DNA of 61,515 bases. It comes from a virus. The stretch's first letter is position 1; the number at the start of each line of letters is the position of its first letter. Under the pieces are notes generated by a model. The model saw nothing but the letters and a program-made list of their open reading frames with translations. It was not told where the DNA came from and did not search any database. The stretch covers positions 1 to 61,515 of IMG/VR virus record IMGVR_UViG_3300034073_004042; one strand, 5' to 3'. Of the stretch, positions 1 to 61,515 are shown piece by piece. Both the position numbers and the translations under genes were made by a program.

Positions 1-275
1 ATCCATGATCCTATCCATGTACTAATAAATAATGTGCCACTATCTTCATGAAAAATATATGGCAATTCTTTTTTTACATCTCTAAATGGTATTTGATATG
101 TTCTAATAAACCTACAATCAACATCTGCGATAATGCTTTCATGCTTATCGTGGGCATAAGAAAAACCAACGTCATCTAATTGACGTATGATATCTTTTAC
201 GAATCCTTTGGTGACAAAACAGTCACCATTTTTTTCGTAATTGTAAAATATAATATTGTTAAGAGTCGTATACAT
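1..275 (-). CDS. Partial hypothetical protein (C-terminus off the left edge)
   Basis: An open frame starts with ATG at 275 and runs off the window after 91 codons without a stop. The product begins MYTTLNNIIFYNYEKNGDCF and later has VDCRFIRTYQIPF and a Trp-rich end (TWIGSW). I do not recognise the family. It ends the minus-strand series of glycan genes and starts just two bases after the stop of the downstream-numbered methyltransferase gene, so it is probably co-transcribed with it. A role in surface-sugar modification is only suggested by this context. Confidence 0.6.
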   Translation of the reverse strand, partial: MYTTLNNIIFYNYEKNGDCFVTKGFVKDIIRQLDDVGFSYAHDKHESIIADVDCRFIRTYQIPFRDVKKELPYIFHEDSGTLFISTWIGSW

Positions 276-277
276 AA

Positions 278-1576
278 TTATTGTTTTGTTATTAATTTAA
301 TTAAATTATTGGCAATTTCTTCAATCACGTTTACTGTTACTGAATTACCAAATAGATCAAAAATTTCTTCTGTTGTTAAGTGATTCGTTTTATATGTTAA
401 AGGAAATCCAAATAATTTTTTAAGCTCGGAATGACTAAGTTTTCTTAGACCAGTATTTTCAATTACCCCCAAACGAGTTGAATCCGTAGCAACTACAGTT
501 GGAATAATATTATTATCATCAATTATTTTACTAAATTCAAAACTTAATTTACCAGTTGTTAATGTGTATCCCATTGGTAAATCAGTCCTTTTTATTTTTG
601 TTTTAACATTATTAATTATTTTATAGTCTTTTAAATATTCTTGTTTTAGATAACCTTTTTCAGTTAGTGCATTTAAATCATTTTCTAAATTTTCATAATC
701 CATAAATGTTTTAATTTGATTTAAAGAAAGAGGAATCCCATCGAACCAAGATGTACCATTTTCTACGGACCATTTTTTATTTCTTCTTTTTACTATTAAA
801 GAATTAATTAGTTCTTTTTGTTTTGGTGTGATTGATCCTTTTATACCCAAATCCCAACTATGAATATTATTATCTCCACCTCTTTTGTCATTAATTGATT
901 TACCAGCTAATAAATTTAGATTATTAAATGATGATTTTAAAAGAAAATTTAATTTACTATTTGGTGTTTCTAAGTTATAATCTCTAATATCTTTAAAAGT
1001 AACAGCTTTAAAATTTGTACTAAAATCAAATATATTTTGTAAATTTAGATTTAAATCTTTTCTAACTCCAGCAATATAAATTCTTTTTCTCCCTTGAGCT
1101 AGCCCAAAATTTTTAGAATTTAATAATTTCCATGAAAAATCATATCCTATTTGATCAAGTATTGCCAATATCGTAGATAAAGTATTTCCTTTATTATGGT
1201 TTATTAAGCCTTCTACATTTTCCAAAATAAAACATTTTGGTTTTATATCATTGAGGATTCTTGCAACTTCAAAAAATAATGTACCCCTAGTGTCTTCAAA
1301 CCCCAAACGTTTTCCAGCAGATGAAAACGCTTGGCAAGGGAATCCAGCCAATAAAAAATCAAATGAACCTAATTCAGATGTATTAATTTTTCTAACATCT
1401 TCAATATTTGATTTTTCAAAATTAAGTTGGTATGTTTCTATTGCTGATTTTTTTATATCAGATGATAGTATACATTCACCAATTAAATTATTTCTTGACA
1501 GTGCTTGTTGAAGTCCTAGTCTAAATCCACCTATTCCACAAAATAAATCTATAAATTTTATTTTTTCATTAATCAT
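278..1576 (-). CDS. DNA (cytosine-5) methyltransferase
   Basis: This 432-residue protein transfers a methyl group from SAM to C5 of cytosine. The family motifs appear in order: motif I FCGIGG at residues 12-17, the catalytic PCQ loop GFPCQAFS with Cys81, motif VI ENVEGL at Glu119, the QGRKR motif VIII near residue 160, and the C-terminal motif X LFGNSVTVNVI. The variable target-recognition region lies between motifs VIII and X, and its sequence specificity cannot be read from here. No cognate restriction enzyme is adjacent, so it looks like an orphan phage enzyme, probably protecting phage DNA from host restriction. It sits at the end of a glycan gene block. Confidence 0.95.
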   Translation of the reverse strand: MINEKIKFIDLFCGIGGFRLGLQQALSRNNLIGECILSSDIKKSAIETYQLNFEKSNIEDVRKINTSELGSFDFLLAGFPCQAFSSAGKRLGFEDTRGTLFFEVARILNDIKPKCFILENVEGLINHNKGNTLSTILAILDQIGYDFSWKLLNSKNFGLAQGRKRIYIAGVRKDLNLNLQNIFDFSTNFKAVTFKDIRDYNLETPNSKLNFLLKSSFNNLNLLAGKSINDKRGGDNNIHSWDLGIKGSITPKQKELINSLIVKRRNKKWSVENGTSWFDGIPLSLNQIKTFMDYENLENDLNALTEKGYLKQEYLKDYKIINNVKTKIKRTDLPMGYTLTTGKLSFEFSKIIDDNNIIPTVVATDSTRLGVIENTGLRKLSHSELKKLFGFPLTYKTNHLTTEEIFDLFGNSVTVNVIEEIANNLIKLITKQ

Positions 1577-1604
1577 TATAATTTCCAGATTTATTTAATA
1601 AATT

Positions 1605-2828
1605 TTATTTTGAAATTAGCTTAAAATACGGACAAGGTAAAACCAAAGTACCACCACCATTTAGATATTCTTGTTCTCTCATTTCAAATTCGTTAATAAA
1701 ATGCCAAGGCAGTACCAAAGCATATTCCGGTTTTGCTTTTCGCATTTCTTCCTCGCTAACTATTGGTATCATTGTTCCAACAGTTTTTAGTCCAAACTTA
1801 TATGGACTTCTTTCAGCAATGGCATCTATACAAGTACTATCTAAACCAAAGTGTTGTAATAATGTATTACCTTTTGTACTTGCACCATATCCATAAATTT
1901 TCTTATTTTCTTTTTTGGCCTTATTAACAAAATCAACTACTTGAGTTTTTAATAGTTCTAATTTTTTACCAAAATCTTCCCATACCTCAACATCACGAAT
2001 ATTACATACATTCTTCTCATATGCTAAAATACTTTCGATTCTAACATTGCATACATCTCTTAGTGGTGCTGTTCCAAAACTATTAATATTGGCGTTTTTC
2101 TTTTGAATATAAATTCTAAAGCTACCACCATTTGTATCATTTAAACTACAATCTACTATCTTGAATCCATGTGATTCAAATAAGTTTTTTATACTGGTTA
2201 AATCATAATAATAAACATGTTCATGACATATATTATCGAATGCTAATTGTTTAACCATTAGTGGTGTATAGCTCATTTGTAAAACTAATAATCCATCATT
2301 ATCCAATACTTTATACAAATCTTTAATAAATGGATTAGGATCATCTAAATCATAGAACATCGCAATGCAGGTAATTACTTTTGCGGTGTCTGTTTTTGAT
2401 GTTATTTTTTGCCAAGCTTTTAATGAAAAATAGTCTTGTGCAACCGTTGCTACTTTACTACTTTCAGCATAGTATGAATTATCACATGGATCTATACCAT
2501 ATTTTTTCATAGTATCTGGTACAGATTTTAACAAAGTACCATCATTACAGGCTATATCTAGCCACTTATCACCTGGATTTAATTTTACTCTTGAACTTAT
2601 TTCTGATACTATACTTTGTAGTTCTTTAGTCATACTAGCGTTAATACCACTTCTGTACCAGTATTGCCCCCACATTGATTCAGCGGGAGCAACTTCTTTT
2701 AGTCTTACAGCCCCAATTTTTTTGTCTAGGTAAAGATCTAAACTATATTTTTTTCTTTTCTTCATGTCGTCTTTTGATTTAATAAAATCACTGACGTAAT
2801 ACTTCCCCAAAGCTAATACTTTTTTCAT
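1605..2828 (-). CDS. SAM-dependent sugar C-methyltransferase-like protein
   Basis: At 407 residues this matches the layout of NDP-hexose C-methyltransferases: a class I SAM-binding domain (DIACNDGTLL near residue 113, glycine-poor variant of motif I) followed by a C-terminal Rossmann-like domain beginning IYGYGASTKGNTLLQ. The family's usual N-terminal CxxC zinc-binding segment is reduced here. The start KKVLALGKYYVSDF resembles only the part after it, so the metal site seems to be lost. A good SD (AAGGA) precedes the ATG. Together with gmd it suggests synthesis of a branched or methylated deoxysugar. The substrate is unknown. Confidence 0.8.
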   Translation of the reverse strand: MKKVLALGKYYVSDFIKSKDDMKKRKKYSLDLYLDKKIGAVRLKEVAPAESMWGQYWYRSGINASMTKELQSIVSEISSRVKLNPGDKWLDIACNDGTLLKSVPDTMKKYGIDPCDNSYYAESSKVATVAQDYFSLKAWQKITSKTDTAKVITCIAMFYDLDDPNPFIKDLYKVLDNDGLLVLQMSYTPLMVKQLAFDNICHEHVYYYDLTSIKNLFESHGFKIVDCSLNDTNGGSFRIYIQKKNANINSFGTAPLRDVCNVRIESILAYEKNVCNIRDVEVWEDFGKKLELLKTQVVDFVNKAKKENKKIYGYGASTKGNTLLQHFGLDSTCIDAIAERSPYKFGLKTVGTMIPIVSEEEMRKAKPEYALVLPWHFINEFEMREQEYLNGGGTLVLPCPYFKLISK

Positions 2829-2848
2829 TTTTTTCCTTGTTATTGGTT

Positions 2849-3517
2849 TTATGATATTTGAAATAAATCGTACACTAGAAAATATCTAGGGTCACTATTT
2901 TTTAAACTTTTTTCTTTGATAGTATTGATAATATTCCTATCAACTAAATCTGGATGAACCCACCAATCTTCGTATGGTGAAATTTGATTGGGTATATAAC
3001 ATGTTAGTACATCCCCTGCAACTAGTTCATAACCTAAAGTAGATAAAATTTTTCTACTTTCATTTCTAGCATAATCACCTTCAGCATAAAAATCAGTTTC
3101 ATATGTTATAGTTCTAAATTTAAATTTATCAAATGGAATTCTTTTTAATGCTGATAATGTGTTAATACTTGGTTCAATATCTAATTGAAGATAATCAATT
3201 ATATTTCTTGTAGGAAAATAATACGATAATAATTTTTCATAATCTGTATTTAATGCATCAGTAGCTAAAAAAGTTGTATTTGGTCTGTGAAATTTCCACT
3301 CATTTGCATATTCCTCAAATAAATCAATTGAAACACCTGACCAATTGAATACAGATTCTAAATTATAAGTATTATTATTATTGATTGGTAAGTGACATCC
3401 TATTTCCAAAAAAGTTCCATTTTTCATACCATTAGTTGCAGTCATTACAAATATATCCTGCATATCCAATGAATATGATTTTTTAACTAATTCACTGTTG
3501 TTAAAGTTATATTTCAT
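2849..3517 (-). CDS. FkbM-like methyltransferase
   Basis: The 222-residue product has a SAM-binding start (GTFLEIGCHLP near residue 36), an acidic strand end (VSIDLFEE) and the LQLDIEPS segment, as in the FkbM methyltransferase group often found in polysaccharide loci. It probably methylates a sugar hydroxyl, but the acceptor is not known. The gene lies 20 bases from the C-methyltransferase gene and 16 bases from the DUF6165-like gene, in one transcription unit. Confidence 0.7.
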   Translation of the reverse strand: MKYNFNNSELVKKSYSLDMQDIFVMTATNGMKNGTFLEIGCHLPINNNNTYNLESVFNWSGVSIDLFEEYANEWKFHRPNTTFLATDALNTDYEKLLSYYFPTRNIIDYLQLDIEPSINTLSALKRIPFDKFKFRTITYETDFYAEGDYARNESRKILSTLGYELVAGDVLTCYIPNQISPYEDWWVHPDLVDRNIINTIKEKSLKNSDPRYFLVYDLFQIS

Positions 3518-3533
3518 ATATTAGTTGTTTAAT

Positions 3534-3923
3534 TTAATTAGTGTGTGACTTTTCTTCAACTATTTCAGAATTATATTTTAAATTGACATTTTTCTTTATA
3601 GTGCTACGTAAATCGTTTGAAATATATATTTGTTTTGCAATTTTTGCAACTTTAATATAATCAGTCGTATAGTATAGTTCTAGTCCTATTTTACGTATTT
3701 CATTTTCTAAATCCCAAATTTTTAAATTTACTTCATAAAGTTCATCATAAAAATCTACAATATCTGGATCTAAAGACAATGAATCATATGTATTTTTTAA
3801 ACTCATATATTCATATCTTACATTTTTTAATTTTTCATCATCAGTTATTTTACTAGATTTGATTTCAAGAATAGTAAGCTTATCTACTAATTCCCCTATG
3901 CTTACTGGTATACTAATATTCAT
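3534..3923 (-). CDS. DUF6165-like small protein of glycan loci
   Basis: The 129-residue product opens with ISIPVSIGELVDKLTILEIK, which I recognise as the conserved start of the DUF6165 family of bacterial polysaccharide clusters. Helical, charged residues follow. Its biochemical role is unknown. It is tucked one base from gmd and 16 bases from the FkbM-like gene, which supports a function in the same glycan pathway. Confidence 0.65.
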   Translation of the reverse strand: MNISIPVSIGELVDKLTILEIKSSKITDDEKLKNVRYEYMSLKNTYDSLSLDPDIVDFYDELYEVNLKIWDLENEIRKIGLELYYTTDYIKVAKIAKQIYISNDLRSTIKKNVNLKYNSEIVEEKSHTN

Positions 3924-3924
3924 A

Positions 3925-4932
3925 TTAAATACTCTTTTTCATCTCAGTAGAACACATATCATTTACAATATCATACAGATTCATTTTTGGTTCCCATCCT
4001 AAAACTTCTTTAGCTTTAGAATAATCTCCTAATAATGTATTGACATCGGCTGGTCTATAAAATTTCGGATCTATTTCTATTAAAGTTTTTCCAGAATTGC
4101 TATCTATACCACGTTCATTTAAATCAGTACCAACCCACTCTAATTTTATGCCATGCCACTGTGCAGTAAGATCACAAAATTCTCTTACTGAATATTGTTT
4201 ACCAGTGGCTAACACAAAGTCATCTGGACTATGATGTTGTAGTATCATCCATATACCTTCAACAAAATCCTTTGCATGACCCCAATCTCTTTTAGCGTCA
4301 ATGTTACCAAGTTTAATGGAAGATTGTTTACCGGCTATGATATCATTAAATCCTTTTGTAATTTTTCTTGTTACAAAAGCTTCGCCACGTCTAGGACTTT
4401 CATGATTATAAAGAATACCAGTACTTGCAAAAAGATTATAGCTTTCTCTGTAATTTACAGTAATCCAATGTCCAAATAATTTAGAAACACCGTATGGGCT
4501 TCTTGGATAAAATGGAGTGCTTTCATTTTGAGGAATAGTTTGAACTAATCCAAAGAGTTCACTGGTAGATGCTTGATAAAATTTTATAGTTTTATACTGT
4601 TTTATAGCTTCAAGTAATCTTAAAACACCTAAAGCATCAGTTTCAGCCGTATATTCAGGTACTTCGAAGCTTACATGAACATGGCTTTGTGCAGCCAAAT
4701 TATAAACCTCATCGGGACAAACTTCTTCTATGATATTCCTGATGTTTAAATTATCAGTTAAATCACCATAATGAAGTTTTATCTGATCACGTATATGAGT
4801 GATATTTGGTATTACTTCATAACTAGAATTTCGTCTAATTAATCCGTGAACTTTATAGCCTTTTGATAGTAATAGTTCTGCTAGATAAGAACCATCTTGT
4901 CCGGATATACCGGTAATTAATGCAGTTTTCAT
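3925..4932 (-). CDS. gmd: GDP-mannose 4,6-dehydratase
   Basis: This 335-residue short-chain dehydrogenase converts GDP-mannose to GDP-4-keto-6-deoxymannose, the branch point to fucose, rhamnose and related sugars. The NAD(P)-binding GxxGxxG motif is GISGQDG at residues 8-14. Downstream are STSELFG with the catalytic Ser/Thr-Glu, the YGVSK YxxxK pair, and the family block YNHESPRRG. The length is near the usual 340-370. It is the first gene of the minus-strand glycan operon and has its own sigma-70-type promoter (4940-4968). Confidence 0.95.
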
Positions 4933-4939
4933 ACGTTAT

Positions 4940-4968
4940 ATTATACAACTTTTCGAAACGGGTTGCAA
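4940..4968 (-). promoter_or_regulatory. Sigma-70-type promoter for gmd operon
   Basis: On the minus strand, -35 TTGCAA (4963-4968) and -10 TATAAT (4940-4945) are separated by 17 bases, a few bases ahead of the gmd start at 4932. The leader is short. This suggests host RNA polymerase reads the glycan block, probably before late expression. Confidence 0.65.
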
Positions 4969-5055
4969 TATTTAGTTTTCGATAAAGTGTATTATTTAAA
5001 ATATGAAATTTTTTCTGGTATTAATTTACTATATTCACCCTTGGAAAGATACAAT

Positions 5056-7545
5056 TTATTGTCCTTCTGATACATTCTGATTCATCTTGTGCAACTTATC
5101 AAGTTCATCAGTAAATGCTTTTCCTGCTAGTTTTATATTACCAGTATCTTTCATAACGTTATATGCAACATCAATTACATCTAACATTTGTTCATTTGAT
5201 GGAGTCCATCCACTAACAGCATTTTTCAAAAATCGCATGATTGATGGAAGCGTTGTTATAAGATATTGTTTATATGCTTCTGGATCTTTTTTTGGATCAC
5301 CTGTATTTTCTGTAAAACTTTCACTTGTCTTTTTTTTACTGTTGTCGTCTATATCAGAATCTGGTACAATTTTTGCAGGTATAGATTTTATATCTGCTAT
5401 TTTATGTGCCCAAAATCTGTGATGACCATCTAATACTTGATAACCTTTTCTATATTTGCGTACTAAAATAGCGGGGAGTTTATCCCCTTTCTTTAGTTTT
5501 GTTACCATTCTTTTAATCTTAGTTTTGCTTTCCGTTTGATGCATCTTTTTACTAGGTTCAAAAGTAGTAAGTTTATCAATCGGTATATTAATTGTTGGTA
5601 ACTTATCAAATCCGGTATCATCTACATCTGCACCATAATATTCAGGATCGGTGTATAGTTTTATTTTACCTTCCGCCACACCTTGCTTCAATCTTGCACT
5701 TTGTAATTCACCACTAGTAATATACTTTACCGGTAATGATTTTATGTTTGAGTCAACCGCTTTAGCCAATCTATGAAGACCATCAATTACAGTCAATTTA
5801 CCATTGTTGCTTTTTGTAATCACAACAGGAACTGATATATCGGCATTTTTTAATCTGGTTATATCCGGTTCATCATATGCTAATACCCATGCCAATTTAC
5901 TTACTGAACATTGTTTAGTTGGCTTAGTTTCTGCCATAGCCAAAACTTTATCAAAATCATATTCTACTCCGTCATGGGTAATTGATCCGCCCTCTTTATA
6001 TGAGCCTTCCGTCAAACCTTTTTGTTTTGATTTCTTTGCTTTATCTAAATAATATTTTCGTAGTTCTAAATCTTTTTTTGTTGGTGTGCGAACTAAATCA
6101 AGATGTCTATCTACCGGTTCTTCTATTATATTTTCATCGGGAACATGAATTGATTTTATGTGAGGTAGACTTGAAAATTCGTTATTATTACCGCCCGGTT
6201 CCCACATATCTTTACCATTCTTGTCATATCTAGGCAATTTATGTAAATAGACATTTTCACCGTGTCTTAGTTTACCATTAAATAAAATCAATTGATCTTT
6301 TTGGTCGAACATACCGGTATCAGATCCATCGGTTGTCATTCCCATTTTTATTGCAGTATTCTTATCAGCAGTTGCATATATAGCAAATCTATTACTACCT
6401 TCTTCTCCACCAGTATCATGTGCTTGTTTAGGAACTAATACGTTAATTCTATGTTTTGAACCATGCCACAAGTATTTTTGTTTATCAGCTTGTTCACTTA
6501 CTTTTTTTTTACAACTACCAGGTTTTCCTGCTGGAACACCACGTACTCTGGTATAACCGGGCCAACATTTTAATTCGTCTAACTTATCAGATTCATTGTT
6601 AGCTATCATTTTTTCCAGCATATTGGAAGGAGTATCTTCATCACCTGCAATATATTCTATAAAATTTTCATGACGATCTTCTAATCCTTTTAGACCAGAA
6701 TTTATTGTTCTTGTAACTTCAGTAGTATTTTTAAAATCAGAAACTTTTGGTTTTACACGTGCTCCCCAGTACCACAAAGCAATTTGTGCTGCAATATCTG
6801 GATCTTCTGCTAATTGTGGATTGTTTATTAAATCTTTGCCAATAGCTTTACCTGCAATTCGATAATTATATCTACCTGTTAATTGTATAAATCCACGACC
6901 TTTAAATCGTATACCATCACCAATTTTTGTGTTACCCAATCTTTTTGCTCTGTCAGGTGAATATTTTGGGTCATATCTCTTGAAATAATTTTTACCACCC
7001 TGTTCTGCTAAACGTGAAAAATCTCTAGTTTCATGGGCACATTGTGCCATAAATTGTGCAAGTTCATATCCACTTAAACCTGCTTTTTTTGCATAATTCA
7101 TCAAGAATTTTTCTCTTGGGCTACTAGTTATATAATTAACAGTTGGTTGTTTAGTAGCAACTGGTTTAGCTTGTTGAGTAGCTGGTGCAGTATTAGGTGC
7201 AGTAGCTGTTGCAACCGGTTGATTTTGTTTTGGACCTGTCAATGCTTGTTTGGCGGTCATCACACCAGTAGAACCAAGTGCCACTGCACCAGCTAATCCT
7301 AAACCAAATAATTGGTCACGCCAACCTTCTTCTAAATCATCTGAATAAAATTCATTTAATTTATTCTGTGAAACAAGTTCATTATATTTTTTTCTTGATA
7401 TATACCAAGTTCCAGTTGAGGATTTTTTAAATCCAAGATCAGTCAATTGACGATCACTATAACTGCCTTTTAGTTGGCCGGGTTTTAAAAATACAATATC
7501 TTTGTATTTGTTATCTTCTGTAATATTAAATTCTGAAAAACGCAT
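5056..7545 (-). CDS. Modular capsid-leader polyprotein: GH19 lysozyme-like, ART-like, two ParB-like domains
   Basis: I place the start at the ATG at 7545, directly behind a TATAAATA box, giving 829 residues that begin MRFSEFNITE, a T4-like capsid leader. In order there is a small N-terminal domain with a hydrophobic stretch (about 78-95), then a GH19 chitinase/lysozyme-like domain (about 135-305; AHET with the likely catalytic Glu, and GRGFIQLTGRYNY). Next comes a segment starting LWHGSKHRI that looks like an ADP-ribosyltransferase fold, then two ParB/sulfiredoxin-like domains with VIDGLHRL and VLDGHHRF. Linkers carry [LV]-x-E-G sites (GLTEGS, GVAEGK), so it may be cut by the prohead protease. 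The ART assignment is the weakest part. Confidence 0.8.
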   Translation of the reverse strand: MRFSEFNITEDNKYKDIVFLKPGQLKGSYSDRQLTDLGFKKSSTGTWYISRKKYNELVSQNKLNEFYSDDLEEGWRDQLFGLGLAGAVALGSTGVMTAKQALTGPKQNQPVATATAPNTAPATQQAKPVATKQPTVNYITSSPREKFLMNYAKKAGLSGYELAQFMAQCAHETRDFSRLAEQGGKNYFKRYDPKYSPDRAKRLGNTKIGDGIRFKGRGFIQLTGRYNYRIAGKAIGKDLINNPQLAEDPDIAAQIALWYWGARVKPKVSDFKNTTEVTRTINSGLKGLEDRHENFIEYIAGDEDTPSNMLEKMIANNESDKLDELKCWPGYTRVRGVPAGKPGSCKKKVSEQADKQKYLWHGSKHRINVLVPKQAHDTGGEEGSNRFAIYATADKNTAIKMGMTTDGSDTGMFDQKDQLILFNGKLRHGENVYLHKLPRYDKNGKDMWEPGGNNNEFSSLPHIKSIHVPDENIIEEPVDRHLDLVRTPTKKDLELRKYYLDKAKKSKQKGLTEGSYKEGGSITHDGVEYDFDKVLAMAETKPTKQCSVSKLAWVLAYDEPDITRLKNADISVPVVITKSNNGKLTVIDGLHRLAKAVDSNIKSLPVKYITSGELQSARLKQGVAEGKIKLYTDPEYYGADVDDTGFDKLPTINIPIDKLTTFEPSKKMHQTESKTKIKRMVTKLKKGDKLPAILVRKYRKGYQVLDGHHRFWAHKIADIKSIPAKIVPDSDIDDNSKKKTSESFTENTGDPKKDPEAYKQYLITTLPSIMRFLKNAVSGWTPSNEQMLDVIDVAYNVMKDTGNIKLAGKAFTDELDKLHKMNQNVSEGQ

Positions 7546-7549
7546 CTTG

Positions 7550-7557
7550 TATTTATA
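7550..7557 (-). promoter_or_regulatory. T4-type late promoter box
   Basis: A perfect TATAAATA on the minus strand ends four bases before the ATG at 7545. With T4 late spacing the transcript would begin at or next to the start codon. Confidence 0.7.
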
Positions 7558-7570
7558 ATTTTTTAAATAC

Positions 7571-7598
7571 AAAATAAAAAAGGCTACCTAAGTAGCCT
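7571..7598 (-). terminator. Rho-independent terminator after the barrel gene
   Basis: A perfect 7-base stem, AGGCTAC/GTAGCCT (7581-7587 and 7592-7598), with a CTAA loop is followed on the minus strand by a T-rich run. It lies between the barrel gene and the polyprotein gene's late promoter. Confidence 0.85.
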
Positions 7599-7616
7599 CT
7601 TTTAAGTTACATAATT

Positions 7617-8066
7617 TTAGAACTTATAACGAACCCCAGTACTTAGATTAACACCATTAAAGGTATTAACTCTAGATTGGCCAAATTGGTAAGTCATACC
7701 AACTACTCCATCTAGACGACCAACAAGAGGAGTTGATACTTCTAGTCCTACATTCATTGCATATCCATCTACGCTAGTCTTATTGTCAAGATAAGAAACC
7801 CCTACAGTTGGAGTAAATTGGACACTGCCAACTTTAGCAAGATCATATCCACCAGTGAGGGTAAAACGATTTTGATCATCAGCCCCTACTGAACTACGAC
7901 GATACTCTACACCAGCAGAAACGAGACCAACACTATGTGATAGTGTTACTTCACCGTAGTTGCGGTTTACGTCACTGAAATCACGACCGACGTTTACACC
8001 TAGTTCAAGGGCAGATGCAGTAATAGCAGTAACAGCTAGCATAGTTGCAATAAAAATTTTCTTCAT
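7617..8066 (-). CDS. Outer-membrane beta-barrel protein with signal peptide
   Basis: The 149-residue product has a Sec signal peptide (MKKIFIATMLAVTAITASA, cut after ASA) and then alternating amphipathic strands ending in a C-terminal Phe (GVRYKF), the hallmark of proteins folded by the Bam machinery. It is the size of a small eight-stranded barrel such as OmpX or lambda Lom. In phages such proteins can block superinfection or alter the cell surface, and that role is inferred here. The gene is a monocistron with its own sigma-70 promoter and terminator. GC content looks higher than in its neighbours, so it could be host-derived. Confidence 0.8.
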   Translation of the reverse strand: MKKIFIATMLAVTAITASALELGVNVGRDFSDVNRNYGEVTLSHSVGLVSAGVEYRRSSVGADDQNRFTLTGGYDLAKVGSVQFTPTVGVSYLDNKTSVDGYAMNVGLEVSTPLVGRLDGVVGMTYQFGQSRVNTFNGVNLSTGVRYKF

Positions 8067-8089
8067 ATGTTTTCCTTAGTTAAAACGTT

Positions 8090-8118
8090 ATTGTACACGA
8101 GTTGAAGAAGCTTGTAAA
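8090..8118 (-). promoter_or_regulatory. Sigma-70-type promoter of the barrel gene
   Basis: Minus-strand -35 TTTACA (8113-8118) and -10 TACAAT (8090-8095) have a 17-base spacer. The gene start at 8066 follows after a leader containing a purine-rich SD (AAGGAAAA). Confidence 0.65.
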
Positions 8119-8162
8119 GTCATTTTTTGTCACAGTTTTGTAATAACAAAAATATATAATAT

Positions 8163-8190
8163 TTGTAAATATAAATTATATGAATATGAT
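8163..8190 (+). promoter_or_regulatory. Candidate promoter of the attenuated plus-strand operon
   Basis: TTGTAA (8163-8168) and TATGAT (8185-8190) are 16 bases apart. This is the best plus-strand promoter I can find between the divergent barrel promoter and the terminator at 8261. It is a moderate match in a very AT-rich stretch, so chance is possible. Confidence 0.35.
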
Positions 8191-8214
8191 TTATCGTAAC
8201 TTATATAAAAAATA

Positions 8215-8288
8215 AATCGACCGCAATGATTGAGTGGTGCTGGAATTCGTAACCAGCTTAATAGATCCGAAAGGATCTATTTTTATTT
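8215..8288 (+). ncRNA. Candidate attenuator or small structured RNA upstream of the LpxH-like gene
   Basis: This stretch has a hairpin GCTGG/CCAGC around the loop AATTCGTAA, followed by a strong terminator hairpin. It also holds a nine-codon frame ATG ATT GAG TGG TGC TGG AAT TCG TAA (8226-8252), which could be a leader peptide with two Trp codons, though I see no SD for it. The terminator sits just upstream of the next gene's SD, so RNA from this region must pass it to express the operon. It could instead be a free small RNA. Confidence 0.45.
8261..8288 (+). terminator. Rho-independent terminator directly ahead of the LpxH-like gene
   Basis: An 8-base perfect stem ATAGATCC/GGATCTAT closes a GAAA tetraloop (8261-8280) and is followed by TTTTATTT. 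The SD of the next gene starts immediately after the T-run. Confidence 0.85.
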
Positions 8289-8300
8289 AAAGGATGATAT

Positions 8301-9080
8301 ATGTCTAAAAAAACTTATAGAACCATAGCAATTAGTGATGTTCATTTAGGAACTAAAGATTGCAAAGCAGAACAGTTAGTCAATTTTCTAAAGAATAACT
8401 CATGTGAACATCTGTATCTTGTTGGTGATATAATTGATGGCTGGAAAATTAAAAGAAATAAACTCAGATGGAAACAAAGCCATACAAATGTTATTCGTAG
8501 TATACTAGGTCACGCAAAACGTGGAACAAATATTGTATATATTGCAGGAAATCATGATGAATTTATAAGACCATTTTTAACATATAAATTTAGTTTTGGG
8601 ATGATTGAGATAAAAAACCAACATGAACATATTGGTCTTGATGGAAAACACTATTTAATTGTACATGGAGATCTATTCGATGGTATTACAAGAATAGCAC
8701 CGTGGATTAGTTTTTTAGGAGACCATGCATATGACATAGTTCTCAGTATAAATTCTAAATTCAATTGGATCAGAAGAAAACTTGGATTTGGGTATTGGAG
8801 CTTAAGTAAATTTTTAAAACACAAAGTAAAACGAGCAGTAGATTTTATATTTCAATTTGAACAAAACATTTCATTATATTGTAAAAAACGTGGGTATGAT
8901 GGAATAATTTGTGGCCATATTCATAAAGCAGAAATAAAAATTATAGATAAAATAACTTATATGAATTCTGGTGATTGGGTAGAAAGCTGTACTGCTTTAG
9001 TAGAAGATTGGAATGGAAAATGGTTTATTATAACTTGGGTTAAGGAAGATCATGTGGATTCTAATACTTCTAGCAATTAA
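8301..9080 (+). CDS. LpxH-like metallophosphoesterase (UDP-2,3-diacylglucosamine diphosphatase family)
   Basis: The 259-residue calcineurin-type phosphoesterase has all metal-binding motifs: SDVHLG (DxH), VGDIID, GNHDE, HGD and GHIH near residue 208. These match bacterial proteins annotated as UDP-2,3-diacylglucosamine diphosphatases, which make lipid X in lipid A synthesis. In bacteria this subgroup is often next to a GT4 glycosyltransferase, and the same pair occurs here, which suggests joint transfer from a host. The SD AAAGGATGATAT precedes the ATG, just after a terminator hairpin, so expression is probably regulated by attenuation. The exact substrate is uncertain. Confidence 0.85.
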   Translation: MSKKTYRTIAISDVHLGTKDCKAEQLVNFLKNNSCEHLYLVGDIIDGWKIKRNKLRWKQSHTNVIRSILGHAKRGTNIVYIAGNHDEFIRPFLTYKFSFGMIEIKNQHEHIGLDGKHYLIVHGDLFDGITRIAPWISFLGDHAYDIVLSINSKFNWIRRKLGFGYWSLSKFLKHKVKRAVDFIFQFEQNISLYCKKRGYDGIICGHIHKAEIKIIDKITYMNSGDWVESCTALVEDWNGKWFIITWVKEDHVDSNTSSN

Positions 9081-9225
9081 TATTAATAATCCAAGAGATA
9101 TTCCTGGAAAAATAAGTTTAGAATTTAATTCTTTAGAAGCATGTATTGAAAGTGTAAATAGCTTACAATATAATCTCAAATTTAAGAACTATAGGATTGA
9201 AGCTCAATGTATAAAAAAATATTAA
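9052..9225 (+). CDS. Small hypothetical protein (57 aa)
   Basis: ATG at 9052 follows a strong SD (AAGGAAG) inside the end of the LpxH-like gene, and the frame ends 19 bases inside the GT4 gene. The product starts MWILILLAININNPRDIPGK and has Cys and Phe residues later. It resembles short phage proteins with an opening MWILI hydrophobic strand, but I know no function. Overlaps on both sides support a real gene in this three-gene operon. Confidence 0.65.
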   Translation: MWILILLAININNPRDIPGKISLEFNSLEACIESVNSLQYNLKFKNYRIEAQCIKKY

Positions 9226-10214
9226 TAATCACCGATAATTTACAAAATCAAATAAATGGAGTAGTTACAACATATACTAATTTAGCGAAATTGGCAAAAT
9301 CTAAAGGATATGAATTAAAATTTATAGACCCAAGCAATTTTAAACATTATTCTTTGCCTAGTTATCCTGAAATAAAATTAAGCCTACCATTTAATATAAA
9401 GAAAAAAATTAAAGAAATTGATCCTGACTATATTCATATAGCAACGGAGGGACCATTGGGTTTTGCAGCTAGGTTATATCTAGATAAGCAAAATATACAT
9501 TATAACACTAGTTATCATACTAAGTTACCTGAAGCATTAAAAAAACTTTTAGGTATACCAGAATTTTTAACATGGAAGTATATCAGATGGTTTCATAAAC
9601 ATAGTGGTAAAGTTTTAACTACTACATTATCTATGCGTGATGAACTATTGAATAATGGATTAAAAACGGAAATCATACCATGGACTAGAGGGGTAGATCG
9701 TGAAATATTTAAACCAATAAAAACAAATAGAGAAGAAAAAATTATATTATTATGTGTAAGTAGAATTAGTAAAGAAAAAAATTTGGATGCTTTTTGTAGT
9801 TTAGATTATCCAAATTCCAGAAAAATAATTGTTGGTGATGGCCCATATAGAAAACATCTAGAAGAAAAGTATAAAGACGTTGAGTTTACGGGATTTAAAA
9901 CTGGAAAAGAATTAGCAAAATATTATCAAATGGCCGATGTTTTTGTTTTTCCAAGTACTTGGGATACATTTGGTATAGTTATGATAGAGTCCTTAGCTTG
10001 TGGAACGCCAGTAGCAGCTTTTCCAGTTACTGGTCCACGTGATATCATCGTACAAAATGTAGATGGATACTTGTCTTACAATTTAGATTATGCAATTTCT
10101 TGTTGTTTGAAAATAGATAGAAATGTAGTTGCAAAAAGTAGCGAAAAATGGACATGGGAATCTGCTTGGGAAATATTTGAAAAAAATTTAATACAATTAA
10201 AATTTAATAATTGA
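9207..10214 (+). CDS. Glycosyltransferase family 4
   Basis: The 335-residue GT-B enzyme has an N-terminal acceptor domain (NGVVTTY near residue 17, HYNTSYHTKLPE near 109) and a C-terminal donor domain with LCVSRISKEKN, VGDGPYRKHLE and the retaining GT4 signature FPSTWDTFGIVMIESLACGTP, in which the E-x7-E pair is present. It is close to bacterial mannosyl- or sulfoquinovosyl-transferase-like enzymes paired with LpxH-like proteins. A role in host lipid or LPS glycosylation is inferred. The gene overlaps the preceding small gene by 19 bases. Confidence 0.9.
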   Translation: MYKKILIITDNLQNQINGVVTTYTNLAKLAKSKGYELKFIDPSNFKHYSLPSYPEIKLSLPFNIKKKIKEIDPDYIHIATEGPLGFAARLYLDKQNIHYNTSYHTKLPEALKKLLGIPEFLTWKYIRWFHKHSGKVLTTTLSMRDELLNNGLKTEIIPWTRGVDREIFKPIKTNREEKIILLCVSRISKEKNLDAFCSLDYPNSRKIIVGDGPYRKHLEEKYKDVEFTGFKTGKELAKYYQMADVFVFPSTWDTFGIVMIESLACGTPVAAFPVTGPRDIIVQNVDGYLSYNLDYAISCCLKIDRNVVAKSSEKWTWESAWEIFEKNLIQLKFNN

Positions 10215-10224
10215 CTATAAAAAA

Positions 10225-10623
10225 TTAATCTTCAAAAGTAACAGTAAATTGACGGCCTTTATAAATGAATGTAACAACTTCTCCACGCTTAATAGTTACA
10301 GGAACGTTGTTGCATTTTTGAGTCCATTCATATTTACGCTGATCTTCCCCGATCCTATTACCAACACCTGCACCTACAATAGCACCGATAACAGTTGCAG
10401 CATCACGACCGGATCCATTACCAACCTGATTTCCAATAATACCACCAGCTACCCCACCAATAACTGTACCCAATGTACTATTATTTGATTCTACTCTTTC
10501 CTGATAGCATTGTTGTTGATAAATTGTTTGATATCTGGGTTGCACAGAGATAACTCTAGCGATATCTTCATACCCATATGAAAATGTACTTACAAAAAGT
10601 AAAGCTAGTGGCAGTTTACGCAT
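10225..10623 (-). CDS. Glycine-zipper 2TM envelope protein
   Basis: The 132-residue product has an N-terminal signal sequence (LPLALLFVSTFSYG), a linker with a YQQQCYQE segment, then a glycine-zipper block TVIGGVAGGIIGNQVGNG and AATVIGAIVGAGVGNRIGE, as in the 17-kDa antigen/glycine-zipper family common in proteobacterial envelopes. The C-terminus is a small beta domain. Such proteins associate with membranes; the function in a phage is unknown and could be surface modification or exclusion. The gene is read from the promoter at 10780-10808 together with a 35-residue gene. Confidence 0.8.
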   Translation of the reverse strand: MRKLPLALLFVSTFSYGYEDIARVISVQPRYQTIYQQQCYQERVESNNSTLGTVIGGVAGGIIGNQVGNGSGRDAATVIGAIVGAGVGNRIGEDQRKYEWTQKCNNVPVTIKRGEVVTFIYKGRQFTVTFED

Positions 10624-10641
10624 AATTAGTTTCCTATAATT

Positions 10642-10749
10642 TTATCCATATTTTCTACGAACGACACGCTTAGCCATTTCTTTTAATGATCTAGGTTTTG
10701 GTGGTTTTTTGCCTTTTAAAATTTGGCTTACCCTGCGTGGACTTGGCAT
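10642..10749 (-). CDS. Very small basic protein (35 aa)
   Basis: ATG at 10749 follows an SD (AGGAATATAT spacing). The product is MPSPRRVSQILKGKKPPKPR followed by SLKEMAKRVVRRKYG, with about 12 Lys/Arg residues in 35, so it may bind nucleic acid or RNA polymerase. It has no close family that I recognise. It is the first gene behind a near-consensus sigma-70 promoter, which argues for early expression and for being a true gene. Confidence 0.6.
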   Translation of the reverse strand: MPSPRRVSQILKGKKPPKPRSLKEMAKRVVRRKYG

Positions 10750-10779
10750 ATATATTCCTTAGAATGTTGAGATATGTGA

Positions 10780-10808
10780 ATTGTATCGCCTTTAAATATT
10801 TATGTCAA
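10780..10808 (-). promoter_or_regulatory. Near-consensus sigma-70 promoter
   Basis: Minus-strand TTGACA (10803-10808), a 17-base spacer and TACAAT (10780-10785) lie about 30 bases ahead of the ATG at 10749. The stretch 10809-10898 upstream holds no gene that I can see. Confidence 0.75.
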
Positions 10809-10898
10809 GGTTGTTTTTTATCTGTATCATAAAAAATACAATACAATCCCCATAGATGTACTAACAATAATTTTACAATTAAAGACACTAAAAATATA

Positions 10899-11387
10899 TT
10901 AATCCACAGGTTTTCCATTTTCATCTACCTCAATCCAAGTATAATCTCCTAACCATTTTACTCTGCATATGTAATCATATTCAGATGGCTTTCCAGTAAA
11001 CCATTCAGTCGGACCATGCTTAACCAATCTATTAAATTTTTTTAGATTATCATAACATAGCCAATATATGTTTCCATTATATAACTTAAATTGATATTCT
11101 GCTGAATGCACAGCATCCGTAATTTCTAATCTACGTTTTATTTTAGCAGCCTGAGATTGAAGGACTTTTACTAAGTCCATAATTCTTTCATACTCTTGTT
11201 GCGCATGCATTCTAGCAACATTTAACATGATGTCTTTTTGTTTTGTTACTGGAACAAGATCGAATTTTGGACCACCAACTTCAGTTGGATATGGAGTCAC
11301 ATTTCGATTCAAGAAACTAACTAATGTTCCATCAACTTCTGTATCAAAACTAGTTCTTCCGTCCGCTGAATTTTTAGTATCACTCAT
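10899..11387 (-). CDS. DUF2452-like protein
   Basis: The 162-residue product has the layout I associate with DUF2452: a Pro/Gly-rich opening (YPTEVGGPKF), a long helix with QSQAAKIKRRLEI, the AEYQFKLYNGNIYWLC strand and a C-terminal WLGDYTWIEVDENG. The function is unknown. It lies one base after the stop of the preceding hypothetical gene. Confidence 0.6.
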   Translation of the reverse strand: MSDTKNSADGRTSFDTEVDGTLVSFLNRNVTPYPTEVGGPKFDLVPVTKQKDIMLNVARMHAQQEYERIMDLVKVLQSQAAKIKRRLEITDAVHSAEYQFKLYNGNIYWLCYDNLKKFNRLVKHGPTEWFTGKPSEYDYICRVKWLGDYTWIEVDENGKPVD

Positions 11388-11388
11388 A

Positions 11389-11787
11389 TTAATGACATGC
11401 TTTATTTTTATTGAATACAGTGTATAGTATTTTACTTGCTAAATTAAAATGTTTTTCCATTATATGATTAGCCAAGCCATAAGCAATTATTCCAATATCT
11501 TTATAATAATCATTACTTGGCCATTTTGATTTTCTGAATGGATAACTATAGATCAATAAACATTCATCACCAATTGATAATAGTTCTGAATTATTTTTTT
11601 TATGCAGTGCTTCCATTATTTGCAATGCCATTATGTTATCGCCTATATCAGTTCTTTCAAAGTTTTTAGCTAGTAAATGAACTATATATGCTTCTACTTC
11701 ATGATCAAGAATTATAGAAGTTGTTTTTTCAGATTCTAGAACTAGATCATAACAAGATTTAACATATTCAAACCAAAACTTATTCAT
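11389..11787 (-). CDS. Hypothetical protein, mostly helical
   Basis: The 132-residue product starts MNKFWFEYVKSCYDLVLESE. It is mainly helical, with two Cys and several aromatic residues. I do not recognise it. Its start lies five bases behind a TCTAAATA late-type box, and it is followed at one base by the DUF2452-like gene. Confidence 0.65.
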   Translation of the reverse strand: MNKFWFEYVKSCYDLVLESEKTTSIILDHEVEAYIVHLLAKNFERTDIGDNIMALQIMEALHKKNNSELLSIGDECLLIYSYPFRKSKWPSNDYYKDIGIIAYGLANHIMEKHFNLASKILYTVFNKNKACH

Positions 11788-11792
11788 ACTAT

Positions 11793-11800
11793 TATTTAGA
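11793..11800 (-). promoter_or_regulatory. Late-type promoter box (TCTAAATA)
   Basis: On the minus strand this 6-of-8 match to TATAAATA ends five bases before the ATG at 11787, the same spacing as at several other genes in the window. Confidence 0.45.
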
Positions 11801-11908
11801 AATAAGGGTGGGGATAACAGATTTCGTAGAACTGGTTATCGGCTCTGTTGTACCATAGTAGCCTCTCACTACTACAAATTGCTATGCATATTATACTTCT
11901 ACAAAAGT

Positions 11909-12172
11909 TTAATCCCCGACGAAAACGTTAGAACTTCCAGTAGCAGGTTCTCCACAAACTGATGCAGGATCTCCTTCGTTTACAACTGCGATATTATTAA
12001 TAAACACATTATTAGATCCTGCAACTATAGTTTGAGGAGTATGAGGAAATAATCCATGGCCACTAACAGTATCCCCATCAACTATCACTTCTTCATCATT
12101 TGCATATACCGAGCTTTGGCTGGGGACTAAATCACCTCCTGCACTATCATTATCTCTGGAAATTCCTGGCAT
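11909..12172 (-). CDS. PAAR-type baseplate spike tip protein
   Basis: The 87-residue product has the PAAR-repeat pattern: MPGISRDND at the start, then TVSGHG, VIVDGD, NNVFINNIAVVNEGD and the C-terminal SSNVFVGD. PAAR proteins form the sharp cone at the tip of the contractile tail spike (T4 gp5.4). The His and Cys residues that bind metal in this family can be placed at HGLFPH and VCGEP. The gene sits among small genes near nrd genes. Confidence 0.85.
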   Translation of the reverse strand: MPGISRDNDSAGGDLVPSQSSVYANDEEVIVDGDTVSGHGLFPHTPQTIVAGSNNVFINNIAVVNEGDPASVCGEPATGSSNVFVGD

Positions 12173-12180
12173 ATTAATAT

Positions 12181-12468
12181 TTATCGTAATGCGATGCCTG
12201 TTGTACCTTGTAGATACTGATCGGCAGCATCTTTTTTGCTTGTAACAACGGTAAATACATGACTCTTTTTTAGAGTGATAGTATCTTTATCACCTAAAAA
12301 GATCCATGGCATCATACCCAAGCCCTGTGGACCAATTGTAATAGATAGTGGTTTTGATATTGTAATGTCATCACCTTCGCTAGTATCATACCTAGCAATA
12401 AGTTCATCACCGTTTATAAGTTTTAAACTTACAATATCACCACTCGTAAAACCTTTATTAATTAACAT
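12181..12468 (-). CDS. Small beta-barrel (Sm-like) phage protein
   Basis: The 95-residue product has a strand pattern reminiscent of Sm/Lsm barrels (VSLKLINGDELIARYD, ITISKPLSITIGPQG, ITLKKSHVFTVV). Similar small proteins occur in T4-like phages of aquatic bacteria, without a known job. The fold call comes from pattern alone. It sits between the PAAR gene (8 bases away) and the next small gene (1 base). Confidence 0.55.
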   Translation of the reverse strand: MLINKGFTSGDIVSLKLINGDELIARYDTSEGDDITISKPLSITIGPQGLGMMPWIFLGDKDTITLKKSHVFTVVTSKKDAADQYLQGTTGIALR

Positions 12469-12469
12469 T

Positions 12470-12802
12470 TTATTTTTCTTTCGTATTATTTTGATATAAA
12501 GCCTCTAGCATTTTGTATTGCTGGTATGCTTTTTGTAATGTTTGATGTTTTTCTAACTTTTCTATATCAGGAGATAGAATAGCCAATCTTTGTTCTATTT
12601 TTTCTAAAAGTGAAACTAAATTTGTGCCCTTAATCATTATGTCGCCATTAAGATTTATTTCATCATTTATAATAACTGGATTATCAAAAATAGTTTTGTA
12701 ATTATAACTAGTATTATTTGCCAGTATAATATTTGATGAACTAGGTATAGTTGTATAAAATATAGTTCCACTATTACTATCAATAGTGTTATTGGTTGTC
12801 AT
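12470..12802 (-). CDS. Hypothetical protein with C-terminal coiled coil
   Basis: The 110-residue product has a Thr/Asn/Ser-rich beta N-terminus, a strand INLNGDIMIKGTNL, then a coiled-coil tail (SLLEKIEQRLAILSPDIEKL). The layout resembles small phage structural proteins with a 'L-x-x-R-L-x-x-L-x-P' helix. The function is unknown. It overlaps the glutaredoxin gene by 14 bases. Confidence 0.6.
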   Translation of the reverse strand: MTTNNTIDSNSGTIFYTTIPSSSNIILANNTSYNYKTIFDNPVIINDEINLNGDIMIKGTNLVSLLEKIEQRLAILSPDIEKLEKHQTLQKAYQQYKMLEALYQNNTKEK

Positions 12803-13022
12803 TTATTAAATATTCCTTTAGTTCTTTGAACCCTCCTAAAAGTTTACCATCTAAAATAATTTGTGGAACAGTTCTAGCTGTAGGTATTTCTTCAATAAGT
12901 TCTTCCTTAGTCCATCCATCTCCGATTTTTCGTTCTTCAAAAACAATTCCACGTTGTTTAAGTAGTGCCTTTGCTTGATCACAGTATGGACAATTGTACT
13001 TACTCCAAATTATGTTATTCAT
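12789..13022 (-). CDS. Glutaredoxin
   Basis: The 77-residue thioredoxin-fold protein carries the CPYC active site at residues 11-14, the cis-Pro block TVPQIILDG and GGFKEL for glutathione binding. It is the likely electron donor for the ribonucleotide reductase encoded in the same operon, as T4 NrdC is for T4 NrdAB. Confidence 0.9.
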   Translation of the reverse strand: MNNIIWSKYNCPYCDQAKALLKQRGIVFEERKIGDGWTKEELIEEIPTARTVPQIILDGKLLGGFKELKEYLINDNQ

Positions 13023-13035
13023 ATTTTATTACCTT

Positions 13036-13266
13036 TTATTTTTTACGAGGTGCAACTTCAATTAAGCATGGACTTTCTATTCTAGCAGCCATCATATGTA
13101 CGTGCTTACTCCAATCTAATAATTTATTACTTAACCAATCTAAAAATTTAACCCGCAAACATTTTTCTTTTTTTTCAATTTTGTGTAATTTTTCTAAGAG
13201 TGGTAACAATTCTTTCCCACCTTCAGAATGTTCAAAATTTTTAATATTTGTTATTTTTTCACTCAT
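13036..13266 (-). CDS. Hypothetical protein (76 aa)
   Basis: The product begins MSEKITNIKNFEHSEGGKEL and is basic and helical, with a Trp-rich centre (FLDWLSNKLLDWSKHVH). I do not recognise it. It overlaps the 57-residue gene before it by 8 bases and belongs to the nrd operon by position. Confidence 0.6.
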   Translation of the reverse strand: MSEKITNIKNFEHSEGGKELLPLLEKLHKIEKKEKCLRVKFLDWLSNKLLDWSKHVHMMAARIESPCLIEVAPRKK

Positions 13267-13432
13267 TTTCTAATACCTCTGCCTCTACAATAATACTTGA
13301 ATCACACATTTCCTGTGCAACTTCTTCTAATGTTTTTGCTAGTTCAGAATTTAAATCAAAATCTGAATTATCTTTATCTTTTATTAATTTACTGAATTTA
13401 ACAGTTATAATTTTTGTTTCAATCTTTGCCAT
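13259..13432 (-). CDS. Hypothetical acidic protein (57 aa)
   Basis: ATG at 13432 opens a frame of 57 codons starting MAKIETKIITVKFSKLIKDK and ending in an acidic helix (VEAEVLENE). It starts 10 bases after the nrdB stop and overlaps the next gene by 8 bases, which is the packing seen throughout this operon. No function is recognised. Confidence 0.65.
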   Translation of the reverse strand: MAKIETKIITVKFSKLIKDKDNSDFDLNSELAKTLEEVAQEMCDSSIIVEAEVLENE

Positions 13433-13442
13433 TATTTACTCC

Positions 13443-14537
13443 TTATAGATCAGGCAACTCTTCGTAGTTTAATTGTTCGCTCATTACACCGATAACATAG
13501 TTGGTAGATTCAGTTTCTTGTAATGCAACTTGTTTTTTAGAAATGTTTATATGTTTATTAAACCAGGGTATAGGACTATTTTTTGGATAGTCTTCATTAT
13601 ATTTCACACCAATATCTTTTAATCTATTATAGGCAGTGTAATCAACAAAGTTCTTTAGAATTTCAGAATTTAATCCAATTACTACACCCTTTTTAAACAA
13701 ATAATCAGCCCAAGATTTTTCTTCCTTAATCACTTCTAGATATAAGTTATATACTGCTTCTTCACATAAGATTTTTGCTTTAGCAAATCTTTCATCTTCT
13801 TTAACTACTGTATTAATAATCCAAGCAGTCCATTCAGCATGTAATAATTCATCCTGTAAAATTAAACTAATAATATTACCATTACCTATATAAATCTTAT
13901 TTTCCACCATAGCTAAGCTGGTAGCAAAACTAACCATAAACCTGAATGCTTCTAATGCATAACTTGCATTTAATGCCATCCATATTGCATTTATGTGTTC
14001 TTGCTCGTCTACCATTATACCTAATTCTTTGGAACAATTCAACTTGTGCAATCTATCATAATGATCACCAATATTAGATGCCATATTAATAATTTCGTCA
14101 GTTTCATGGATCTTGTTGAATTCATCCTTTGGAACGCCATATACATTTCTTATAATGTGACTATAGCTTTTAGAGTGGATATTGGTTTCAAAAAAGCTCC
14201 AATTGTTAACTAACGCTTCAAGTTCGGGAATTGAAATAACAGGTCCGAAAACTTGACTCGGGGCGCGACCCTGTATGCTGTCAAGAGCAGTTTGACGTAA
14301 TAGATTACTTGTAAAAATATGTTTGACAGCATTGCTGGCTTCCTTATGATCCATTTTATCTTTGGTTAAACTAATTTCTTCAGGAACCCAAAAAAATCCA
14401 CGTTGTAATTCTTCAAATTTTGCTATTTTTGGTTGGCGATACTCTTCAAATCTTTGAACAGTAACTTCGCCATCCAAGAACATTTTTCTCTTTAAATAAT
14501 TTGGTTTTGTTTTTAAATCGTATTGTGCTTTTGACAT
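13443..14537 (-). CDS. nrdB: Ribonucleotide reductase class Ia, small (radical) subunit
   Basis: The 364-residue product houses the diiron-tyrosyl radical that starts nucleotide reduction. Ligand motifs are in place: the Asp of LDSIQGR, Glu and His with the radical Tyr in FETNIHSKSYSH, the Glu of LEAFRF, and Glu/His of QDELLH. The C-terminal tail EELPDL would dock on NrdA. The length matches E. coli NrdB. It follows one base after an uncharacterised gene in the nrdA-nrdB operon. Confidence 0.95.
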   Translation of the reverse strand: MSKAQYDLKTKPNYLKRKMFLDGEVTVQRFEEYRQPKIAKFEELQRGFFWVPEEISLTKDKMDHKEASNAVKHIFTSNLLRQTALDSIQGRAPSQVFGPVISIPELEALVNNWSFFETNIHSKSYSHIIRNVYGVPKDEFNKIHETDEIINMASNIGDHYDRLHKLNCSKELGIMVDEQEHINAIWMALNASYALEAFRFMVSFATSLAMVENKIYIGNGNIISLILQDELLHAEWTAWIINTVVKEDERFAKAKILCEEAVYNLYLEVIKEEKSWADYLFKKGVVIGLNSEILKNFVDYTAYNRLKDIGVKYNEDYPKNSPIPWFNKHINISKKQVALQETESTNYVIGVMSEQLNYEELPDL

Positions 14538-15161
14538 TTATAGCATTCCTTTTATTTGTTCTCTAAAAAATCTAATATGAAAATAAGATCGTGTTTCAGC
14601 TAGCATGTTTCCAATTTCAGAAAGAACATATTGATACCTTTTGAAATCAGTATCATCATGTTGAAAATATCGATTCATTTCATCGCTGTTTTTAAATGTA
14701 GTGAATGTTTTGCCCGGTTTCTGTTTATCGTACACTGATACATTCAACCCTATATTGAACAGTCTGTCCCATATTGCTTTACCTTCATCACTTAAAGAAT
14801 CATCACTCATTAATCGTATACTTAAATTTTTGTTATCATCTAAAATAAATTTGTATAATTCACTAGCATATGGTTGTTTACCTCGATATTTAGGGTTTTT
14901 TCCAGTTAACATAACTACCAATGCTTGAGGGCGTTTTTCAAGTTCAACCCCCAATATAATAGTGCTTTGCTTATCTTCTAACCAATAATAAATTGTCTGA
15001 GATAAGACAATCTTTTTTATATTATTTCCTAAATCTACTGGGTTTACTCCATTATTCAATAGGTCATTTATATGATATACAAGTGCATCATATGTTTCAA
15101 AATTTCCAAGACCTGTTGGCATTTCAACCAACCAAGTCTTTTCAAAATTCTCTCTACTCAT
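14538..15161 (-). CDS. Hypothetical protein between nrdA and nrdB
   Basis: The 207-residue product has an alpha/beta pattern with a long helical N-terminal part and blocks such as ALVVMLTGKNPKYRG and LSDEGKAIWDRLFNIG. I do not recognise a family with a known function. An acetyltransferase-like fold is possible but not shown by any motif. It lies directly against nrdB (one base apart). Confidence 0.65.
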   Translation of the reverse strand: MSRENFEKTWLVEMPTGLGNFETYDALVYHINDLLNNGVNPVDLGNNIKKIVLSQTIYYWLEDKQSTIILGVELEKRPQALVVMLTGKNPKYRGKQPYASELYKFILDDNKNLSIRLMSDDSLSDEGKAIWDRLFNIGLNVSVYDKQKPGKTFTTFKNSDEMNRYFQHDDTDFKRYQYVLSEIGNMLAETRSYFHIRFFREQIKGML

Positions 15162-15177
15162 GAAATTTTTCCTTTAA

Positions 15178-15747
15178 TTATCTCCATTTTGGTCCTTCAA
15201 ACCATGCAACTAAACTGTGTCTTGTACCATATGTAACAGGGGTAACTTCATGTGGAATAAATGAAGGGAAAAATATAACAGAGCCCTGTTGTCTAATATC
15301 AGATGCCAAAGGTTCCTCAAACCCATCTAGATGGAATTTCATTTCACCACCTAGATAATCAGCAGGATTTGATAATTGAACTGAGCAACTTAATTTTCTA
15401 TGATGATTTGGATCATTATTAATCCAAAATACATCATGGTGTTTCTTATATTCACCTCTTTCCGAGGCATCATATTCCCCTATTTGAATAAAATTTAACC
15501 TTGTTACATGAATATTAAAAAAAGCTTGGTTTGCCTCTAATGCCATTAACCAAAGATCATTAAAAACATCTTTAAAATCAGGATTATCTTTTTGTATAAA
15601 TTTTACTCGACTTTTACGTATACTGACATCTACAACTGAATTACCAACTACAGCGGTTTCCCAATTATATTTTTCAGACTTTTTGATAATACTTTGACAG
15701 TACTCTGGAGTCCATTTACTTTTAAAGTAACACCATAGTCCATTCAT
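15178..15747 (-). CDS. 2-oxoglutarate/Fe(II)-dependent oxygenase (prolyl-hydroxylase-like)
   Basis: The 189-residue product has the double-stranded beta-helix Fe site: HHDVFW (HxD), the distal His in SFIPHEVTPV, and the 2-oxoglutarate-binding Arg in YGTRHSLVAW. The overall form resembles PKHD-type and P4H-like hydroxylases common in aquatic phages. The substrate may be protein or nucleotide. It starts inside the last four bases of the nrdA C-terminal gene. Confidence 0.85.
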   Translation of the reverse strand: MNGLWCYFKSKWTPEYCQSIIKKSEKYNWETAVVGNSVVDVSIRKSRVKFIQKDNPDFKDVFNDLWLMALEANQAFFNIHVTRLNFIQIGEYDASERGEYKKHHDVFWINNDPNHHRKLSCSVQLSNPADYLGGEMKFHLDGFEEPLASDIRQQGSVIFFPSFIPHEVTPVTYGTRHSLVAWFEGPKWR

Positions 15748-16283
15748 AACTTACAACTCAAACAATCTTGCTCATCATCATCTGGAATGACTATTTCATT
15801 GACAACATTACTAGATGATGTTAATGTTGTTTTAGAACCCAATTTGTTAATTAAACTATAGTAGAAAGTTTTTAATCCCCATTTATATCCTAACATTAGA
15901 TTTTTTGCAATTAATGTACTCGGAACTTTCCCGTCTTTAAAATGTGCAGGATTATAAAACGTATTTGTACTAATACTTTGATCTATATATGCAGCAAGTA
16001 CCGCAGCAGTTTTTAGATATTCAACACAATCTTTTTGATCCCACATTAGTTGATACCTATTTTTTAATTTTTTATATTCGGGGACAACTTGAACAAAACT
16101 TCCAGCCTTTGATTCTTTAACTGAAATCAATTCCATAGGAATTTCAATTCCATTAGTTGAATTTAAAACTACAGATGAGTTGTGAGATACACAACCATTT
16201 GGTAACGCATATGCACCACTTTTTGTAGTGATATCATATGTTGGAACTACTTCAGTATGCCTATTAATTTTTTTTATTTTCAT
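15744..16283 (-). CDS. nrdA: Ribonucleotide reductase large subunit, C-terminal part, fused behind split-intein C half
   Basis: The first 35 residues are an intein C half: block F TYDITTKSGAYAL and block G NGCVSHN, followed by Ser36 as the +1 extein residue. Residues 36-179 are the C-terminal part of class Ia NrdA (STNGIEIP, DQSISTNTFYNP, GLKTFYY), ending in the redox CxxC of QDCLSCKL. Trans-splicing with the product of 17405-19660 would give a 772-residue NrdA. It has its own SD (GGAG) and overlaps the endonuclease gene by 20 bases. Confidence 0.93.
   Translation of the reverse strand: MKIKKINRHTEVVPTYDITTKSGAYALPNGCVSHNSSVVLNSTNGIEIPMELISVKESKAGSFVQVVPEYKKLKNRYQLMWDQKDCVEYLKTAAVLAAYIDQSISTNTFYNPAHFKDGKVPSTLIAKNLMLGYKWGLKTFYYSLINKLGSKTTLTSSSNVVNEIVIPDDDEQDCLSCKL
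16179..16283 (-). other. Split intein, C-terminal half (35 aa)
   Basis: It encodes MKIKKINRHT through CVSHN, with the penultimate His, terminal Asn and a Ser at +1, which are the catalytic residues of the C-terminal splice junction. The length is typical of natural split IntC pieces. Confidence 0.9.
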
Positions 16284-17463
16284 TTATTTTCTCCATCAAT
16301 TCATCGAGTGTTAAGGAACATTTCATACGCTTACTACAATTTTCTTCAACTAAAATCCATTCTAAATTTAATGGATTTCCTATAATTTCTGGGTTTATCC
16401 CGTCTAGATAACCCTGCATTTTTGAATACATGTGATCGAGATGATATTCCCCTTTATGACGTCCTCGTTTACCCGGACATTCTGGTATTTTAGATAACGA
16501 CTGTCTAGTGAATCTATCAACAGAAGCTGAGTAACCTTTAAATCCTTGATGTAATTCTTCTGCTAATTTACCGTATTCACGAAAACATGATGATTTCACC
16601 AGTCTTCTCTCATTATAGATACTTTCACCATTTTTACCATACTTATCCATACAAAATTTTAAACTTGAACCATCTTTTCTAGTGTTTATATTTTCTAGAA
16701 TATTTTTTATTTCTTCTTTGGTAAGACCCCTAGATTCCCAATATTCTTTGTGTAGACCAGAATACAACTTTTGAGTATCAGATATCATTTTTCTAGACTC
16801 ATCCAAAGAATAACCTCTTTTAATCCAAAAATCTACTGTACAACGATTAGCCTCTCTTTTGTATTTTTGGAATCCATCGATGCTATCATCCCAATAGTCA
16901 ATATAATTTTTATGAAATCTATGAATAAATTTATGCTTTTCTCTACCCACAGTGTCGCCATATATTTCTATACACCTACTCAATGACAAGGATGTTTCAT
17001 ATTTCAACTTCTTTATTTTTTCAATAACAGCATCATCCGAAAGTCCTTTAGATACCCAATAAGATGGATCATATATATTAGGTTTATTCGTCAAATATTC
17101 TTTTTTGTGGGACTCCCAATTATTACCGTATTTAACTTTAAAGTATTCATCGCTATTACTCACTGCTTTATGTTTTTTTCTATAATTTAACCACTCGGTG
17201 AATCTAGATGGATCGTACTCATCATCACTCAACCCGCGAACATATAACAAGAAATTTTTATCATTGATGAATCTAAAAATAGCATCAATAATATTTTTTC
17301 TGTCGTTTAATGACAATCCATAAAATTTAGATATATCTTCGTCTGATGCAGCAGAAAGAAGAATATCCAATTCTTCTTTCGTTTTTACTTTATTCAATAT
17401 TTTTTTAGGTTGGGATCTCGGTTTCCCCAAAATCATTAACTTCAACGACATCATCTCCTTCAT
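16264..17463 (-). CDS. Free-standing homing endonuclease between the nrdA halves (HNH-like)
   Basis: The C-terminus has a His-Me finger/HNH-like nuclease pattern: YHLDHMYSKMQGY, then NPLNLEWI and EENCSK. The N-terminal two thirds carry repeats of the type YWVSKGLSDD, FWIKRGYSLDES and YWESRGLTKEE, together with two S-x-x-x-C-x-x-x-YG blocks, which probably bind DNA. The reading frame overlaps both intein halves. The start is uncertain: ATG 17463 is upstream of the SD AAGGAG, so translation may begin at the ATG or TTG a few codons later. It most likely cuts intein-less nrdA alleles and spreads the element. Confidence 0.85.
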   Translation of the reverse strand: MKEMMSLKLMILGKPRSQPKKILNKVKTKEELDILLSAASDEDISKFYGLSLNDRKNIIDAIFRFINDKNFLLYVRGLSDDEYDPSRFTEWLNYRKKHKAVSNSDEYFKVKYGNNWESHKKEYLTNKPNIYDPSYWVSKGLSDDAVIEKIKKLKYETSLSLSRCIEIYGDTVGREKHKFIHRFHKNYIDYWDDSIDGFQKYKREANRCTVDFWIKRGYSLDESRKMISDTQKLYSGLHKEYWESRGLTKEEIKNILENINTRKDGSSLKFCMDKYGKNGESIYNERRLVKSSCFREYGKLAEELHQGFKGYSASVDRFTRQSLSKIPECPGKRGRHKGEYHLDHMYSKMQGYLDGINPEIIGNPLNLEWILVEENCSKRMKCSLTLDELMEKINENKKN

Positions 17464-19660
17464 TTAATTCCCGAACGTGTATCCATTTTTTCTCATTATT
17501 GCGATTAACCAACAATCTATGATTATCGGTGAGTTTCACTATTGATCCATCTTCAAATATAATCTCATTAACTGAGGCCATGCCATTATAATATATACTT
17601 GTTATAGAATCTGCATTTCCATTTGGCCCAACAACAGAAATTTCATCTATTTTGTGATGACCGATTAAATTGGTAGCCTCTATTAATTCCCAATTTAATC
17701 CAGCCTTTTCACATAATTCATGAAAATTGGGTAACGTTCCGTCCAAAGTATTTATCTTATCTTCCCAAGAATGACAACTTTCTACAGGTGCTACAGCCAT
17801 TAGTGTTGCATTACGTATACCATATTTTAACATTTTTTCACGTAGGGGTTCCCAGTTTAATGAGGGTGTGAAATCAGTTAGTTCATTTACTCCATTACTT
17901 CTACGTTCCCAAGGAAATACTCCTTTGCCGTACCAAGTATGTTGACTACGAGTGCAAGCCCCTTTTTCTTGAGCTAGTTCAACACTCACTTCAGTCAAGT
18001 AATATGATTGATGTTCGGCCCACCTTTTTACCTCAGCCAAGCTAGTTGAGTCACCGTATTTAAAATTCCGTTTGGCATGCCAGTAAGCTAGATTTGTTAT
18101 ACCAATACCAAGTGGTTCAAACTCATCATTCGATAACTTACTTTGAACACTTAGAAAATCTTGATATCCCAATAAGTTACTTAAACTTCTTACCAATACT
18201 CTACATGCTTTACGCATATCTTGCGGATTTTTAAATACACCCCAATTTATACTTCCAAGTGTACATAACGCTATACGACCTGATTCATCTTCAATACGCT
18301 CAAATGGACGATTAGGTAACAAAATTTCTAAACATAAGTTTGATTGATAGATAGGGTCTAGTTTAGTATCGAACGAACCTTGATTAATAACATTATCAAT
18401 ATTAACGATATAAATTCTACCAGTATCGGTTCTTTCTTTTAATATACCATTCTTAAAAATTTCTTCAGCAGATATAACTTTTTTCTTTTTGGATGAATCT
18501 TGTTCATATTTTACATATAAGCTTTCAAAAAGTTTGCTATCTCTATAGTATGCTTCGTATAAATCTTGAACTTCATGTGGATCAAATAAAGTTATATTCT
18601 TCCCTTGTTTAAATCGTTTCCAAAATAATCCACTAATAACAACGCCATAGTCCAACTGACGAACTCTTGTTTCTTCAGTGCCTTGATTATTTTTGAGAAC
18701 AATCAAATCTTCAAATTGATAATGCCATATTGGGAAGAATACCGTGCAACTTGCATTTCTAATTCCACCTTGAGAACAAGAACGAAGATCTCCATACCAC
18801 TTCTTTAAGAAAGGTACTAGTCCAGTATGTTTAATTTCTCCATTGCGAATTGGTGCTCCTAATGGCCTAATTCTACCTATTTCTAGGCCAATTCCTGCAC
18901 GTTTTGATGCATATTTTGCCATCATTTCACCTGTGGCAAAAATTGAATCTAATGTATCATCACTAGAAATAAGAACACAGGAACTGAATTGTTTAGTGGT
19001 TGTCCCTAGACCAGCAAGAACAGGAGTTGCTAAAGTGAAATGTCCATCTGATGCACATTCATAATACTCTTTTACAAACTTTAGTCTTTTATCCTTACTT
19101 TCAGCATGGAATGCGGTAGCAGCAGCTATTGCATACCTTACTTGTGGAGTTTCATAAATCTTGCCAGTTGCTCTATTTTGAACTAGATACTTTTCACACA
19201 ATTGAGCAATCGCTGCATATGTATAATTTTCATCCTTAGAATGATCTATAAAAAGATCAATAATATTCCATTCTTCTTCGGTATACCACTCCATAAGTTC
19301 AGGGGTATACATACCTAATTCTACGTTTTTCTTTACTATATTGTATAAAGTATCAGGTTCATATTTTCCATATACTTCTTTTCTAAGCATACTTAAACGC
19401 TGTCTACCTGCGACATACTGATAATTTACATTATTAATGTCTTCGTTTTCGCTTTCATCAATCAAACTGACCATAGCCTGTAGTAACAACTTGTCAATTG
19501 TTTCAGTTGTCATTTTATCATGAAATTGAAGTTGTGCCCGTATTTGAATCATAGACGGACTAACAGAATCAATACCTTTACAACAATTATCAACCTGTCT
19601 TTGAATTTTACTTATATCCAATGGGACGATTTCCCCATCACGTTTAACTACCGTAATCAT
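17405..19660 (-). CDS. nrdA: Ribonucleotide reductase class Ia large subunit, N-terminal part plus split-intein N half
   Basis: Residues 1-90 are an ATP-cone. The catalytic barrel has Cys228 (FSSCVLIS), Asn441-Cys443-Glu445 (SNLCLEI) and Cys466 (ALCTLGSINWG), all as in E. coli NrdA. After APVES at residue 628 the protein changes into an intein N half (Cys629 to the stop at 751; block B KLTDNHRLLV with the conserved His). It reduces ribonucleotides to deoxyribonucleotides for phage DNA synthesis after splicing with the second gene. It is the first gene of the nrd operon. Confidence 0.95.
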   Translation of the reverse strand: MITVVKRDGEIVPLDISKIQRQVDNCCKGIDSVSPSMIQIRAQLQFHDKMTTETIDKLLLQAMVSLIDESENEDINNVNYQYVAGRQRLSMLRKEVYGKYEPDTLYNIVKKNVELGMYTPELMEWYTEEEWNIIDLFIDHSKDENYTYAAIAQLCEKYLVQNRATGKIYETPQVRYAIAAATAFHAESKDKRLKFVKEYYECASDGHFTLATPVLAGLGTTTKQFSSCVLISSDDTLDSIFATGEMMAKYASKRAGIGLEIGRIRPLGAPIRNGEIKHTGLVPFLKKWYGDLRSCSQGGIRNASCTVFFPIWHYQFEDLIVLKNNQGTEETRVRQLDYGVVISGLFWKRFKQGKNITLFDPHEVQDLYEAYYRDSKLFESLYVKYEQDSSKKKKVISAEEIFKNGILKERTDTGRIYIVNIDNVINQGSFDTKLDPIYQSNLCLEILLPNRPFERIEDESGRIALCTLGSINWGVFKNPQDMRKACRVLVRSLSNLLGYQDFLSVQSKLSNDEFEPLGIGITNLAYWHAKRNFKYGDSTSLAEVKRWAEHQSYYLTEVSVELAQEKGACTRSQHTWYGKGVFPWERRSNGVNELTDFTPSLNWEPLREKMLKYGIRNATLMAVAPVESCHSWEDKINTLDGTLPNFHELCEKAGLNWELIEATNLIGHHKIDEISVVGPNGNADSITSIYYNGMASVNEIIFEDGSIVKLTDNHRLLVNRNNEKKWIHVRELNEGDDVVEVNDFGETEIPT
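17408..17776 (-). other. Split intein, N-terminal half (123 aa)
   Basis: It begins at Cys629 of the upstream protein (CHSWEDKIN), has a TxxH block B (TDNH), and ends at a stop codon instead of continuing into an endonuclease domain. The insertion point is exactly between the T/S and S residues of the PSETSSQ-type nrdA motif. Confidence 0.9.
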
Positions 19661-19711
19661 AAAAAATTATTCCTTTTACTTTTTCTTAGAAAGTATTATT
19701 TACTTGTAAAT

Positions 19712-20134
19712 TTATATTTGAATTAAATTTTCAACAAAATAGTTGCTTAATATTGAGTCTTTAAATACAGGCTCTTGATCTTTAAAATTAAGTACAAATT
19801 TATTATCTACAACAACTACATTATACCTATTTTCATCGTTACTGTCTACTAGCATCTGAATCTCAATAGGAGTGTCTTTAAATTTATTTGTATATTTTAA
19901 AGTTAAAGCAATCATTAACGATTTTGTAAAATCATCATATTTATTTTCAATGATTATTTCCCATGGGGTTGGCCATGATTTTTTATTGTAAGGATCAACT
20001 TTACGATTGTAAGGAACAAAGGGTGCATTGTTCCAAAATTCACATACATCTTCAAATGGTGTATCTGAGCTATCGATTAATTTTCTATGTTGCACCCAAT
20101 CAGATAATCTTTGTTCTATAGATTTTTTAAACAT
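19712..20134 (-). CDS. Hypothetical protein (140 aa)
   Basis: The product starts MFKKSIEQRLSDWVQHRKLI, has an Asn/Pro/aromatic centre (FWNNAPFVPYNRKVDPYN), then PTPWEIIIENKYDDF and a beta-rich C-terminus. The WPTPWE-type block occurs in other T4-like phage hypothetical proteins. No function is known. It abuts the beta-helix fibre gene (one base). Confidence 0.65.
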   Translation of the reverse strand: MFKKSIEQRLSDWVQHRKLIDSSDTPFEDVCEFWNNAPFVPYNRKVDPYNKKSWPTPWEIIIENKYDDFTKSLMIALTLKYTNKFKDTPIEIQMLVDSNDENRYNVVVVDNKFVLNFKDQEPVFKDSILSNYFVENLIQI

Positions 20135-21814
20135 TTACGTCATTATATTTAAGTTGTACTCTAATGATGATTCGATTGAATCATTAACGCATACTAAAGA
20201 AACATAATTCTTTGTACTGGCATATGTTGATGTGGTTGTAAAATATATAGATGGTGGACCAGTAAGTTCATCATATGTTTCTATATAATTAAAACTATCA
20301 GTTACAGCGCCAATATTATCTGGAGCTAAGTTAACGGTCAATTCACCTTTTCTTGATAATCTATCATTTGTTAATTGATAGTTTATTTTTATAAGTTGAT
20401 CTTGACCATTCAATGGTATTTTGGCAAATACGGTAGAACTAGATGCTACAATAGTTGCAGTGCTTACTTCGGTATTAAGTATATATGCTCTACCAGTAAC
20501 CAAAGGGGCATAGTAAAAATCAGTTGAAGTGGTAGCATCAGCTAAATTTTTTCTCTGGAAAAAATCATCAATACTTTTATTTCCAGTTGAATTAAAACTT
20601 ATAACAGCAGTCGAAGCACCAGCAGCAGTTATATTATCAGTCAACCCAACTCCATTTCCTGTTTGTATAAAGAAATTATTTTCTGAAATAACATTACTTT
20701 TTAAGTTATTAGGATTGGCACCAACATATATACCTTCTCTTACAATATTTTCAAATCTATTGTTTGAAATAATCCCATTTGTTGGTCCTGGTAAATTATT
20801 ATCAATTGTATAATATTCTATACCTCTGTTTAAATTACTAAAAATACTTTTATCTATTGTAGGTCTTACAACTGTACCTGTCCCACGAACTCCGATGTAT
20901 AGTGAATCGAAAGCACAATCTATAATTTCTACATTTTCACATAGATTTGCATCCCCAGAACCTAATCCACCTCCAGTTCCACGTATTTCAACTCCGATAC
21001 CATTTGACACTAATCCATATGTAGTGGTAGAAGTTGAATCGAATGCTGTTCTTAGAATACAATTATCAAGTTTAGCATTTAAAACATTATCAAAGCTAAC
21101 TAGTGCATTGTCTGATGCATATGCTGGATCATATTCTAATGTTAAATTTTTAATAACTACTTGTCTAGCTCGTTTAACTCCAGTTTCCATCAATCCAGAC
21201 AAAAATAAGTTACCATCAGCGTCGGATGTTCTAAAAATATTAGTTGTTGATGAGGTAAGAGTAATTACTGTTAATTCTGGATGTTCTCCAACTAATGTAG
21301 TGTATGGTGGTAATTCGATTGCATTCGATATAAGATATTTTCCAGCTGGAATTTTTAGTTCTCTTCTAGAATCCATTCTTTCCAATGAATCCCATGTACT
21401 ATTTTTAAATATAGTATCTACAGCCACTTGGAACTCATTTGAAATGTCAGTTGCAGTAAAGCTTTGTATTACACCAAATTCACATATACTTACGCTTTCA
21501 TCTAACTTTTCTTGTAAAAGTCTAGTAACTGAAGTGGCACTAATATGGGGAGTAAGTGCACGATATTTATATGGACTAGTTAAAGTTGCAGTTGATAAAT
21601 TTAATAATTCAAATATATTATCTCTTTGAAAATCTTTTTCTGTTAAGATTCTAGTATTTTCATCATCTGCTGCACCCTCTGCAATTCTTTTACCTATGTA
21701 AAGATTTTCAGTGTCTTGTGCCCATGCAAATTCACCAGGTTCTAGTTTTGGAACCTTGTTTTGTATTTCTTGACCTCTACGGATCTGTATTCTAGCCACT
21801 TCTAAAATTGCCAT
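20135..21814 (-). CDS. Tail fibre or spike protein with right-handed beta-helix
   Basis: The 559-residue product has an N-terminal virion-attachment motif (RIQIRRGQEIQNKVPKL, EFAWAQDTENLYIG) shared by many phage fibre proteins. A parallel beta-helix region follows (about 160-400) with repeated turn patterns such as NCILRTAF, GIGVEIRG, GIISNNRFENI and VISENNFF, then a beta-sandwich C-terminus. Pectate-lyase-like helices in this position often bind or cleave host polysaccharide. It is preceded by a GATAAATA box and a strong SD (GGGAG). Confidence 0.85.
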   Translation of the reverse strand: MAILEVARIQIRRGQEIQNKVPKLEPGEFAWAQDTENLYIGKRIAEGAADDENTRILTEKDFQRDNIFELLNLSTATLTSPYKYRALTPHISATSVTRLLQEKLDESVSICEFGVIQSFTATDISNEFQVAVDTIFKNSTWDSLERMDSRRELKIPAGKYLISNAIELPPYTTLVGEHPELTVITLTSSTTNIFRTSDADGNLFLSGLMETGVKRARQVVIKNLTLEYDPAYASDNALVSFDNVLNAKLDNCILRTAFDSTSTTTYGLVSNGIGVEIRGTGGGLGSGDANLCENVEIIDCAFDSLYIGVRGTGTVVRPTIDKSIFSNLNRGIEYYTIDNNLPGPTNGIISNNRFENIVREGIYVGANPNNLKSNVISENNFFIQTGNGVGLTDNITAAGASTAVISFNSTGNKSIDDFFQRKNLADATTSTDFYYAPLVTGRAYILNTEVSTATIVASSSTVFAKIPLNGQDQLIKINYQLTNDRLSRKGELTVNLAPDNIGAVTDSFNYIETYDELTGPPSIYFTTTSTYASTKNYVSLVCVNDSIESSLEYNLNIMT

Positions 21815-21831
21815 ATCTATCTCCCAATATG

Positions 21832-21909
21832 TTATTTATCGTTCCAAACCCGCTTTCCATTTACAAGTTTCCATGTTCGACCTTTACATTTATTATCAAT
21901 GTTTTTAGT
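21832..21909 (-). other. In-frame extension behind the exonuclease TGA stop
   Basis: After the TGA at 21910-21912 the same frame continues for 25 codons (TKNIDNKCKGRTWKLVNGKR, then VWNDK) to a TAA. The CKGRTWKLVNGKRVW part looks like a real conserved peptide, and there is no ATG in this frame. It could be a readthrough tail, a small gene with a non-standard start (ATT), or a decayed remnant. Confidence 0.35.
21833..21840 (-). promoter_or_regulatory. Late-type promoter box (GATAAATA)
   Basis: A 7-of-8 match to TATAAATA lies 18 bases before the fibre gene ATG at 21814, leaving room for the GGGAG ribosome-binding site. Confidence 0.5.
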
Positions 21910-22605
21910 TCAGGCGTGATACTTATAATAAGTTTCTACTTTTTCCAACCATCTATCTTGATACTTGTTAAAGTCTTTCGGCCATAAATCAAATTGTTGA
22001 TATTGTAAATCTCGGGTGCACATAAAAATATGACCTTCTCTAATATCAGTGCCATATGTATTATTATGGCACATAATATATGCCACTAGCTGAGTTTTAT
22101 AGCCATCAACCCATTCTTCTTTTTTTAGCTTATTAGACTGTTTATAGTCACAAATACTGGGTTTTCCTTGATAAACCGCAACTAAGTCTGTTGTTCCAGA
22201 GTATAAACCAGAATAATATAGACTTTGTTCATACGCCCAAATTTCATCTATTTTAGAGAATGCATTCTCGATGATGAGATCGGCCATTTTATTTGATTGG
22301 ACATGAACCAAATTACCACCCGGTTGTCGTTGCACTCCGGTTATAAAGTTTTCTATGTTTTTATGCATAGATGTCCCCACACCGGATGCCTCTTTAACAA
22401 TTTTGGCGGCTTTATCTTCACCTATTCGTTTTTTCCACTCTAAAATAGCACTTTTATCTTCCGTGGCGCTAAGAATCGTGGTAACACTTGGAAGTTTTTC
22501 TCCTTCCGGTGTCTGATATGATCTTTTATTAGTTACAGGATCATTTATTTGAACACAACCTTGGTAGTCAAATTTTTTTACGTATGGTGGAGGATTTATA
22601 GTCAT
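21910..22605 (-). CDS. PD-(D/E)XK exonuclease (RecB-like)
   Basis: The 231-residue nuclease has the PD-(D/E)XK core GTTDLVAVYQGKPSICDYKQ, giving D...(E/D)xK as DYK, preceded by GVGTSMHKNIENF and followed by YKTQLVAYIM. It resembles the RecB-like/MGME1-type exonucleases of T4-like aquatic phages, probably acting on ssDNA ends in recombination or replication. It has its own sigma-70 promoter (22612-22640). The stop is TGA and the frame stays open for 25 more codons. Confidence 0.85.
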   Translation of the reverse strand: MTINPPPYVKKFDYQGCVQINDPVTNKRSYQTPEGEKLPSVTTILSATEDKSAILEWKKRIGEDKAAKIVKEASGVGTSMHKNIENFITGVQRQPGGNLVHVQSNKMADLIIENAFSKIDEIWAYEQSLYYSGLYSGTTDLVAVYQGKPSICDYKQSNKLKKEEWVDGYKTQLVAYIMCHNNTYGTDIREGHIFMCTRDLQYQQFDLWPKDFNKYQDRWLEKVETYYKYHA

Positions 22606-22611
22606 ACACGG

Positions 22612-22640
22612 AGTATAACATAAATGTATACAACTGTCAA
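22612..22640 (-). promoter_or_regulatory. Sigma-70-type promoter of the exonuclease gene
   Basis: Minus-strand TTGACA (22635-22640) and TATACT (22612-22617) are separated by 17 bases. The -35 overlaps the last bases of the upstream gene. Confidence 0.7.
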
Positions 22641-23011
22641 ATTTTTGATGAAATAGCTTTTTTAGCGGCTCTAGACGCCATATTATCTACAGTGGTTGAT
22701 CCACTTTGATCTGTTGGCATCGCAGGTGAATTTGCTTGATTTTTTGTTTTGATGTATACTTTTTCATTTTCAACATCAATATCTTTAATTAAATTACCAT
22801 TGGGGTCAAATTCATTTTGCCATTGTATTAATGTGTCTATATTAGAAATACCATATTGATCACTACCTGCCATTCGCTTAATAGTGTCAAAGTCATAAAC
22901 TAATGTATCGCCTTTTTTAGTGGCATTATTTGCCTGACCCTGTAGTACCTTAAGGATATTTCCTATAGGACCAGGATCAGGTTTTACATCAAGAATTTCA
23001 AATAGACGCAT
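22637..23011 (-). CDS. Hypothetical protein with leader-like N-terminus
   Basis: The 124-residue product starts MRLFEILDVKPDPGP, similar to the capsid-leader peptides elsewhere in the window but without the cleavage Glu at the expected place. The middle contains LVYDFDTIKRMAGSDQYG and IDTLIQWQNEFDPNG, and the tail is Ala/Ser-rich. The function is unknown, perhaps a head-associated protein. It overlaps the next gene by one base. Confidence 0.6.
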   Translation of the reverse strand: MRLFEILDVKPDPGPIGNILKVLQGQANNATKKGDTLVYDFDTIKRMAGSDQYGISNIDTLIQWQNEFDPNGNLIKDIDVENEKVYIKTKNQANSPAMPTDQSGSTTVDNMASRAAKKAISSKI

Positions 23012-24303
23012 TATTGTGATAGTTTAGCAAGTAATATATGAGATTCACGTAACTTTTTTCTATAATTACTTTCTCTTAATTCTCTACCTGTATCACCTTC
23101 ACCAGCCGCAGCATCGCTTGCTGCAAATTCGTCTGGGCCAGCAGATGCTCCCGCTTCTGGATTCATCATATCTGGAGATGTTGGAGTTATTTCTTCTCCC
23201 GGCTCTCCACCCATTGGAACTTCTGGTGTTTCTTCTCCTGCCAATTGAGCTATTGCTTTACTAATAACTTCCCGCTGAGCGTTTAAAGTTGCCAATGTTG
23301 TAGCTAATGCAGGTCCAACAGCCTGCTTAAATGCCATTGATTGTTGTGCTCCAAAGTTATGACGAATCTCATCAGATAATTCAATCATTACCTTAGTTTG
23401 ATATTGACCAACTTTTTGCATCCAGCTAGTATAATCATTTGCCATATCACCGGCAGCAGTAATAGTGTTGGCTCTTTCTTCCTCGTCTTCATTCAATAAA
23501 CGTTCTATATTCTCGTTTACCATTCTTACATAGGTGCGATATAAAGATTCTTTTACTGGTTTCTTTTTTAATTTTGCCAATTCAACATTTTTTTCTTTAC
23601 TATTAGGTGCTTTCTTTACAGCAGTTTTAGCTTTTACCGGTTCTTTAGTTTTCTTAGGTTTCTTTTCTGGTAAACCTTTGTGCTTAGTGCTTGCAAATTT
23701 CTCTGCTTCTTTTCCAGTCATGGATTTAGCAGCTTTTGCAACTTCAGGGCTTGCAGGTTCTTCACCCTTTTTCGCAGCATGAACCATTCCCATGAATTTT
23801 TGCTGTTTTTTGCTAACAGCTTTTTCTGCGACCATTTCATCGTCGGCATGTTGTTTGGTCTTTTTAACAGCTTCTTTGAATGGCTTTCCAGACTTAGCAG
23901 CAGCTTTTGCACGACTGCCCCATACTTCGTCTTTGTTGGTTTCTATTTTACCATCACCATCGTAATCTTTTTTTGCCATTGTTTTTTTTGATGCAGTTTT
24001 TTTACGTGCTTCAGAAATACTTGCTGCTGTTTTTTTATTTGAGTTTTCACCTAACATTTCTTTAATCCTTGTGTTTACAAGATCAAGCATAGCTTTATCT
24101 TTTTGGTAGCTTTCATTATTTAACAAATCGTTGAACTTAGAACCATTTTCATGATTAAAAATTTTTGTTCTAAGTTTATTTCTTATATCTTCCAGTTGTT
24201 CTCTGTTATATGGGGAAACATTTACTCTAACGCCGAAATGTTTATTAATGTTTTCCTCAATCATTTTACTATTTAATTTGGAATAAAAAATAGAAGTTTT
24301 CAT
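23011..24303 (-). CDS. Head-associated protein with EF-hand motif and DUF3008 segment
   Basis: The 430-residue Lys/Ala/Glu-rich protein has an EF-hand-type calcium loop (DYDGDGKIETNKDEVWGSR near residue 120). It also has a DUF3008-like block (KKQQKFMGMVHAAKKGE, then ASTKHKGLPEKK) and an acidic, helical C-terminus. Several [IL]-x-E sites (SISEAR, LLNEDE, LRESN) fit cuts by a T4-type prohead protease. This composition matches prohead core or scaffold-type proteins of aquatic T4-like phages, though the exact role is inferred. A perfect TATAAATA lies upstream. Confidence 0.65.
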   Translation of the reverse strand: MKTSIFYSKLNSKMIEENINKHFGVRVNVSPYNREQLEDIRNKLRTKIFNHENGSKFNDLLNNESYQKDKAMLDLVNTRIKEMLGENSNKKTAASISEARKKTASKKTMAKKDYDGDGKIETNKDEVWGSRAKAAAKSGKPFKEAVKKTKQHADDEMVAEKAVSKKQQKFMGMVHAAKKGEEPASPEVAKAAKSMTGKEAEKFASTKHKGLPEKKPKKTKEPVKAKTAVKKAPNSKEKNVELAKLKKKPVKESLYRTYVRMVNENIERLLNEDEEERANTITAAGDMANDYTSWMQKVGQYQTKVMIELSDEIRHNFGAQQSMAFKQAVGPALATTLATLNAQREVISKAIAQLAGEETPEVPMGGEPGEEITPTSPDMMNPEAGASAGPDEFAASDAAAGEGDTGRELRESNYRKKLRESHILLAKLSQ

Positions 24304-24331
24304 TGGTGTTCTTTCTCAGTATTATTTTAAT

Positions 24332-24339
24332 TATTTATA
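24332..24339 (-). promoter_or_regulatory. T4-type late promoter box
   Basis: A perfect TATAAATA on the minus strand, 28 bases ahead of the gene at 24303. It lies inside the end of the preceding gene. Confidence 0.65.
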
Positions 24340-24787
24340 CGAAAGTGCTCAGTTTGTTAAACTGTTCGTTAATTTTACCTAGACATCTTTGTTTTTTGAC
24401 AGTAGCAATATCAGACTTCATCTTTCTTATCTCCAAAGTTTCAATATTTTTTTTCTTTGATCTGTTTTTTAACTGTTCCTCAAATAAAGAATATCCATAG
24501 TTTCTGTCAAGCTCAAGAATATTTTTATCCATGAACTTACCCAATGCTAAACTATTTGCAATTAATATTGCCGACTGTGGTAAATTTATGTTGTCTACCA
24601 CAATATTATTAGAAGTATTGTATATTGAATAAAAATTGTTTTCTTTTTTTATGAAATAAAATCCAATTCTTATAGAACCATCATCTTCTTGTATAGGTAT
24701 AACGAAACCTTTATTTTTTAAATTATTTTTTACTTTTACAGATATTGTAAAAATTTTATCCCAGATTTCTTTTGATATATCGTTCAT
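24335..24787 (-). CDS. Hypothetical T4-like phage protein (150 aa)
   Basis: The product has an N-terminal alpha/beta part and a C-terminal helix with RNYGYSLFEEQLKNRSKKKN and EIRKMKSDIATVKKQ, a pattern I have seen in uncharacterised proteins of aquatic T4-like phages. The function is unknown. It overlaps the next gene upstream by four bases in a four-gene run (24335-25818). Confidence 0.65.
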   Translation of the reverse strand: MNDISKEIWDKIFTISVKVKNNLKNKGFVIPIQEDDGSIRIGFYFIKKENNFYSIYNTSNNIVVDNINLPQSAILIANSLALGKFMDKNILELDRNYGYSLFEEQLKNRSKKKNIETLEIRKMKSDIATVKKQRCLGKINEQFNKLSTFV

Positions 24788-24972
24788 AATCTTTTCAAAG
24801 TATTGTTATCATTACTTATACTATACAAACCTTTTCTAACTAAATTTTGCGCTAGCCACAAATCATGATCATCCAATGAGGATAATCTAGCGGTTGGATA
24901 TTTGTCTACGAAAGACTTTTCTTCATTAGTTAATACAATCGGTATACCAGAAATTAATTCATATAATTTCAT
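24784..24972 (-). CDS. Small hypothetical protein (62 aa)
   Basis: The product starts MKLYELISGIPIVLTNEEKS and ends DLWLAQNLVRKGLYSISNDN. This AQNLVRKGLY pattern occurs in small proteins of T4-like phages. The first residues resemble the leader family but lack a cleavage Glu. No function is known. The gene overlaps both neighbours by four bases. Confidence 0.65.
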   Translation of the reverse strand: MKLYELISGIPIVLTNEEKSFVDKYPTARLSSLDDHDLWLAQNLVRKGLYSISNDNNTLKRL

Positions 24973-25400
24973 GATTGTTTTTTAATTCCCATAGATTGAA
25001 GCTGTTGTAGCATTTGGCTGTTCTGTGGATCTTTAGTATCTAATGAAAATACTGCATTATCCATCTTAAACTTTAATACATTTGGATCATTCGATATAAC
25101 TGAATCTATTCTTGTTCCAGCAGGTATGTTTACTGGTTTTTGAATATTCGTAGTATTTTGTTGGGGTTTACTTACTGTGCTTGTCCCTTGAGTACCAGAT
25201 GTTCCCATTGGCTGCGGTGATGTACCCGCTTGGTTAGATTGTTGTGTTGCACCCGATTGATTAGCTTTCTGAGCTGTTTGTTGAGGTTTCTGTGTTGATT
25301 GAACAGTTTGTCCAGTCTCTTTTCCTTTTTGTAAAACATTTGCTATGGTAGTAACCATATTACTTTGTTCTCTAATATAAACTAGCTCTTTAATTTTCAT
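24969..25400 (-). CDS. Gln/Thr-rich hypothetical protein with leader-like start
   Basis: The 143-residue product starts MKIKELVYIREQSN, which includes an I-R-E site that could be cut by a prohead protease. The middle is low-complexity Gln/Ser/Thr/Gly, and the C-terminus (GTRIDSVISNDPNVLKFKMD) folds as a small beta domain by its pattern. It may be a packaged protein. The function is unknown. Confidence 0.6.
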   Translation of the reverse strand: MKIKELVYIREQSNMVTTIANVLQKGKETGQTVQSTQKPQQTAQKANQSGATQQSNQAGTSPQPMGTSGTQGTSTVSKPQQNTTNIQKPVNIPAGTRIDSVISNDPNVLKFKMDNAVFSLDTKDPQNSQMLQQLQSMGIKKQS

Positions 25401-25401
25401 A

Positions 25402-25818
25402 TTAATATATCTTAAAAATTATATTTTTCAATTTCGGATCATGACAATCAAAAATTGGTATATCAATATTTATTGTTTCTGTCAATTTTTTAATAATAGG
25501 AACTTGATGTATATCATTTGGTAATAATCCAATTTCATTATTATCAGAAGACTTATAGACACCTGCTCTATCTGGAGAAAATTTAAAAGTCCAGACGCTA
25601 TTTTTACCTTTATATAAGGAGCCAAATCCTAAATCTTTTATATCTACTGTTTCTACTGTTGGTCCAAAATCATAATTAATAATAGATTTAATTTCTAGGC
25701 ATTGAAGTAATGTAATAAAGTTTTTATGCTGATTAAATGCTATATTTAATTCATCACTGTCTCTTCTTACGTTAGTCTGCGTAATATCAATAAGTGTTTT
25801 TATTTCTATGTATTCCAT
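25402..25818 (-). CDS. Hypothetical T4-like phage protein (138 aa)
   Basis: The product begins MEYIEIKTLIDITQTNVRRD, a pattern (IKTLIDIT-T-VxR) I recognise from uncharacterised genes of aquatic T4-like phages. It also has FNQHKNFITLLQCLEIKS, and the rest is beta-rich. The SD AAGG precedes the ATG. The function is unknown. Confidence 0.65.
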   Translation of the reverse strand: MEYIEIKTLIDITQTNVRRDSDELNIAFNQHKNFITLLQCLEIKSIINYDFGPTVETVDIKDLGFGSLYKGKNSVWTFKFSPDRAGVYKSSDNNEIGLLPNDIHQVPIIKKLTETINIDIPIFDCHDPKLKNIIFKIY

Positions 25819-25858
25819 AATATACCTTGTTAATTTTTAGATATTTATGGAAAAAAGA

Positions 25859-25883
25859 AAAGGGGTATATAAAATACCCCTTT
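25859..25883 (-). terminator. Rho-independent terminator
   Basis: A 10-base perfect stem AAAGGGGTAT/ATACCCCTTT around ATAAA is followed on the minus strand by CTTTTTTCC-like T-rich sequence. It ends transcription of the gene at 25909-26340. Confidence 0.8.
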
Positions 25884-25908
25884 GATTAATTTAACTTAGT
25901 TAATTAAA

Positions 25909-26340
25909 TTAGGAAATTACGAATGCAGCACCGGCTGCAACTGTTGTTCCAGATACATCCATTGTGCTACCACCAGCAGTAGGAACTGCGGTGCCTAGAG
26001 CACGAATGATCTCTTGTAAACCAGGCTGGGTTGCGCTACCAGTCGTAGCAGCAAATGTTGCGTGTCCATCTACAATTAGATGAATAACACCACCACTTGA
26101 TGCTGGAACATAGTAAGCCAAAATACCACTTGGGCAAACTCTTAGGATGGTCTCAACAACTCCACCTAAACCACCATTTACACCAGCAGCCATTTCACCC
26201 TGTAGATCTTGGGCTGAAGCACTACCATTCTTTACTGTTACTAAGAAAAACTTTAAATTTCCACCAAGTTGGGCACCAGCAACGCCGTTGATAACGCCTT
26301 CTACACCAACTCCACCGTGAACTCTATCTATTCCTGCCAT
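25909..26340 (-). CDS. Gly/Ala-rich structural protein, probably head decoration
   Basis: The 143-residue product (MAGIDRVHGGVGVEGVINGV) is compact, rich in Gly, Ala and Val, and almost free of charged residues in the C-terminal half. It has a strong SD (AAGGAGAAATAAA), TAAATA-type late sequence upstream and its own terminator, so it is likely an abundant late protein. Similar MAGIxR-starting proteins occur in T4-like aquatic phages as virion proteins. The decoration role is inferred. Confidence 0.6.
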   Translation of the reverse strand: MAGIDRVHGGVGVEGVINGVAGAQLGGNLKFFLVTVKNGSASAQDLQGEMAAGVNGGLGGVVETILRVCPSGILAYYVPASSGGVIHLIVDGHATFAATTGSATQPGLQEIIRALGTAVPTAGGSTMDVSGTTVAAGAAFVIS

Positions 26341-26422
26341 TTTATTTCTCCTTAAATCTTTTTATCTGTTGGCTAACAGATTTTCATATGATTATTTAGT
26401 AAAAAATTTAAAAAATACGGTT

Positions 26423-26722
26423 TTAGGAATCATTTTTCAAATTACCATCTATAACTTTAAGACGTTTCTTAGTTTCTTTATCTTCTTTAATTCGTTTGAT
26501 TCCTCTTACGAATTTGGCAGAATTATAAGTTCGTATACTTCCTATTAATCTTTTCTCAAGTTCAAAAGATTCTTCTTCACTATAAGTTTCTTTTATTAAT
26601 TTTAATAAATTTATCGCACCATCAATAATATGTAAAGCTCTTGATTCTATTATATCTTCATTATTCTTTTTTATGTTAATAGAATTTAATTCTTCAAGTA
26701 TACTACGAGTCGTTTTTTTCAA
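26423..26722 (-). CDS. Hypothetical helical protein starting with TTG
   Basis: The 99-residue product starts at TTG (26722), preceded by the SD AAGGAT at suitable distance. The frame begins [M]KKTTRSILEELNSINIKKN and has a helical body (IIESRALHIIDGAINLLKLI) with an RR-K rich end. It belongs by pattern to uncharacterised T4-like phage proteins. I-L-E near the start could be a protease site. An AATAAATA box lies about 20 bases upstream. Confidence 0.6.
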   Translation of the reverse strand: MKKTTRSILEELNSINIKKNNEDIIESRALHIIDGAINLLKLIKETYSEEESFELEKRLIGSIRTYNSAKFVRGIKRIKEDKETKKRLKVIDGNLKNDS

Positions 26723-26811
26723 GATATAATCCTTTTCTAATATTTATTTTAATAGGTTAATATTATAATACATTTACAATAAAAATAAAATTGTTGCACT
26801 GCACAAAATTT

Positions 26812-26845
26812 TATAAATATGATATAATCATCACAAGTGATTATA
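26812..26845 (+). promoter_or_regulatory. Late box followed by -10-like sequence in an inverted repeat
   Basis: TATAAATA (26812-26819) is followed by TATAAT (26823-26828). An 8-base inverted repeat TATAATCA/TGATTATA (26823-26830 and 26838-26845) includes the TATAAT. It could be an operator or a hairpin at the 5' end of the mRNA for the two small genes. Confidence 0.5.
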
Positions 26846-26861
26846 TTAAGAGGAACACACA

Positions 26862-27035
26862 ATGTTTAAGACAATAACAGATAAGTTAAAAAATATTTTT
26901 AAAAGCACCTCACACGGTGATTCTCTAAAAGAATATATAATATACAACAATCCTAAATCTACAGCTGATATAGAATTACTAGAAAAACAGTGGGCATATA
27001 AAAGCTTTCAAAATAATAATAGGAGTTGGTTATGA
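26862..27035 (+). CDS. Small hypothetical protein (57 aa)
   Basis: ATG at 26862 follows AGAGGAACACACA. The product MFKTITDKLKNIFKSTSHGD ends in DIELLEKQWAYKSFQNNNRS, which resembles short DUF3563-type proteins in beta-proteobacteria and phages, though I hold this loosely. Its stop overlaps the next ATG (ATGA). Confidence 0.6.
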   Translation: MFKTITDKLKNIFKSTSHGDSLKEYIIYNNPKSTADIELLEKQWAYKSFQNNNRSWL

Positions 27036-27127
27036 TTATATTTAAAAAAATAGGAGAATTCATAGTATGTTGGGGAGAAATGATATACGAGTATCGTAAA
27101 TATCATAAAATGCATGGTATGTATTAA
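27032..27127 (+). CDS. Very small membrane-like protein (31 aa)
   Basis: The frame overlaps the preceding stop by four bases and has an SD AGGAG. The product MIIFKKIGEFIVCWGEMIYE then YRKYHKMHGMY is amphipathic, so a membrane-associated helix is likely. No function is known. Confidence 0.55.
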   Translation: MIIFKKIGEFIVCWGEMIYEYRKYHKMHGMY

Positions 27128-27133
27128 ATGCAG

Positions 27134-27162
27134 TTGACAAGGTAGTCAACCTGTATTATAAT
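27134..27162 (+). promoter_or_regulatory. Perfect sigma-70 consensus promoter
   Basis: TTGACA (27134-27139), a 17-base spacer and TATAAT (27157-27162) match the full consensus, about 50 bases before the ATG at 27216. This suggests strong host-polymerase transcription at an early stage. Confidence 0.9.
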
Positions 27163-27215
27163 AGTACCTGTTACACAACATGGTAACACAGACATTCACA
27201 CAGAAGGAGAAAAAT

Positions 27216-27491
27216 ATGTCTAAAGATAGTTTTACTAATAACATGCCTCAGTTCAAGGTAAATCAATCACGTAACGGATATGAAATCCGTACTGATTTGT
27301 TACATATGGCTAAGGATCTTGTTACTGCTGAATACAGTATGAAGTTTAGTGGCTGGGAAATGACAGCAAAACGAGATGATAAAACCAATCAAATCGTTTC
27401 AACTGTTGAAATGCCAAAATTTCCTGGTATTGAACAAGTGCTCGAAACAGCCGAAAAGATGTATCAGTTCGTTTCCGCAAAATCAAAGTGA
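27216..27491 (+). CDS. Conserved small phage protein (91 aa)
   Basis: ATG 27216 is chosen because the SD AGAAGGAG precedes it; an in-frame ATG at 27180 lacks one. The product contains NGYEIRTDLLHMAKDL and FPGIEQVLETAEKMYQFV, a conserved pattern in T4-like aquatic phages. The function is unknown. It is a single gene between a consensus sigma-70 promoter and a strong terminator, so it is probably abundant early. Confidence 0.75.
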   Translation: MSKDSFTNNMPQFKVNQSRNGYEIRTDLLHMAKDLVTAEYSMKFSGWEMTAKRDDKTNQIVSTVEMPKFPGIEQVLETAEKMYQFVSAKSK

Positions 27492-27550
27492 TTCATTAAT
27501 CAAACGATTGTAATTTTATAAAACATTCCTTTTAAGGCTTAGCCTTTTTA

Positions 27551-27578
27551 AATCCCCGAATTTTCGGGGATTTTTTTT
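27551..27578 (+). terminator. Rho-independent terminator
   Basis: A 9-10 base stem AATCCCCGAA/TTCGGGGATT with a small loop is followed by six or more T. It works on the plus strand only and ends at the stop of the convergent gene. Confidence 0.9.
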
Positions 27579-30573
27579 ATATTTTTCTGATTAAACTTTT
27601 TAGTCTACTTAATTCTTCATTGGATTCATTCATTGGGAATCCTAATCTCTTTGCTAAAGCCTGATCTTCTGGATCTTTAAAGTATGATACTGGTGGTTTT
27701 GGTCCACCTACTTTTCTCACCATATTGTTTAATATATATGGATCTTGTATATTGGGGTTTCCACCATCTTTTGTCAACCACTGTTTTTGTGGTTCAGTGA
27801 AATTAAAACCTTGACCAGCAGTGTTTTGAGCGGGAGGGGTCTGTGGACTTTGCTGTTGCTGTTGTACTGGTTGAGATCTTGCCTGTTGTTGAGTAGCTAG
27901 TTGAGTAATTTGTTGATTTACTTGATCGTTAGTTAAATTGGCAATACTAGCCCTTGGTTGACCTAAATCAACTGTGGGAAATCCTATTCTTTTAGCTATC
28001 GCTTGATCATCAGGATCTTTAAAGTATGATACAGGAGGCATTGGACCACCTGCTCTCTTGACCATATTCCATATAATATATGGATCTTGTATATTGGGTT
28101 TCCCACCACTTCTATACAACCATTCCTTTTGTGCATCAGTGAAATTAAAACCTTGTGGCGTAGTTCTTTGTACAAAATCTGGTGCTAATGCAGAACCTTG
28201 TTGCACAGATGCCCCTAGGTTTCCTGTAGATAATTGTGATCCACCTGTTTTAAGACCAGTACCAGACGGAGGTGTAGAAACAGCTTGTCTTTCTGGTTGT
28301 GACGTTGTATTAACAGTTGCTACATCACCCGGTCTTGAAGTTACCTGTGCTGGTGGTAAGTTTGTAGTTCTACTTATAATATCTCTCTCATACTGTTCAT
28401 TATCATCGTATGGTAAGTTCGTAGTTCTACTTATAATATCTCTCTCATACTGTTCCCCATCATCGGATACTGTAGCATTAGATGGAGTACCACCAGCAGC
28501 AGTAGTATCAGTCGGAGATCCATATCCATAAGTATACTGATCGATTGTATCACCACCACCAGTATCACCAGCAGCAGTAGTAGTACCACCAGCAGCAGTA
28601 CTACCAGCAGTACCACCAGCAGTACCACCAGTATTTGAACCTTGAGCTTGATCAGAACCTCCACTAGTTAGTGCCGCAGCACCAACTGTTGCCGCCCCCG
28701 CTGCTAATGCACCGTTATCACTAATTCTTCCAACTTGAACAGGAGTAGGCGGTGCGCCAGTAGTAGTTTGCATAGGAGCAGTAGCAGTACCAGCGGCACG
28801 TCCACCACCAGTGCCAGCACCACCAGCAGCACCACCGGTAGCAGTACCACCGGCAGCACCACCGGTACGTCCACCGGCAGCAATAGTACCAGCAGCACCG
28901 CCAGCAACAGTACCAGCAGTACCAATAGCACCACCACCAGTACCACCAGCACCAGTACTACCACCAGCAGCGCCAACACGTCCAGCAGCACTAGTACCAC
29001 CACCAGCACCGGTACCACCAGCAGTACCACCACGTCCAGCAGCACCAGCAGCACCAGTACCACCACCAGTGCTCAGACTAAAAGGATTACTTGAGGCCCT
29101 TACAGCAGCGTTTGGATTATTAGCTTGGGCAATTACAGCAGCTTCCCCTGGAGTTCTTGCACCCTTTCCTGCATTTTGTTGTACGATTATACCACCAGGT
29201 GTGGTAGTGGTACCAACAGTACCACCAGCAGTAGGAGTAGTAGCAGCAGGAGTAGTAGCAGGAGTAACAGGCCTAGCAGGGGCAGGAACAGCAGAAGCAT
29301 CTGCTGCTCTTGCAGCGGCTTGTTGCTTTCTTATTCTTTCTGCTTCTCTTTCAGCAGTCCCCCAGATAGCCGGAGGTGAACCTCCAGTTGCAGCACCTGC
29401 TGCTGGGGTTTTACCTGCGTTTTTGGCAGCATCTACTGCTGCATCTGCGGCTTTAGTTCCAGCTTTTACAGCATCTGTGGCTTTATCGCTATTTCTAACT
29501 ATTTTAATATCATTTAATAAATCATAAAGATCAACTATCGTGTTTAATTTTTTAGCACCTGGAAAACTTGGGGGAATACGTGGTAGTTGTACAGCCGCCT
29601 CATCAATAAATTTTAATTCATTTCTTAAAAAATCTATTTGATCTGATTCTGAAATTGGTTTTAATTTTTTCAAATGCTGATCAGGTGTTTCATTTTTATA
29701 TCTAGTTGAATATTGATCAACTTTTCCTGTACGAGGATTTTTCCAAGTAAATGTTGGTTGACCAGCTTTTCTAGCATTAAAGAATGCTCTCTCAAAATCA
29801 GACATTTTCTTTGGAGTTTGTGCTGGTGTTGGAGTTGACGCAGAAGGTGTAGGTTGGCTGGTAGCAGCAGCGGATGTACTAGGTGTATTTGGCAATAATG
29901 CACTACCACCTCCAGCTACAGTACCAGCAATTGCTCCAGTTCTAGCCCAATCTTTTGCACCTAATCCAGTTGATTGAGGAGGAGTAACAACTGATCTACC
30001 GACAGGAGCTTTTGCATTAGGATCTATTGGTGGTACATTATCTGCTCTAGTTTTAATGTCTTTTACATCGTCTGGTTTTACAGAAGATGGACTAAATTTA
30101 CCAGTAGCTGGGTTTCTGCTGGTAGACATCATTGGGGCTATTTTTCTAGCTAATTTAAGAACTTCATTTACATCAATATCATCTTCTTCAGAAATAACTG
30201 GAGGGTTTTCTGGATCTTCTTGCTCTGGAGGCACATAATTTGGAGATCCAGGTCTATTATCATTGTAATAATCTAATGCCATACCAACAGGCATTGTTAC
30301 CGGATTGGTATACGCGGCACCAGATAAAACTGATATAACTGCACCACTTCTATCACCTGCTTGCCATCTATTCCATGCATCCATAAAACTAAGTGCTGTT
30401 CCCACTCCACCTAAAAATTTAGCACCAAATTTGCCAGCGTTCTTGGCAATAGTTTTTCCTCTTGAAGCAGGAGGAGCAGTCGTAGCAGCAACACCACCAT
30501 TTTCATTTAATATTTTAGAATTATTTTTATCAATCTCTTTTATAGTGTCAACTAAACTGTTCCAATTATTCAT
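27577..30573 (-). CDS. Large low-complexity structural or internal protein (998 aa)
   Basis: I place the start at ATG 30573 (MNNWNSLVDTIKEIDKNNSK) because upstream codons overlap another gene. An N-terminal hydrophobic Gly/Ala stretch is followed by Pro/Thr/Ala-rich linkers and a long Gly/Ala/Thr-rich block encoded by about 28790-29075. There is a 19-residue tandem duplication (DDNEQYERDIISRTTNLP) and two copies of a domain starting QGFNFT and including PNIQDPYI and PPVSYFKDP. The C-terminus ELSRLKSLIRKI resembles other T4-like head proteins. ILNE near residue 25 could be a prohead protease site. The function is unknown. Confidence 0.7.
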   Translation of the reverse strand: MNNWNSLVDTIKEIDKNNSKILNENGGVAATTAPPASRGKTIAKNAGKFGAKFLGGVGTALSFMDAWNRWQAGDRSGAVISVLSGAAYTNPVTMPVGMALDYYNDNRPGSPNYVPPEQEDPENPPVISEEDDIDVNEVLKLARKIAPMMSTSRNPATGKFSPSSVKPDDVKDIKTRADNVPPIDPNAKAPVGRSVVTPPQSTGLGAKDWARTGAIAGTVAGGGSALLPNTPSTSAAATSQPTPSASTPTPAQTPKKMSDFERAFFNARKAGQPTFTWKNPRTGKVDQYSTRYKNETPDQHLKKLKPISESDQIDFLRNELKFIDEAAVQLPRIPPSFPGAKKLNTIVDLYDLLNDIKIVRNSDKATDAVKAGTKAADAAVDAAKNAGKTPAAGAATGGSPPAIWGTAEREAERIRKQQAAARAADASAVPAPARPVTPATTPAATTPTAGGTVGTTTTPGGIIVQQNAGKGARTPGEAAVIAQANNPNAAVRASSNPFSLSTGGGTGAAGAAGRGGTAGGTGAGGGTSAAGRVGAAGGSTGAGGTGGGAIGTAGTVAGGAAGTIAAGGRTGGAAGGTATGGAAGGAGTGGGRAAGTATAPMQTTTGAPPTPVQVGRISDNGALAAGAATVGAAALTSGGSDQAQGSNTGGTAGGTAGSTAAGGTTTAAGDTGGGDTIDQYTYGYGSPTDTTAAGGTPSNATVSDDGEQYERDIISRTTNLPYDDNEQYERDIISRTTNLPPAQVTSRPGDVATVNTTSQPERQAVSTPPSGTGLKTGGSQLSTGNLGASVQQGSALAPDFVQRTTPQGFNFTDAQKEWLYRSGGKPNIQDPYIIWNMVKRAGGPMPPVSYFKDPDDQAIAKRIGFPTVDLGQPRASIANLTNDQVNQQITQLATQQQARSQPVQQQQQSPQTPPAQNTAGQGFNFTEPQKQWLTKDGGNPNIQDPYILNNMVRKVGGPKPPVSYFKDPEDQALAKRLGFPMNESNEELSRLKSLIRKI
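28354..28467 (-). repeat. 57-bp direct tandem duplication
   Basis: Two copies of a 57-base unit start at 28354 and 28411, differing at a few positions, and encode the 19-residue repeat in the low-complexity protein. Confidence 0.85.
28790..29075 (-). repeat. Gly/Ala/Thr low-complexity coding repeat
   Basis: A run of accacc/agcagc trinucleotide-type repeats encodes mostly Gly, Ala and Thr with scattered Arg. A shorter one lies at about 28490-28640. Such tracts are prone to slippage and can change length between isolates. Confidence 0.8.
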
Positions 30574-30583
30574 GATGTAATCC

Positions 30584-31390
30584 TTAATAGTCAATATAAT
30601 TCTTAAATTCATCTGGGTCAGATGATGCTTGATAAAATACAATATCCTGTGTATCGAATTGTATTCCATTTTTTTTCTGCCAACTATATCCACCACCAGT
30701 TTCATATATATGATATGGTATATCTATTGTGTAAACACCTTCAGAAAACTTGGCAGCAACGTATACATGTTGTTCATATGAGCAACTTACCGTTGTACAT
30801 TCAATTCCTTTATTACTTAGTATTTCACATACATCATCTGCTATAAGATGACATATTCCACCACCAGCATAGGTATCAACGTCTTCTTCATCCCAATCAT
30901 CATATGTTTTTTGAACTTTAATCAAAACACTTGGCATCAATGATTTTGCCAATTGTACAGATGGTAAATTCTCATTTTCATCGTCTTCTAAACTTTCAAC
31001 CAATGGTTTGCTTTTTATATATTCTGGATACTTTTTATTGAATATTCTCATTACTACACCAGCAATTTCATTGGCTTGATTTTCTTGAGGGCTACCTGTT
31101 CTACCACTATCATTATCTAATTCATCATTAATGTCTTGTTTATAATGAACTAGTTCATGTGCTATAGTTCGTAAAATGTCAACAGGATGTCTATTAGCTA
31201 AACCAACATGCAATGTTTTTGCATTGATATCATATTTTCCAAAAGTTGGTTGATCCGGACTATCAATTTCTTTTGAAATTTTTATTTTAGGTAAAGAATC
31301 TATACCTATAACTTTTTTTGCAATAGGCTTAAATTTGTTGAAAATATCAACGAAATCATTTTTGTTTTCAACAAGTTCTCTATATCTCAT
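30584..31390 (-). CDS. Capsid-leader protein: HExxH metallopeptidase joined to a Cys-His-Asp domain
   Basis: The 268-residue product starts MRYRELVENKND with a leader and L-V-E site. A zinc peptidase-like domain carries IAHELVHYKQ and a downstream ENQANEIAG Glu. After a second L-V-E (PLVESLEDDE), a papain- or transglutaminase-like fold has Cys in GGGICHLIAD, His in YEQHVYVAA and Asp in YTIDIPYH. I read this as two enzymes separated by a cleavable linker. The start lies five bases behind a perfect TATAAATA. Catalytic activity is inferred. Confidence 0.75.
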   Translation of the reverse strand: MRYRELVENKNDFVDIFNKFKPIAKKVIGIDSLPKIKISKEIDSPDQPTFGKYDINAKTLHVGLANRHPVDILRTIAHELVHYKQDINDELDNDSGRTGSPQENQANEIAGVVMRIFNKKYPEYIKSKPLVESLEDDENENLPSVQLAKSLMPSVLIKVQKTYDDWDEEDVDTYAGGGICHLIADDVCEILSNKGIECTTVSCSYEQHVYVAAKFSEGVYTIDIPYHIYETGGGYSWQKKNGIQFDTQDIVFYQASSDPDEFKNYIDY

Positions 31391-31395
31391 GAATT

Positions 31396-31403
31396 TATTT
31401 ATA
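31396..31403 (-). promoter_or_regulatory. T4-type late promoter box
   Basis: A perfect TATAAATA on the minus strand ends five bases before the ATG at 31390. Confidence 0.7.
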
Positions 31404-31419
31404 GTTTTAGAAGTAAATG

Positions 31420-31505
31420 CTCACTTTGTAGACAGAATGGCGTTAATGTCTAACTAGCAGCAGCCGCCTCGATACTATCGTAAGTATAACGGTCCTAGAT
31501 AGTAT
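31420..31505. other. Structured intergenic segment with 23S H69-like sequence
   Basis: A GC-richer stretch between two genes holds a long hairpin: ATACTATC (31472-31479) pairs with GATAGTAT (31498-31505) around an 18-base loop. The plus-strand loop region CGTAAGTATAACGGTCCTA differs at one position from the helix 69 region of bacterial 23S rRNA, CGTAACTATAACGGTCCTA as I recall it. An alternative short hairpin ATACT/AGTAT (31472-31487) would compete. There is no T-run, so it is not a simple terminator. Its role is unknown. Confidence 0.4.
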
Positions 31506-31669
31506 TAATATTTCCACACAAAATAAACTGATATCATGCCTATAATTAAAAAAGCAATCCACCAGTTAAAAATAAAAAATAATGAAGTTAAACCAATAAC
31601 CCAAGTTAAATGATAGAGATGGAATTTCCATCCTAAATCATCAACACCAAGTTTGTTTTGCTTCTCCAT
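31505..31669 (-). CDS. Small membrane protein (54 aa)
   Basis: ATG at 31669 lies inside the end of the nuclease gene and opens a 54-codon frame. The product starts MEKQNKLGVDDLGWKFHLYH and continues with two hydrophobic stretches (WVIGLTSLFFIFNWWIAF and IIGMISVYFVW), so it probably spans the membrane twice. The overlap with the preceding gene supports a real gene. The function is unknown. Confidence 0.65.
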   Translation of the reverse strand: MEKQNKLGVDDLGWKFHLYHLTWVIGLTSLFFIFNWWIAFLIIGMISVYFVWKY

Positions 31670-32072
31670 AATATTCTCTAGCTAAACCATTAGCAATTAA
31701 ACCCTGACGAACACTTTGTCCATTTACTAATATATCACCCAACACGCGACCTCCAAACTTATCCCATCCATAAAGAACTACTTGGAATTGTCTTCCCTGT
31801 GCCACAAGTTGTTTGGTATATTGACTAGCCATTTCTCCACGTTGTGCTTCTTGCGCACATTGTGCTCTATGACCTTTTTCTGGAGTATCAACTCCAAATA
31901 TTCTGACGGCCAATTCTGGTTTTAATGGTGCAGGTAAAAATGGAGCAGAAATAACTATAGTATCCCCGTCACTTACTCTTATAATCTGTGTATCATAAAC
32001 CACACCTTTGGGTTGTTTTTGTGCAAATACCAAAAATGGTACGATTAATAATAATGCTAATAGTTTTTTCAT
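31641..32072 (-). CDS. Secreted thermonuclease-like nuclease (SNase family)
   Basis: The 143-residue product has a signal peptide (MKKLLALLLIVPFLVFAQ) and the staphylococcal nuclease fold: VSDGDTIVI for calcium-binding Asp, VRIFGVDTPE with Arg and Glu, and GGRVLGDILVNG with the second catalytic Arg. It would be exported to the periplasm and degrade nucleic acid there. In a phage this could destroy DNA of competitors during entry or help release nucleotides, but this is inference. Confidence 0.85.
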   Translation of the reverse strand: MKKLLALLLIVPFLVFAQKQPKGVVYDTQIIRVSDGDTIVISAPFLPAPLKPELAVRIFGVDTPEKGHRAQCAQEAQRGEMASQYTKQLVAQGRQFQVVLYGWDKFGGRVLGDILVNGQSVRQGLIANGLAREYYGEAKQTWC

Positions 32073-32083
32073 GTCAATCCTCT

Positions 32084-33403
32084 TTAAGTTGTTTCTTCAA
32101 AATTAATGCTGGCCCAGCCTTTTAAATTATTACCACTGTGTTTCATGGCAATAACAAATTCATATCTAGTTCCATCAAATGTGTTTCTTGTAAGTTGGCG
32201 TTGGAATGGAAATTCTGCCAATGAAGGAGAAGAACTAGACTGATTTGAACTTGCAATATAACCAACCTCAACTGTAGTACCAGTGTTTACAAAACCGGTT
32301 GCTGATAAATTATATTCTACACTGCTATCGTCACCTATACTGATCCATGTTCCCCCAGTGGTAATTGATTTAATTAATACTTCCCAACGAAACATTGCTG
32401 ACTCAGCAACTGTTACACTAAAATTTTGTGGGAATACAATAGCACCTAGTCTATCTGCTTTTAATCTAATACTAACCAATGGGTATAAAATTTGAGTTCC
32501 ATTACCACTCATCACATATCCATCTAATCCTGTTCCTATACTCCGTGGACGACCTCTAAGTTCATAACCACCTTCTGAAATAACTGTAGCACATATGTCT
32601 TTTAAAACACTAGTTGAAGTAGTTGCAGTAGTATTTTCTATTTCTGTTCTTATTGGTAAACATGCTGTGGTCATATAGGTAGAAGTAGTTCCTGTTTCAT
32701 TTGCATGATGAAATATATGACAGGGAATAAATTGACCTTTTATAACAAATCCACACTCTACACTACCTACACCCAACCATTCAATATTAATATAAAGTAT
32801 TTGTGATAAACTACTATCCAAAACGATTTTATCTGCTCCTGTTCCGTCTAAGGTAGTTATATTCCAGTTGTCTTTCGCAACTCTTGTTTCTACAACAGAT
32901 CCTGAAATTTTACTTTTTTTAACAAAGTAAACTGTGCTGCCATCTCGTTCTAAATAAATCCCATTATCACTATCAAAATAACCTACACGTTGTCGTAAGC
33001 CAGTTTTAGCAGGACCTAGACAAAATGTTCTCAATATTAATAGACTTTTACCAGGTTGATAAGCAAATACACGATCACTTTCTCTATAGACTGCTGCATT
33101 TGTTTGAGTTCCGATAGATAATGCTACCAAACCTTCATTATTTAAAAATGTGGCGGTACTTAAAGTTCCTGTCGTATAAGTATTAACACGTTCTTGATCG
33201 CTATATCTATAAAAATTATCAAATAAGGTAAATGGTTGACTAACTCTAAATCTACCAAACGCATCACTGGCAGTTGGACCTAATGTTGTTCTTATTATAG
33301 GTTCGCCAAGAACATTATATTCCATTGCTTTATGAAGATCCAACAAGTTACTTTCTTGCGGATGAGCATAATTGGTAGAATTTAAATAACGATCAACTGG
33401 CAT
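32084..33403 (-). CDS. Virion structural protein (fibre or baseplate associated)
   Basis: The 439-residue beta-rich protein has the block FGRFRVSQPFTLFDNFYRY, which I know from structural proteins of aquatic T4-like phages, and continues with repeating beta-strands. It lacks clear enzymatic motifs. It shares one base with the next LamG-type gene. Together with the following genes it builds the adhesin array of the virion. Confidence 0.65.
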   Translation of the reverse strand: MPVDRYLNSTNYAHPQESNLLDLHKAMEYNVLGEPIIRTTLGPTASDAFGRFRVSQPFTLFDNFYRYSDQERVNTYTTGTLSTATFLNNEGLVALSIGTQTNAAVYRESDRVFAYQPGKSLLILRTFCLGPAKTGLRQRVGYFDSDNGIYLERDGSTVYFVKKSKISGSVVETRVAKDNWNITTLDGTGADKIVLDSSLSQILYINIEWLGVGSVECGFVIKGQFIPCHIFHHANETGTTSTYMTTACLPIRTEIENTTATTSTSVLKDICATVISEGGYELRGRPRSIGTGLDGYVMSGNGTQILYPLVSIRLKADRLGAIVFPQNFSVTVAESAMFRWEVLIKSITTGGTWISIGDDSSVEYNLSATGFVNTGTTVEVGYIASSNQSSSSPSLAEFPFQRQLTRNTFDGTRYEFVIAMKHSGNNLKGWASINFEETT

Positions 33404-34509
33404 TATGGCACCAACAATAGTTTAGTTGCACCAGCAGGTATAGCTTGTGTATTTGAACCACCATATGGATTGGCGGTTGCAGTAGCAGTTAATGCAGATG
33501 TTGGAACAGTAAAGTCGCCAGTATATACTGCCAGACCTTTTACTAATCTAAAATTAGTAATAAATCCCACAAATGCTGCATTAGTAGCATATAAATTAGT
33601 ATTACCAACTACAAATGGTGTAACTGTATCATTAATATTATCAGTATTGCTCACCGATGATCCACGTAAAGTACCATTTCGATATACGCTTAATGTTGTC
33701 CCTGATCTAACAACTGCCCAATGATACCATGTATTAATTGTGGTGGCACTTGCAGAATTATAATCGGTATCAGCATCTCCCCCGCTCCAAAAATAGAACG
33801 TACCCGATTCTATACTAACACCAAAATCTATAGCAGGATAATCTCCTACGGTAAATACACGTTGAAACTGTGATAATGTAGTTTGATAACTAAACCATTC
33901 TACTGTAAAGTCACCTGTTCCCATAGCCCAATCTGAACTAGCCGGGGTTTCTATATAACTATCAGTACTGCTAATAAATGAATAGCTATTACCTCCCCCA
34001 ACAAATGGGCTTTGTGTTGATGTTGTAACAGCCGATCCTATTGTAAGAGTAGGATTAGAAAAAGCGGGGACTGGTGCTTCAGCTAACCATGGTCTATGAA
34101 TAACCAGTGTACTAGTTGTTCCTACTGTAGCAGTATTAGAAATATATTTGTCTGCTAACAAATCAACATCAAATATATTATAAACTCTATAATAGTTTGT
34201 AGTAGTATTTCCAGCTGATTGTCTACGTAGCTGTGCTAAATTTAATTTAGCAACTTGTCTATCTACTTTAGAAGCTAATTCAGAAATTGTATTACTACTT
34301 CCAATATACGTACCCGAGGTTACTGCATATACCGACATGGTAGCACTCGTATCCACTTCAGTATTATTAATATAAAATTGCTGTATAGTACTAGTTGTAC
34401 CTTCAGCAGCCCAAACAAGATCTGCTAATTCGGCAAATGTTGTGGTAGTATTAACACTGATAGTTAATTTTGTTGCACTATTAAGAAAACTTTGAACATA
34501 GATATCCAT
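33403..34509 (-). CDS. LamG-like adhesin (tail-associated)
   Basis: The 368-residue product has an N-terminal part with SELASKVDRQVAKLNLAQLR and a C-terminal concanavalin/LamG-like jelly roll (ASSDWAMGTGDFTVEWFSY, WYHWAVVRSGTTLSVYRNG, ITNFRLVKGLAVYTGDF). Such domains bind glycans, so it likely helps to recognise the host surface. It has a paralogous domain in 34849-35592. Confidence 0.75.
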   Translation of the reverse strand: MDIYVQSFLNSATKLTISVNTTTTFAELADLVWAAEGTTSTIQQFYINNTEVDTSATMSVYAVTSGTYIGSSNTISELASKVDRQVAKLNLAQLRRQSAGNTTTNYYRVYNIFDVDLLADKYISNTATVGTTSTLVIHRPWLAEAPVPAFSNPTLTIGSAVTTSTQSPFVGGGNSYSFISSTDSYIETPASSDWAMGTGDFTVEWFSYQTTLSQFQRVFTVGDYPAIDFGVSIESGTFYFWSGGDADTDYNSASATTINTWYHWAVVRSGTTLSVYRNGTLRGSSVSNTDNINDTVTPFVVGNTNLYATNAAFVGFITNFRLVKGLAVYTGDFTVPTSALTATATANPYGGSNTQAIPAGATKLLLVP

Positions 34510-34512
34510 TAA

Positions 34513-34833
34513 TTACTCCGGTCTATGTTGATAATTTGGATATAACGAAATAGAATTTCCCTTTAAATCACTGGGGTTTTTTGGACCATTCCATCCACCA
34601 CCTGCATCATTTGTTACTGCACTTATATCTGCTATTACTACGGATGGACTATTATCATATATTCCGGAGTTACTTCTTTCAGCATCAAGCATTGCAAAAA
34701 TATGCTTAAATCTATTTGTATCTACACCTGTTTGGATAGTATCAACTCTTTCTGCTTGATCAGTATCATCTGATTCAACATCAATATCATCAATAAGATC
34801 CAAAATGTTTCTAATTATTTCTGTTGCTTTCAT
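34513..34833 (-). CDS. Conserved hypothetical phage protein (106 aa)
   Basis: The product starts MKATEIIRNILDLIDDIDVE, a helical opening that I recognise from hypothetical proteins of T4-like aquatic phages. It is acidic at first and then has a variable region ending SLYPNYQHRPE. The ATEII start resembles the leader family but lacks a close [ILV]-x-E. A GATAAATA box lies nine bases before the ATG. The function is unknown. Confidence 0.6.
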   Translation of the reverse strand: MKATEIIRNILDLIDDIDVESDDTDQAERVDTIQTGVDTNRFKHIFAMLDAERSNSGIYDNSPSVVIADISAVTNDAGGGWNGPKNPSDLKGNSISLYPNYQHRPE

Positions 34834-34848
34834 ATTATGTTATATTTA

Positions 34849-35592
34849 TCAACTATCATTGTCCGGAAACTGTTTGGTAGGTATTTCAAATGTAGTCCCA
34901 TCCGGATAGCGACAAATTCCTTTTGTTATTCTTACTTCATCAATGTAACCAGATGTTAATGCAAGTCCGTTGTCTGTTCCACCTATTGATACAGATGTAT
35001 CAGCATCGTATAGTATTCCACTATAAGATTGACTATCTACTGCAACTCCATCTACATAAAAATAAAATGTATTTGATTGTCTAACTAAAGCAAGGTGATA
35101 CCATCGACTAGCTTCAACTGTTGGCCCAGAATCTTCACCTAAGTTATAGGCTAATCCCAATACTGGATTTGGTACAAATCCTCTAGCATTAAATTTATCA
35201 TTTACTACTCTAATTTGAAATGGGAAAAATCCAACGCCTGCTGCTTTATTAATTATAATATCAGACTCTACTGGATCTATATTACAAAATAATTCAATCG
35301 TCCAGTCTCCTGTAGTTAAGTCAAAATCAGAGTCATTCGGAGTTGTTATATATGAATCTACGTTATTAAAAAATCCACTGGCTCCACCAAATTTACTAAT
35401 AGAAGTTGATATTACTGCACCACCGAATGCACTAACTATTTTAGTCCTAGTACTGCTATCAATAAAATCAGTTGAACCATCAGTTCCATTCATGTGAAGT
35501 AACAGTGATACATTATCAAATAATGCATCCTGATTAAAAACTGCACTTCTTCCAAAACCATATAGTCCAGTAATTGATGATATAAATGGCAT
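34849..35592 (-). CDS. LamG-like adhesin
   Basis: The 247-residue protein is almost entirely a LamG/concanavalin-like jelly roll: NDSDFDLTTGDWTIELF, ASRWYHLALVRQSNTFYFYV and GYIDEVRITKGICRY are the typical strand motifs. It belongs to the same module type as the C-terminus of 33403-34509. It is probably a fibre or fibre-tip protein that binds cell-surface sugars. Confidence 0.75.
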   Translation of the reverse strand: MPFISSITGLYGFGRSAVFNQDALFDNVSLLLHMNGTDGSTDFIDSSTRTKIVSAFGGAVISTSISKFGGASGFFNNVDSYITTPNDSDFDLTTGDWTIELFCNIDPVESDIIINKAAGVGFFPFQIRVVNDKFNARGFVPNPVLGLAYNLGEDSGPTVEASRWYHLALVRQSNTFYFYVDGVAVDSQSYSGILYDADTSVSIGGTDNGLALTSGYIDEVRITKGICRYPDGTTFEIPTKQFPDNDS

Positions 35593-35595
35593 GTT

Positions 35596-36534
35596 TTATC
35601 CGAAAGATACTAATTGTCCAAGCACAGTACAGGAATTTATATTACCTGTATTAAGTAATGTAAATGACATTACATCAACACTATTTGAAACACCGGAAGG
35701 TATTATTCCACCCTGCCAATTAATATTTTGATAATTACTATCGATGCTTAATTGAGTAGGGATATAAGCAGTAGCCCCTTGATTTAATAATAAAATTATA
35801 ATTGTGGAATATCCAGAATCTAATGTTAAATTAGTTAAATTAACTGTAAAAGTATTTGATATATCTGTATGATTGAATACTTTTGATATACTTGCATCAT
35901 GATCTACTATCCCAGATGCATTTGTTATACTTGCAAAAGATTCTTGTACTTGATTAATAACTAAAGAATTACCAACATATAATTTTCCGCCTATTCCAAC
36001 TCCACCAACCACAGACAATGCGCCGGAATCAGTAGATGAAGACTGTGTATCATTGGTTATTGTTATAGAATTATCTGTAGTATTTCCATATCCAACCACG
36101 GTATCTAGATCAGCAACAGACCATATAGTCCAGGTATTCCCTTCTTGTACAACTTGTGTACCTGTTCCATTTTGTATTACTATACTAAGACCAGAAACAC
36201 CTTGACTTCCTTGAATACCCTGACTTCCTTGAACACCTTCTAATCCTTGGAAACCCTGTGCACCCTGTACACCTTGACTTCCTTGAAACCCCTGAAAACC
36301 TTGATACCCTTGATTTCCTTGGAAACCTTGATATCCTTGCGAACCTTGTATTCCTTGGTGACCTTGTATACCTTGAACACCTTGATGTCCTTGTGATCCC
36401 TGTACTCCTTGAAACCCTTGGCTACCCAATTGTGCTTGACCTAACCATTTAGCACCATCAAATGTATATGTTACATTGTTAGTACCGAGATATACGGTAC
36501 CGGTACTAGGGTTTGATGGAAAATCTAAAACCAT
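35596..36534 (-). CDS. Collagen-like tail fibre protein
   Basis: The 312-residue product has an N-terminal head module (FPSNPSTGTVYLGTNNVTYT), then about 27 G-x-Q triplets (GSQGFQGVQGSQGHQ...), and a C-terminal beta domain starting at VQEGNTWTIW. The triplets lack proline and have Gln in every third place. They should form a collagen-like trimeric rod separating the attachment module from the receptor-binding end. Confidence 0.8.
   Translation of the reverse strand: MVLDFPSNPSTGTVYLGTNNVTYTFDGAKWLGQAQLGSQGFQGVQGSQGHQGVQGIQGHQGIQGSQGYQGFQGNQGYQGFQGFQGSQGVQGAQGFQGLEGVQGSQGIQGSQGVSGLSIVIQNGTGTQVVQEGNTWTIWSVADLDTVVGYGNTTDNSITITNDTQSSSTDSGALSVVGGVGIGGKLYVGNSLVINQVQESFASITNASGIVDHDASISKVFNHTDISNTFTVNLTNLTLDSGYSTIIILLLNQGATAYIPTQLSIDSNYQNINWQGGIIPSGVSNSVDVMSFTLLNTGNINSCTVLGQLVSFG
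36200..36425 (-). repeat. 9-bp repeats encoding G-x-Q collagen triplets
   Basis: About 27 nearly in-register 9-base units encode the collagen-like rod. The third codon is almost always Gln. Confidence 0.8.
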
Positions 36535-36574
36535 TTTGAAATCCTTTTATTATATATTTATGGTATTAAAAATA

Positions 36575-38296
36575 TTAAATTCTAACATATCCCCAATTTA
36601 CTACTTGAGTAGATGAACTATTATTTGTAATTCCAAATGAGAAAACATTAGAATTTGTAGTAACTACAGTGGCAGAACTAATTGTTCCTACAGTGCCGAT
36701 TATTTGATTTGGGATAGAATCAAGAACCAAATTATTCCCTTCAGCATAATACCACCCATATTGATTACCAATTGCTGGAACATTACTATTTGATAATGAT
36801 ACAGTTGCATTCCATACTACAATACCATTAGGAATATTTCCTCTGACCCACATTGTATATGATGTATTTTGACTAACAGTAAAACTTACGGTATTAGCAC
36901 CAGGTTCTAATGACCAAGAACCTGCACCAGTTTTATAAGCAGTAGTTTGAACGGTGCTATCTGGGAAAGTTATGCCCCCATCAATACCAAATGTCCAGGA
37001 TTTGCTTGTATAATTAGTTTTTATTACAAGTGTTCCATCAGAACTAATAGATAGTTCAGTAGCAGTAGAATTTAAAATGGCCAACCCATTTGATCCTGTT
37101 AGATCTATGTTATTGAAAGTAGGAGAATCCGTAGTATTAAGATTTTGATCAAAATTAGTAGATGTATATGCGGTATTTTGAATAGACCCATCTGGGAATA
37201 CTAATTCACCATCTACATTCATTGTCCATGTATTAACATTTATTTCGTCACTAGCTATAAAATCTATACTACTACTATCACCATTAATTAAAATTTTTGT
37301 ACTTTGACCTGCACCTAATTCTAGTTTTCCATCATTTGATCTAGTTGCGCCAGCTTTAATTATTAATTTCCAATCTTCTGCATTTTCGATAATATGATCA
37401 CCTGGACTATCTGCTAATATATCTATAGCAATACCTGGAATTAATGACTGCCTAGGTAGTACAAATTTTCTATCATATGTAAATTTCCATTCACCAATTA
37501 TTTCATTACCATCGTTACTTCCAATAGTAACTCCATTTTCTATATCAGAAATTTTAACATGATTATATTTGCCACCTAGCCATAATGCGGCATTTGATCT
37601 ATCTCTTTCCCCCCCAGTTCTTATATGAACATGATTTTCAGCACTATTTGGATCTATGACGATGTATTGATGATAATCACTAGCAGTTGTTGCATATATT
37701 AGTTGAAAATCTGGGATTAATTCAATAATAGAATTATTATATCCTTCTTGAGATATATTATTAAAACTACGTATTACTGAATTTCCTGAAGGCAAAAATA
37801 AGGTAGTTCCAGTGGAATCTATAGATAAACTTGATCCATTATTTCTTAAAGATGATGTAGTTGCAGAATCTATACCATTAACTGTTAATCTACCATCTAC
37901 AATTGATAAAGGTGTGCCACCAAGATATATTGTACTAGAACCAACATATAGACTTCTCCATTGACTACTAGTGCTACCCAAATCATATGTTAAATCTGCA
38001 CCCGGTAATATATGTGAAGTCACAGTAGTTAAATCAACCGGATCCGCTACAGGCGGCGCAGCATCTACCCAAAACCCGTCATAATAAATGAAATTCCTAC
38101 CGCTTACAGTATCATACCAAATTGTTCCTTCAGTTGAAGTTGTAGGTGGAAATGCATTTACTATAATTACACTACTATCTGTGCTACTTGCAGATAATTC
38201 AGCAAAATTATTATTAATTTTATAGAATGCAGTTCGTAAACTGTCACCATCCCCCGCATTTGCACCACTGCCAGTATTAACATATTGAATAGTCAT
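36575..38296 (-). CDS. Long tail fibre-like protein
   Basis: The 573-residue beta-rich protein has the N-terminal module FPPTTSTEGTIWYDTVSGR with a Trp-rich end, many short repeats of the pattern FPDGSIQNTAY/FPDSTVQTTAY and TDSPTFNNIDLTG, and a C-terminal jelly-roll-like region. These FPDGS-type repeats are common in phage fibre shafts. It has an SD (AGGAAAAAAA) and belongs to the fibre gene run. Confidence 0.75.
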   Translation of the reverse strand: MTIQYVNTGSGANAGDGDSLRTAFYKINNNFAELSASSTDSSVIIVNAFPPTTSTEGTIWYDTVSGRNFIYYDGFWVDAAPPVADPVDLTTVTSHILPGADLTYDLGSTSSQWRSLYVGSSTIYLGGTPLSIVDGRLTVNGIDSATTSSLRNNGSSLSIDSTGTTLFLPSGNSVIRSFNNISQEGYNNSIIELIPDFQLIYATTASDYHQYIVIDPNSAENHVHIRTGGERDRSNAALWLGGKYNHVKISDIENGVTIGSNDGNEIIGEWKFTYDRKFVLPRQSLIPGIAIDILADSPGDHIIENAEDWKLIIKAGATRSNDGKLELGAGQSTKILINGDSSSIDFIASDEINVNTWTMNVDGELVFPDGSIQNTAYTSTNFDQNLNTTDSPTFNNIDLTGSNGLAILNSTATELSISSDGTLVIKTNYTSKSWTFGIDGGITFPDSTVQTTAYKTGAGSWSLEPGANTVSFTVSQNTSYTMWVRGNIPNGIVVWNATVSLSNSNVPAIGNQYGWYYAEGNNLVLDSIPNQIIGTVGTISSATVVTTNSNVFSFGITNNSSSTQVVNWGYVRI

Positions 38297-38333
38297 TTTT
38301 TTTCCTGAGTATAACGAAATATAATATATTTAG

Positions 38334-38362
38334 TTGCTTTTCGCCTAAAAACATGATACACT
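38334..38362 (+). promoter_or_regulatory. Sigma-70-type promoter of the HNH gene
   Basis: TTGCTT (38334-38339), a 17-base spacer and TACACT (38357-38362). A GCATAAATA sequence (38379-38387) nearer the ATG could be a late box. Confidence 0.5.
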
Positions 38363-38402
38363 GTCACTACGAGCAAGCATAAATAACTATGTATAAAATA
38401 AA

Positions 38403-38909
38403 ATGGCAACACTAATTCTTAATGCAGATGCATCACCTATATCATTGCTGCCACTAAGTGTAATTTCTTGGGAAGAAGCAATCAGATATTTAGTAAGTGA
38501 AAAAGCAACACCGATTGAATGGTACGAAGATTGGATCGTGCGATCAGCACGATGGGACACTCGCGTCCCAGCAGTTATGATGTTGAATGAATTTCAAAAA
38601 ACTAAGAAAACAATTAGGTTCAGTAAGCAAAATGTATTTCTTCGGGATGAATACATATGTCAATATTGTGGAACTGAAGTTACCAGTAAAACTGCAACAT
38701 TAGATCATGTATTACCGCAAAGTTATGGTGGTACTAGTACTTGGTTAAATTGCACCACTGCTTGTGGAATATGTAACTCTAAAAAAGGAAATAATAAAAG
38801 TATTATTCCAAATTCAAAACCATGGAAACCTGATTTTTGGTCTCTAGTAAATAAGAGAAAGAAATTGGGGTGGCAAGTTGCACACGAATCATGGAATAAT
38901 TATATATAA
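38403..38909 (+). CDS. HNH endonuclease
   Basis: The 168-residue product is a classic HNH nuclease with a zinc finger: YICQYCG, TATLDHVLPQSYGG, WLNCTTACGICNSKKG. The N-terminal part (LILNADASPISLLPL) is the companion region seen in many McrA/HNH-type bacterial and phage nucleases. It could be a free homing nuclease or act on host or competitor DNA. It is a monocistron between its own promoter and a strong terminator. Confidence 0.9.
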   Translation: MATLILNADASPISLLPLSVISWEEAIRYLVSEKATPIEWYEDWIVRSARWDTRVPAVMMLNEFQKTKKTIRFSKQNVFLRDEYICQYCGTEVTSKTATLDHVLPQSYGGTSTWLNCTTACGICNSKKGNNKSIIPNSKPWKPDFWSLVNKRKKLGWQVAHESWNNYI

Positions 38910-38913
38910 AAAA

Positions 38914-38934
38914 ACGCCCCACTGGGGCGTTTTT
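38914..38934 (+). terminator. Bidirectional rho-independent terminator
   Basis: A 7-base GC-rich stem ACGCCCC/GGGGCGT around ACT, flanked by A-run and T-run, lies between the HNH gene and the convergent infA gene. The symmetric flanks let it stop both strands. Confidence 0.9.
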
Positions 38935-39152
38935 CATTTGTCTCTGTAAACTATTCGTCCTTTAGATGTATCATATGGACTCAGTTCCATGACAACACGA
39001 TCACCTTCTAAAATTTGAATTTTATTTTGTCGTATTTTTCCACTTATGTGTCCCAGAATAGTAGAACCAGTTTCCAACTTTACTCTAAACATTGCATTAG
39101 GTAAAATCTGTTCAACTACACCATCTAAAGTTATAAAATCACTTTTTGCCAT
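38934..39152 (-). CDS. infA: Translation initiation factor IF-1
   Basis: The 72-residue protein has the same length as bacterial IF-1 and matches E. coli IF-1 (from memory) at about 42 positions: [27 protein letters not shown] and [14 protein letters not shown]-1 is an OB-fold protein that binds the 30S A-site during initiation. In the helix-3 region, positions equivalent to E. coli Tyr44 and Arg46 are Lys and Gln. Phage copies are rare. It is followed by a DNA ligase gene in the same transcript. Confidence 0.93.
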
Positions 39153-39171
39153 TTATTAATATTTTCCTTTG

Positions 39172-40494
39172 TTAAATTTTTTCCCCAGTTTCAAATCCCC
39201 TAAATCTAATAAATCTGGGAAAACGTAAACTATAAGTACCATCTTGATTTAAAGTAATACCATCAGCCCTGATTTCAACAATTTGACCAATGATATTACT
39301 ACGATTATTCCAAAAATTATCTCTATCAATATCAGTAAACCCACTGCCAACATTGACGGAAATATTTTTCCCGTCGTCATGTCCCTCGCAAACCAATGCC
39401 CCCAAGCGTCCAACATTTCTTCCTGTACCCTCTTCAACATTGATTACCTCCAAAGAAACATCAATAAATGGTTTAAGTTTTAGCCAAGCATGTGAACGTT
39501 TGCATTCATATGGCGCGAGAGGATCTTTAATCATGATCCCTTCATATCCACCATTAATTGCTGTTTGATTGATTTTCTTGAAAATCTGCTGACCTTCTTT
39601 GGTGTTAAGATTAATGGTTTCATGTGCAAGAATTTTAATGTTACCAAGATCAAAAGATGATTCATTATCCTCATACCATTTACGAAGCATCATACTACGA
39701 ATCTTTTGATTTGTTTCCCAAAATCCCAGTTGAAAATTTTCTAGCGGAATCAGATCAAATAGATATAGAGTTGCGTCGTCTGCATTGACATTACTTTTTC
39801 TATACACCTGCTTCATTAGGTCTTGAAAACTACTACTCATTACTTCCCCATCAAATACATATGGCTTTGTAATAGAGGAAGCAACTTTGGCAAATTGCTT
39901 TTTGATATTTTCAAAATTTAGAAGTTCTTTGCCGTTACGACTGTATTGAACAACATTACCATCAGGATATACAATAGTAAGTACTCTAACACCATCTAGT
40001 TTTACTTCAATAAGCTTTTCACCAGAAACTTTAGATTGATGATTTAAACTGTCATGCGCAAGTTGACAGCCAAATACAGGAATGGAATATAGTGGCCACT
40101 TTTTTTCAACTACTTTATTAATAGTTTTTTCGCTAACACCACAACGAAGATCCTTAATTAGAATACGTCTGTACCAGCGATTCCATTCCTCGTTAGTGGC
40201 ACTGTTCATAAGATTTTCAATTAAATCACGGGCAGCATTACCAGTAATCTTACGGGACATCAGTTGGTAAACATTACCCTTGAATGAATCCCAACTGAGT
40301 CCAGTACCATCTACACCAGATCTTTCAGGAACTTGTTTAATTCCAAATGTAATCAATGGATCAATAGCAAGACGACAACCTTCAAAAAAGATATCGTTTG
40401 ATTCAACGGCCAAAGCTTCAATGATTTGTTCTTTGTTGATACGACTTGGATGATTCTCCAAGTTCGCAATAGCGAACGTGCAGCTAGAAATCAT
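39172..40494 (-). CDS. ATP-dependent DNA ligase
   Basis: The 440-residue ligase has motif I EVKLDGVRV with the nucleotidyl Lys, the Arg of YSRNGKEL, motif III YVFDGEVM, motif IV YEGIMIKDP and motif V WLKLKPF, then an OB-fold C-terminus. It corresponds to T4 gp30 and joins nicks during replication and recombination. It has its own near-consensus promoter. Confidence 0.95.
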   Translation of the reverse strand: MISSCTFAIANLENHPSRINKEQIIEALAVESNDIFFEGCRLAIDPLITFGIKQVPERSGVDGTGLSWDSFKGNVYQLMSRKITGNAARDLIENLMNSATNEEWNRWYRRILIKDLRCGVSEKTINKVVEKKWPLYSIPVFGCQLAHDSLNHQSKVSGEKLIEVKLDGVRVLTIVYPDGNVVQYSRNGKELLNFENIKKQFAKVASSITKPYVFDGEVMSSSFQDLMKQVYRKSNVNADDATLYLFDLIPLENFQLGFWETNQKIRSMMLRKWYEDNESSFDLGNIKILAHETINLNTKEGQQIFKKINQTAINGGYEGIMIKDPLAPYECKRSHAWLKLKPFIDVSLEVINVEEGTGRNVGRLGALVCEGHDDGKNISVNVGSGFTDIDRDNFWNNRSNIIGQIVEIRADGITLNQDGTYSLRFPRFIRFRGFETGEKI

Positions 40495-40524
40495 AATTAA
40501 AATAAGAAAGAGTTGAGATGGCTC

Positions 40525-40553
40525 ATTCTAACATGGATACAATGATCTGTCAA
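40525..40553 (-). promoter_or_regulatory. Sigma-70-type promoter of the ligase/infA unit
   Basis: Minus-strand TTGACA (40548-40553) and TAGAAT (40525-40530) have a 17-base spacer, ahead of the ligase ATG at 40494. Confidence 0.75.
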
Positions 40554-40558
40554 CTCTA

Positions 40559-40828
40559 TTATTTGCGTCTTTTTTTGCCACCACGGGTTGGACCGGAATA
40601 ATCTTTTACTGGACCACCATGACGCTCACTGCGCATTTTCTTGCCCATTAATTTTACTCCAGTACCTTTTTTACCTTGTGTACCAGTTCCAGCAGTGTGC
40701 TTTGAATCATGAGCTTTATAACCCAAACTTACACATTGGCTATATCTGACATTGCTAAGACCGGGTTTAGAACACTGACTCTTAGAAGGCTTTGGTATTT
40801 TCTTTTCAATGATATCACGTAGACGCAT
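40559..40828 (-). CDS. Small basic capsid-leader protein with Cys motif
   Basis: The 89-residue product starts MRLRDIIEKKIPKPSKS with leader and I-I-E site. The rest is very Lys/Arg/Gly-rich, with CSKPGLSNVRYSQC, a pattern also present in 58122-59042 (CSKPRGFSQRAHC). It is probably a packaged DNA-binding protein. An AATAAATA box lies five bases before the ATG. Confidence 0.7.
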   Translation of the reverse strand: MRLRDIIEKKIPKPSKSQCSKPGLSNVRYSQCVSLGYKAHDSKHTAGTGTQGKKGTGVKLMGKKMRSERHGGPVKDYSGPTRGGKKRRK

Positions 40829-40833
40829 AACTT

Positions 40834-40841
40834 TATTTATT
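40834..40841 (-). promoter_or_regulatory. Late-type promoter box (AATAAATA)
   Basis: A 7-of-8 match to TATAAATA on the minus strand, with five bases to the ATG at 40828, the same distance as at 31396 and 60375. Confidence 0.55.
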
Positions 40842-41151
40842 ATTTAAATAAAATTAAGCTCATTATGATAGTCTGTGCCACAAATCCAATAGCGATCACT
40901 GTTACATATAGATTATTTTTTTCAATAAGACTCTTAAAAAACAGAGCTAACAAACTAGCCCATATAAAAAGAACACTGTCCACTGGAGGCAATTGATCAC
41001 TCTTACCTAACAAAACGGTAATCAGTGTTGGTGTAAAAGCAACATGTGCTAAAATAATTGCCAATAAACCAAAAGTCTTTGCACTTATTTTACCAAAATG
41101 GTCTTTGAAAAAATTTACAATATATTCGCTAACTGAGGTTACTTTATCCAT
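40840..41151 (-). CDS. Multi-pass membrane protein, candidate holin
   Basis: The 103-residue product has three or four hydrophobic segments (FGLLAIILAHVAFTPTLITV, SVLFIWASLLALFF, YVTVIAIGFVAQTIIMSLIL). It sits ten bases from the cell-wall hydrolase gene, which favours a holin role, but there is no motif that proves it. Confidence 0.55.
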   Translation of the reverse strand: MDKVTSVSEYIVNFFKDHFGKISAKTFGLLAIILAHVAFTPTLITVLLGKSDQLPPVDSVLFIWASLLALFFKSLIEKNNLYVTVIAIGFVAQTIIMSLILFK

Positions 41152-41161
41152 GATTTATCCT

Positions 41162-41731
41162 TTACTTATAAAAAATATGCCGACCAATTTTTGCTACACG
41201 TTGTTTGCGCCATTTTGGATTAACATAATCCGCATGATAGAATAATGATTCTGTAATGCTAGGCAACCTAAAACCTTCAAGCAATACTTTTTTTGCTACT
41301 TCCATACTTTGTTCATATGCTTCTTTATGAATAGGTTTAATAATAGCTGCTCTGTCACAATACCAACTAAATTGGCATACAGTTCTTTCATAGATAACAT
41401 TTTTTTGATAAACCACTTTGCATATATCATTTGGAAATAATCCTGATTTTACACGATTGATAGTAACTTGTGCAACCGCTACCTGACCTTCGAATGGTTC
41501 ATTTGCTGCTTCATAATATATATTTCTAGCTAAACATACTAATTCTTTTTCTCGTACAGCAGAGGTTATTTCGCTTGGTTCAATTGATTTTATATTTTGA
41601 AATTTATTTTCTATAGCAAAATCAAGAACCAAATAAGTTACTGTTAAAGATAAAACTATCAATAATGTTGTAATAGATTTTTCTAAAATTTTTAGAAAAA
41701 AAGCTTCTTTTTCAATGCTTTTATCAATCAT
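41162..41731 (-). CDS. SleB/CwlJ-type cell wall hydrolase (endolysin)
   Basis: The 189-residue product has an N-terminal membrane segment (LEKSITTLLIVLSLTVTYLVL), possibly signal-arrest-release, followed by the hydrolase_2 domain: LARNIYYEAANEPFEGQVAV with the catalytic Glu region, INRVKSGLFPNDIC, and SLFYHADYVNPKW. It cleaves peptidoglycan for lysis. It has its own consensus-like promoter upstream. Confidence 0.9.
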   Translation of the reverse strand: MIDKSIEKEAFFLKILEKSITTLLIVLSLTVTYLVLDFAIENKFQNIKSIEPSEITSAVREKELVCLARNIYYEAANEPFEGQVAVAQVTINRVKSGLFPNDICKVVYQKNVIYERTVCQFSWYCDRAAIIKPIHKEAYEQSMEVAKKVLLEGFRLPSITESLFYHADYVNPKWRKQRVAKIGRHIFYK

Positions 41732-41769
41732 TGATTTTTCCTTTCCAGTTTTAAATTCAGCGAGGGGCG

Positions 41770-41798
41770 ATTATATCACGCTCAATGCATCTTGTAAA
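41770..41798 (-). promoter_or_regulatory. Sigma-70-type promoter of the lysis genes
   Basis: Minus-strand TTTACA (41793-41798) and TATAAT (41770-41775) with a 17-base spacer, about 40 bases before the hydrolase ATG. Confidence 0.75.
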
Positions 41799-41808
41799 GT
41801 GTTTAAAA

Positions 41809-44748
41809 TTAGGCACCTGCGCCTGGAACTCCACCCCCACCTTGTCCACCTGGATCAGAAGGTCCCGAAGGTCCAGAAGGTGAATCAGAACCTTGATTAT
41901 CAAGCCCACCTCCACTTTGAGGACCTCCTGCACCAAGAGTTTCACCTTGAGATATACCATTAACAGCATCAGGCCCAATTTCAGGTGAAAAACCATCGGC
42001 AGCAGCTAAATCAGCGGCTGGTGCATTTGGTAAACCACCTCCACCGATAGGCGTCCCATCAAGAGCTGTAACAATATTGCCGCTACCATCAGTTAGCACA
42101 CCTACAAATCCACCACTTGGTGTAAATCCACCCTCACCTCCAGTATCCCAAATTTGAGGCTGTCTACCAAATGTTAGAAAGTTTACTAATCTAGTACGAA
42201 CTTCTCCAGAAGAAGTAAAACCAACAAAATATTGAGTTTGTTGTCCTATTGGGCCAGCTAATTGATTTACTCGTTGATTGTCGGCCAAATACAAAATATA
42301 ATAATAAAAAGAATATTGTAGATTTTTTAAAGTTGATTCAATTCCAGCATCACTAACTGAAATAGTTTTTTGCTGTAATAGTATTTCTAAATTTCCAAAT
42401 CCATCATCTACCACTTTGAATATATTACCATCTTGGAAATAACCCCCATATCTATATCCTGCAACTGGGCTAAAATCTTTTATACAATAATCACGACTGT
42501 CATAAGTATATGCCCCATTTGTCAAAGGTATACGATAAACTTCTTTCCAATAATAATATGGTGTAGTTGATCTTACGGGTTCTAATGTGTTCCAAATTTC
42601 CCTAGTTGAATCATACAATCTAAATGCCACCGATGCATCTAAAGCTAAATCATTGGTTCTAACTGCCAATTTTACAGTTATAGTATGCTCTCCTGCTAAT
42701 AAAAATATTTCACCGGAGGTCGGTTGTGAATTAATTATTAATCCTTCCGATGTAGAAACATCTTTATCAACATCTATAATAGATAATACGGCATCATCTA
42801 TGGTAACTGAACCATATTTATATACATTGAATTGCCAATTATATATCCCATCGGATTCTATGTTAATTTTATAAACGCGATTAATAAAAGTATTTCGTGG
42901 AGCGAGATTGTCAAGACTTCTGATAGTTACTCCATAATCATCTAATAACTGATATTGATTGAATGGGATTCTAAATAAGGCAGTTCCACTTTTAATTTTA
43001 GAATCGGCATTTATACCAAGATTCCCAATTATTGCATAAGTTAAACCACCATTGACTATTTCTGGAGTCCCATCTTCTGACCCCACACCTACTCCGAGTG
43101 TTAAGTATCTAACACCCCTTATAATATCATAACTAGCACCAACAATAGCATTGTTATATGCCCCAGCACTTATCCAATCTCCTAAATGTTGAGATGTTTC
43201 TTCATTATAAACTATATTAATATTTGCTGTTCTAGATACTGTAGTAATACCATCAGTAGCTTGTACCGTTAACACAGGAGTATATGTACCACCACTTGCT
43301 ATATATGGATTAAATCTGACTCTAGGTAATGTACCCGTTCTACTTTCCACACTAAATCCAGCAGGAGATGGTGATATACTAGCAGTATAACTAGTGTAGT
43401 TTGTAAATAATTTTGGAATCAATGTAAAACTTTGATCAACAATATCTATAGTAGATGTAGTATAATTCCATACGCTAGGCGTTAATGTGAAATCAAATAC
43501 AGGTTTTTGTATTGTTTGTTTTACATCTATATACCAAGGATTAATTATACCATCTGATATTATAGATATAGTACTAAAATTCTCGCCCTCAAATCCACCC
43601 GCATAAGTATATTTTAATTGAAATGTTCTGCTTTCTCCCGGGGCAAGAATTAATTCAGGTGTCTCACCCCAACTATATGTAGGAATAGCAGTTACTCCAA
43701 CCAATCCACCAGTGTAATTAATTCCACTAACAGTTACAGTATCATTACCACGATTGAATAGCGTAATCGTTTGATTGGTACTAGTCTGACCTCTCTCAAA
43801 AGTATATTCCAATGATCTAGGGTTTGTTTTTAAATATTTTATTAATGATATTTCACGGGAAGTTTCATCCAACAAAGTTCTATCTACAATAGGAACAACA
43901 GATGGTATACCATATGGTTCTGGACCAGCATTACCTGAACTTGATACTAATGTTATATCGACTCCAACATTGATATTCATAGTATCACTATTCATATCGG
44001 GGGATATAGATAAAAAGTTTGTTACTATTTCTACTCTATTATTGGCTTCATCTTTAAATACATCTATACGTATTCTACCATCAGCATCGGAGTCTAGATC
44101 TTCAACTCCATCAGGACCAAAAATTTCAAATACATAGGTAGATGAATTAGCTAAATTAAAAGTATATGAACTTAAACTGGCATTAGCCGTATCTATAAAA
44201 TTTTTCCAGAATAAATCATATCCACTATATGATTCATCAGGATAAGTTAATTCTAATGATATTGACCCTCCCAAATTTAACCAATATAGTAAATCTAATT
44301 CTGGATTAGTTTGATCATCAAATTCTATGATTGTGCTATTACTAATACCCGCATTTGATGTGCCATTATTCCAAGGTAGTGTTCTGGCATCAGATATTAC
44401 TTCAACTATTTTTTGAGATGGATGTATAGTATGTCTGTTAGTAAATGCATCATCCACTGCTGTTTCAATAGCATTTACGAATGCAGCAGTTATTACAGTA
44501 TTTGTTGTAATGTTTGTAGTAGTATATACATAACCAGATATATCTGCATTAGTTTGATGTATGATACATTTAGTTGTTTCAAAGAATAAATTTTTCCATT
44601 CTTCTGTAGTTATGAAAGTACCAGTGGTAACTGGTTGAACTGGGAATTGACTGATATACCCATATTCTCCAAAAATTACACTTGTAATTTTAGCTTGTAA
44701 TGTGTTAAAATAATCAGCTGTAATTAAAGTTTCAGTAGTAACTGGCAT
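41809..44748 (-). CDS. Giant fibre or baseplate structural protein (979 aa)
   Basis: The product has a Thr/Ser-rich beta N-terminus (MPVTTETLITADYFNTLQAK), an Ig-like segment with VSGINYTGG and ILAPGESRTFQLKY, a large middle beta-domain, and a Gly-rich C-terminal tail of about 90 residues (GGGLPNAPAADLAAADGF to GGGVPGAGA). The composition fits phage fibre or baseplate proteins. No enzymatic motif was seen. The Gly-rich tip may be exposed or flexible. Confidence 0.7.
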   Translation of the reverse strand: MPVTTETLITADYFNTLQAKITSVIFGEYGYISQFPVQPVTTGTFITTEEWKNLFFETTKCIIHQTNADISGYVYTTTNITTNTVITAAFVNAIETAVDDAFTNRHTIHPSQKIVEVISDARTLPWNNGTSNAGISNSTIIEFDDQTNPELDLLYWLNLGGSISLELTYPDESYSGYDLFWKNFIDTANASLSSYTFNLANSSTYVFEIFGPDGVEDLDSDADGRIRIDVFKDEANNRVEIVTNFLSISPDMNSDTMNINVGVDITLVSSSGNAGPEPYGIPSVVPIVDRTLLDETSREISLIKYLKTNPRSLEYTFERGQTSTNQTITLFNRGNDTVTVSGINYTGGLVGVTAIPTYSWGETPELILAPGESRTFQLKYTYAGGFEGENFSTISIISDGIINPWYIDVKQTIQKPVFDFTLTPSVWNYTTSTIDIVDQSFTLIPKLFTNYTSYTASISPSPAGFSVESRTGTLPRVRFNPYIASGGTYTPVLTVQATDGITTVSRTANINIVYNEETSQHLGDWISAGAYNNAIVGASYDIIRGVRYLTLGVGVGSEDGTPEIVNGGLTYAIIGNLGINADSKIKSGTALFRIPFNQYQLLDDYGVTIRSLDNLAPRNTFINRVYKINIESDGIYNWQFNVYKYGSVTIDDAVLSIIDVDKDVSTSEGLIINSQPTSGEIFLLAGEHTITVKLAVRTNDLALDASVAFRLYDSTREIWNTLEPVRSTTPYYYWKEVYRIPLTNGAYTYDSRDYCIKDFSPVAGYRYGGYFQDGNIFKVVDDGFGNLEILLQQKTISVSDAGIESTLKNLQYSFYYYILYLADNQRVNQLAGPIGQQTQYFVGFTSSGEVRTRLVNFLTFGRQPQIWDTGGEGGFTPSGGFVGVLTDGSGNIVTALDGTPIGGGGLPNAPAADLAAADGFSPEIGPDAVNGISQGETLGAGGPQSGGGLDNQGSDSPSGPSGPSDPGGQGGGGVPGAGA

Positions 44749-44828
44749 TGATTTATCCTCTCACTATATTTAGCGAGATTTTTACAACATGCTATTAATA
44801 AAAATTTAAATATTATCAAAGGATTATT

Positions 44829-45602
44829 ATGAAAAGATTTAAACATTCGGGAACATTAGGTGATATAATTTATGGATTACCAATAATGAAATATTTTGGG
44901 GGAGGAGAATTTTATTTACATCTAAATCAAGTAAACTGGATCGGTCAATATTATTACAAAACTCCACCACAGCCATATCATAATGGAAAAATGGATGAAA
45001 AAGATTTAGAATTTTTAGCACCTCTTCTATTAGAACAAACATATGTCTCTAAAGTGGGTGTTTTAAATCCAAAAACTACTGAAATTACACACAATCTAGA
45101 TAACTTTAGACCACTTTTCGTAGGCCACCCAGCTAACTATGTTACTACATACTGCATGGCATTTGATATAAAAAACCCCACTGTAGTAAAAGAACTTAAT
45201 ACTGTACCATGGTTAACAGTGAGAAATCCTAAAGTAGTTGAAAATAAAAATTATGTGGTAAACAGAACTAGCCGAGGCTGGAGCCCAAAAGAAAAAAATG
45301 TTCAGTGGGATCAATGGAAAAATCTAGGTATAGATAAACAAAGTCTGTTTGTTGGTCTATCCGATGAATATGAAGAATTTAAACGGTTTAGTGGATGGGA
45401 CATTGATTACTATCCTGTTAATAATATGCTTGAAATGGCAGAAATTATTGCAGGGTGCAAACAATTTATAGGAAATCAAAGTTCTGCATTAGCATTAGCA
45501 CAAGGATTAGGTGTAAGTTATGTTTTTGAAAGACGCCAAGACTTACCGATAGAACGCAATGAAAGCTATTTCCCCCACCATGATCATGGGAATTATTTTT
45601 GA
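44829..45602 (+). CDS. GT9-like glycosyltransferase (heptosyltransferase fold)
   Basis: The 257-residue product opens with FKHSGTLGDIIYGLPIMKYF, matching the GDxI-x-x-x-P start of ADP-heptose-LPS heptosyltransferases. It also has a donor-side GNQSSALALAQGLGV loop typical of GT-B family 9. It probably modifies LPS or another phage-made glycan; the sugar is unknown. It pairs with the GT9-like gene at 45802. It has an SD (AAAGGATTATT). Confidence 0.75.
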   Translation: MKRFKHSGTLGDIIYGLPIMKYFGGGEFYLHLNQVNWIGQYYYKTPPQPYHNGKMDEKDLEFLAPLLLEQTYVSKVGVLNPKTTEITHNLDNFRPLFVGHPANYVTTYCMAFDIKNPTVVKELNTVPWLTVRNPKVVENKNYVVNRTSRGWSPKEKNVQWDQWKNLGIDKQSLFVGLSDEYEEFKRFSGWDIDYYPVNNMLEMAEIIAGCKQFIGNQSSALALAQGLGVSYVFERRQDLPIERNESYFPHHDHGNYF

Positions 45603-45640
45603 TTGACAAGTACAGTGTGATGATCTATAATGATCACACA
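45603..45640 (+). promoter_or_regulatory. Perfect sigma-70 promoter with inverted repeat over the -10
   Basis: TTGACA (45603-45608), 17 bases, TATAAT (45626-45631). An inverted repeat GTGTGAT/ATCACAC (45615-45621 and 45633-45639) brackets the -10, like an operator. It drives the 50-residue gene and the GT9-like gene. Confidence 0.85.
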
Positions 45641-45659
45641 TTCAAGAAAGGACCATATT

Positions 45660-45812
45660 ATGACTAGATACCTTGTACTTATTCGTCGTAACAACATCGA
45701 AACATTTCAAGTGGAAATGAGTGCTAGTAATCTTTGGCAGCTAAAAAGAATGGCTGAAGGCATGTATGGTCCTGGATCTTATCTAGGATATTCAGTTTTA
45801 TATGAAGATTAA
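45660..45812 (+). CDS. Small hypothetical protein (50 aa)
   Basis: I choose ATG 45660 because the SD AAAGGACC precedes it. The product MTRYLVLIRRNNIETFQVEM then ASNLWQLKRMAEGMYGPG is small and alpha/beta. It has no recognised family. It is the first gene of a promoter-driven pair, overlapping the GT9-like start by 11 bases. Confidence 0.65.
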   Translation: MTRYLVLIRRNNIETFQVEMSASNLWQLKRMAEGMYGPGSYLGYSVLYED

Positions 45813-46620
45813 AAAAGATGACATCGGTATAATACAAAGCCGAGGATTAGGTGATTTAGTAATTGCATTACCAATAGCATATCATTATCATAGTATGGGC
45901 CATAAAGTACACTGGCCTATCTGTGATACTTTCTATAATAGTATGAATTCTGTAGCCCCATGGGTCAATTGGATTCCAATTCCAGTTGATTCACGGGGTT
46001 ATTTTTTTGCAGTAGAACCATTCAAGCGCTTAAGAAACTTAAAGGTTGATGAAGATAATATACTGTATCTGTATCAATACTTAAATTCAAATCCAGAAAA
46101 AACCAACCCAGATTGGTTTTATATGATGAAGTTTGATCAATATAAGTATGCAGCAGCAGGATTACCATTTTCACTCAAATGGGCACTGGAAAAATGTATA
46201 ACTAGAAATAAAGAAAGAGAGCAAAAGCTATACGATCAACTTGTTAGCAATGAAAAGTTCTGGGTTATTCAACAACATAGCAGTGATGTAAGTTATGAAA
46301 TTGATACCAGTGCGATAGATCCATCTAGACAAATCATAGAAATAAAAGAATTAACTGATAACATATGGGATTGGTTATTAATTCTAGAAAAGTGTGAAGG
46401 CATGATTTTAATAGATAGCGTCTTTGCTAACATAGTTGATCAACTAAATTTAAATCCAGACGCAGATAGATACTATATGCGAAAATGGAATAGGAACGTT
46501 GATGGTAATCCAGTATTCTTGAATGAATGGACTTATCTAAGTGTAGATGTACCAGAGAATTTTGAATTTAGAAGTGTGAATCCAGTAGTAGAAGCAAAGA
46601 AAAAACTTTCAAGAAGTTAA
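45802..46620 (+). CDS. GT9-like glycosyltransferase
   Basis: The 272-residue product starts IIQSRGLGDLVIALPIAYHY, a GLGDLV-x-x-x-P start like heptosyltransferases, with a C-terminal block EKCEGMILIDSVFANIVDQL in the position of the donor-site serine loop. It is related in fold to 44829-45602, with low sequence similarity by eye. A role in LPS or virion glycan modification is likely, but the substrate is unknown. It is read from the promoter at 45603. Confidence 0.75.
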   Translation: MKIKKDDIGIIQSRGLGDLVIALPIAYHYHSMGHKVHWPICDTFYNSMNSVAPWVNWIPIPVDSRGYFFAVEPFKRLRNLKVDEDNILYLYQYLNSNPEKTNPDWFYMMKFDQYKYAAAGLPFSLKWALEKCITRNKEREQKLYDQLVSNEKFWVIQQHSSDVSYEIDTSAIDPSRQIIEIKELTDNIWDWLLILEKCEGMILIDSVFANIVDQLNLNPDADRYYMRKWNRNVDGNPVFLNEWTYLSVDVPENFEFRSVNPVVEAKKKLSRS

Positions 46621-46853
46621 CCAAGATATCTGCTTACCTGATATTTGCCTTTAATAAATTGATGCCAGAATTTACCTTTGCTTGGTCTGGTCACAAATTG
46701 TTGATATATTCCTGGCTCCACATTGGCTATTTTATATTTTTTGTTGTTTTTTAAAGTAATGATTAATGATTTTTCTGGAAATGGGATATAACGTATATCC
46801 GTAATCCAACTTGACTTTACTTTAACCTCAGTAATAAATTCCTGTGCTCTCAC
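46617..46853 (-). CDS. KTSC-domain protein with capsid leader
   Basis: The start is GTG at 46853, preceded by an SD (GGA). The 78-residue product begins MRAQEFITEVKVKSS, close to T4 MKTYQEFIAE, and then has a KTSC domain (SSWITDIRYIPFPEKSLIIT, YKIANVEPGIYQQFV). KTSC is a small domain of unknown role often found next to nucleic-acid enzymes. If packaged, cleavage after I-T-E would leave a 69-residue protein. Confidence 0.75.
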   Translation of the reverse strand: MRAQEFITEVKVKSSWITDIRYIPFPEKSLIITLKNNKKYKIANVEPGIYQQFVTRPSKGKFWHQFIKGKYQVSRYLG

Positions 46854-46921
46854 ATTAACATTCCTATATTATAACTATTTAATACTTTTTCATCTAAATA
46901 CAATTTTGAAAGACTCTACCA

Positions 46922-47230
46922 ATGAATAATTATTTAACAAAAATCGGTATATCATTTATACTTGCTGCGGCTTCCATTTCAGTTAATAGTAAACCCGTTG
47001 AAATTAATAAAAAAATAGTTTGCGATGATGCACAGAATGTTTTCAAATATATTGTCAAAGAATATGGTGAAGGTCCAATATGGAAAGGTAACATGAGTGA
47101 AGATATGATTGCTGTAATTACTGCTAATGAAAAAACAACTTCATGGACATTTATAATTATGGACGAGAAAAAAGCCTGTATTGTAGACGCTGGCGAAGGT
47201 TATGAATTCAAAGTACCTAAAAATATTTAA
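46922..47230 (+). CDS. Small exported hypothetical protein
   Basis: The 102-residue product has a signal peptide (YLTKIGISFILAAASISVNS), two Cys (one in VCDDAQ, one in KACIVDAG) that may form a disulfide, and a beta-rich body. Similar periplasmic small proteins occur in aquatic phages. The function is unknown. It converges on the metalloprotease gene with a 4-base overlap of the stops. Confidence 0.65.
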   Translation: MNNYLTKIGISFILAAASISVNSKPVEINKKIVCDDAQNVFKYIVKEYGEGPIWKGNMSEDMIAVITANEKTTSWTFIIMDEKKACIVDAGEGYEFKVPKNI

Positions 47231-47958
47231 TTAGCAGTTTGTAACTCTTCTATTTTATGTGTTATATAATCTATACCACGGTTATATAACCTACGCAAAT
47301 CAGTTGATTCAGTACCTTCTGGAAATAAATCTAGTATTTCTTTTTTCTTTAAGTAATATTTTAATTTATCAAAACTATAATTAAAAGCATCTGACTTTTT
47401 AGTTTTTACTGCATGTTCAATTACAGGTGTAAGAAGATGCAGTACTTCTAAAAATCTAGCATTAATTTCAGAAGGTCTTGCTAGATAGTCTGTTCTAGCT
47501 CTTTTGGGATCTTTTAAAGGATCTCCAATATAACGATATTCTTTTTTTCTAGGAATATCGTAGCCTGTACCAGCGTCAAAATCACTTAGATAAGCATCAA
47601 GTGCATGTCTAAGTTCATGTGCTATTAGTCTAGCCATTCTAGGATCACCAATGTAGTCGGTGTTCAAATATACAGTTTTTATATTTGGGTCCCACAGTGC
47701 CCTTGCTCCTGTTTTTCCAGGAGCAATCTTATTCATATACGAATCACTGACTAATTCTATATGAACTGGATTCAGTATTGCTATATCAGAATCATTATCT
47801 ATTTTTGAAATCTTTTCAATTTTTCCTAGATATAAACCCTGTTTTATTACTTTTTCATTATATTCATACTTGTTTATAAGAGAATTGATTTCATTAGCCA
47901 ACTTGACTATAAGTTTATCTTGACTTGTAGTTTCAGTAATGAAATCAATATATCTCAT
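47227..47958 (-). CDS. HExxH metalloprotease-like protein with capsid leader
   Basis: The 243-residue product starts MRYIDFITETTSQD with the leader and an I-T-E cut site. The zinc-binding motif is ARLIAHELRHALD near residue 115, with a downstream Glu in RPSEINAR as third ligand. It probably cleaves a host protein or helps wall degradation on entry; both are inferred. It is one of three leader-bearing HExxH proteins in the window. Confidence 0.75.
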   Translation of the reverse strand: MRYIDFITETTSQDKLIVKLANEINSLINKYEYNEKVIKQGLYLGKIEKISKIDNDSDIAILNPVHIELVSDSYMNKIAPGKTGARALWDPNIKTVYLNTDYIGDPRMARLIAHELRHALDAYLSDFDAGTGYDIPRKKEYRYIGDPLKDPKRARTDYLARPSEINARFLEVLHLLTPVIEHAVKTKKSDAFNYSFDKLKYYLKKKEILDLFPEGTESTDLRRLYNRGIDYITHKIEELQTAN

Positions 47959-47963
47959 AATTT

Positions 47964-48326
47964 TTAAAATCTATCGGGTTCATTAAAATATGTCGGCTGA
48001 CTGTCAATATGCTTCATTATCTCATTTTCTATATAATCAGATAATATCTCGGGCATATCTTGTATTGGTTCACCAGTTTCTATATTGAAAACTTCATAAT
48101 CTAGTTCCGGTTCTTCAGGAGGCTCACCGCCCCTAGGTCCCCATGATGCAGGACTACTAGCACCGTCATAATTATAGTTTATACCTACTGTAATAAATTC
48201 AGGCGCATCTTCATTTTCTGGCTCTAAAAGATTTTCAATTTCCAATTCCATATCATATTTACGATCGGTCATTTCATCCATCATATCAATATATTCTCTA
48301 ATAAATTCGGCAACACTTTTAGTCAT
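47964..48326 (-). CDS. Acidic hypothetical protein (120 aa)
   Basis: The product starts MTKSVAEFIREYIDMMDEMT and is rich in Asp/Glu/Pro with a middle GASSPASWGPRGGEPPEEP. The AEFIRE at the N-terminus contains I-R-E and could be a variant leader. The function is unknown. An AATAAATA box lies about 22 bases upstream. Confidence 0.6.
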   Translation of the reverse strand: MTKSVAEFIREYIDMMDEMTDRKYDMELEIENLLEPENEDAPEFITVGINYNYDGASSPASWGPRGGEPPEEPELDYEVFNIETGEPIQDMPEILSDYIENEIMKHIDSQPTYFNEPDRF

Positions 48327-48348
48327 GTGATTATCCCTCTGTTAGTAT

Positions 48349-48391
48349 TATTTATTCTAAACTACTATTATAGAAAAATTCTTAATAAATA
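48349..48391. promoter_or_regulatory. Back-to-back late-type boxes
   Basis: On the minus strand AATAAATA (48349-48356) serves the acidic protein gene, and on the plus strand AATAAATA (48384-48391) ends five bases before the ATG at 48397. Between them lies AT-rich sequence with no gene. Confidence 0.5.
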
Positions 48392-48396
48392 ACATC

Positions 48397-49134
48397 ATGA
48401 AAATATTTGAAATAATTGAACCAGAAGATAAAATTACCCCAGTCAATACTAAATGGGATATAGATCGACTAGAACGGAACAGGGATAAATTAATTATATC
48501 TAAACCAGAAGCAGGGGCAGATAGTTTAGGTTATAAAACTAAAGATCCTTTTTTATATGGTAAAAAATCACATGTTCCAGTTAATCTAGAAGCTGATGGA
48601 TTTTATCAATATGTTCAATCAATAAAACCCATAATTAAAGAAAATCCGTATGCTCCTAGAATTTATGTAACCAATATATTGGTAGATAAAAATGGCATGG
48701 GTAGACCAAAATATACTATGGAAAAATTAACTAGTGGGCAATCACTCAGTAAAGAAATAATACATGCTATGGGAACACGGACATTTCAAAGTGAAGATTG
48801 GTATAAAGCAACTGGTGAGTCAATTAGTATAGAACAATTAACAAGTGAAGATTTGTGGAAAATTTTATGTAAAACAATAGAAATTTATTTAAATTCCTAT
48901 CCAGCTAAACCCAGCACTCTATCTACCTTATACCCAATAGCTATAGACGATAAACTAAAAGAACTATTACATATAATTAAAATGGTAGTTATAAAAAATG
49001 AGTATATTATAATAGACTACATACATGCAAATAATGTTATGGCAAGGGGTTATGGGTCGGGGTTTCAGGTTGTTTTAACTGATCCACTAATTTCAAAATA
49101 CGACGTACCTGCCAAACCAATTGATCGTTCTTAA
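48397..49134 (+). CDS. Kinase-like protein with capsid leader (catalytic Asp missing)
   Basis: The 245-residue product starts MKIFEIIEPEDKIT with a leader and I-I-E site. The kinase-like pattern shared with 55571-56311 and 59054-60310 is NPYAPRIYVTNI, YTMEKLTSG (hinge-like) and IHANNVMAR followed by VVLTDPLI (metal-binding DP). Where the paralogs have D-x-H-x-x-N, this one has Y-I-H-A-N-N, so the likely catalytic Asp is absent and it may be a pseudokinase. It is on the plus strand, opposite to its relatives. Confidence 0.65.
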   Translation: MKIFEIIEPEDKITPVNTKWDIDRLERNRDKLIISKPEAGADSLGYKTKDPFLYGKKSHVPVNLEADGFYQYVQSIKPIIKENPYAPRIYVTNILVDKNGMGRPKYTMEKLTSGQSLSKEIIHAMGTRTFQSEDWYKATGESISIEQLTSEDLWKILCKTIEIYLNSYPAKPSTLSTLYPIAIDDKLKELLHIIKMVVIKNEYIIIDYIHANNVMARGYGSGFQVVLTDPLISKYDVPAKPIDRS

Positions 49135-49135
49135 T

Positions 49136-50203
49136 TTATCCACCTATTTCCTCTGGTTGTTGTTTTTTCTTTATCAAATAATCAATATAGTTGTTTACTA
49201 TAAGTGATACCATCTTATAATATCTTTGATAGATTCTCTTTTCTGTTTTTGTATTTGGTAAAACATTTCTACTTCTTAAATGATTGTTAACTGCTTCTAC
49301 TATAAGTTTAGATAAATCGCTTATATCTTTTGAACTTTGTTTATAATATTGTATCAATTGCTCTTTAGAATAAGATTCTAAAAATAACAAATTAATAACA
49401 TCAATGGCAATGTTATTTACATATGCTCCTATTTCCTGCGGTGACGATGCATGTAATCTATTCATCATTTCTATATCAACATATTCATTTGCAGCGTTTT
49501 TAGAGAAAGATTTTAAAAATTTTTCACGATTTGCTAGATATGAACGATACTCAGTATTTTGTCTATAACCTCCCCCCGGCATTTGCTTTAATTGTTGATT
49601 ATAATGCTGCTTTACATGAACTAGCTCATGTAAATATGTTGATACCATATCGGTTATAAGTTTAGCAAAATCAATCATAAATTGTTTTAACAAATATTGA
49701 TCTTTTACCAACGAAGACAATATTCTTTTTAAGTTTTCAAAAAATGTATTACCTTCCCATGAATCTGCTGCATATAAAATTAAATCATGCGCTAATTTAT
49801 CAACCAAAGGAAAATAAAATACCTTTTCATTTAAAAATACTTTACTATTGGCAGGATTAGCTTGTCCCCAATCTGGTCCTATATCGCGCAATTCAACTTT
49901 TAATAATTTAGCAGCAGAATTTTTTGGTGGCATTTTTGTCAAGCCCAGTATATCTCTACCTAAAGCTGTTAAATGAGCTTCTATATTATATTTTAAAGAT
50001 ATAGAAATATAGTTTTTTAGAATTTCTTTAATTTTCTTACTATCACTTCCCATACCTAAATCAATATTTTTAAAGTCTGGTTCATTCAAATCTTTATTTA
50101 ATGATGATATTTCTTCAACTATCCCATTATAGATAGCCTGAAATGCATCTTCTTTATGACTGGTATAGTCAATTATTTCTGTTACTATTTCACGTGCTCT
50201 CAT
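49136..50203 (-). CDS. HExxH metalloprotease-like protein with capsid leader
   Basis: I choose ATG 50203 (MRAREIVTEIIDYTS), which overlaps the upstream gene by four bases. The 355-residue product has the zinc motif TYLHELVHVKQHYNQ near residue 195, with Glu in SPQEIGAYV as a possible third ligand. The rest is helical. Cleavage after V-T-E would mature it. The substrate is unknown. Confidence 0.75.
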   Translation of the reverse strand: MRAREIVTEIIDYTSHKEDAFQAIYNGIVEEISSLNKDLNEPDFKNIDLGMGSDSKKIKEILKNYISISLKYNIEAHLTALGRDILGLTKMPPKNSAAKLLKVELRDIGPDWGQANPANSKVFLNEKVFYFPLVDKLAHDLILYAADSWEGNTFFENLKRILSSLVKDQYLLKQFMIDFAKLITDMVSTYLHELVHVKQHYNQQLKQMPGGGYRQNTEYRSYLANREKFLKSFSKNAANEYVDIEMMNRLHASSPQEIGAYVNNIAIDVINLLFLESYSKEQLIQYYKQSSKDISDLSKLIVEAVNNHLRSRNVLPNTKTEKRIYQRYYKMVSLIVNNYIDYLIKKKQQPEEIGG

Positions 50204-51771
50204 GACATTTCTCTCCAACCGTAACCTGCTGGATTAGTTATACTATGGCGATTTAAAAAATTACGAAATTGTTCTCTAGCACCTTCTCTATCACCAGATC
50301 TATATAAGAATGTTCCTAAAACTTGATTCCCATCTATCTTATAAACTTCATACCTTGAATTACCATCAGGAAAATTTCTAGAAGTGGGAGTATTAGTTGG
50401 CTCTCCAGTATTTTTAGGCACGGATGTAGATTTATCAAAATTTTTAACCCCATAGTAATCAGATATAAATTCATCCTTTGTTATTTGTCCAGCAATATAT
50501 TTTGCAAGCAATTGCCCCAATGAACTTGTATTTTTATCTTGAATAATAGGGGATAATACTTTGTAAAGTTTTTTGAGATATTCTTCTCTGTATTTTTCTG
50601 GATCTACAGCAGCATCTAATACTACAATAAATCTTAACATTGTTTCTTCAACCTTACTCCAATAGGTATAATCTAACCAGTTACCACCCGGGCTACGGAA
50701 TTCAACATAATTCTCTCTTGGATTAACACTAAAGTATCTAGTTGGAGGTACTGCTCCCTGAAGCATATTTGCACCTAACTGTGATAATTTACTCTTCATT
50801 TTATCTAATAAATTTAAAACAATGCCTGGATTAGACTGTGCTTTATCTTTAATTAATCGCAAAGAACTTGCTGTATATTCTGTATTACCTAATCTTCCAA
50901 AATCATTAAGAACCTTTTCATCTCCAAGCAATAACACTAGCTTTATATAGTCAACGGTTGATATATGATAATTGGGGACACTTACATTTATATGTAACCC
51001 AGTAGATTCATTTGTATAGTGATCATTTTTCAATGCCCAATCTCTAACTTTCTCCATTTTAGTAATCATCACATCAACCGGCAATCCACCATCTGGAGTT
51101 ATAAACTCTAACCCTTTTGGTTTTATACTAGAATCATTCTCGATTCTCCAATAACCAAATTTATTTCCCCCTGATATGTCCCAGCTAACGTTATCATAAA
51201 ATACACTAACCCCAACATCTCTACTAAAAGAATCTGCAATATTATCACTACTACTTGGATCGTATTCTGTCATATATGGCCAAGATAAATCCCCACCATA
51301 CGCCTCATATACATCCTTGGCGTAAGAATAATTTTCATTAAAAAATTGCCTTTCATAATATGATTGATTTTCATCAAGTTCATTTTCTGCCCATTCACCA
51401 TATGTATCAAACATACCTTTTACTGGAAGCATTTCCCATTCTCTTTCCAGTTCATTTTCTACCCAATCTTCAAACTCACTAGTTAACCAGTTTTCCAATT
51501 TATTAATAGCATATGTTGAATTACTTGAATTAAAAAAATCTTTAACATCCTCAATAGATTTTACTCTAATATCTTCATCAAAATCTGGTTCTGGTACAAA
51601 ATCTTCTTCGTCATCTCCCATATCAGGAACTACCATTTCAAATTCCATACCAACCCTAGCACCCTCTATACTAGAAGCCAATTTTGATAGATTGTTAGGT
51701 TTCATATTAATTTCAAATAATGATAAATCATTTTCATTAATATTGGTTTTAGTAAATTCACGTGCTCTCAT
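50200..51771 (-). CDS. Amidoligase-like enzyme with capsid leader
   Basis: The 523-residue product starts MRAREFTKTNINENDLS. The amidoligase (COOH-NH2 ligase) pattern is ARVGMEFEMVVPD with two acidic residues, then ENDSSIKPKGLEFITPDGG, ESTGLHINVSVPN and ENYVEFRSPGGNW, all typical of the Amidoligase_2 group. These enzymes join amines to carboxylates, often in peptide tagging. A packaged amidoligase might modify host proteins. It overlaps both neighbours by four bases. Confidence 0.75.
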   Translation of the reverse strand: MRAREFTKTNINENDLSLFEINMKPNNLSKLASSIEGARVGMEFEMVVPDMGDDEEDFVPEPDFDEDIRVKSIEDVKDFFNSSNSTYAINKLENWLTSEFEDWVENELEREWEMLPVKGMFDTYGEWAENELDENQSYYERQFFNENYSYAKDVYEAYGGDLSWPYMTEYDPSSSDNIADSFSRDVGVSVFYDNVSWDISGGNKFGYWRIENDSSIKPKGLEFITPDGGLPVDVMITKMEKVRDWALKNDHYTNESTGLHINVSVPNYHISTVDYIKLVLLLGDEKVLNDFGRLGNTEYTASSLRLIKDKAQSNPGIVLNLLDKMKSKLSQLGANMLQGAVPPTRYFSVNPRENYVEFRSPGGNWLDYTYWSKVEETMLRFIVVLDAAVDPEKYREEYLKKLYKVLSPIIQDKNTSSLGQLLAKYIAGQITKDEFISDYYGVKNFDKSTSVPKNTGEPTNTPTSRNFPDGNSRYEVYKIDGNQVLGTFLYRSGDREGAREQFRNFLNRHSITNPAGYGWREMS

Positions 51772-54700
51772 GATTGTCTACTTTTTTTCTCTTTATAAAC
51801 TTCATTATAATAATTTTCTAAATCACCATCACCTTTATCATAGTAGCTATCTAAAGATCTTCTAACTTTCCAAAATAAAGTATATAATTTTCCAATTAAT
51901 TTAATAGGTTTATCTATTCCTTCAATATCAGGATTTTCCATCATTAATTCACGATTTACCATAAATGTAGCTAATTGTGGAATCATTTCTTTTAATTGTT
52001 TATACATTGTTGCATCATGTCTAGTATCTTGTAAACTAGCACCACCAAACTTAATATCTGATCCTCGTTCTGTCTTAATTTGTTCTATTATATTATTTAA
52101 GTTAGATACCATTTCTTTATAATTATCATTTAATTGCCAGTTGAAAAATACAGCTGATTTAATAGAATTGAAATAATGATAATCTTCACTGTGTTTTAAA
52201 AGATTTCTAAGTTTCCAGAAAAACCTTATATCTTCACTGGTAGAGTCATCAGAATTCAATGCATTTATATACTTTTGTACTTTTTCTATAGAATCTTTAG
52301 AAAATTTTAATTGGTTAATTATTTTATCAGCCACTAACCCAGCTAATCTATTGTATTCATTATTTTCTGTTTTATCAGACCTAAATGTATTTTTAGTATT
52401 ATATATTGGTTTTGATCCCCAATAATTGTAATATGCATCTAATGGTATCGGTGATTCTAATACCTCCTTTAAAGTTAATTCATACAAATAGTCTTCAATC
52501 CTTAAATATGTAGAATTGTTTATATAATTTAATAAATTTTGTTCTATAATACCAAGTAAATTTTTAACATATTCAATTTTTTTATCATTATCTAACCCAG
52601 ATATTATTACTCCTAATAAAAATTTGGTATTAGAGAAATTATTCAAAGGTGAAACTAAATCAGAAGCAGATTTGTCATTTAACTCAAGAAAATATTTGTT
52701 ATTTGTACTGACCAAATGTCCAACAAATCTTTCGTCTAAGTCCCCCACTTTAATAAATGCGTATAAGTCATTAAACGATATGATTTTTCTTTTGATAGCA
52801 TCATTGAAAATATTAAACAATTCTTTAAAATTTTCTTCGGTTATTGAAATACCTCCTAAATTTTGAATTATAGCCTGAAAAATTTTTGGATTATCAGGAA
52901 ATTTTTTAATCAGTGTTATTAGTAAATCATTTATTGATGATTCTGTGTAACTGACGGTGGTGCTTAGTAACAGATCGCTTACTTTATCTCTAGATGTATT
53001 AGGAAATTTTTTCAATACAGCAACTATTAAATTAATTAAATTTTCTTCATCTAAATACCGTATATCATAATTATTATTAAGCGGATTTATACCATTATCT
53101 ATAAAATAATACATAGTTTTCAAAAATTTTTCTTTATCTAAATCAAATAAAATGCTATAAAAATTTAGTAAACGATAGTTGTCTTCAGAAGAAGATATTT
53201 CATCTTTTAATTTTACTATATTTTTTATGACTTTATCAAAAATCAAATATTTGTCATCAATATCGTCATAAAAAATGGAGAAACTTAAGGGATCTTTGTC
53301 TATTAGTTGTTCTATATATTTTTCTTGTTCACTCGGTGGTAATGTATTAAAAAAATTAACCATAAAACCCGGTTCAGTAATTAGATCTTTTAAGCTACTT
53401 ATATTATTTTTAAGTAATAACTTCATAAGATATTGAACTTTTTCTAATTCAAACATGTAATTTAAATTACTGCGGTTTATATTTTGGAGGAAGTTTTCAG
53501 AATCATTCAAAATAGCCACTTCTAATAATTTAGAAAATTCATCATCATTAAATTGATGATGTCGTATATTTTTTAATAATCGTGGGTTTATTTTTATATT
53601 TTTTAAAACTGTTTGATAATCTAATTTTGATACATGAAGAAGATATTCGGGATTTAATCTTAAAAAAGCATCTTGAACATCAATATCATCCATTATTAAA
53701 AAAGCGTTTGTGTCTCTTTTTAAATTACTTAATATATCCCAAGGATCTTCAATAACTTTTTTCTCCAAATCACTTAGATTTACTGTTAACCGCCCACTGC
53801 CTCTATCAGGATATGAACGATCATGTCTATTATATATTCCCTTCTTATTTGTTAAAGTATTTGCATTATCAATCCACTTTTGTACTTCCGCTTTGAATAG
53901 TTTTATTACTTCTGTATCTTCTGGATATGCGGCAGAGGAATACACACGACCTTCTATACCAAGTGCCACATCATCTGGATTGTTTTGATTAACATATGGT
54001 TTTATTAATATTCTTGCTTCTGGATCTTTATCTTTAAAATTCTCATAACCACGATGTGTTAGATATGATATGATAGATCCTATAGTGATTTCAATTGGAA
54101 CATAAAAACAGTTAATTCCCCCTCTTTCAATCCATTCAGTACCATTCCATTCCCAAGTCTCATTACCAGCGTAATGTATGGTTCCTATGGTTGGATTTGA
54201 TGGCCAAAATGCATTTATCTTTGGTTTATCTGCATTAGGTAATCTCATACAACTTGACCATTTTTGATTGGTACTCATTGCTCCTATATCAACGGGATGT
54301 CTACTTATAACAACTGAGAATTCAATTTTTTTAGATGGTTCTACTATTTTTCTAGCAGGATCATTTACAAATAACTTAAGAATTTCTTTATTATTTTCAC
54401 CTTGGAGAAGTGATCCAATTTTTTTTGGTCTAGTATCTATGGGGATACTAGCTTTAAATTTAGCAAGATCATCTGCGACTTTAGTATCAAACGTATTAAT
54501 CAATGCTGATGGTTTACCTTTAGTAAACAATCTTTCTGCTCTTATATTACGCCCCCGTTCATTCTCAACAGCCAACCCATTTATATAACTTGCTATATCA
54601 TATCCAATGTTGGCTAAAGTATCCTGAACAGATCTTATATTATTACTTTTACGCCTAACATGAGCTTCTTGTTCTTCTGGTGACATACTTTTAAATCTAT

Positions 54701-54869
54701 CGTAGTCACTCTTATCTGGATAATGATCAAATGGAAAAGATACCCGCCACTTACCATCAAATATCTCATTATATCTATCTTTGATAAATTTAAAATCACT
54801 CTTATTTCTCAATACTCTGTATTGAGATCTAGTCATTGCTTCGGGTATTATAAATTCACGTGCTCTCAT
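51768..54869 (-). CDS. Large internal protein with capsid leader (1033 aa)
   Basis: The product starts MRAREFIIPEAMTRSQYRV. Residues about 155-365 have a domain known from phage proteins: VVISRHPVDIGAMSTNQKWSS then CMRLP, YVPIEITIGSIISYL and ARILIKPYVNQ. A tail-fibre-like insert (FWPSNPTIGTIHYAGNETW) interrupts it. The C-terminal two thirds are a long helical repeat-like region (NPEYLLHVSK, NPRLLKNIRHHQ) resembling ankyrin-free alpha solenoids. The function is unknown; the solenoid could mediate binding to host partners. Confidence 0.65.
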   Translation of the reverse strand: MRAREFIIPEAMTRSQYRVLRNKSDFKFIKDRYNEIFDGKWRVSFPFDHYPDKSDYDRFKSMSPEEQEAHVRRKSNNIRSVQDTLANIGYDIASYINGLAVENERGRNIRAERLFTKGKPSALINTFDTKVADDLAKFKASIPIDTRPKKIGSLLQGENNKEILKLFVNDPARKIVEPSKKIEFSVVISRHPVDIGAMSTNQKWSSCMRLPNADKPKINAFWPSNPTIGTIHYAGNETWEWNGTEWIERGGINCFYVPIEITIGSIISYLTHRGYENFKDKDPEARILIKPYVNQNNPDDVALGIEGRVYSSAAYPEDTEVIKLFKAEVQKWIDNANTLTNKKGIYNRHDRSYPDRGSGRLTVNLSDLEKKVIEDPWDILSNLKRDTNAFLIMDDIDVQDAFLRLNPEYLLHVSKLDYQTVLKNIKINPRLLKNIRHHQFNDDEFSKLLEVAILNDSENFLQNINRSNLNYMFELEKVQYLMKLLLKNNISSLKDLITEPGFMVNFFNTLPPSEQEKYIEQLIDKDPLSFSIFYDDIDDKYLIFDKVIKNIVKLKDEISSSEDNYRLLNFYSILFDLDKEKFLKTMYYFIDNGINPLNNNYDIRYLDEENLINLIVAVLKKFPNTSRDKVSDLLLSTTVSYTESSINDLLITLIKKFPDNPKIFQAIIQNLGGISITEENFKELFNIFNDAIKRKIISFNDLYAFIKVGDLDERFVGHLVSTNNKYFLELNDKSASDLVSPLNNFSNTKFLLGVIISGLDNDKKIEYVKNLLGIIEQNLLNYINNSTYLRIEDYLYELTLKEVLESPIPLDAYYNYWGSKPIYNTKNTFRSDKTENNEYNRLAGLVADKIINQLKFSKDSIEKVQKYINALNSDDSTSEDIRFFWKLRNLLKHSEDYHYFNSIKSAVFFNWQLNDNYKEMVSNLNNIIEQIKTERGSDIKFGGASLQDTRHDATMYKQLKEMIPQLATFMVNRELMMENPDIEGIDKPIKLIGKLYTLFWKVRRSLDSYYDKGDGDLENYYNEVYKEKKSRQS

Positions 54870-55561
54870 AAGTATAACTCCGATACTATACTGTTACTAT
54901 TACGATTATATTTTCCATTATTACCAACAGCACTTTTTAATTGATTCTTCTGCCAAGCAACAAAAAATTTTACATTACTAGGTAATTTAACTATTACACC
55001 ATCATACTTGGTTAACTTGGTTATCAATGCCAAAAATACACTAGGAGATACTCCACTCCAAAAATCACCCATGATAGTCATGATTTGCTGTATAAAATTG
55101 TCATATACAGTATAAGCATTTACAGCACGATTCAACACCTTGTACACACCTTCACTACTAGTATCACCAAAGTTCAATATACTATCTTCAAAGTTTGGAG
55201 ATTTGGTAATCAACTCTCGTATAATTCTTGTCGATACTGGTTTTGTAATACCATGAATAACAGGTTTTTGAATCGATACATACAATGGGATTACATTTGG
55301 TGATTCACCATATGCATATTGACTTGCACCACTAGGATCAGTGGTAACATAAAAACCAGGACCATATAGATCATTACCCTTATCTTCACCTCTATAATCT
55401 AAACTAAATTCGTCAAAAGACGCACCAGTACCATGATATACTACCAATGGTCTATTTTTACTGTCTACTGCTACACTGTTACCAAACCATGAAATAAAGT
55501 TTTCATAATTCCGTATAGGTTTGTCTAAGCTGTTTGTGTGTAAAAATTCAGATGCTCTCAT
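54866..55561 (-). CDS. ART-PolyVal-like ADP-ribosyltransferase with leader
   Basis: The 231-residue product begins MRASEFLHTNSLDK and then has the phage polyvalent-protein ADP-ribosyltransferase layout: FISWFGNSVAVDSKN, RPLVVYHGTG, LYGPGFYVTTDPSGASQYA, and YDGVIVKLP followed by WQKNQLKSAVGNNGKY. His and Tyr of the active site are visible. The domain is like the one fused in 59054-60310. It probably modifies a host protein or RNA with ADP-ribose. The leader's cut site is not obvious here. Confidence 0.75.
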   Translation of the reverse strand: MRASEFLHTNSLDKPIRNYENFISWFGNSVAVDSKNRPLVVYHGTGASFDEFSLDYRGEDKGNDLYGPGFYVTTDPSGASQYAYGESPNVIPLYVSIQKPVIHGITKPVSTRIIRELITKSPNFEDSILNFGDTSSEGVYKVLNRAVNAYTVYDNFIQQIMTIMGDFWSGVSPSVFLALITKLTKYDGVIVKLPSNVKFFVAWQKNQLKSAVGNNGKYNRNSNSIVSELYL

Positions 55562-55570
55562 AATATTTCT

Positions 55571-56311
55571 CTATACGATTGGATCATATACAACTAGTCT
55601 AGGACCACCCACCCCCAAACGTATTAAACAATTACCAGGGTGAAAATCTAAATTCCATTGTCGGGTATTGGTTAAACTTTTTATTAAATCAATAACTTTC
55701 ATAAACTGGGGGTCAACATCGTTGAACATATTTTCAATTATCATATAATCTCGAATCATATATACTAACATATTCCAATTTTGTATTTTTGTAGCCCTAT
55801 ATCCAGTATCTCTTATATTTACTTTATCATACTGCAACATTTTCTTTTCTAGACTGGGAGATATTATTTTAGCCATTGAAAGAATACTATCATAATCTAA
55901 ACTTCTACGACCACCACTACCGGCAGATATTGAGAATATATCCATTGAATTTACTAGACGTTCTACTTTATAAGTGGGTGAAAAATATTCTTGCTTTGAA
56001 CCTGGTTTTTCATATGCTGTTATATCAACATCATACACTCTAGGTACATATGGATTACCATCCTTTAATAATGGTTGTATGGCTTTGAACCATGTATATT
56101 TGGCATCTCGTTCCAATTGTTTCTTTGTAAGAGGAGATAAAATTCTCTTGACCTTTACTTCACCCTGACTTTGCTCATCTCCGCCATCCACGGCAAATGA
56201 AGTTACACCTGCACCAACCCTATTTCTTGCATCAGGAACCTCATTGCCATCAGTCCATTTTTCAGGACCGGACGTTTTGAATTTTGTATCAATTATTTCT
56301 GTGATGAGCAT
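55571..56311 (-). CDS. Kinase-like protein with leader-type start
   Basis: The 246-residue product starts MLITEIIDTKFKTSG. Kinase-like elements are GNPYVPRVYDVDI, YKVERLVNSMD, LDFHPGNCLI (D-x-H-x-x-N catalytic loop) and LVVYDPIV (metal-binding Asp). The small N-lobe suggests an aminoglycoside- or fructosamine-kinase-like phosphotransferase. It lies next to the ART gene, a pairing that recurs as a fusion in 59054-60310. Confidence 0.65.
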   Translation of the reverse strand: MLITEIIDTKFKTSGPEKWTDGNEVPDARNRVGAGVTSFAVDGGDEQSQGEVKVKRILSPLTKKQLERDAKYTWFKAIQPLLKDGNPYVPRVYDVDITAYEKPGSKQEYFSPTYKVERLVNSMDIFSISAGSGGRRSLDYDSILSMAKIISPSLEKKMLQYDKVNIRDTGYRATKIQNWNMLVYMIRDYMIIENMFNDVDPQFMKVIDLIKSLTNTRQWNLDFHPGNCLIRLGVGGPRLVVYDPIV

Positions 56312-56313
56312 TA

Positions 56314-58125
56314 TTACTTGTTTCCAAATACTATATTTTTAACATCCTCAATACGTATATTTACCAATCTAGTGGTACCAACAGCTCTTTCCCTCCAATA
56401 ACCAGCCTGCCACAAATATTGCATCAAATAATAAAAAAACTTCGGCAGAACTAAATCAGTTCTAACTATTTTTATACCTATATCCTCTGGATTCCAATCA
56501 CGAGAAGGTTGTCCTACATCACCGATAGACCCTCTACGAACTAACCAAAAATCAGCATCCTCCATATTAATACTTACTTTAGCCAGTTGACTTAATTTAT
56601 ATCCCTCGTTTTCGGATATAATTTTATTCTTGTTAATAGATTGTCTATTACCATAATACCAACGTTGTTCGCTCTCTGATAAATTATTCTTTTTCATACG
56701 CTTTACATACTCCACTGCCGTAGCATAATCATCCCGCAAATCGTCAAAGTCACCACTCAATGCTTTCTCCAACGTATCGGGATTATCTAAAATATACCTA
56801 GCCTTACTATGCCACGGTAAATGTATGGCTATCATTTGTTCGGGTGGTACATCCTCTAAAACAAAAGGATCATCCCATTTATCCCGATCAACATAAAATT
56901 CTAAGGTTGGAACTCTACCAGGTTCTCCATAAAATCCACGTTCACTTGCATATATAGCACGTGGACCCTCTATCCCCCTAGCATGTGCAATACTCAACCC
57001 TGTTTTAGCAATCTTTTCTAAATTATCCGGTTTACTCTGATGATACAATCTAACAGTACCCACTGGTATATCTACAGTTCCCGGCTTCGGTGGTAATGTT
57101 CCACTAGCACCAGAAACCTCCGTTGATTCTAGTACAGATTCTTTTGCCATTTTATCTCCAGTACTATACTGTTTCATTAATTGCATACTTGCATTATCGG
57201 CCAACAATAAACGTAAACCAGGATGCAACCGTCTTGGCCAATTACCAAAATCAACCCATTTATAACCCTGTGTTTCCCAATTTAATTTTGGATCAAATTC
57301 AGTTTCTACCAAAGCTAAAAAATTGTAATAGGTAAATCCACTGGTATGTTTAAACACATACAGGGGCACTAACTCAATCGTACCATAATAACCAGCCTCT
57401 TCTTGCACCTCCCTTCGAACAGCTGCTTCAGGACTTTCACCCTGATCTATAGCACCACCCCATGTTCCCCATGTATTTGGCTTTTCTACCTCATCACTTC
57501 TATGGGCTATACATATTCTCCCAGTATCCCGTGCCTGAAATAAACACCCGGCAGCACTACGACCCCAGAATCCAGTTTTCTTTAATGCTACAGCATGATC
57601 CATTTCATTCTCTAACACCCGGGGATCTCGATCCCCTATAATATACCAAGTATCAACCTTCTCCCCACCCTCCTGCTCAAAATATACAGCACTGTATCCT
57701 TTACTGCGTAAGTAATCATTATCTTGCACCGTAGGATATGGAAAGTCAGATTCATTGTTTACCAATACCTCATATAGATAAGTATCCTCCACAGGAAGAT
57801 TTGGATACTTATTATTCATCCACCTGCTAAAATCCTGCATCATACTTTGCTTAGCTTCTGCCGATACCTTACTTAATGTAGTAATATTAAGTGTACGTTC
57901 AGGTAAGTCAGTAAGTTTTCTAATAACACGATTGCCCTTATTGGCATATTGTCGGGTTACATAATCTTTAATTGATGACCAAAATGTACCTGGATATCTT
58001 TGTATAGGTCCGGCTGCACGATACAGAACCGCTGGTCTGGGAACTACAGATAGGGAAGGATCATCAATAGAACTTATATTTTTAATAGAACTGTCACTCT
58101 CTATAATAATTTCATATAACCTCAT
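56314..58125 (-). CDS. ART-like / Nudix / ART-like fusion with capsid leader
   Basis: I choose ATG 58125 (MRLYEIIIESDSS), giving 603 residues. The N-terminal domain (about 30-180: RPAVLYRAAG, YSAVYFEQEGG) looks like an ADP-ribosyltransferase fold. Next comes a Nudix hydrolase with a perfect box, GGAIDQGESPEAAVRREVQE then EAGY. Then an ART-like C-terminal part (VRLYHQSKPDNLEKIAKTGL, AIYASERGF). An L-E-S/V-S-E-rich linker (SVLESTEVSG) may be cut. Nudix enzymes act on ADP-ribose or capped RNA. ART calls are moderate, the Nudix call is strong. Confidence 0.75.
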   Translation of the reverse strand: MRLYEIIIESDSSIKNISSIDDPSLSVVPRPAVLYRAAGPIQRYPGTFWSSIKDYVTRQYANKGNRVIRKLTDLPERTLNITTLSKVSAEAKQSMMQDFSRWMNNKYPNLPVEDTYLYEVLVNNESDFPYPTVQDNDYLRSKGYSAVYFEQEGGEKVDTWYIIGDRDPRVLENEMDHAVALKKTGFWGRSAAGCLFQARDTGRICIAHRSDEVEKPNTWGTWGGAIDQGESPEAAVRREVQEEAGYYGTIELVPLYVFKHTSGFTYYNFLALVETEFDPKLNWETQGYKWVDFGNWPRRLHPGLRLLLADNASMQLMKQYSTGDKMAKESVLESTEVSGASGTLPPKPGTVDIPVGTVRLYHQSKPDNLEKIAKTGLSIAHARGIEGPRAIYASERGFYGEPGRVPTLEFYVDRDKWDDPFVLEDVPPEQMIAIHLPWHSKARYILDNPDTLEKALSGDFDDLRDDYATAVEYVKRMKKNNLSESEQRWYYGNRQSINKNKIISENEGYKLSQLAKVSINMEDADFWLVRRGSIGDVGQPSRDWNPEDIGIKIVRTDLVLPKFFYYLMQYLWQAGYWRERAVGTTRLVNIRIEDVKNIVFGNK

Positions 58126-59042
58126 ACCAACTCCCAATAAACACTGGCATTCATGGTAGGATCATCCTGTGGATAACGATTCATCAGATAAGAATATGCC
58201 CCCTGTATATATGAGTGAGTTAAAAATTTCTTTGGAATAACAATACTGCAATATCCAGGCTCACCACCTCTGCTAGTTTTTGCAACAATATAATCAATTA
58301 CCTGTTGAAATTCTCTTGCATTAAAATTTCTACCCATATGCTTAAACTGTTTGTACACTTCGGCCTGCTCAAAATTCTCTACATTACGACCCCAATACAG
58401 ATATATCCCATCAAGAGTTACATGGAAATACAAATAATAACCACCCTCAAAAGAAGTATCTATACTGGTGTCCACTTTATATTTGTCAAACATGGGATCA
58501 GAAAATATACCACCAACCTCATCCGATTTACTCACTGCTTTTTTAGGTTTTACTTTACGTATTAATTTATCATTCGACTTAGATGCTAATTTGTTAGTCT
58601 CACGATCTAACTCATCCTGTCGTTTCATAGAACTACTGGCTTTCCGTTGACGACGACGTTGAGCCACACTTATCTCACTTAACCTGTCCCTGTTCTTAAA
58701 CAATCTACCCTCTATATACCAATAGACTTCCCGATTGTATCGTTTGACATCTATAACTCTAACATCATAGCCCATCTTGTCAAGCCAATCCTGCGCATCC
58801 ATTATTAATTGTTCAGCGAATAGATTGGAGTCCGTGCTAGTGTCCCAACCTTTGCCCACTATATCCATCATCTCACTATCACTATACCAACGACCACCCC
58901 CAGAATCCGGGGCAAATTCTTTTATGCCCCGCTTTTTTCTACCTGCACAATGAGCACGTTGACTAAACCCCCGGGGTTTGGAACAATCAATGCTTCGTTT
59001 ATACTTCTCACTCCATGCTTCAACAATTTCATTGAATCTCAT
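58122..59042 (-). CDS. Capsid-leader protein with Cys-rich basic N-terminus
   Basis: ATG 59042 is preceded by an SD AAAGGA and gives a 306-residue product starting MRFNEIVEAWSEKYKRS. It then has DCSKPRGFSQRAHCAGRKK, matching the Cys motif of 40559-40828, and a conserved beta-domain with YYLYFHVTLDGIYLYWG. It is basic and may bind DNA. The function is unknown. It overlaps the next gene by four bases. Confidence 0.7.
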   Translation of the reverse strand: MRFNEIVEAWSEKYKRSIDCSKPRGFSQRAHCAGRKKRGIKEFAPDSGGGRWYSDSEMMDIVGKGWDTSTDSNLFAEQLIMDAQDWLDKMGYDVRVIDVKRYNREVYWYIEGRLFKNRDRLSEISVAQRRRQRKASSSMKRQDELDRETNKLASKSNDKLIRKVKPKKAVSKSDEVGGIFSDPMFDKYKVDTSIDTSFEGGYYLYFHVTLDGIYLYWGRNVENFEQAEVYKQFKHMGRNFNAREFQQVIDYIVAKTSRGGEPGYCSIVIPKKFLTHSYIQGAYSYLMNRYPQDDPTMNASVYWELV

Positions 59043-59053
59043 ATATAATTCCT

Positions 59054-60310
59054 TTAAACGAATGGATCTGTAACGACAACATTCCAACCATACTGACTGG
59101 CTCTGACCATAAAATTACCGGTGTGAAGATCAAAACCTCTATACAAACCAGCTTTTTCCTTCACCCGTCTAAGAACTTTAACAACATCCATAAACTTAGG
59201 ATCTAGATCATAATATGTTGATTCATCCCCACCTTTTATTATTATAGCTAAATGTTCAACAAAAGCTTGCCATAAATTATAAGGATTATAATCACTTTGT
59301 CTAAAACTATCCTCAAATGAAATTCGCAAAGCATTAGAAACCTGACCTACCATACCCATGAAATTCTTGTAAAAAACTTCATCATCAGTTCTGCTAGTAT
59401 AACTTGTTTTATTTAAATCCGAAATTTTAAACAAACGTTCCATACTAAACTTAGGCACTACCTTTAATTTACCATCTGCGTCACGATACCTATCAGTACT
59501 CATTTCATATACCCGAGGCACATATGGATTACCCTGCTTCATCAACCGCTCCATAGCACGTATCCATACAACTTTTGCATCGTCCTTATATCTATCAGAT
59601 GCTACTGGCGAATATTTTCCTAATTCAATATCACCCTCTGGTTTTTCCTTGGCAGTATAAAATAACCCACTACCTACTCTATCAGGCGAACTATCAGAAT
59701 AATCGGGTTCAGGAGGTGGACCATCAACATCGACCCTAGTTCTACGTATACCACCCTCACCTACCATACTGCGATCACCGGGACTATACCGACCACTATT
59801 ACCCACAGCACTCTTTACCTGTGAGGGATTGTAGGCAACTATCTCAGCAACCCTGCCATCCCTGTATTGAATCAACCCATCATGTCCAGCAGCCAATGCC
59901 CGACTCATTACCTGCCGACGTATATACCCATGTTCATCATACGCACGTTCAACCATACGTACAGCCCGGTCACGATCAACACCTAACTTGACCAAAGCAT
60001 ATATCATAGGATCATCACGACCACCGTCTATAATCAACGGATTCTGCATGGATACATATACAGGTATTATATTGGCACCACTACCACTGGCATAATTACC
60101 GGCAAACTCAGCATTGGGTGTCAAATATATACCAGCACCTAAAGCACCCTCACTAGATAACTTTAAACTAGTATAATCACCAGTCGTACCATGATACACC
60201 ACCAACGGTTTACCACTACTATCAACAACCTGTGAATCACCAAACCAACTTCTAAATGCAGGATTGTCCAAAGGATCACTACGCCCCTCTACTATCTCCC
60301 TAAACCGCAT
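59054..60310 (-). CDS. ART-PolyVal plus kinase-like fusion with capsid leader
   Basis: ATG 60310 (MRFREIVEGRSDP) gives 418 residues. The N-terminal half is ART-PolyVal-like (NPAFRSWFGDSQVVD, PLVVYHGTTGDY, GAGIYLTPNAEFAGNYA, NPSQVKSAVGNSGRY). The C-terminal half is kinase-like (GNPYVPRVYEMST, FSMERLFKI, GFDLHTGNFMVR, VVTDPFV). The two domains occur as neighbouring separate genes at 54866-56311, so this looks like a fusion or the ancestor of them. A GGAG SD precedes the start. Confidence 0.78.
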   Translation of the reverse strand: MRFREIVEGRSDPLDNPAFRSWFGDSQVVDSSGKPLVVYHGTTGDYTSLKLSSEGALGAGIYLTPNAEFAGNYASGSGANIIPVYVSMQNPLIIDGGRDDPMIYALVKLGVDRDRAVRMVERAYDEHGYIRRQVMSRALAAGHDGLIQYRDGRVAEIVAYNPSQVKSAVGNSGRYSPGDRSMVGEGGIRRTRVDVDGPPPEPDYSDSSPDRVGSGLFYTAKEKPEGDIELGKYSPVASDRYKDDAKVVWIRAMERLMKQGNPYVPRVYEMSTDRYRDADGKLKVVPKFSMERLFKISDLNKTSYTSRTDDEVFYKNFMGMVGQVSNALRISFEDSFRQSDYNPYNLWQAFVEHLAIIIKGGDESTYYDLDPKFMDVVKVLRRVKEKAGLYRGFDLHTGNFMVRASQYGWNVVVTDPFV

Positions 60311-60374
60311 GCCCAAATCTCCAAAGTTAACAATATTTATCCACCATACCAATTATTATTAATCATTATTTCAA

Positions 60375-60382
60375 GATAAATA
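60375..60382 (+). promoter_or_regulatory. Late-type promoter box (GATAAATA)
   Basis: A 7-of-8 match to TATAAATA ends five bases before the ATG at 60388. Confidence 0.55.
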
Positions 60383-60387
60383 TCCCC

Positions 60388-61515
60388 ATGAGAATTATAG
60401 ATATAATCACCGAAAGTAAAGATAATATTATCAACCTAGGCTATCCACCCATCATAGCAAAACTATTCTTTAAACAATGGGGCAAACTAGCATACCAAAT
60501 AGCCAGTTGGTATAAAGATTATAAAAATACCCGTGCCGATAATAAAGATTGGTTTAAACTCGCCCACTCATCATTCACCGATAGAACAAATTTAAGAAAC
60601 ATAATAGATCTATACGACGCTACCGATAACATAGAACAATACAACAAACTTAGACAAGATATCGGACTGCCTATACATGTAATAGACAAAATACCCGTTA
60701 ATCAATACCTACAAGATGAAAAAATAAACCTAATCAAAATCATAGAAGATAAATTCTTCGACGAAACATTCTTTACCTACTACCCATTTATACAAAATAT
60801 AAAAGCAAAAAAGATCACAGACCTTAACCCATATAAAAACTTAACATTCGACCAAGCCAATAAAAAATACGAAGAATACCAGGTATTCCAAAATACTAAA
60901 CCCCTAAAAATATATAAGAACGGATTCAAATGGATCAACGTAGGACCCAAATGCTTCTTCCTAGGTAACCTAATGCGTAACTGCGGATCAGCCGGTGTCA
61001 TGAGCTATGACCCCGATCGAACAATCATCGCACTATTTGACTCAAACAATAAACCACACGCCATGGTAACATACTCCCCCAACGAAAATAGAATCAGCGG
61101 AGATGAAGGTGGAGCAAGCACCCCAGTAAAATCAAAATACCACCGATACGTTCTAGACCTAGCCAAAACCCTTAACGCATCATTCGATTGGAATAGATCT
61201 AAATCAAAACTACTACAACTAAAATATAGACTGAAACCAGTTAACGCAACAAATATAAAACAACTATTCACCAAAGATGATTCAACATTCGATGAATACT
61301 ATACCTTTACCATAGATAACGATACCTACTACTCAAACGGATATACAGCTATCTCTAAACCCGATACCAAACTACTAGCACAAAAACTTCTAAACAAAGA
61401 AATAACAAATACCTACCCAAAACTAAATCCCAATACTAAAACCCTAACCCTAAAACAAGTACTAAAAACATTCTTCAATAGCAATAACCCAGATTATATT
61501 TTTAAACAAGCTAAT
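60388..61515 (+). CDS. Partial capsid-leader protein (C-terminus off the right edge)
   Basis: ATG 60388 opens a frame with no stop through 61515 (376 codons). The product starts MRIIDIITESKDNI with the leader and I-T-E site. A middle block FKWINVGPKCFFLGNLMRNC then GSAG, and PHAMVTYSPNENRISGDEGG, resembles PcfJ-like domains of phage and plasmid polyvalent proteins, with the RNCGSAG in the place of an HCV/HC motif. Codons end in C unusually often (ACC, AAC, GAC, CCC), unlike earlier genes. The function is unknown. Confidence 0.7.
   Translation, partial: MRIIDIITESKDNIINLGYPPIIAKLFFKQWGKLAYQIASWYKDYKNTRADNKDWFKLAHSSFTDRTNLRNIIDLYDATDNIEQYNKLRQDIGLPIHVIDKIPVNQYLQDEKINLIKIIEDKFFDETFFTYYPFIQNIKAKKITDLNPYKNLTFDQANKKYEEYQVFQNTKPLKIYKNGFKWINVGPKCFFLGNLMRNCGSAGVMSYDPDRTIIALFDSNNKPHAMVTYSPNENRISGDEGGASTPVKSKYHRYVLDLAKTLNASFDWNRSKSKLLQLKYRLKPVNATNIKQLFTKDDSTFDEYYTFTIDNDTYYSNGYTAISKPDTKLLAQKLLNKEITNTYPKLNPNTKTLTLKQVLKTFFNSNNPDYIFKQAN

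Follow-up and report, generated by a model that had tools for sequence, protein, structure and literature searches.

An array of leader-bearing genes in a virus fragment

The window, that is, the whole 61.5-kb stretch of virus DNA analyzed here, has a GC content of 33% and contains 66 genes. Between 46.6 and 61.5 kb it harbors an array in which every gene except 46922 is tagged with a short N-terminal leader or leader-like sequence (genes are named by their lower coordinate; a slash marks the putative cut site).

46617-46853, minus strand: KTSC-domain protein (KTSC, PF13619, 1.2e-9), GTG start, leader MRAQEFITE/V
47227-47958, minus strand: metallopeptidase-like protein (motif HELRHALD, by eye; Peptidase_M91, 0.014, below cut-off), leader MRYIDFITE/T
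47964-48326, minus strand: acidic protein of 120 aa, read from its translation, T4-like leader MTKSVAEFIRE/Y
48384-48391, plus strand: late-promoter-like octamer AATAAATA at -13 of 48397
48397-49134, plus strand: protein with a domain common to 55571 and 59054, leader MKIFEIIE/P
49136-50203, minus strand: HExxH metallopeptidase-like protein (weak PHROG matches, motif by eye), leader MRAREIVTE/I
50200-51771, minus strand: 523-aa protein with a homolog in Atu_ph07, leader-like MRAREFTKTN without cut site
51768-54869, minus strand: 1033-aa protein with body homologs in Atu_ph07, LR756502, and L006, leader MRAREFIIPE/A
54866-55561, minus strand: ART-PolyVal ADP-ribosyltransferase (PF18760, 5e-21), leader-like MRASEFLHT without Glu
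55571-56311, minus strand: D-x-H-x-x-N...DP domain protein, leader MLITEIID with Asp at the cut position
56314-58125, minus strand: NUDIX protein (PF00293, 3.5e-15) with unassigned flanks, leader MRLYEIIIE/S
58122-59042, minus strand: 306-aa protein, leader MRFNEIVE/A
59054-60310, minus strand: ART-PolyVal (PF18760, 2e-25) fused to a 55571-type domain, leader MRFREIVE/G
60375-60382, plus strand: late-promoter-like octamer GATAAATA at -13 of 60388
60388-61515, plus strand: open-ended 376-aa protein, leader MRIIDIITE/S

The untagged array gene, 46922, lies on the plus strand and is signal-peptide-like. Further leader genes and elements were located outside the array.

5056-7545, minus strand: GH19 chitinase/endolysin (PF00182, 2.5e-17) with ParB-N (PF02195, 7.8e-6), leader MRFSEFNITE/D
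7550-7557, minus strand: late-promoter octamer TATAAATA at -12 of 5056
22637-23011, minus strand: leader-like MRLFEILD with Asp at the cut position; positional homolog of CBB_299
24784-24972, minus strand: leader-like MKLYELISG without cut site; homolog in G019
24969-25400, minus strand: leader-like MKIKELVYIRE
30584-31390, minus strand: Zn-peptidase-like protein (phrog_87 metallo-protease, 2e-5), leader MRYRELVE/N
31396-31403, minus strand: late-promoter octamer TATAAATA at -13 of 30584
34513-34833, minus strand: leader-like MKATEIIRN without cut site; homologs in G019, L194, and L318
40559-40828, minus strand: small basic protein, leader MRLRDIIE/K
40834-40841, minus strand: late-promoter-like octamer AATAAATA at -13 of 40559

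About 19 of the 66 gene starts had the form M-[RK]-x-x-[ED]-[FIL]-[ILV]-(x)-E, either intact or decayed. Residues 3 and 6 are hydrophobic, residue 3 often being merely Ala. In five genes (49136, 56314, 58122, 59054, and 5056) the leader starts at an internal ATG, 4 to 15 codons past the start of the longest open reading frame. The initial annotation had described a capsid-targeting leader shared by unrelated proteins. Every N terminus it quoted was found at its gene and the shared leader in the array was confirmed, but its list had missed 47964-48326. The bodies are mostly unrelated, except that 54866 and 59054 are both ADP-ribosyltransferases and that 48397, 55571, and 59054 have another domain in common. 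The cut-site consensus [ILV]-x-E ends the leader in approximately two-thirds of the members and is absent from about one-third; the latter comprise not only the four already named as lacking it (54866, 55571, 24784, and 22637), but also 50200 and 34513 (MKATEIIRNI). In 24969, I-R-E occurs slightly further along than the usual cut position.

To quantify the motif, a strict version (^M[RK]..[EDNQ][FILVM][ILVFMTA].?E) was scored over all candidate starts, with the expectation obtained by permuting residues 2 to 12. It was observed 10 times in the window (0.20 expected). At the gene level, it marked 10 of 66 gene starts and none of 282 internal methionines (p=3e-8). For a less stringent core, M[RKL]xx[ED][FILV], these counts were 19 and 2, respectively (p=3e-13). 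Since the motif was derived from the window itself, tests in independent genomes weigh more.

Leaders and bodies in related genomes

Neither the 61.5-kb window nor contig G030, which shares 43.8 kb with it at 99.998% identity, was found to contain head genes or a prohead protease. However, positions 7.6 to 38.9 kb of the window are syntenic with positions 320 to 289 kb of G019, a 331-kb IMG/VR contig which encodes gp21 and gp23 (identity of 81% for NrdA and 75% for NrdB). This synteny places the phage in a lineage of large T4-like phages, and the absence of a head module would simply be a property of the fragment, although gp21 is demonstrated in relatives only.

A search of related genomes for the N-terminal motif, as the initial annotation had suggested, recovered it. 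In Atu_ph07, a Rak2-like Agrobacterium phage of 490 kb that was found via homology to the 51768 body only, the strict motif occurred 16 times (1.5 expected). Enrichment was also seen in G014 (13 versus 0.8 expected), G012 (9 versus 0.8), and G019 (7 versus 0.8), which, unlike Atu_ph07, were themselves retrieved by the leader pattern. Counts in CBB, RaK2, T4, S-RIM12, and XacN1 were at or little above background; T4 scores low because its own leader is one residue longer. A wider T4-style pattern was enriched in T4 (10 versus 3.5) and in L003 to L007, but not in CBB or RaK2.

Leader genes were also clustered in relatives. Eight of them form a nearly unbroken tandem run in Atu_ph07 (MRWEQLTE, MKWHQLTE, and MRLFQLLE), three lie in tandem at 174 to 176 kb in G014, near gp21 (179 kb), and L003 to L007, retrieved via the NUDIX body only, contain arrays of the T4-like type (MISFKLFLE, MITFKQFLE, and MNFKQWLINE). 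The 51768 body was found in four lineages behind MRAREFIIPE/A, MQYTDLIE/A, MRITDFKKFE/A, and MNFKMWLE/G, with the Glu and the small residue following it aligned in all four; the NUDIX body followed MRLYEIIIE, MRLYDLFE, MISFKLFLE, or MTTFKQFLE. Conserved bodies thus carry lineage-specific leaders, and leader and body are separable. Other contigs share the first 37 aa of 58122 (leader plus a KYKKSINCS-type segment) in conserved form. Exact peptide patterns retrieved no direct relatives of the 51768 and 47227 bodies from IMG/VR, and no match to the freshwater leader families was found among isolated phages.

Late promoters of leader genes

The T4 late promoter is TATAAATA, centered near -10. All five operon-first leader genes (5056, 30584, 40559, 48397, and 60388) are preceded by NATAAATA starting 12 to 13 bases before the ATG. 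Given the position of the T4 late promoter, transcription is inferred to start at or within ~1 base of the ATG. Late expression of the leader genes is predicted by sequence only. When IMG/VR was scanned for promoter plus leader, 105 stretches matched the form with Glu at position 8 and at least 120 that with Glu at position 9, compared to a single stretch in a control scan with acidic and hydrophobic codons swapped. Some stretches were near-duplicates, and 105 is therefore a number of stretches, not of lineages. Many of them hold additional leader genes (MRAKEFITE, MRASEFLTE, and MRITEIITE).

Putative cut sites and the prohead protease

The initial annotation had also called for a gp21-like protease, and this was borne out in relatives: of 25 large leader-bearing contigs, 16 had a match to PF03420 (T4 gp21) above the cut-off, among them nearly all of those larger than 200 kb. 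gp21 was detected in G012, G019, G014, Atu_ph07 (2.4e-22), and others. Since the late promoter in the query preselects T4-like phages, this co-occurrence does not amount to a correlation beyond the T4-like group.

The position of the Glu was examined in 142 starts for which M[RK]xx[ED][FILM], and not Glu, was the sole criterion; this set was nonredundant by body, and promoter-pattern picks were left out. With Phe at position 6, Glu was at position 9 in 25 starts and at position 8 in 1. With Leu it was mainly at position 8 (24 versus 9), and with Ile at either position 8 or 9 (5 versus 11). Hence, the register of the Glu tracks an aliphatic residue two positions earlier (Fisher p=1.1e-6), which is what a protease with an aliphatic P3 and Glu at P1 ([ILV]-x-E) would be predicted to select. 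Amino acid preference in the leader stops at the Glu.

Comparable sites were present in head proteins. The major capsid proteins of G012 (LLAE/SSAG), G019 (YLSE/SATAG), CBB (MLRE/SATAG), RaK2 (ALFE/SATAG), and Atu_ph07 (PLME/NATAG) are matched to the T4 gp23 cut site, FLTE/AEIGG, by a site at the homologous position, which is L-x-E except for two of the five with F-E or M-E. Scaffold or core proteins adjoining gp21 have N termini of the LLE/S or LVE/S type, and between portal and gp21 lies a small protein beginning with MLLKEFINF, MKLFEMFNP, or MLFKDIFES (MKLTELFNP in Atu_ph07).

Evidence from virions

The 55 proteins identified by mass spectrometry in virions of Pectobacterium phage CBB include a tagged one, CBB_299 (MRFSQITED), with 2 peptides and 20% coverage (PMC5259590, Table 4). 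It is a positional homolog of window gene 22637, with weak similarity. CBB_299 is the single tagged relative checked against a virion proteome, the base rate was ~10%, and its N terminus was not reported. For Atu_ph07, 131 virion proteins have been reported (PMC6102473). Two observations count against packaging: the tandem leader array of Atu_ph07 (gp85 to gp93, if numbered from gp215) is situated immediately beyond its main cluster of virion proteins (CDS 31 to 76), and the virion chitinase of XacN1 (ORF272) has no leader.

A predicted capsid-targeting propeptide

The T4 internal proteins IPI, IPII, and IPIII start with a capsid-targeting sequence (CTS), MKTYQEFIAE, which is cut by gp21 after [IL]-x-E. 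We consider it very probable that the shared N terminus in the window is a propeptide of this type, and that its carriers are packaged, cut by a gp21-type protease, and injected. This reading, already proposed by the initial annotation, gained support in that every testable sequence-level prediction was positive, namely, gp21 in relatives, late promoters, coupling to [ILV]-x-E, head-protein cut sites, lineage-specific leaders, and CBB_299; core binding, cleavage, packaging, injection, and effector function remain inferred. Leader proteins would be made late in infection. The leader, through its hydrophobic residue 3, acidic residue 5, and hydrophobic residue 6, corresponding to Y4, E6, and F7 of T4 IPIII, would bind the prohead core and bring the protein into the assembling head, where the phage's gp21-type protease would cleave after [ILV]-x-E. 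The mature protein would stay with the DNA and be injected at infection, and its cargo domain (ADP-ribosyltransferase, NUDIX, Zn-protease-like, or other enzyme domains) may then act on the new host cell. According to a summary of T4 work, IPIII needs no more than its first 10 residues to be packaged; targeting involves residues 4 and 7 and processing residues 8 and 10, and Asp at position 10 blocks processing while targeting is kept (PMC9026906). Since the window leader fits this residue map minus one residue, 55571 and 22637, in which Asp replaces the Glu, are predicted, by analogy, to be packaged but uncut.

Alternatively, the leader might carry core or assembly factors into the prohead that are cut and remain largely structural or are lost, rather than being injected. 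A similar N terminus is indeed present on the small head-core protein that lies between portal and gp21, and CBB_299 is known merely as a virion component. Yet enzyme-like cargo (ADP-ribosyltransferase, NUDIX, and peptidase-like), comparable to T4 Alt and the internal proteins, and the high rate at which bodies are exchanged behind an unchanging tag both fit injected effectors better than structural parts, leaving this explanation unlikely, though not negligible.

The leader could also target proteins elsewhere (tail, host membrane, or phage-nucleus shell) or be what remains of a single ancestral gene after its copies had become joined to new bodies, as the members without cut site and the duplicated bodies might suggest. 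We regard this as improbable in view of the coupling to [ILV]-x-E, the gp21 of leader-bearing relatives, the matching head-protein cut sites, and the same body being re-matched with lineage-specific leaders. That the similarity reflects only a constraint on the DNA where a late promoter adjoins a leaderless start of translation, without any protein signal, is hardly tenable and already largely refuted. The promoter spacing at operon-first leader genes speaks for it, but the same spacing precedes many genes without leader, and most remaining array genes, lying inside operons, have this leader but no promoter. Moreover, codon use in the leader is unconstrained (all six Arg codons and many Ile, Leu, and Val codons are used), indicating selection on the peptide and not on the DNA, and the register of the Glu depends on the residue two positions before.

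Comparison with known systems

Like the T4 CTS, the proposed propeptide is a short tag on otherwise unrelated proteins, with hydrophobic targeting residues, an acidic residue before the second of them, a cut after [IL]-x-E (here inferred), late expression (here predicted), and a gp21 protease (here in relatives). It differs in being one residue shorter (MRAREFITE, with which MKTYQEFIAE aligns minus one residue) and having Arg at position 2, in the about 15 to 19 tagged proteins within 61 kb with larger, enzyme-like cargo, and in near-leaderless late promoters. T4 Alt, a head-packaged ADP-ribosyltransferase, likewise has this domain behind a head-targeting propeptide, whereas in the window the domain is of the ART-PolyVal family (PF18760) and occurs twice, once in fusion with another domain, alongside NUDIX and peptidase-like companions. 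In P1, an N-terminal signal also sends cargo (DarB, antirestriction) to the head, but it differs in sequence and length, its first 30 residues being sufficient, and belongs to another lineage (PMC9024508). In the accessible parts of the reports on phiKZ and SPN3US, many head proteins lose propeptides to a gp21-related protease and are ejected, but the cut motif is S/A-x-E and no short shared leader of ~9 residues is described (PMC9026906, PMC5694885). Atu_ph07 has gp21, 16 leader proteins (MRLIDLLE/MRWEQLTE), many of them in tandem, and homologs of the 50200 and 51768 bodies, but its own leader consensus; its leaders are not mentioned in the part of the publication available (PMC6102473). The CTS has been suggested as a possible general route by which T4-like phages enlarge their set of head proteins (PMC9026906). 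No earlier description of such leader arrays was found in the literature, limited to open-licence papers.

The mechanism would be that of T4. Its scale, its occurrence in this lineage, the altered leader, and a cargo list that can be read from sequence appear to be new. As the tag closely matches the T4 head-loading signal, the phage is probably loaded with unusually many enzymes for delivery into the host. We lean, with some reserve, toward the view that uncultured T4-like jumbo phages include a widespread group in which one interchangeable head-targeting tag loads large, fast-changing sets of injected, host-acting enzymes. If so, the injected effector repertoire of a phage could be read from its genome. 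Injected phage proteins are mostly unknown outside a few model phages; with the tag and the gp21 cut rule, candidates could be listed from sequence alone in large T4-like phages, many uncharacterized domains would be flagged as candidate anti-defense or takeover enzymes, and natural leader-cargo pairs would become available to protein-delivery work.

Domains of the predicted cargo

The predicted cargo includes ADP-ribosyltransferase, NUDIX, Zn-protease-like, and GH19/ParB domains as well as a repeated unassigned domain, their effector function being inferred. For the latter domain (D-x-H-x-x-N...DP, in 48397, 55571, and 59054), a PDB profile search gave no credible match and an AlphaFold model of the 55571 domain was unusable (pLDDT 41). 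A kinase-like fold is a guess from the motif alone, without Pfam match, and serves as a lead only. In 59054, this domain is fused to the ADP-ribosyltransferase, where the ART-PolyVal profile scored 90 bits, compared to 76 bits in 54866 (cut-off, 31.2).

Late promoters

T4-like late promoter octamers were located in the window at five positions:

7550-7557, T4-like late promoter octamer
31396-31403, T4-like late promoter octamer
40834-40841, T4-like late promoter octamer
48384-48391, T4-like late promoter octamer
60375-60382, T4-like late promoter octamer

They were likewise present in three IMG/VR contigs bearing leader genes (G012, G014, and G019). In this lineage, the TAAATA of the octamer is held sharply at -11/-10 relative to the ATG (∼16 to 25 genes per relative genome), a placement not seen in T4, S-RIM12, or Agrobacterium phage Atu_ph07 by the same promoter-position comparison. 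This spacing suggests, from sequence alone, that many late mRNAs of the window lineage may be leaderless.

Other genes and related contigs

Separate, adjacent genes for an ADP-ribosyltransferase and a D-x-H-x-x-N domain protein (54866-56311) recur nearby as a single fusion (59054-60310), suggesting that the two putatively work jointly. T4-type leaders also occur on up to a dozen tandem genes in IMG/VR contigs L003 to L007, whose products include NUDIX and a poly(A)-polymerase/CCA-adding-like protein.

Positions 22492-66268 of a near-identical contig from a different dataset (G030, IMGVR_UViG_3300035670_009931) overlap window positions 1-43777. G030 extends 22 kb beyond the window's left end; no gp21 (prohead protease) gene was found in it. 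Comparison of both also revealed short repeats at 27577-30705, where a low-complexity, strongly repetitive coding sequence forms a 1,042-aa ORF without a convincing family match.

The NrdA gene appears interrupted:

15744-19660, NrdA gene, apparently split by an intein-like insertion
16264-17463, ORF inside the insertion

The downstream NrdA part begins with an intein-like C terminus (..NGCVSHNS). In contrast to the window, the NrdA parts adjoin each other in relatives.
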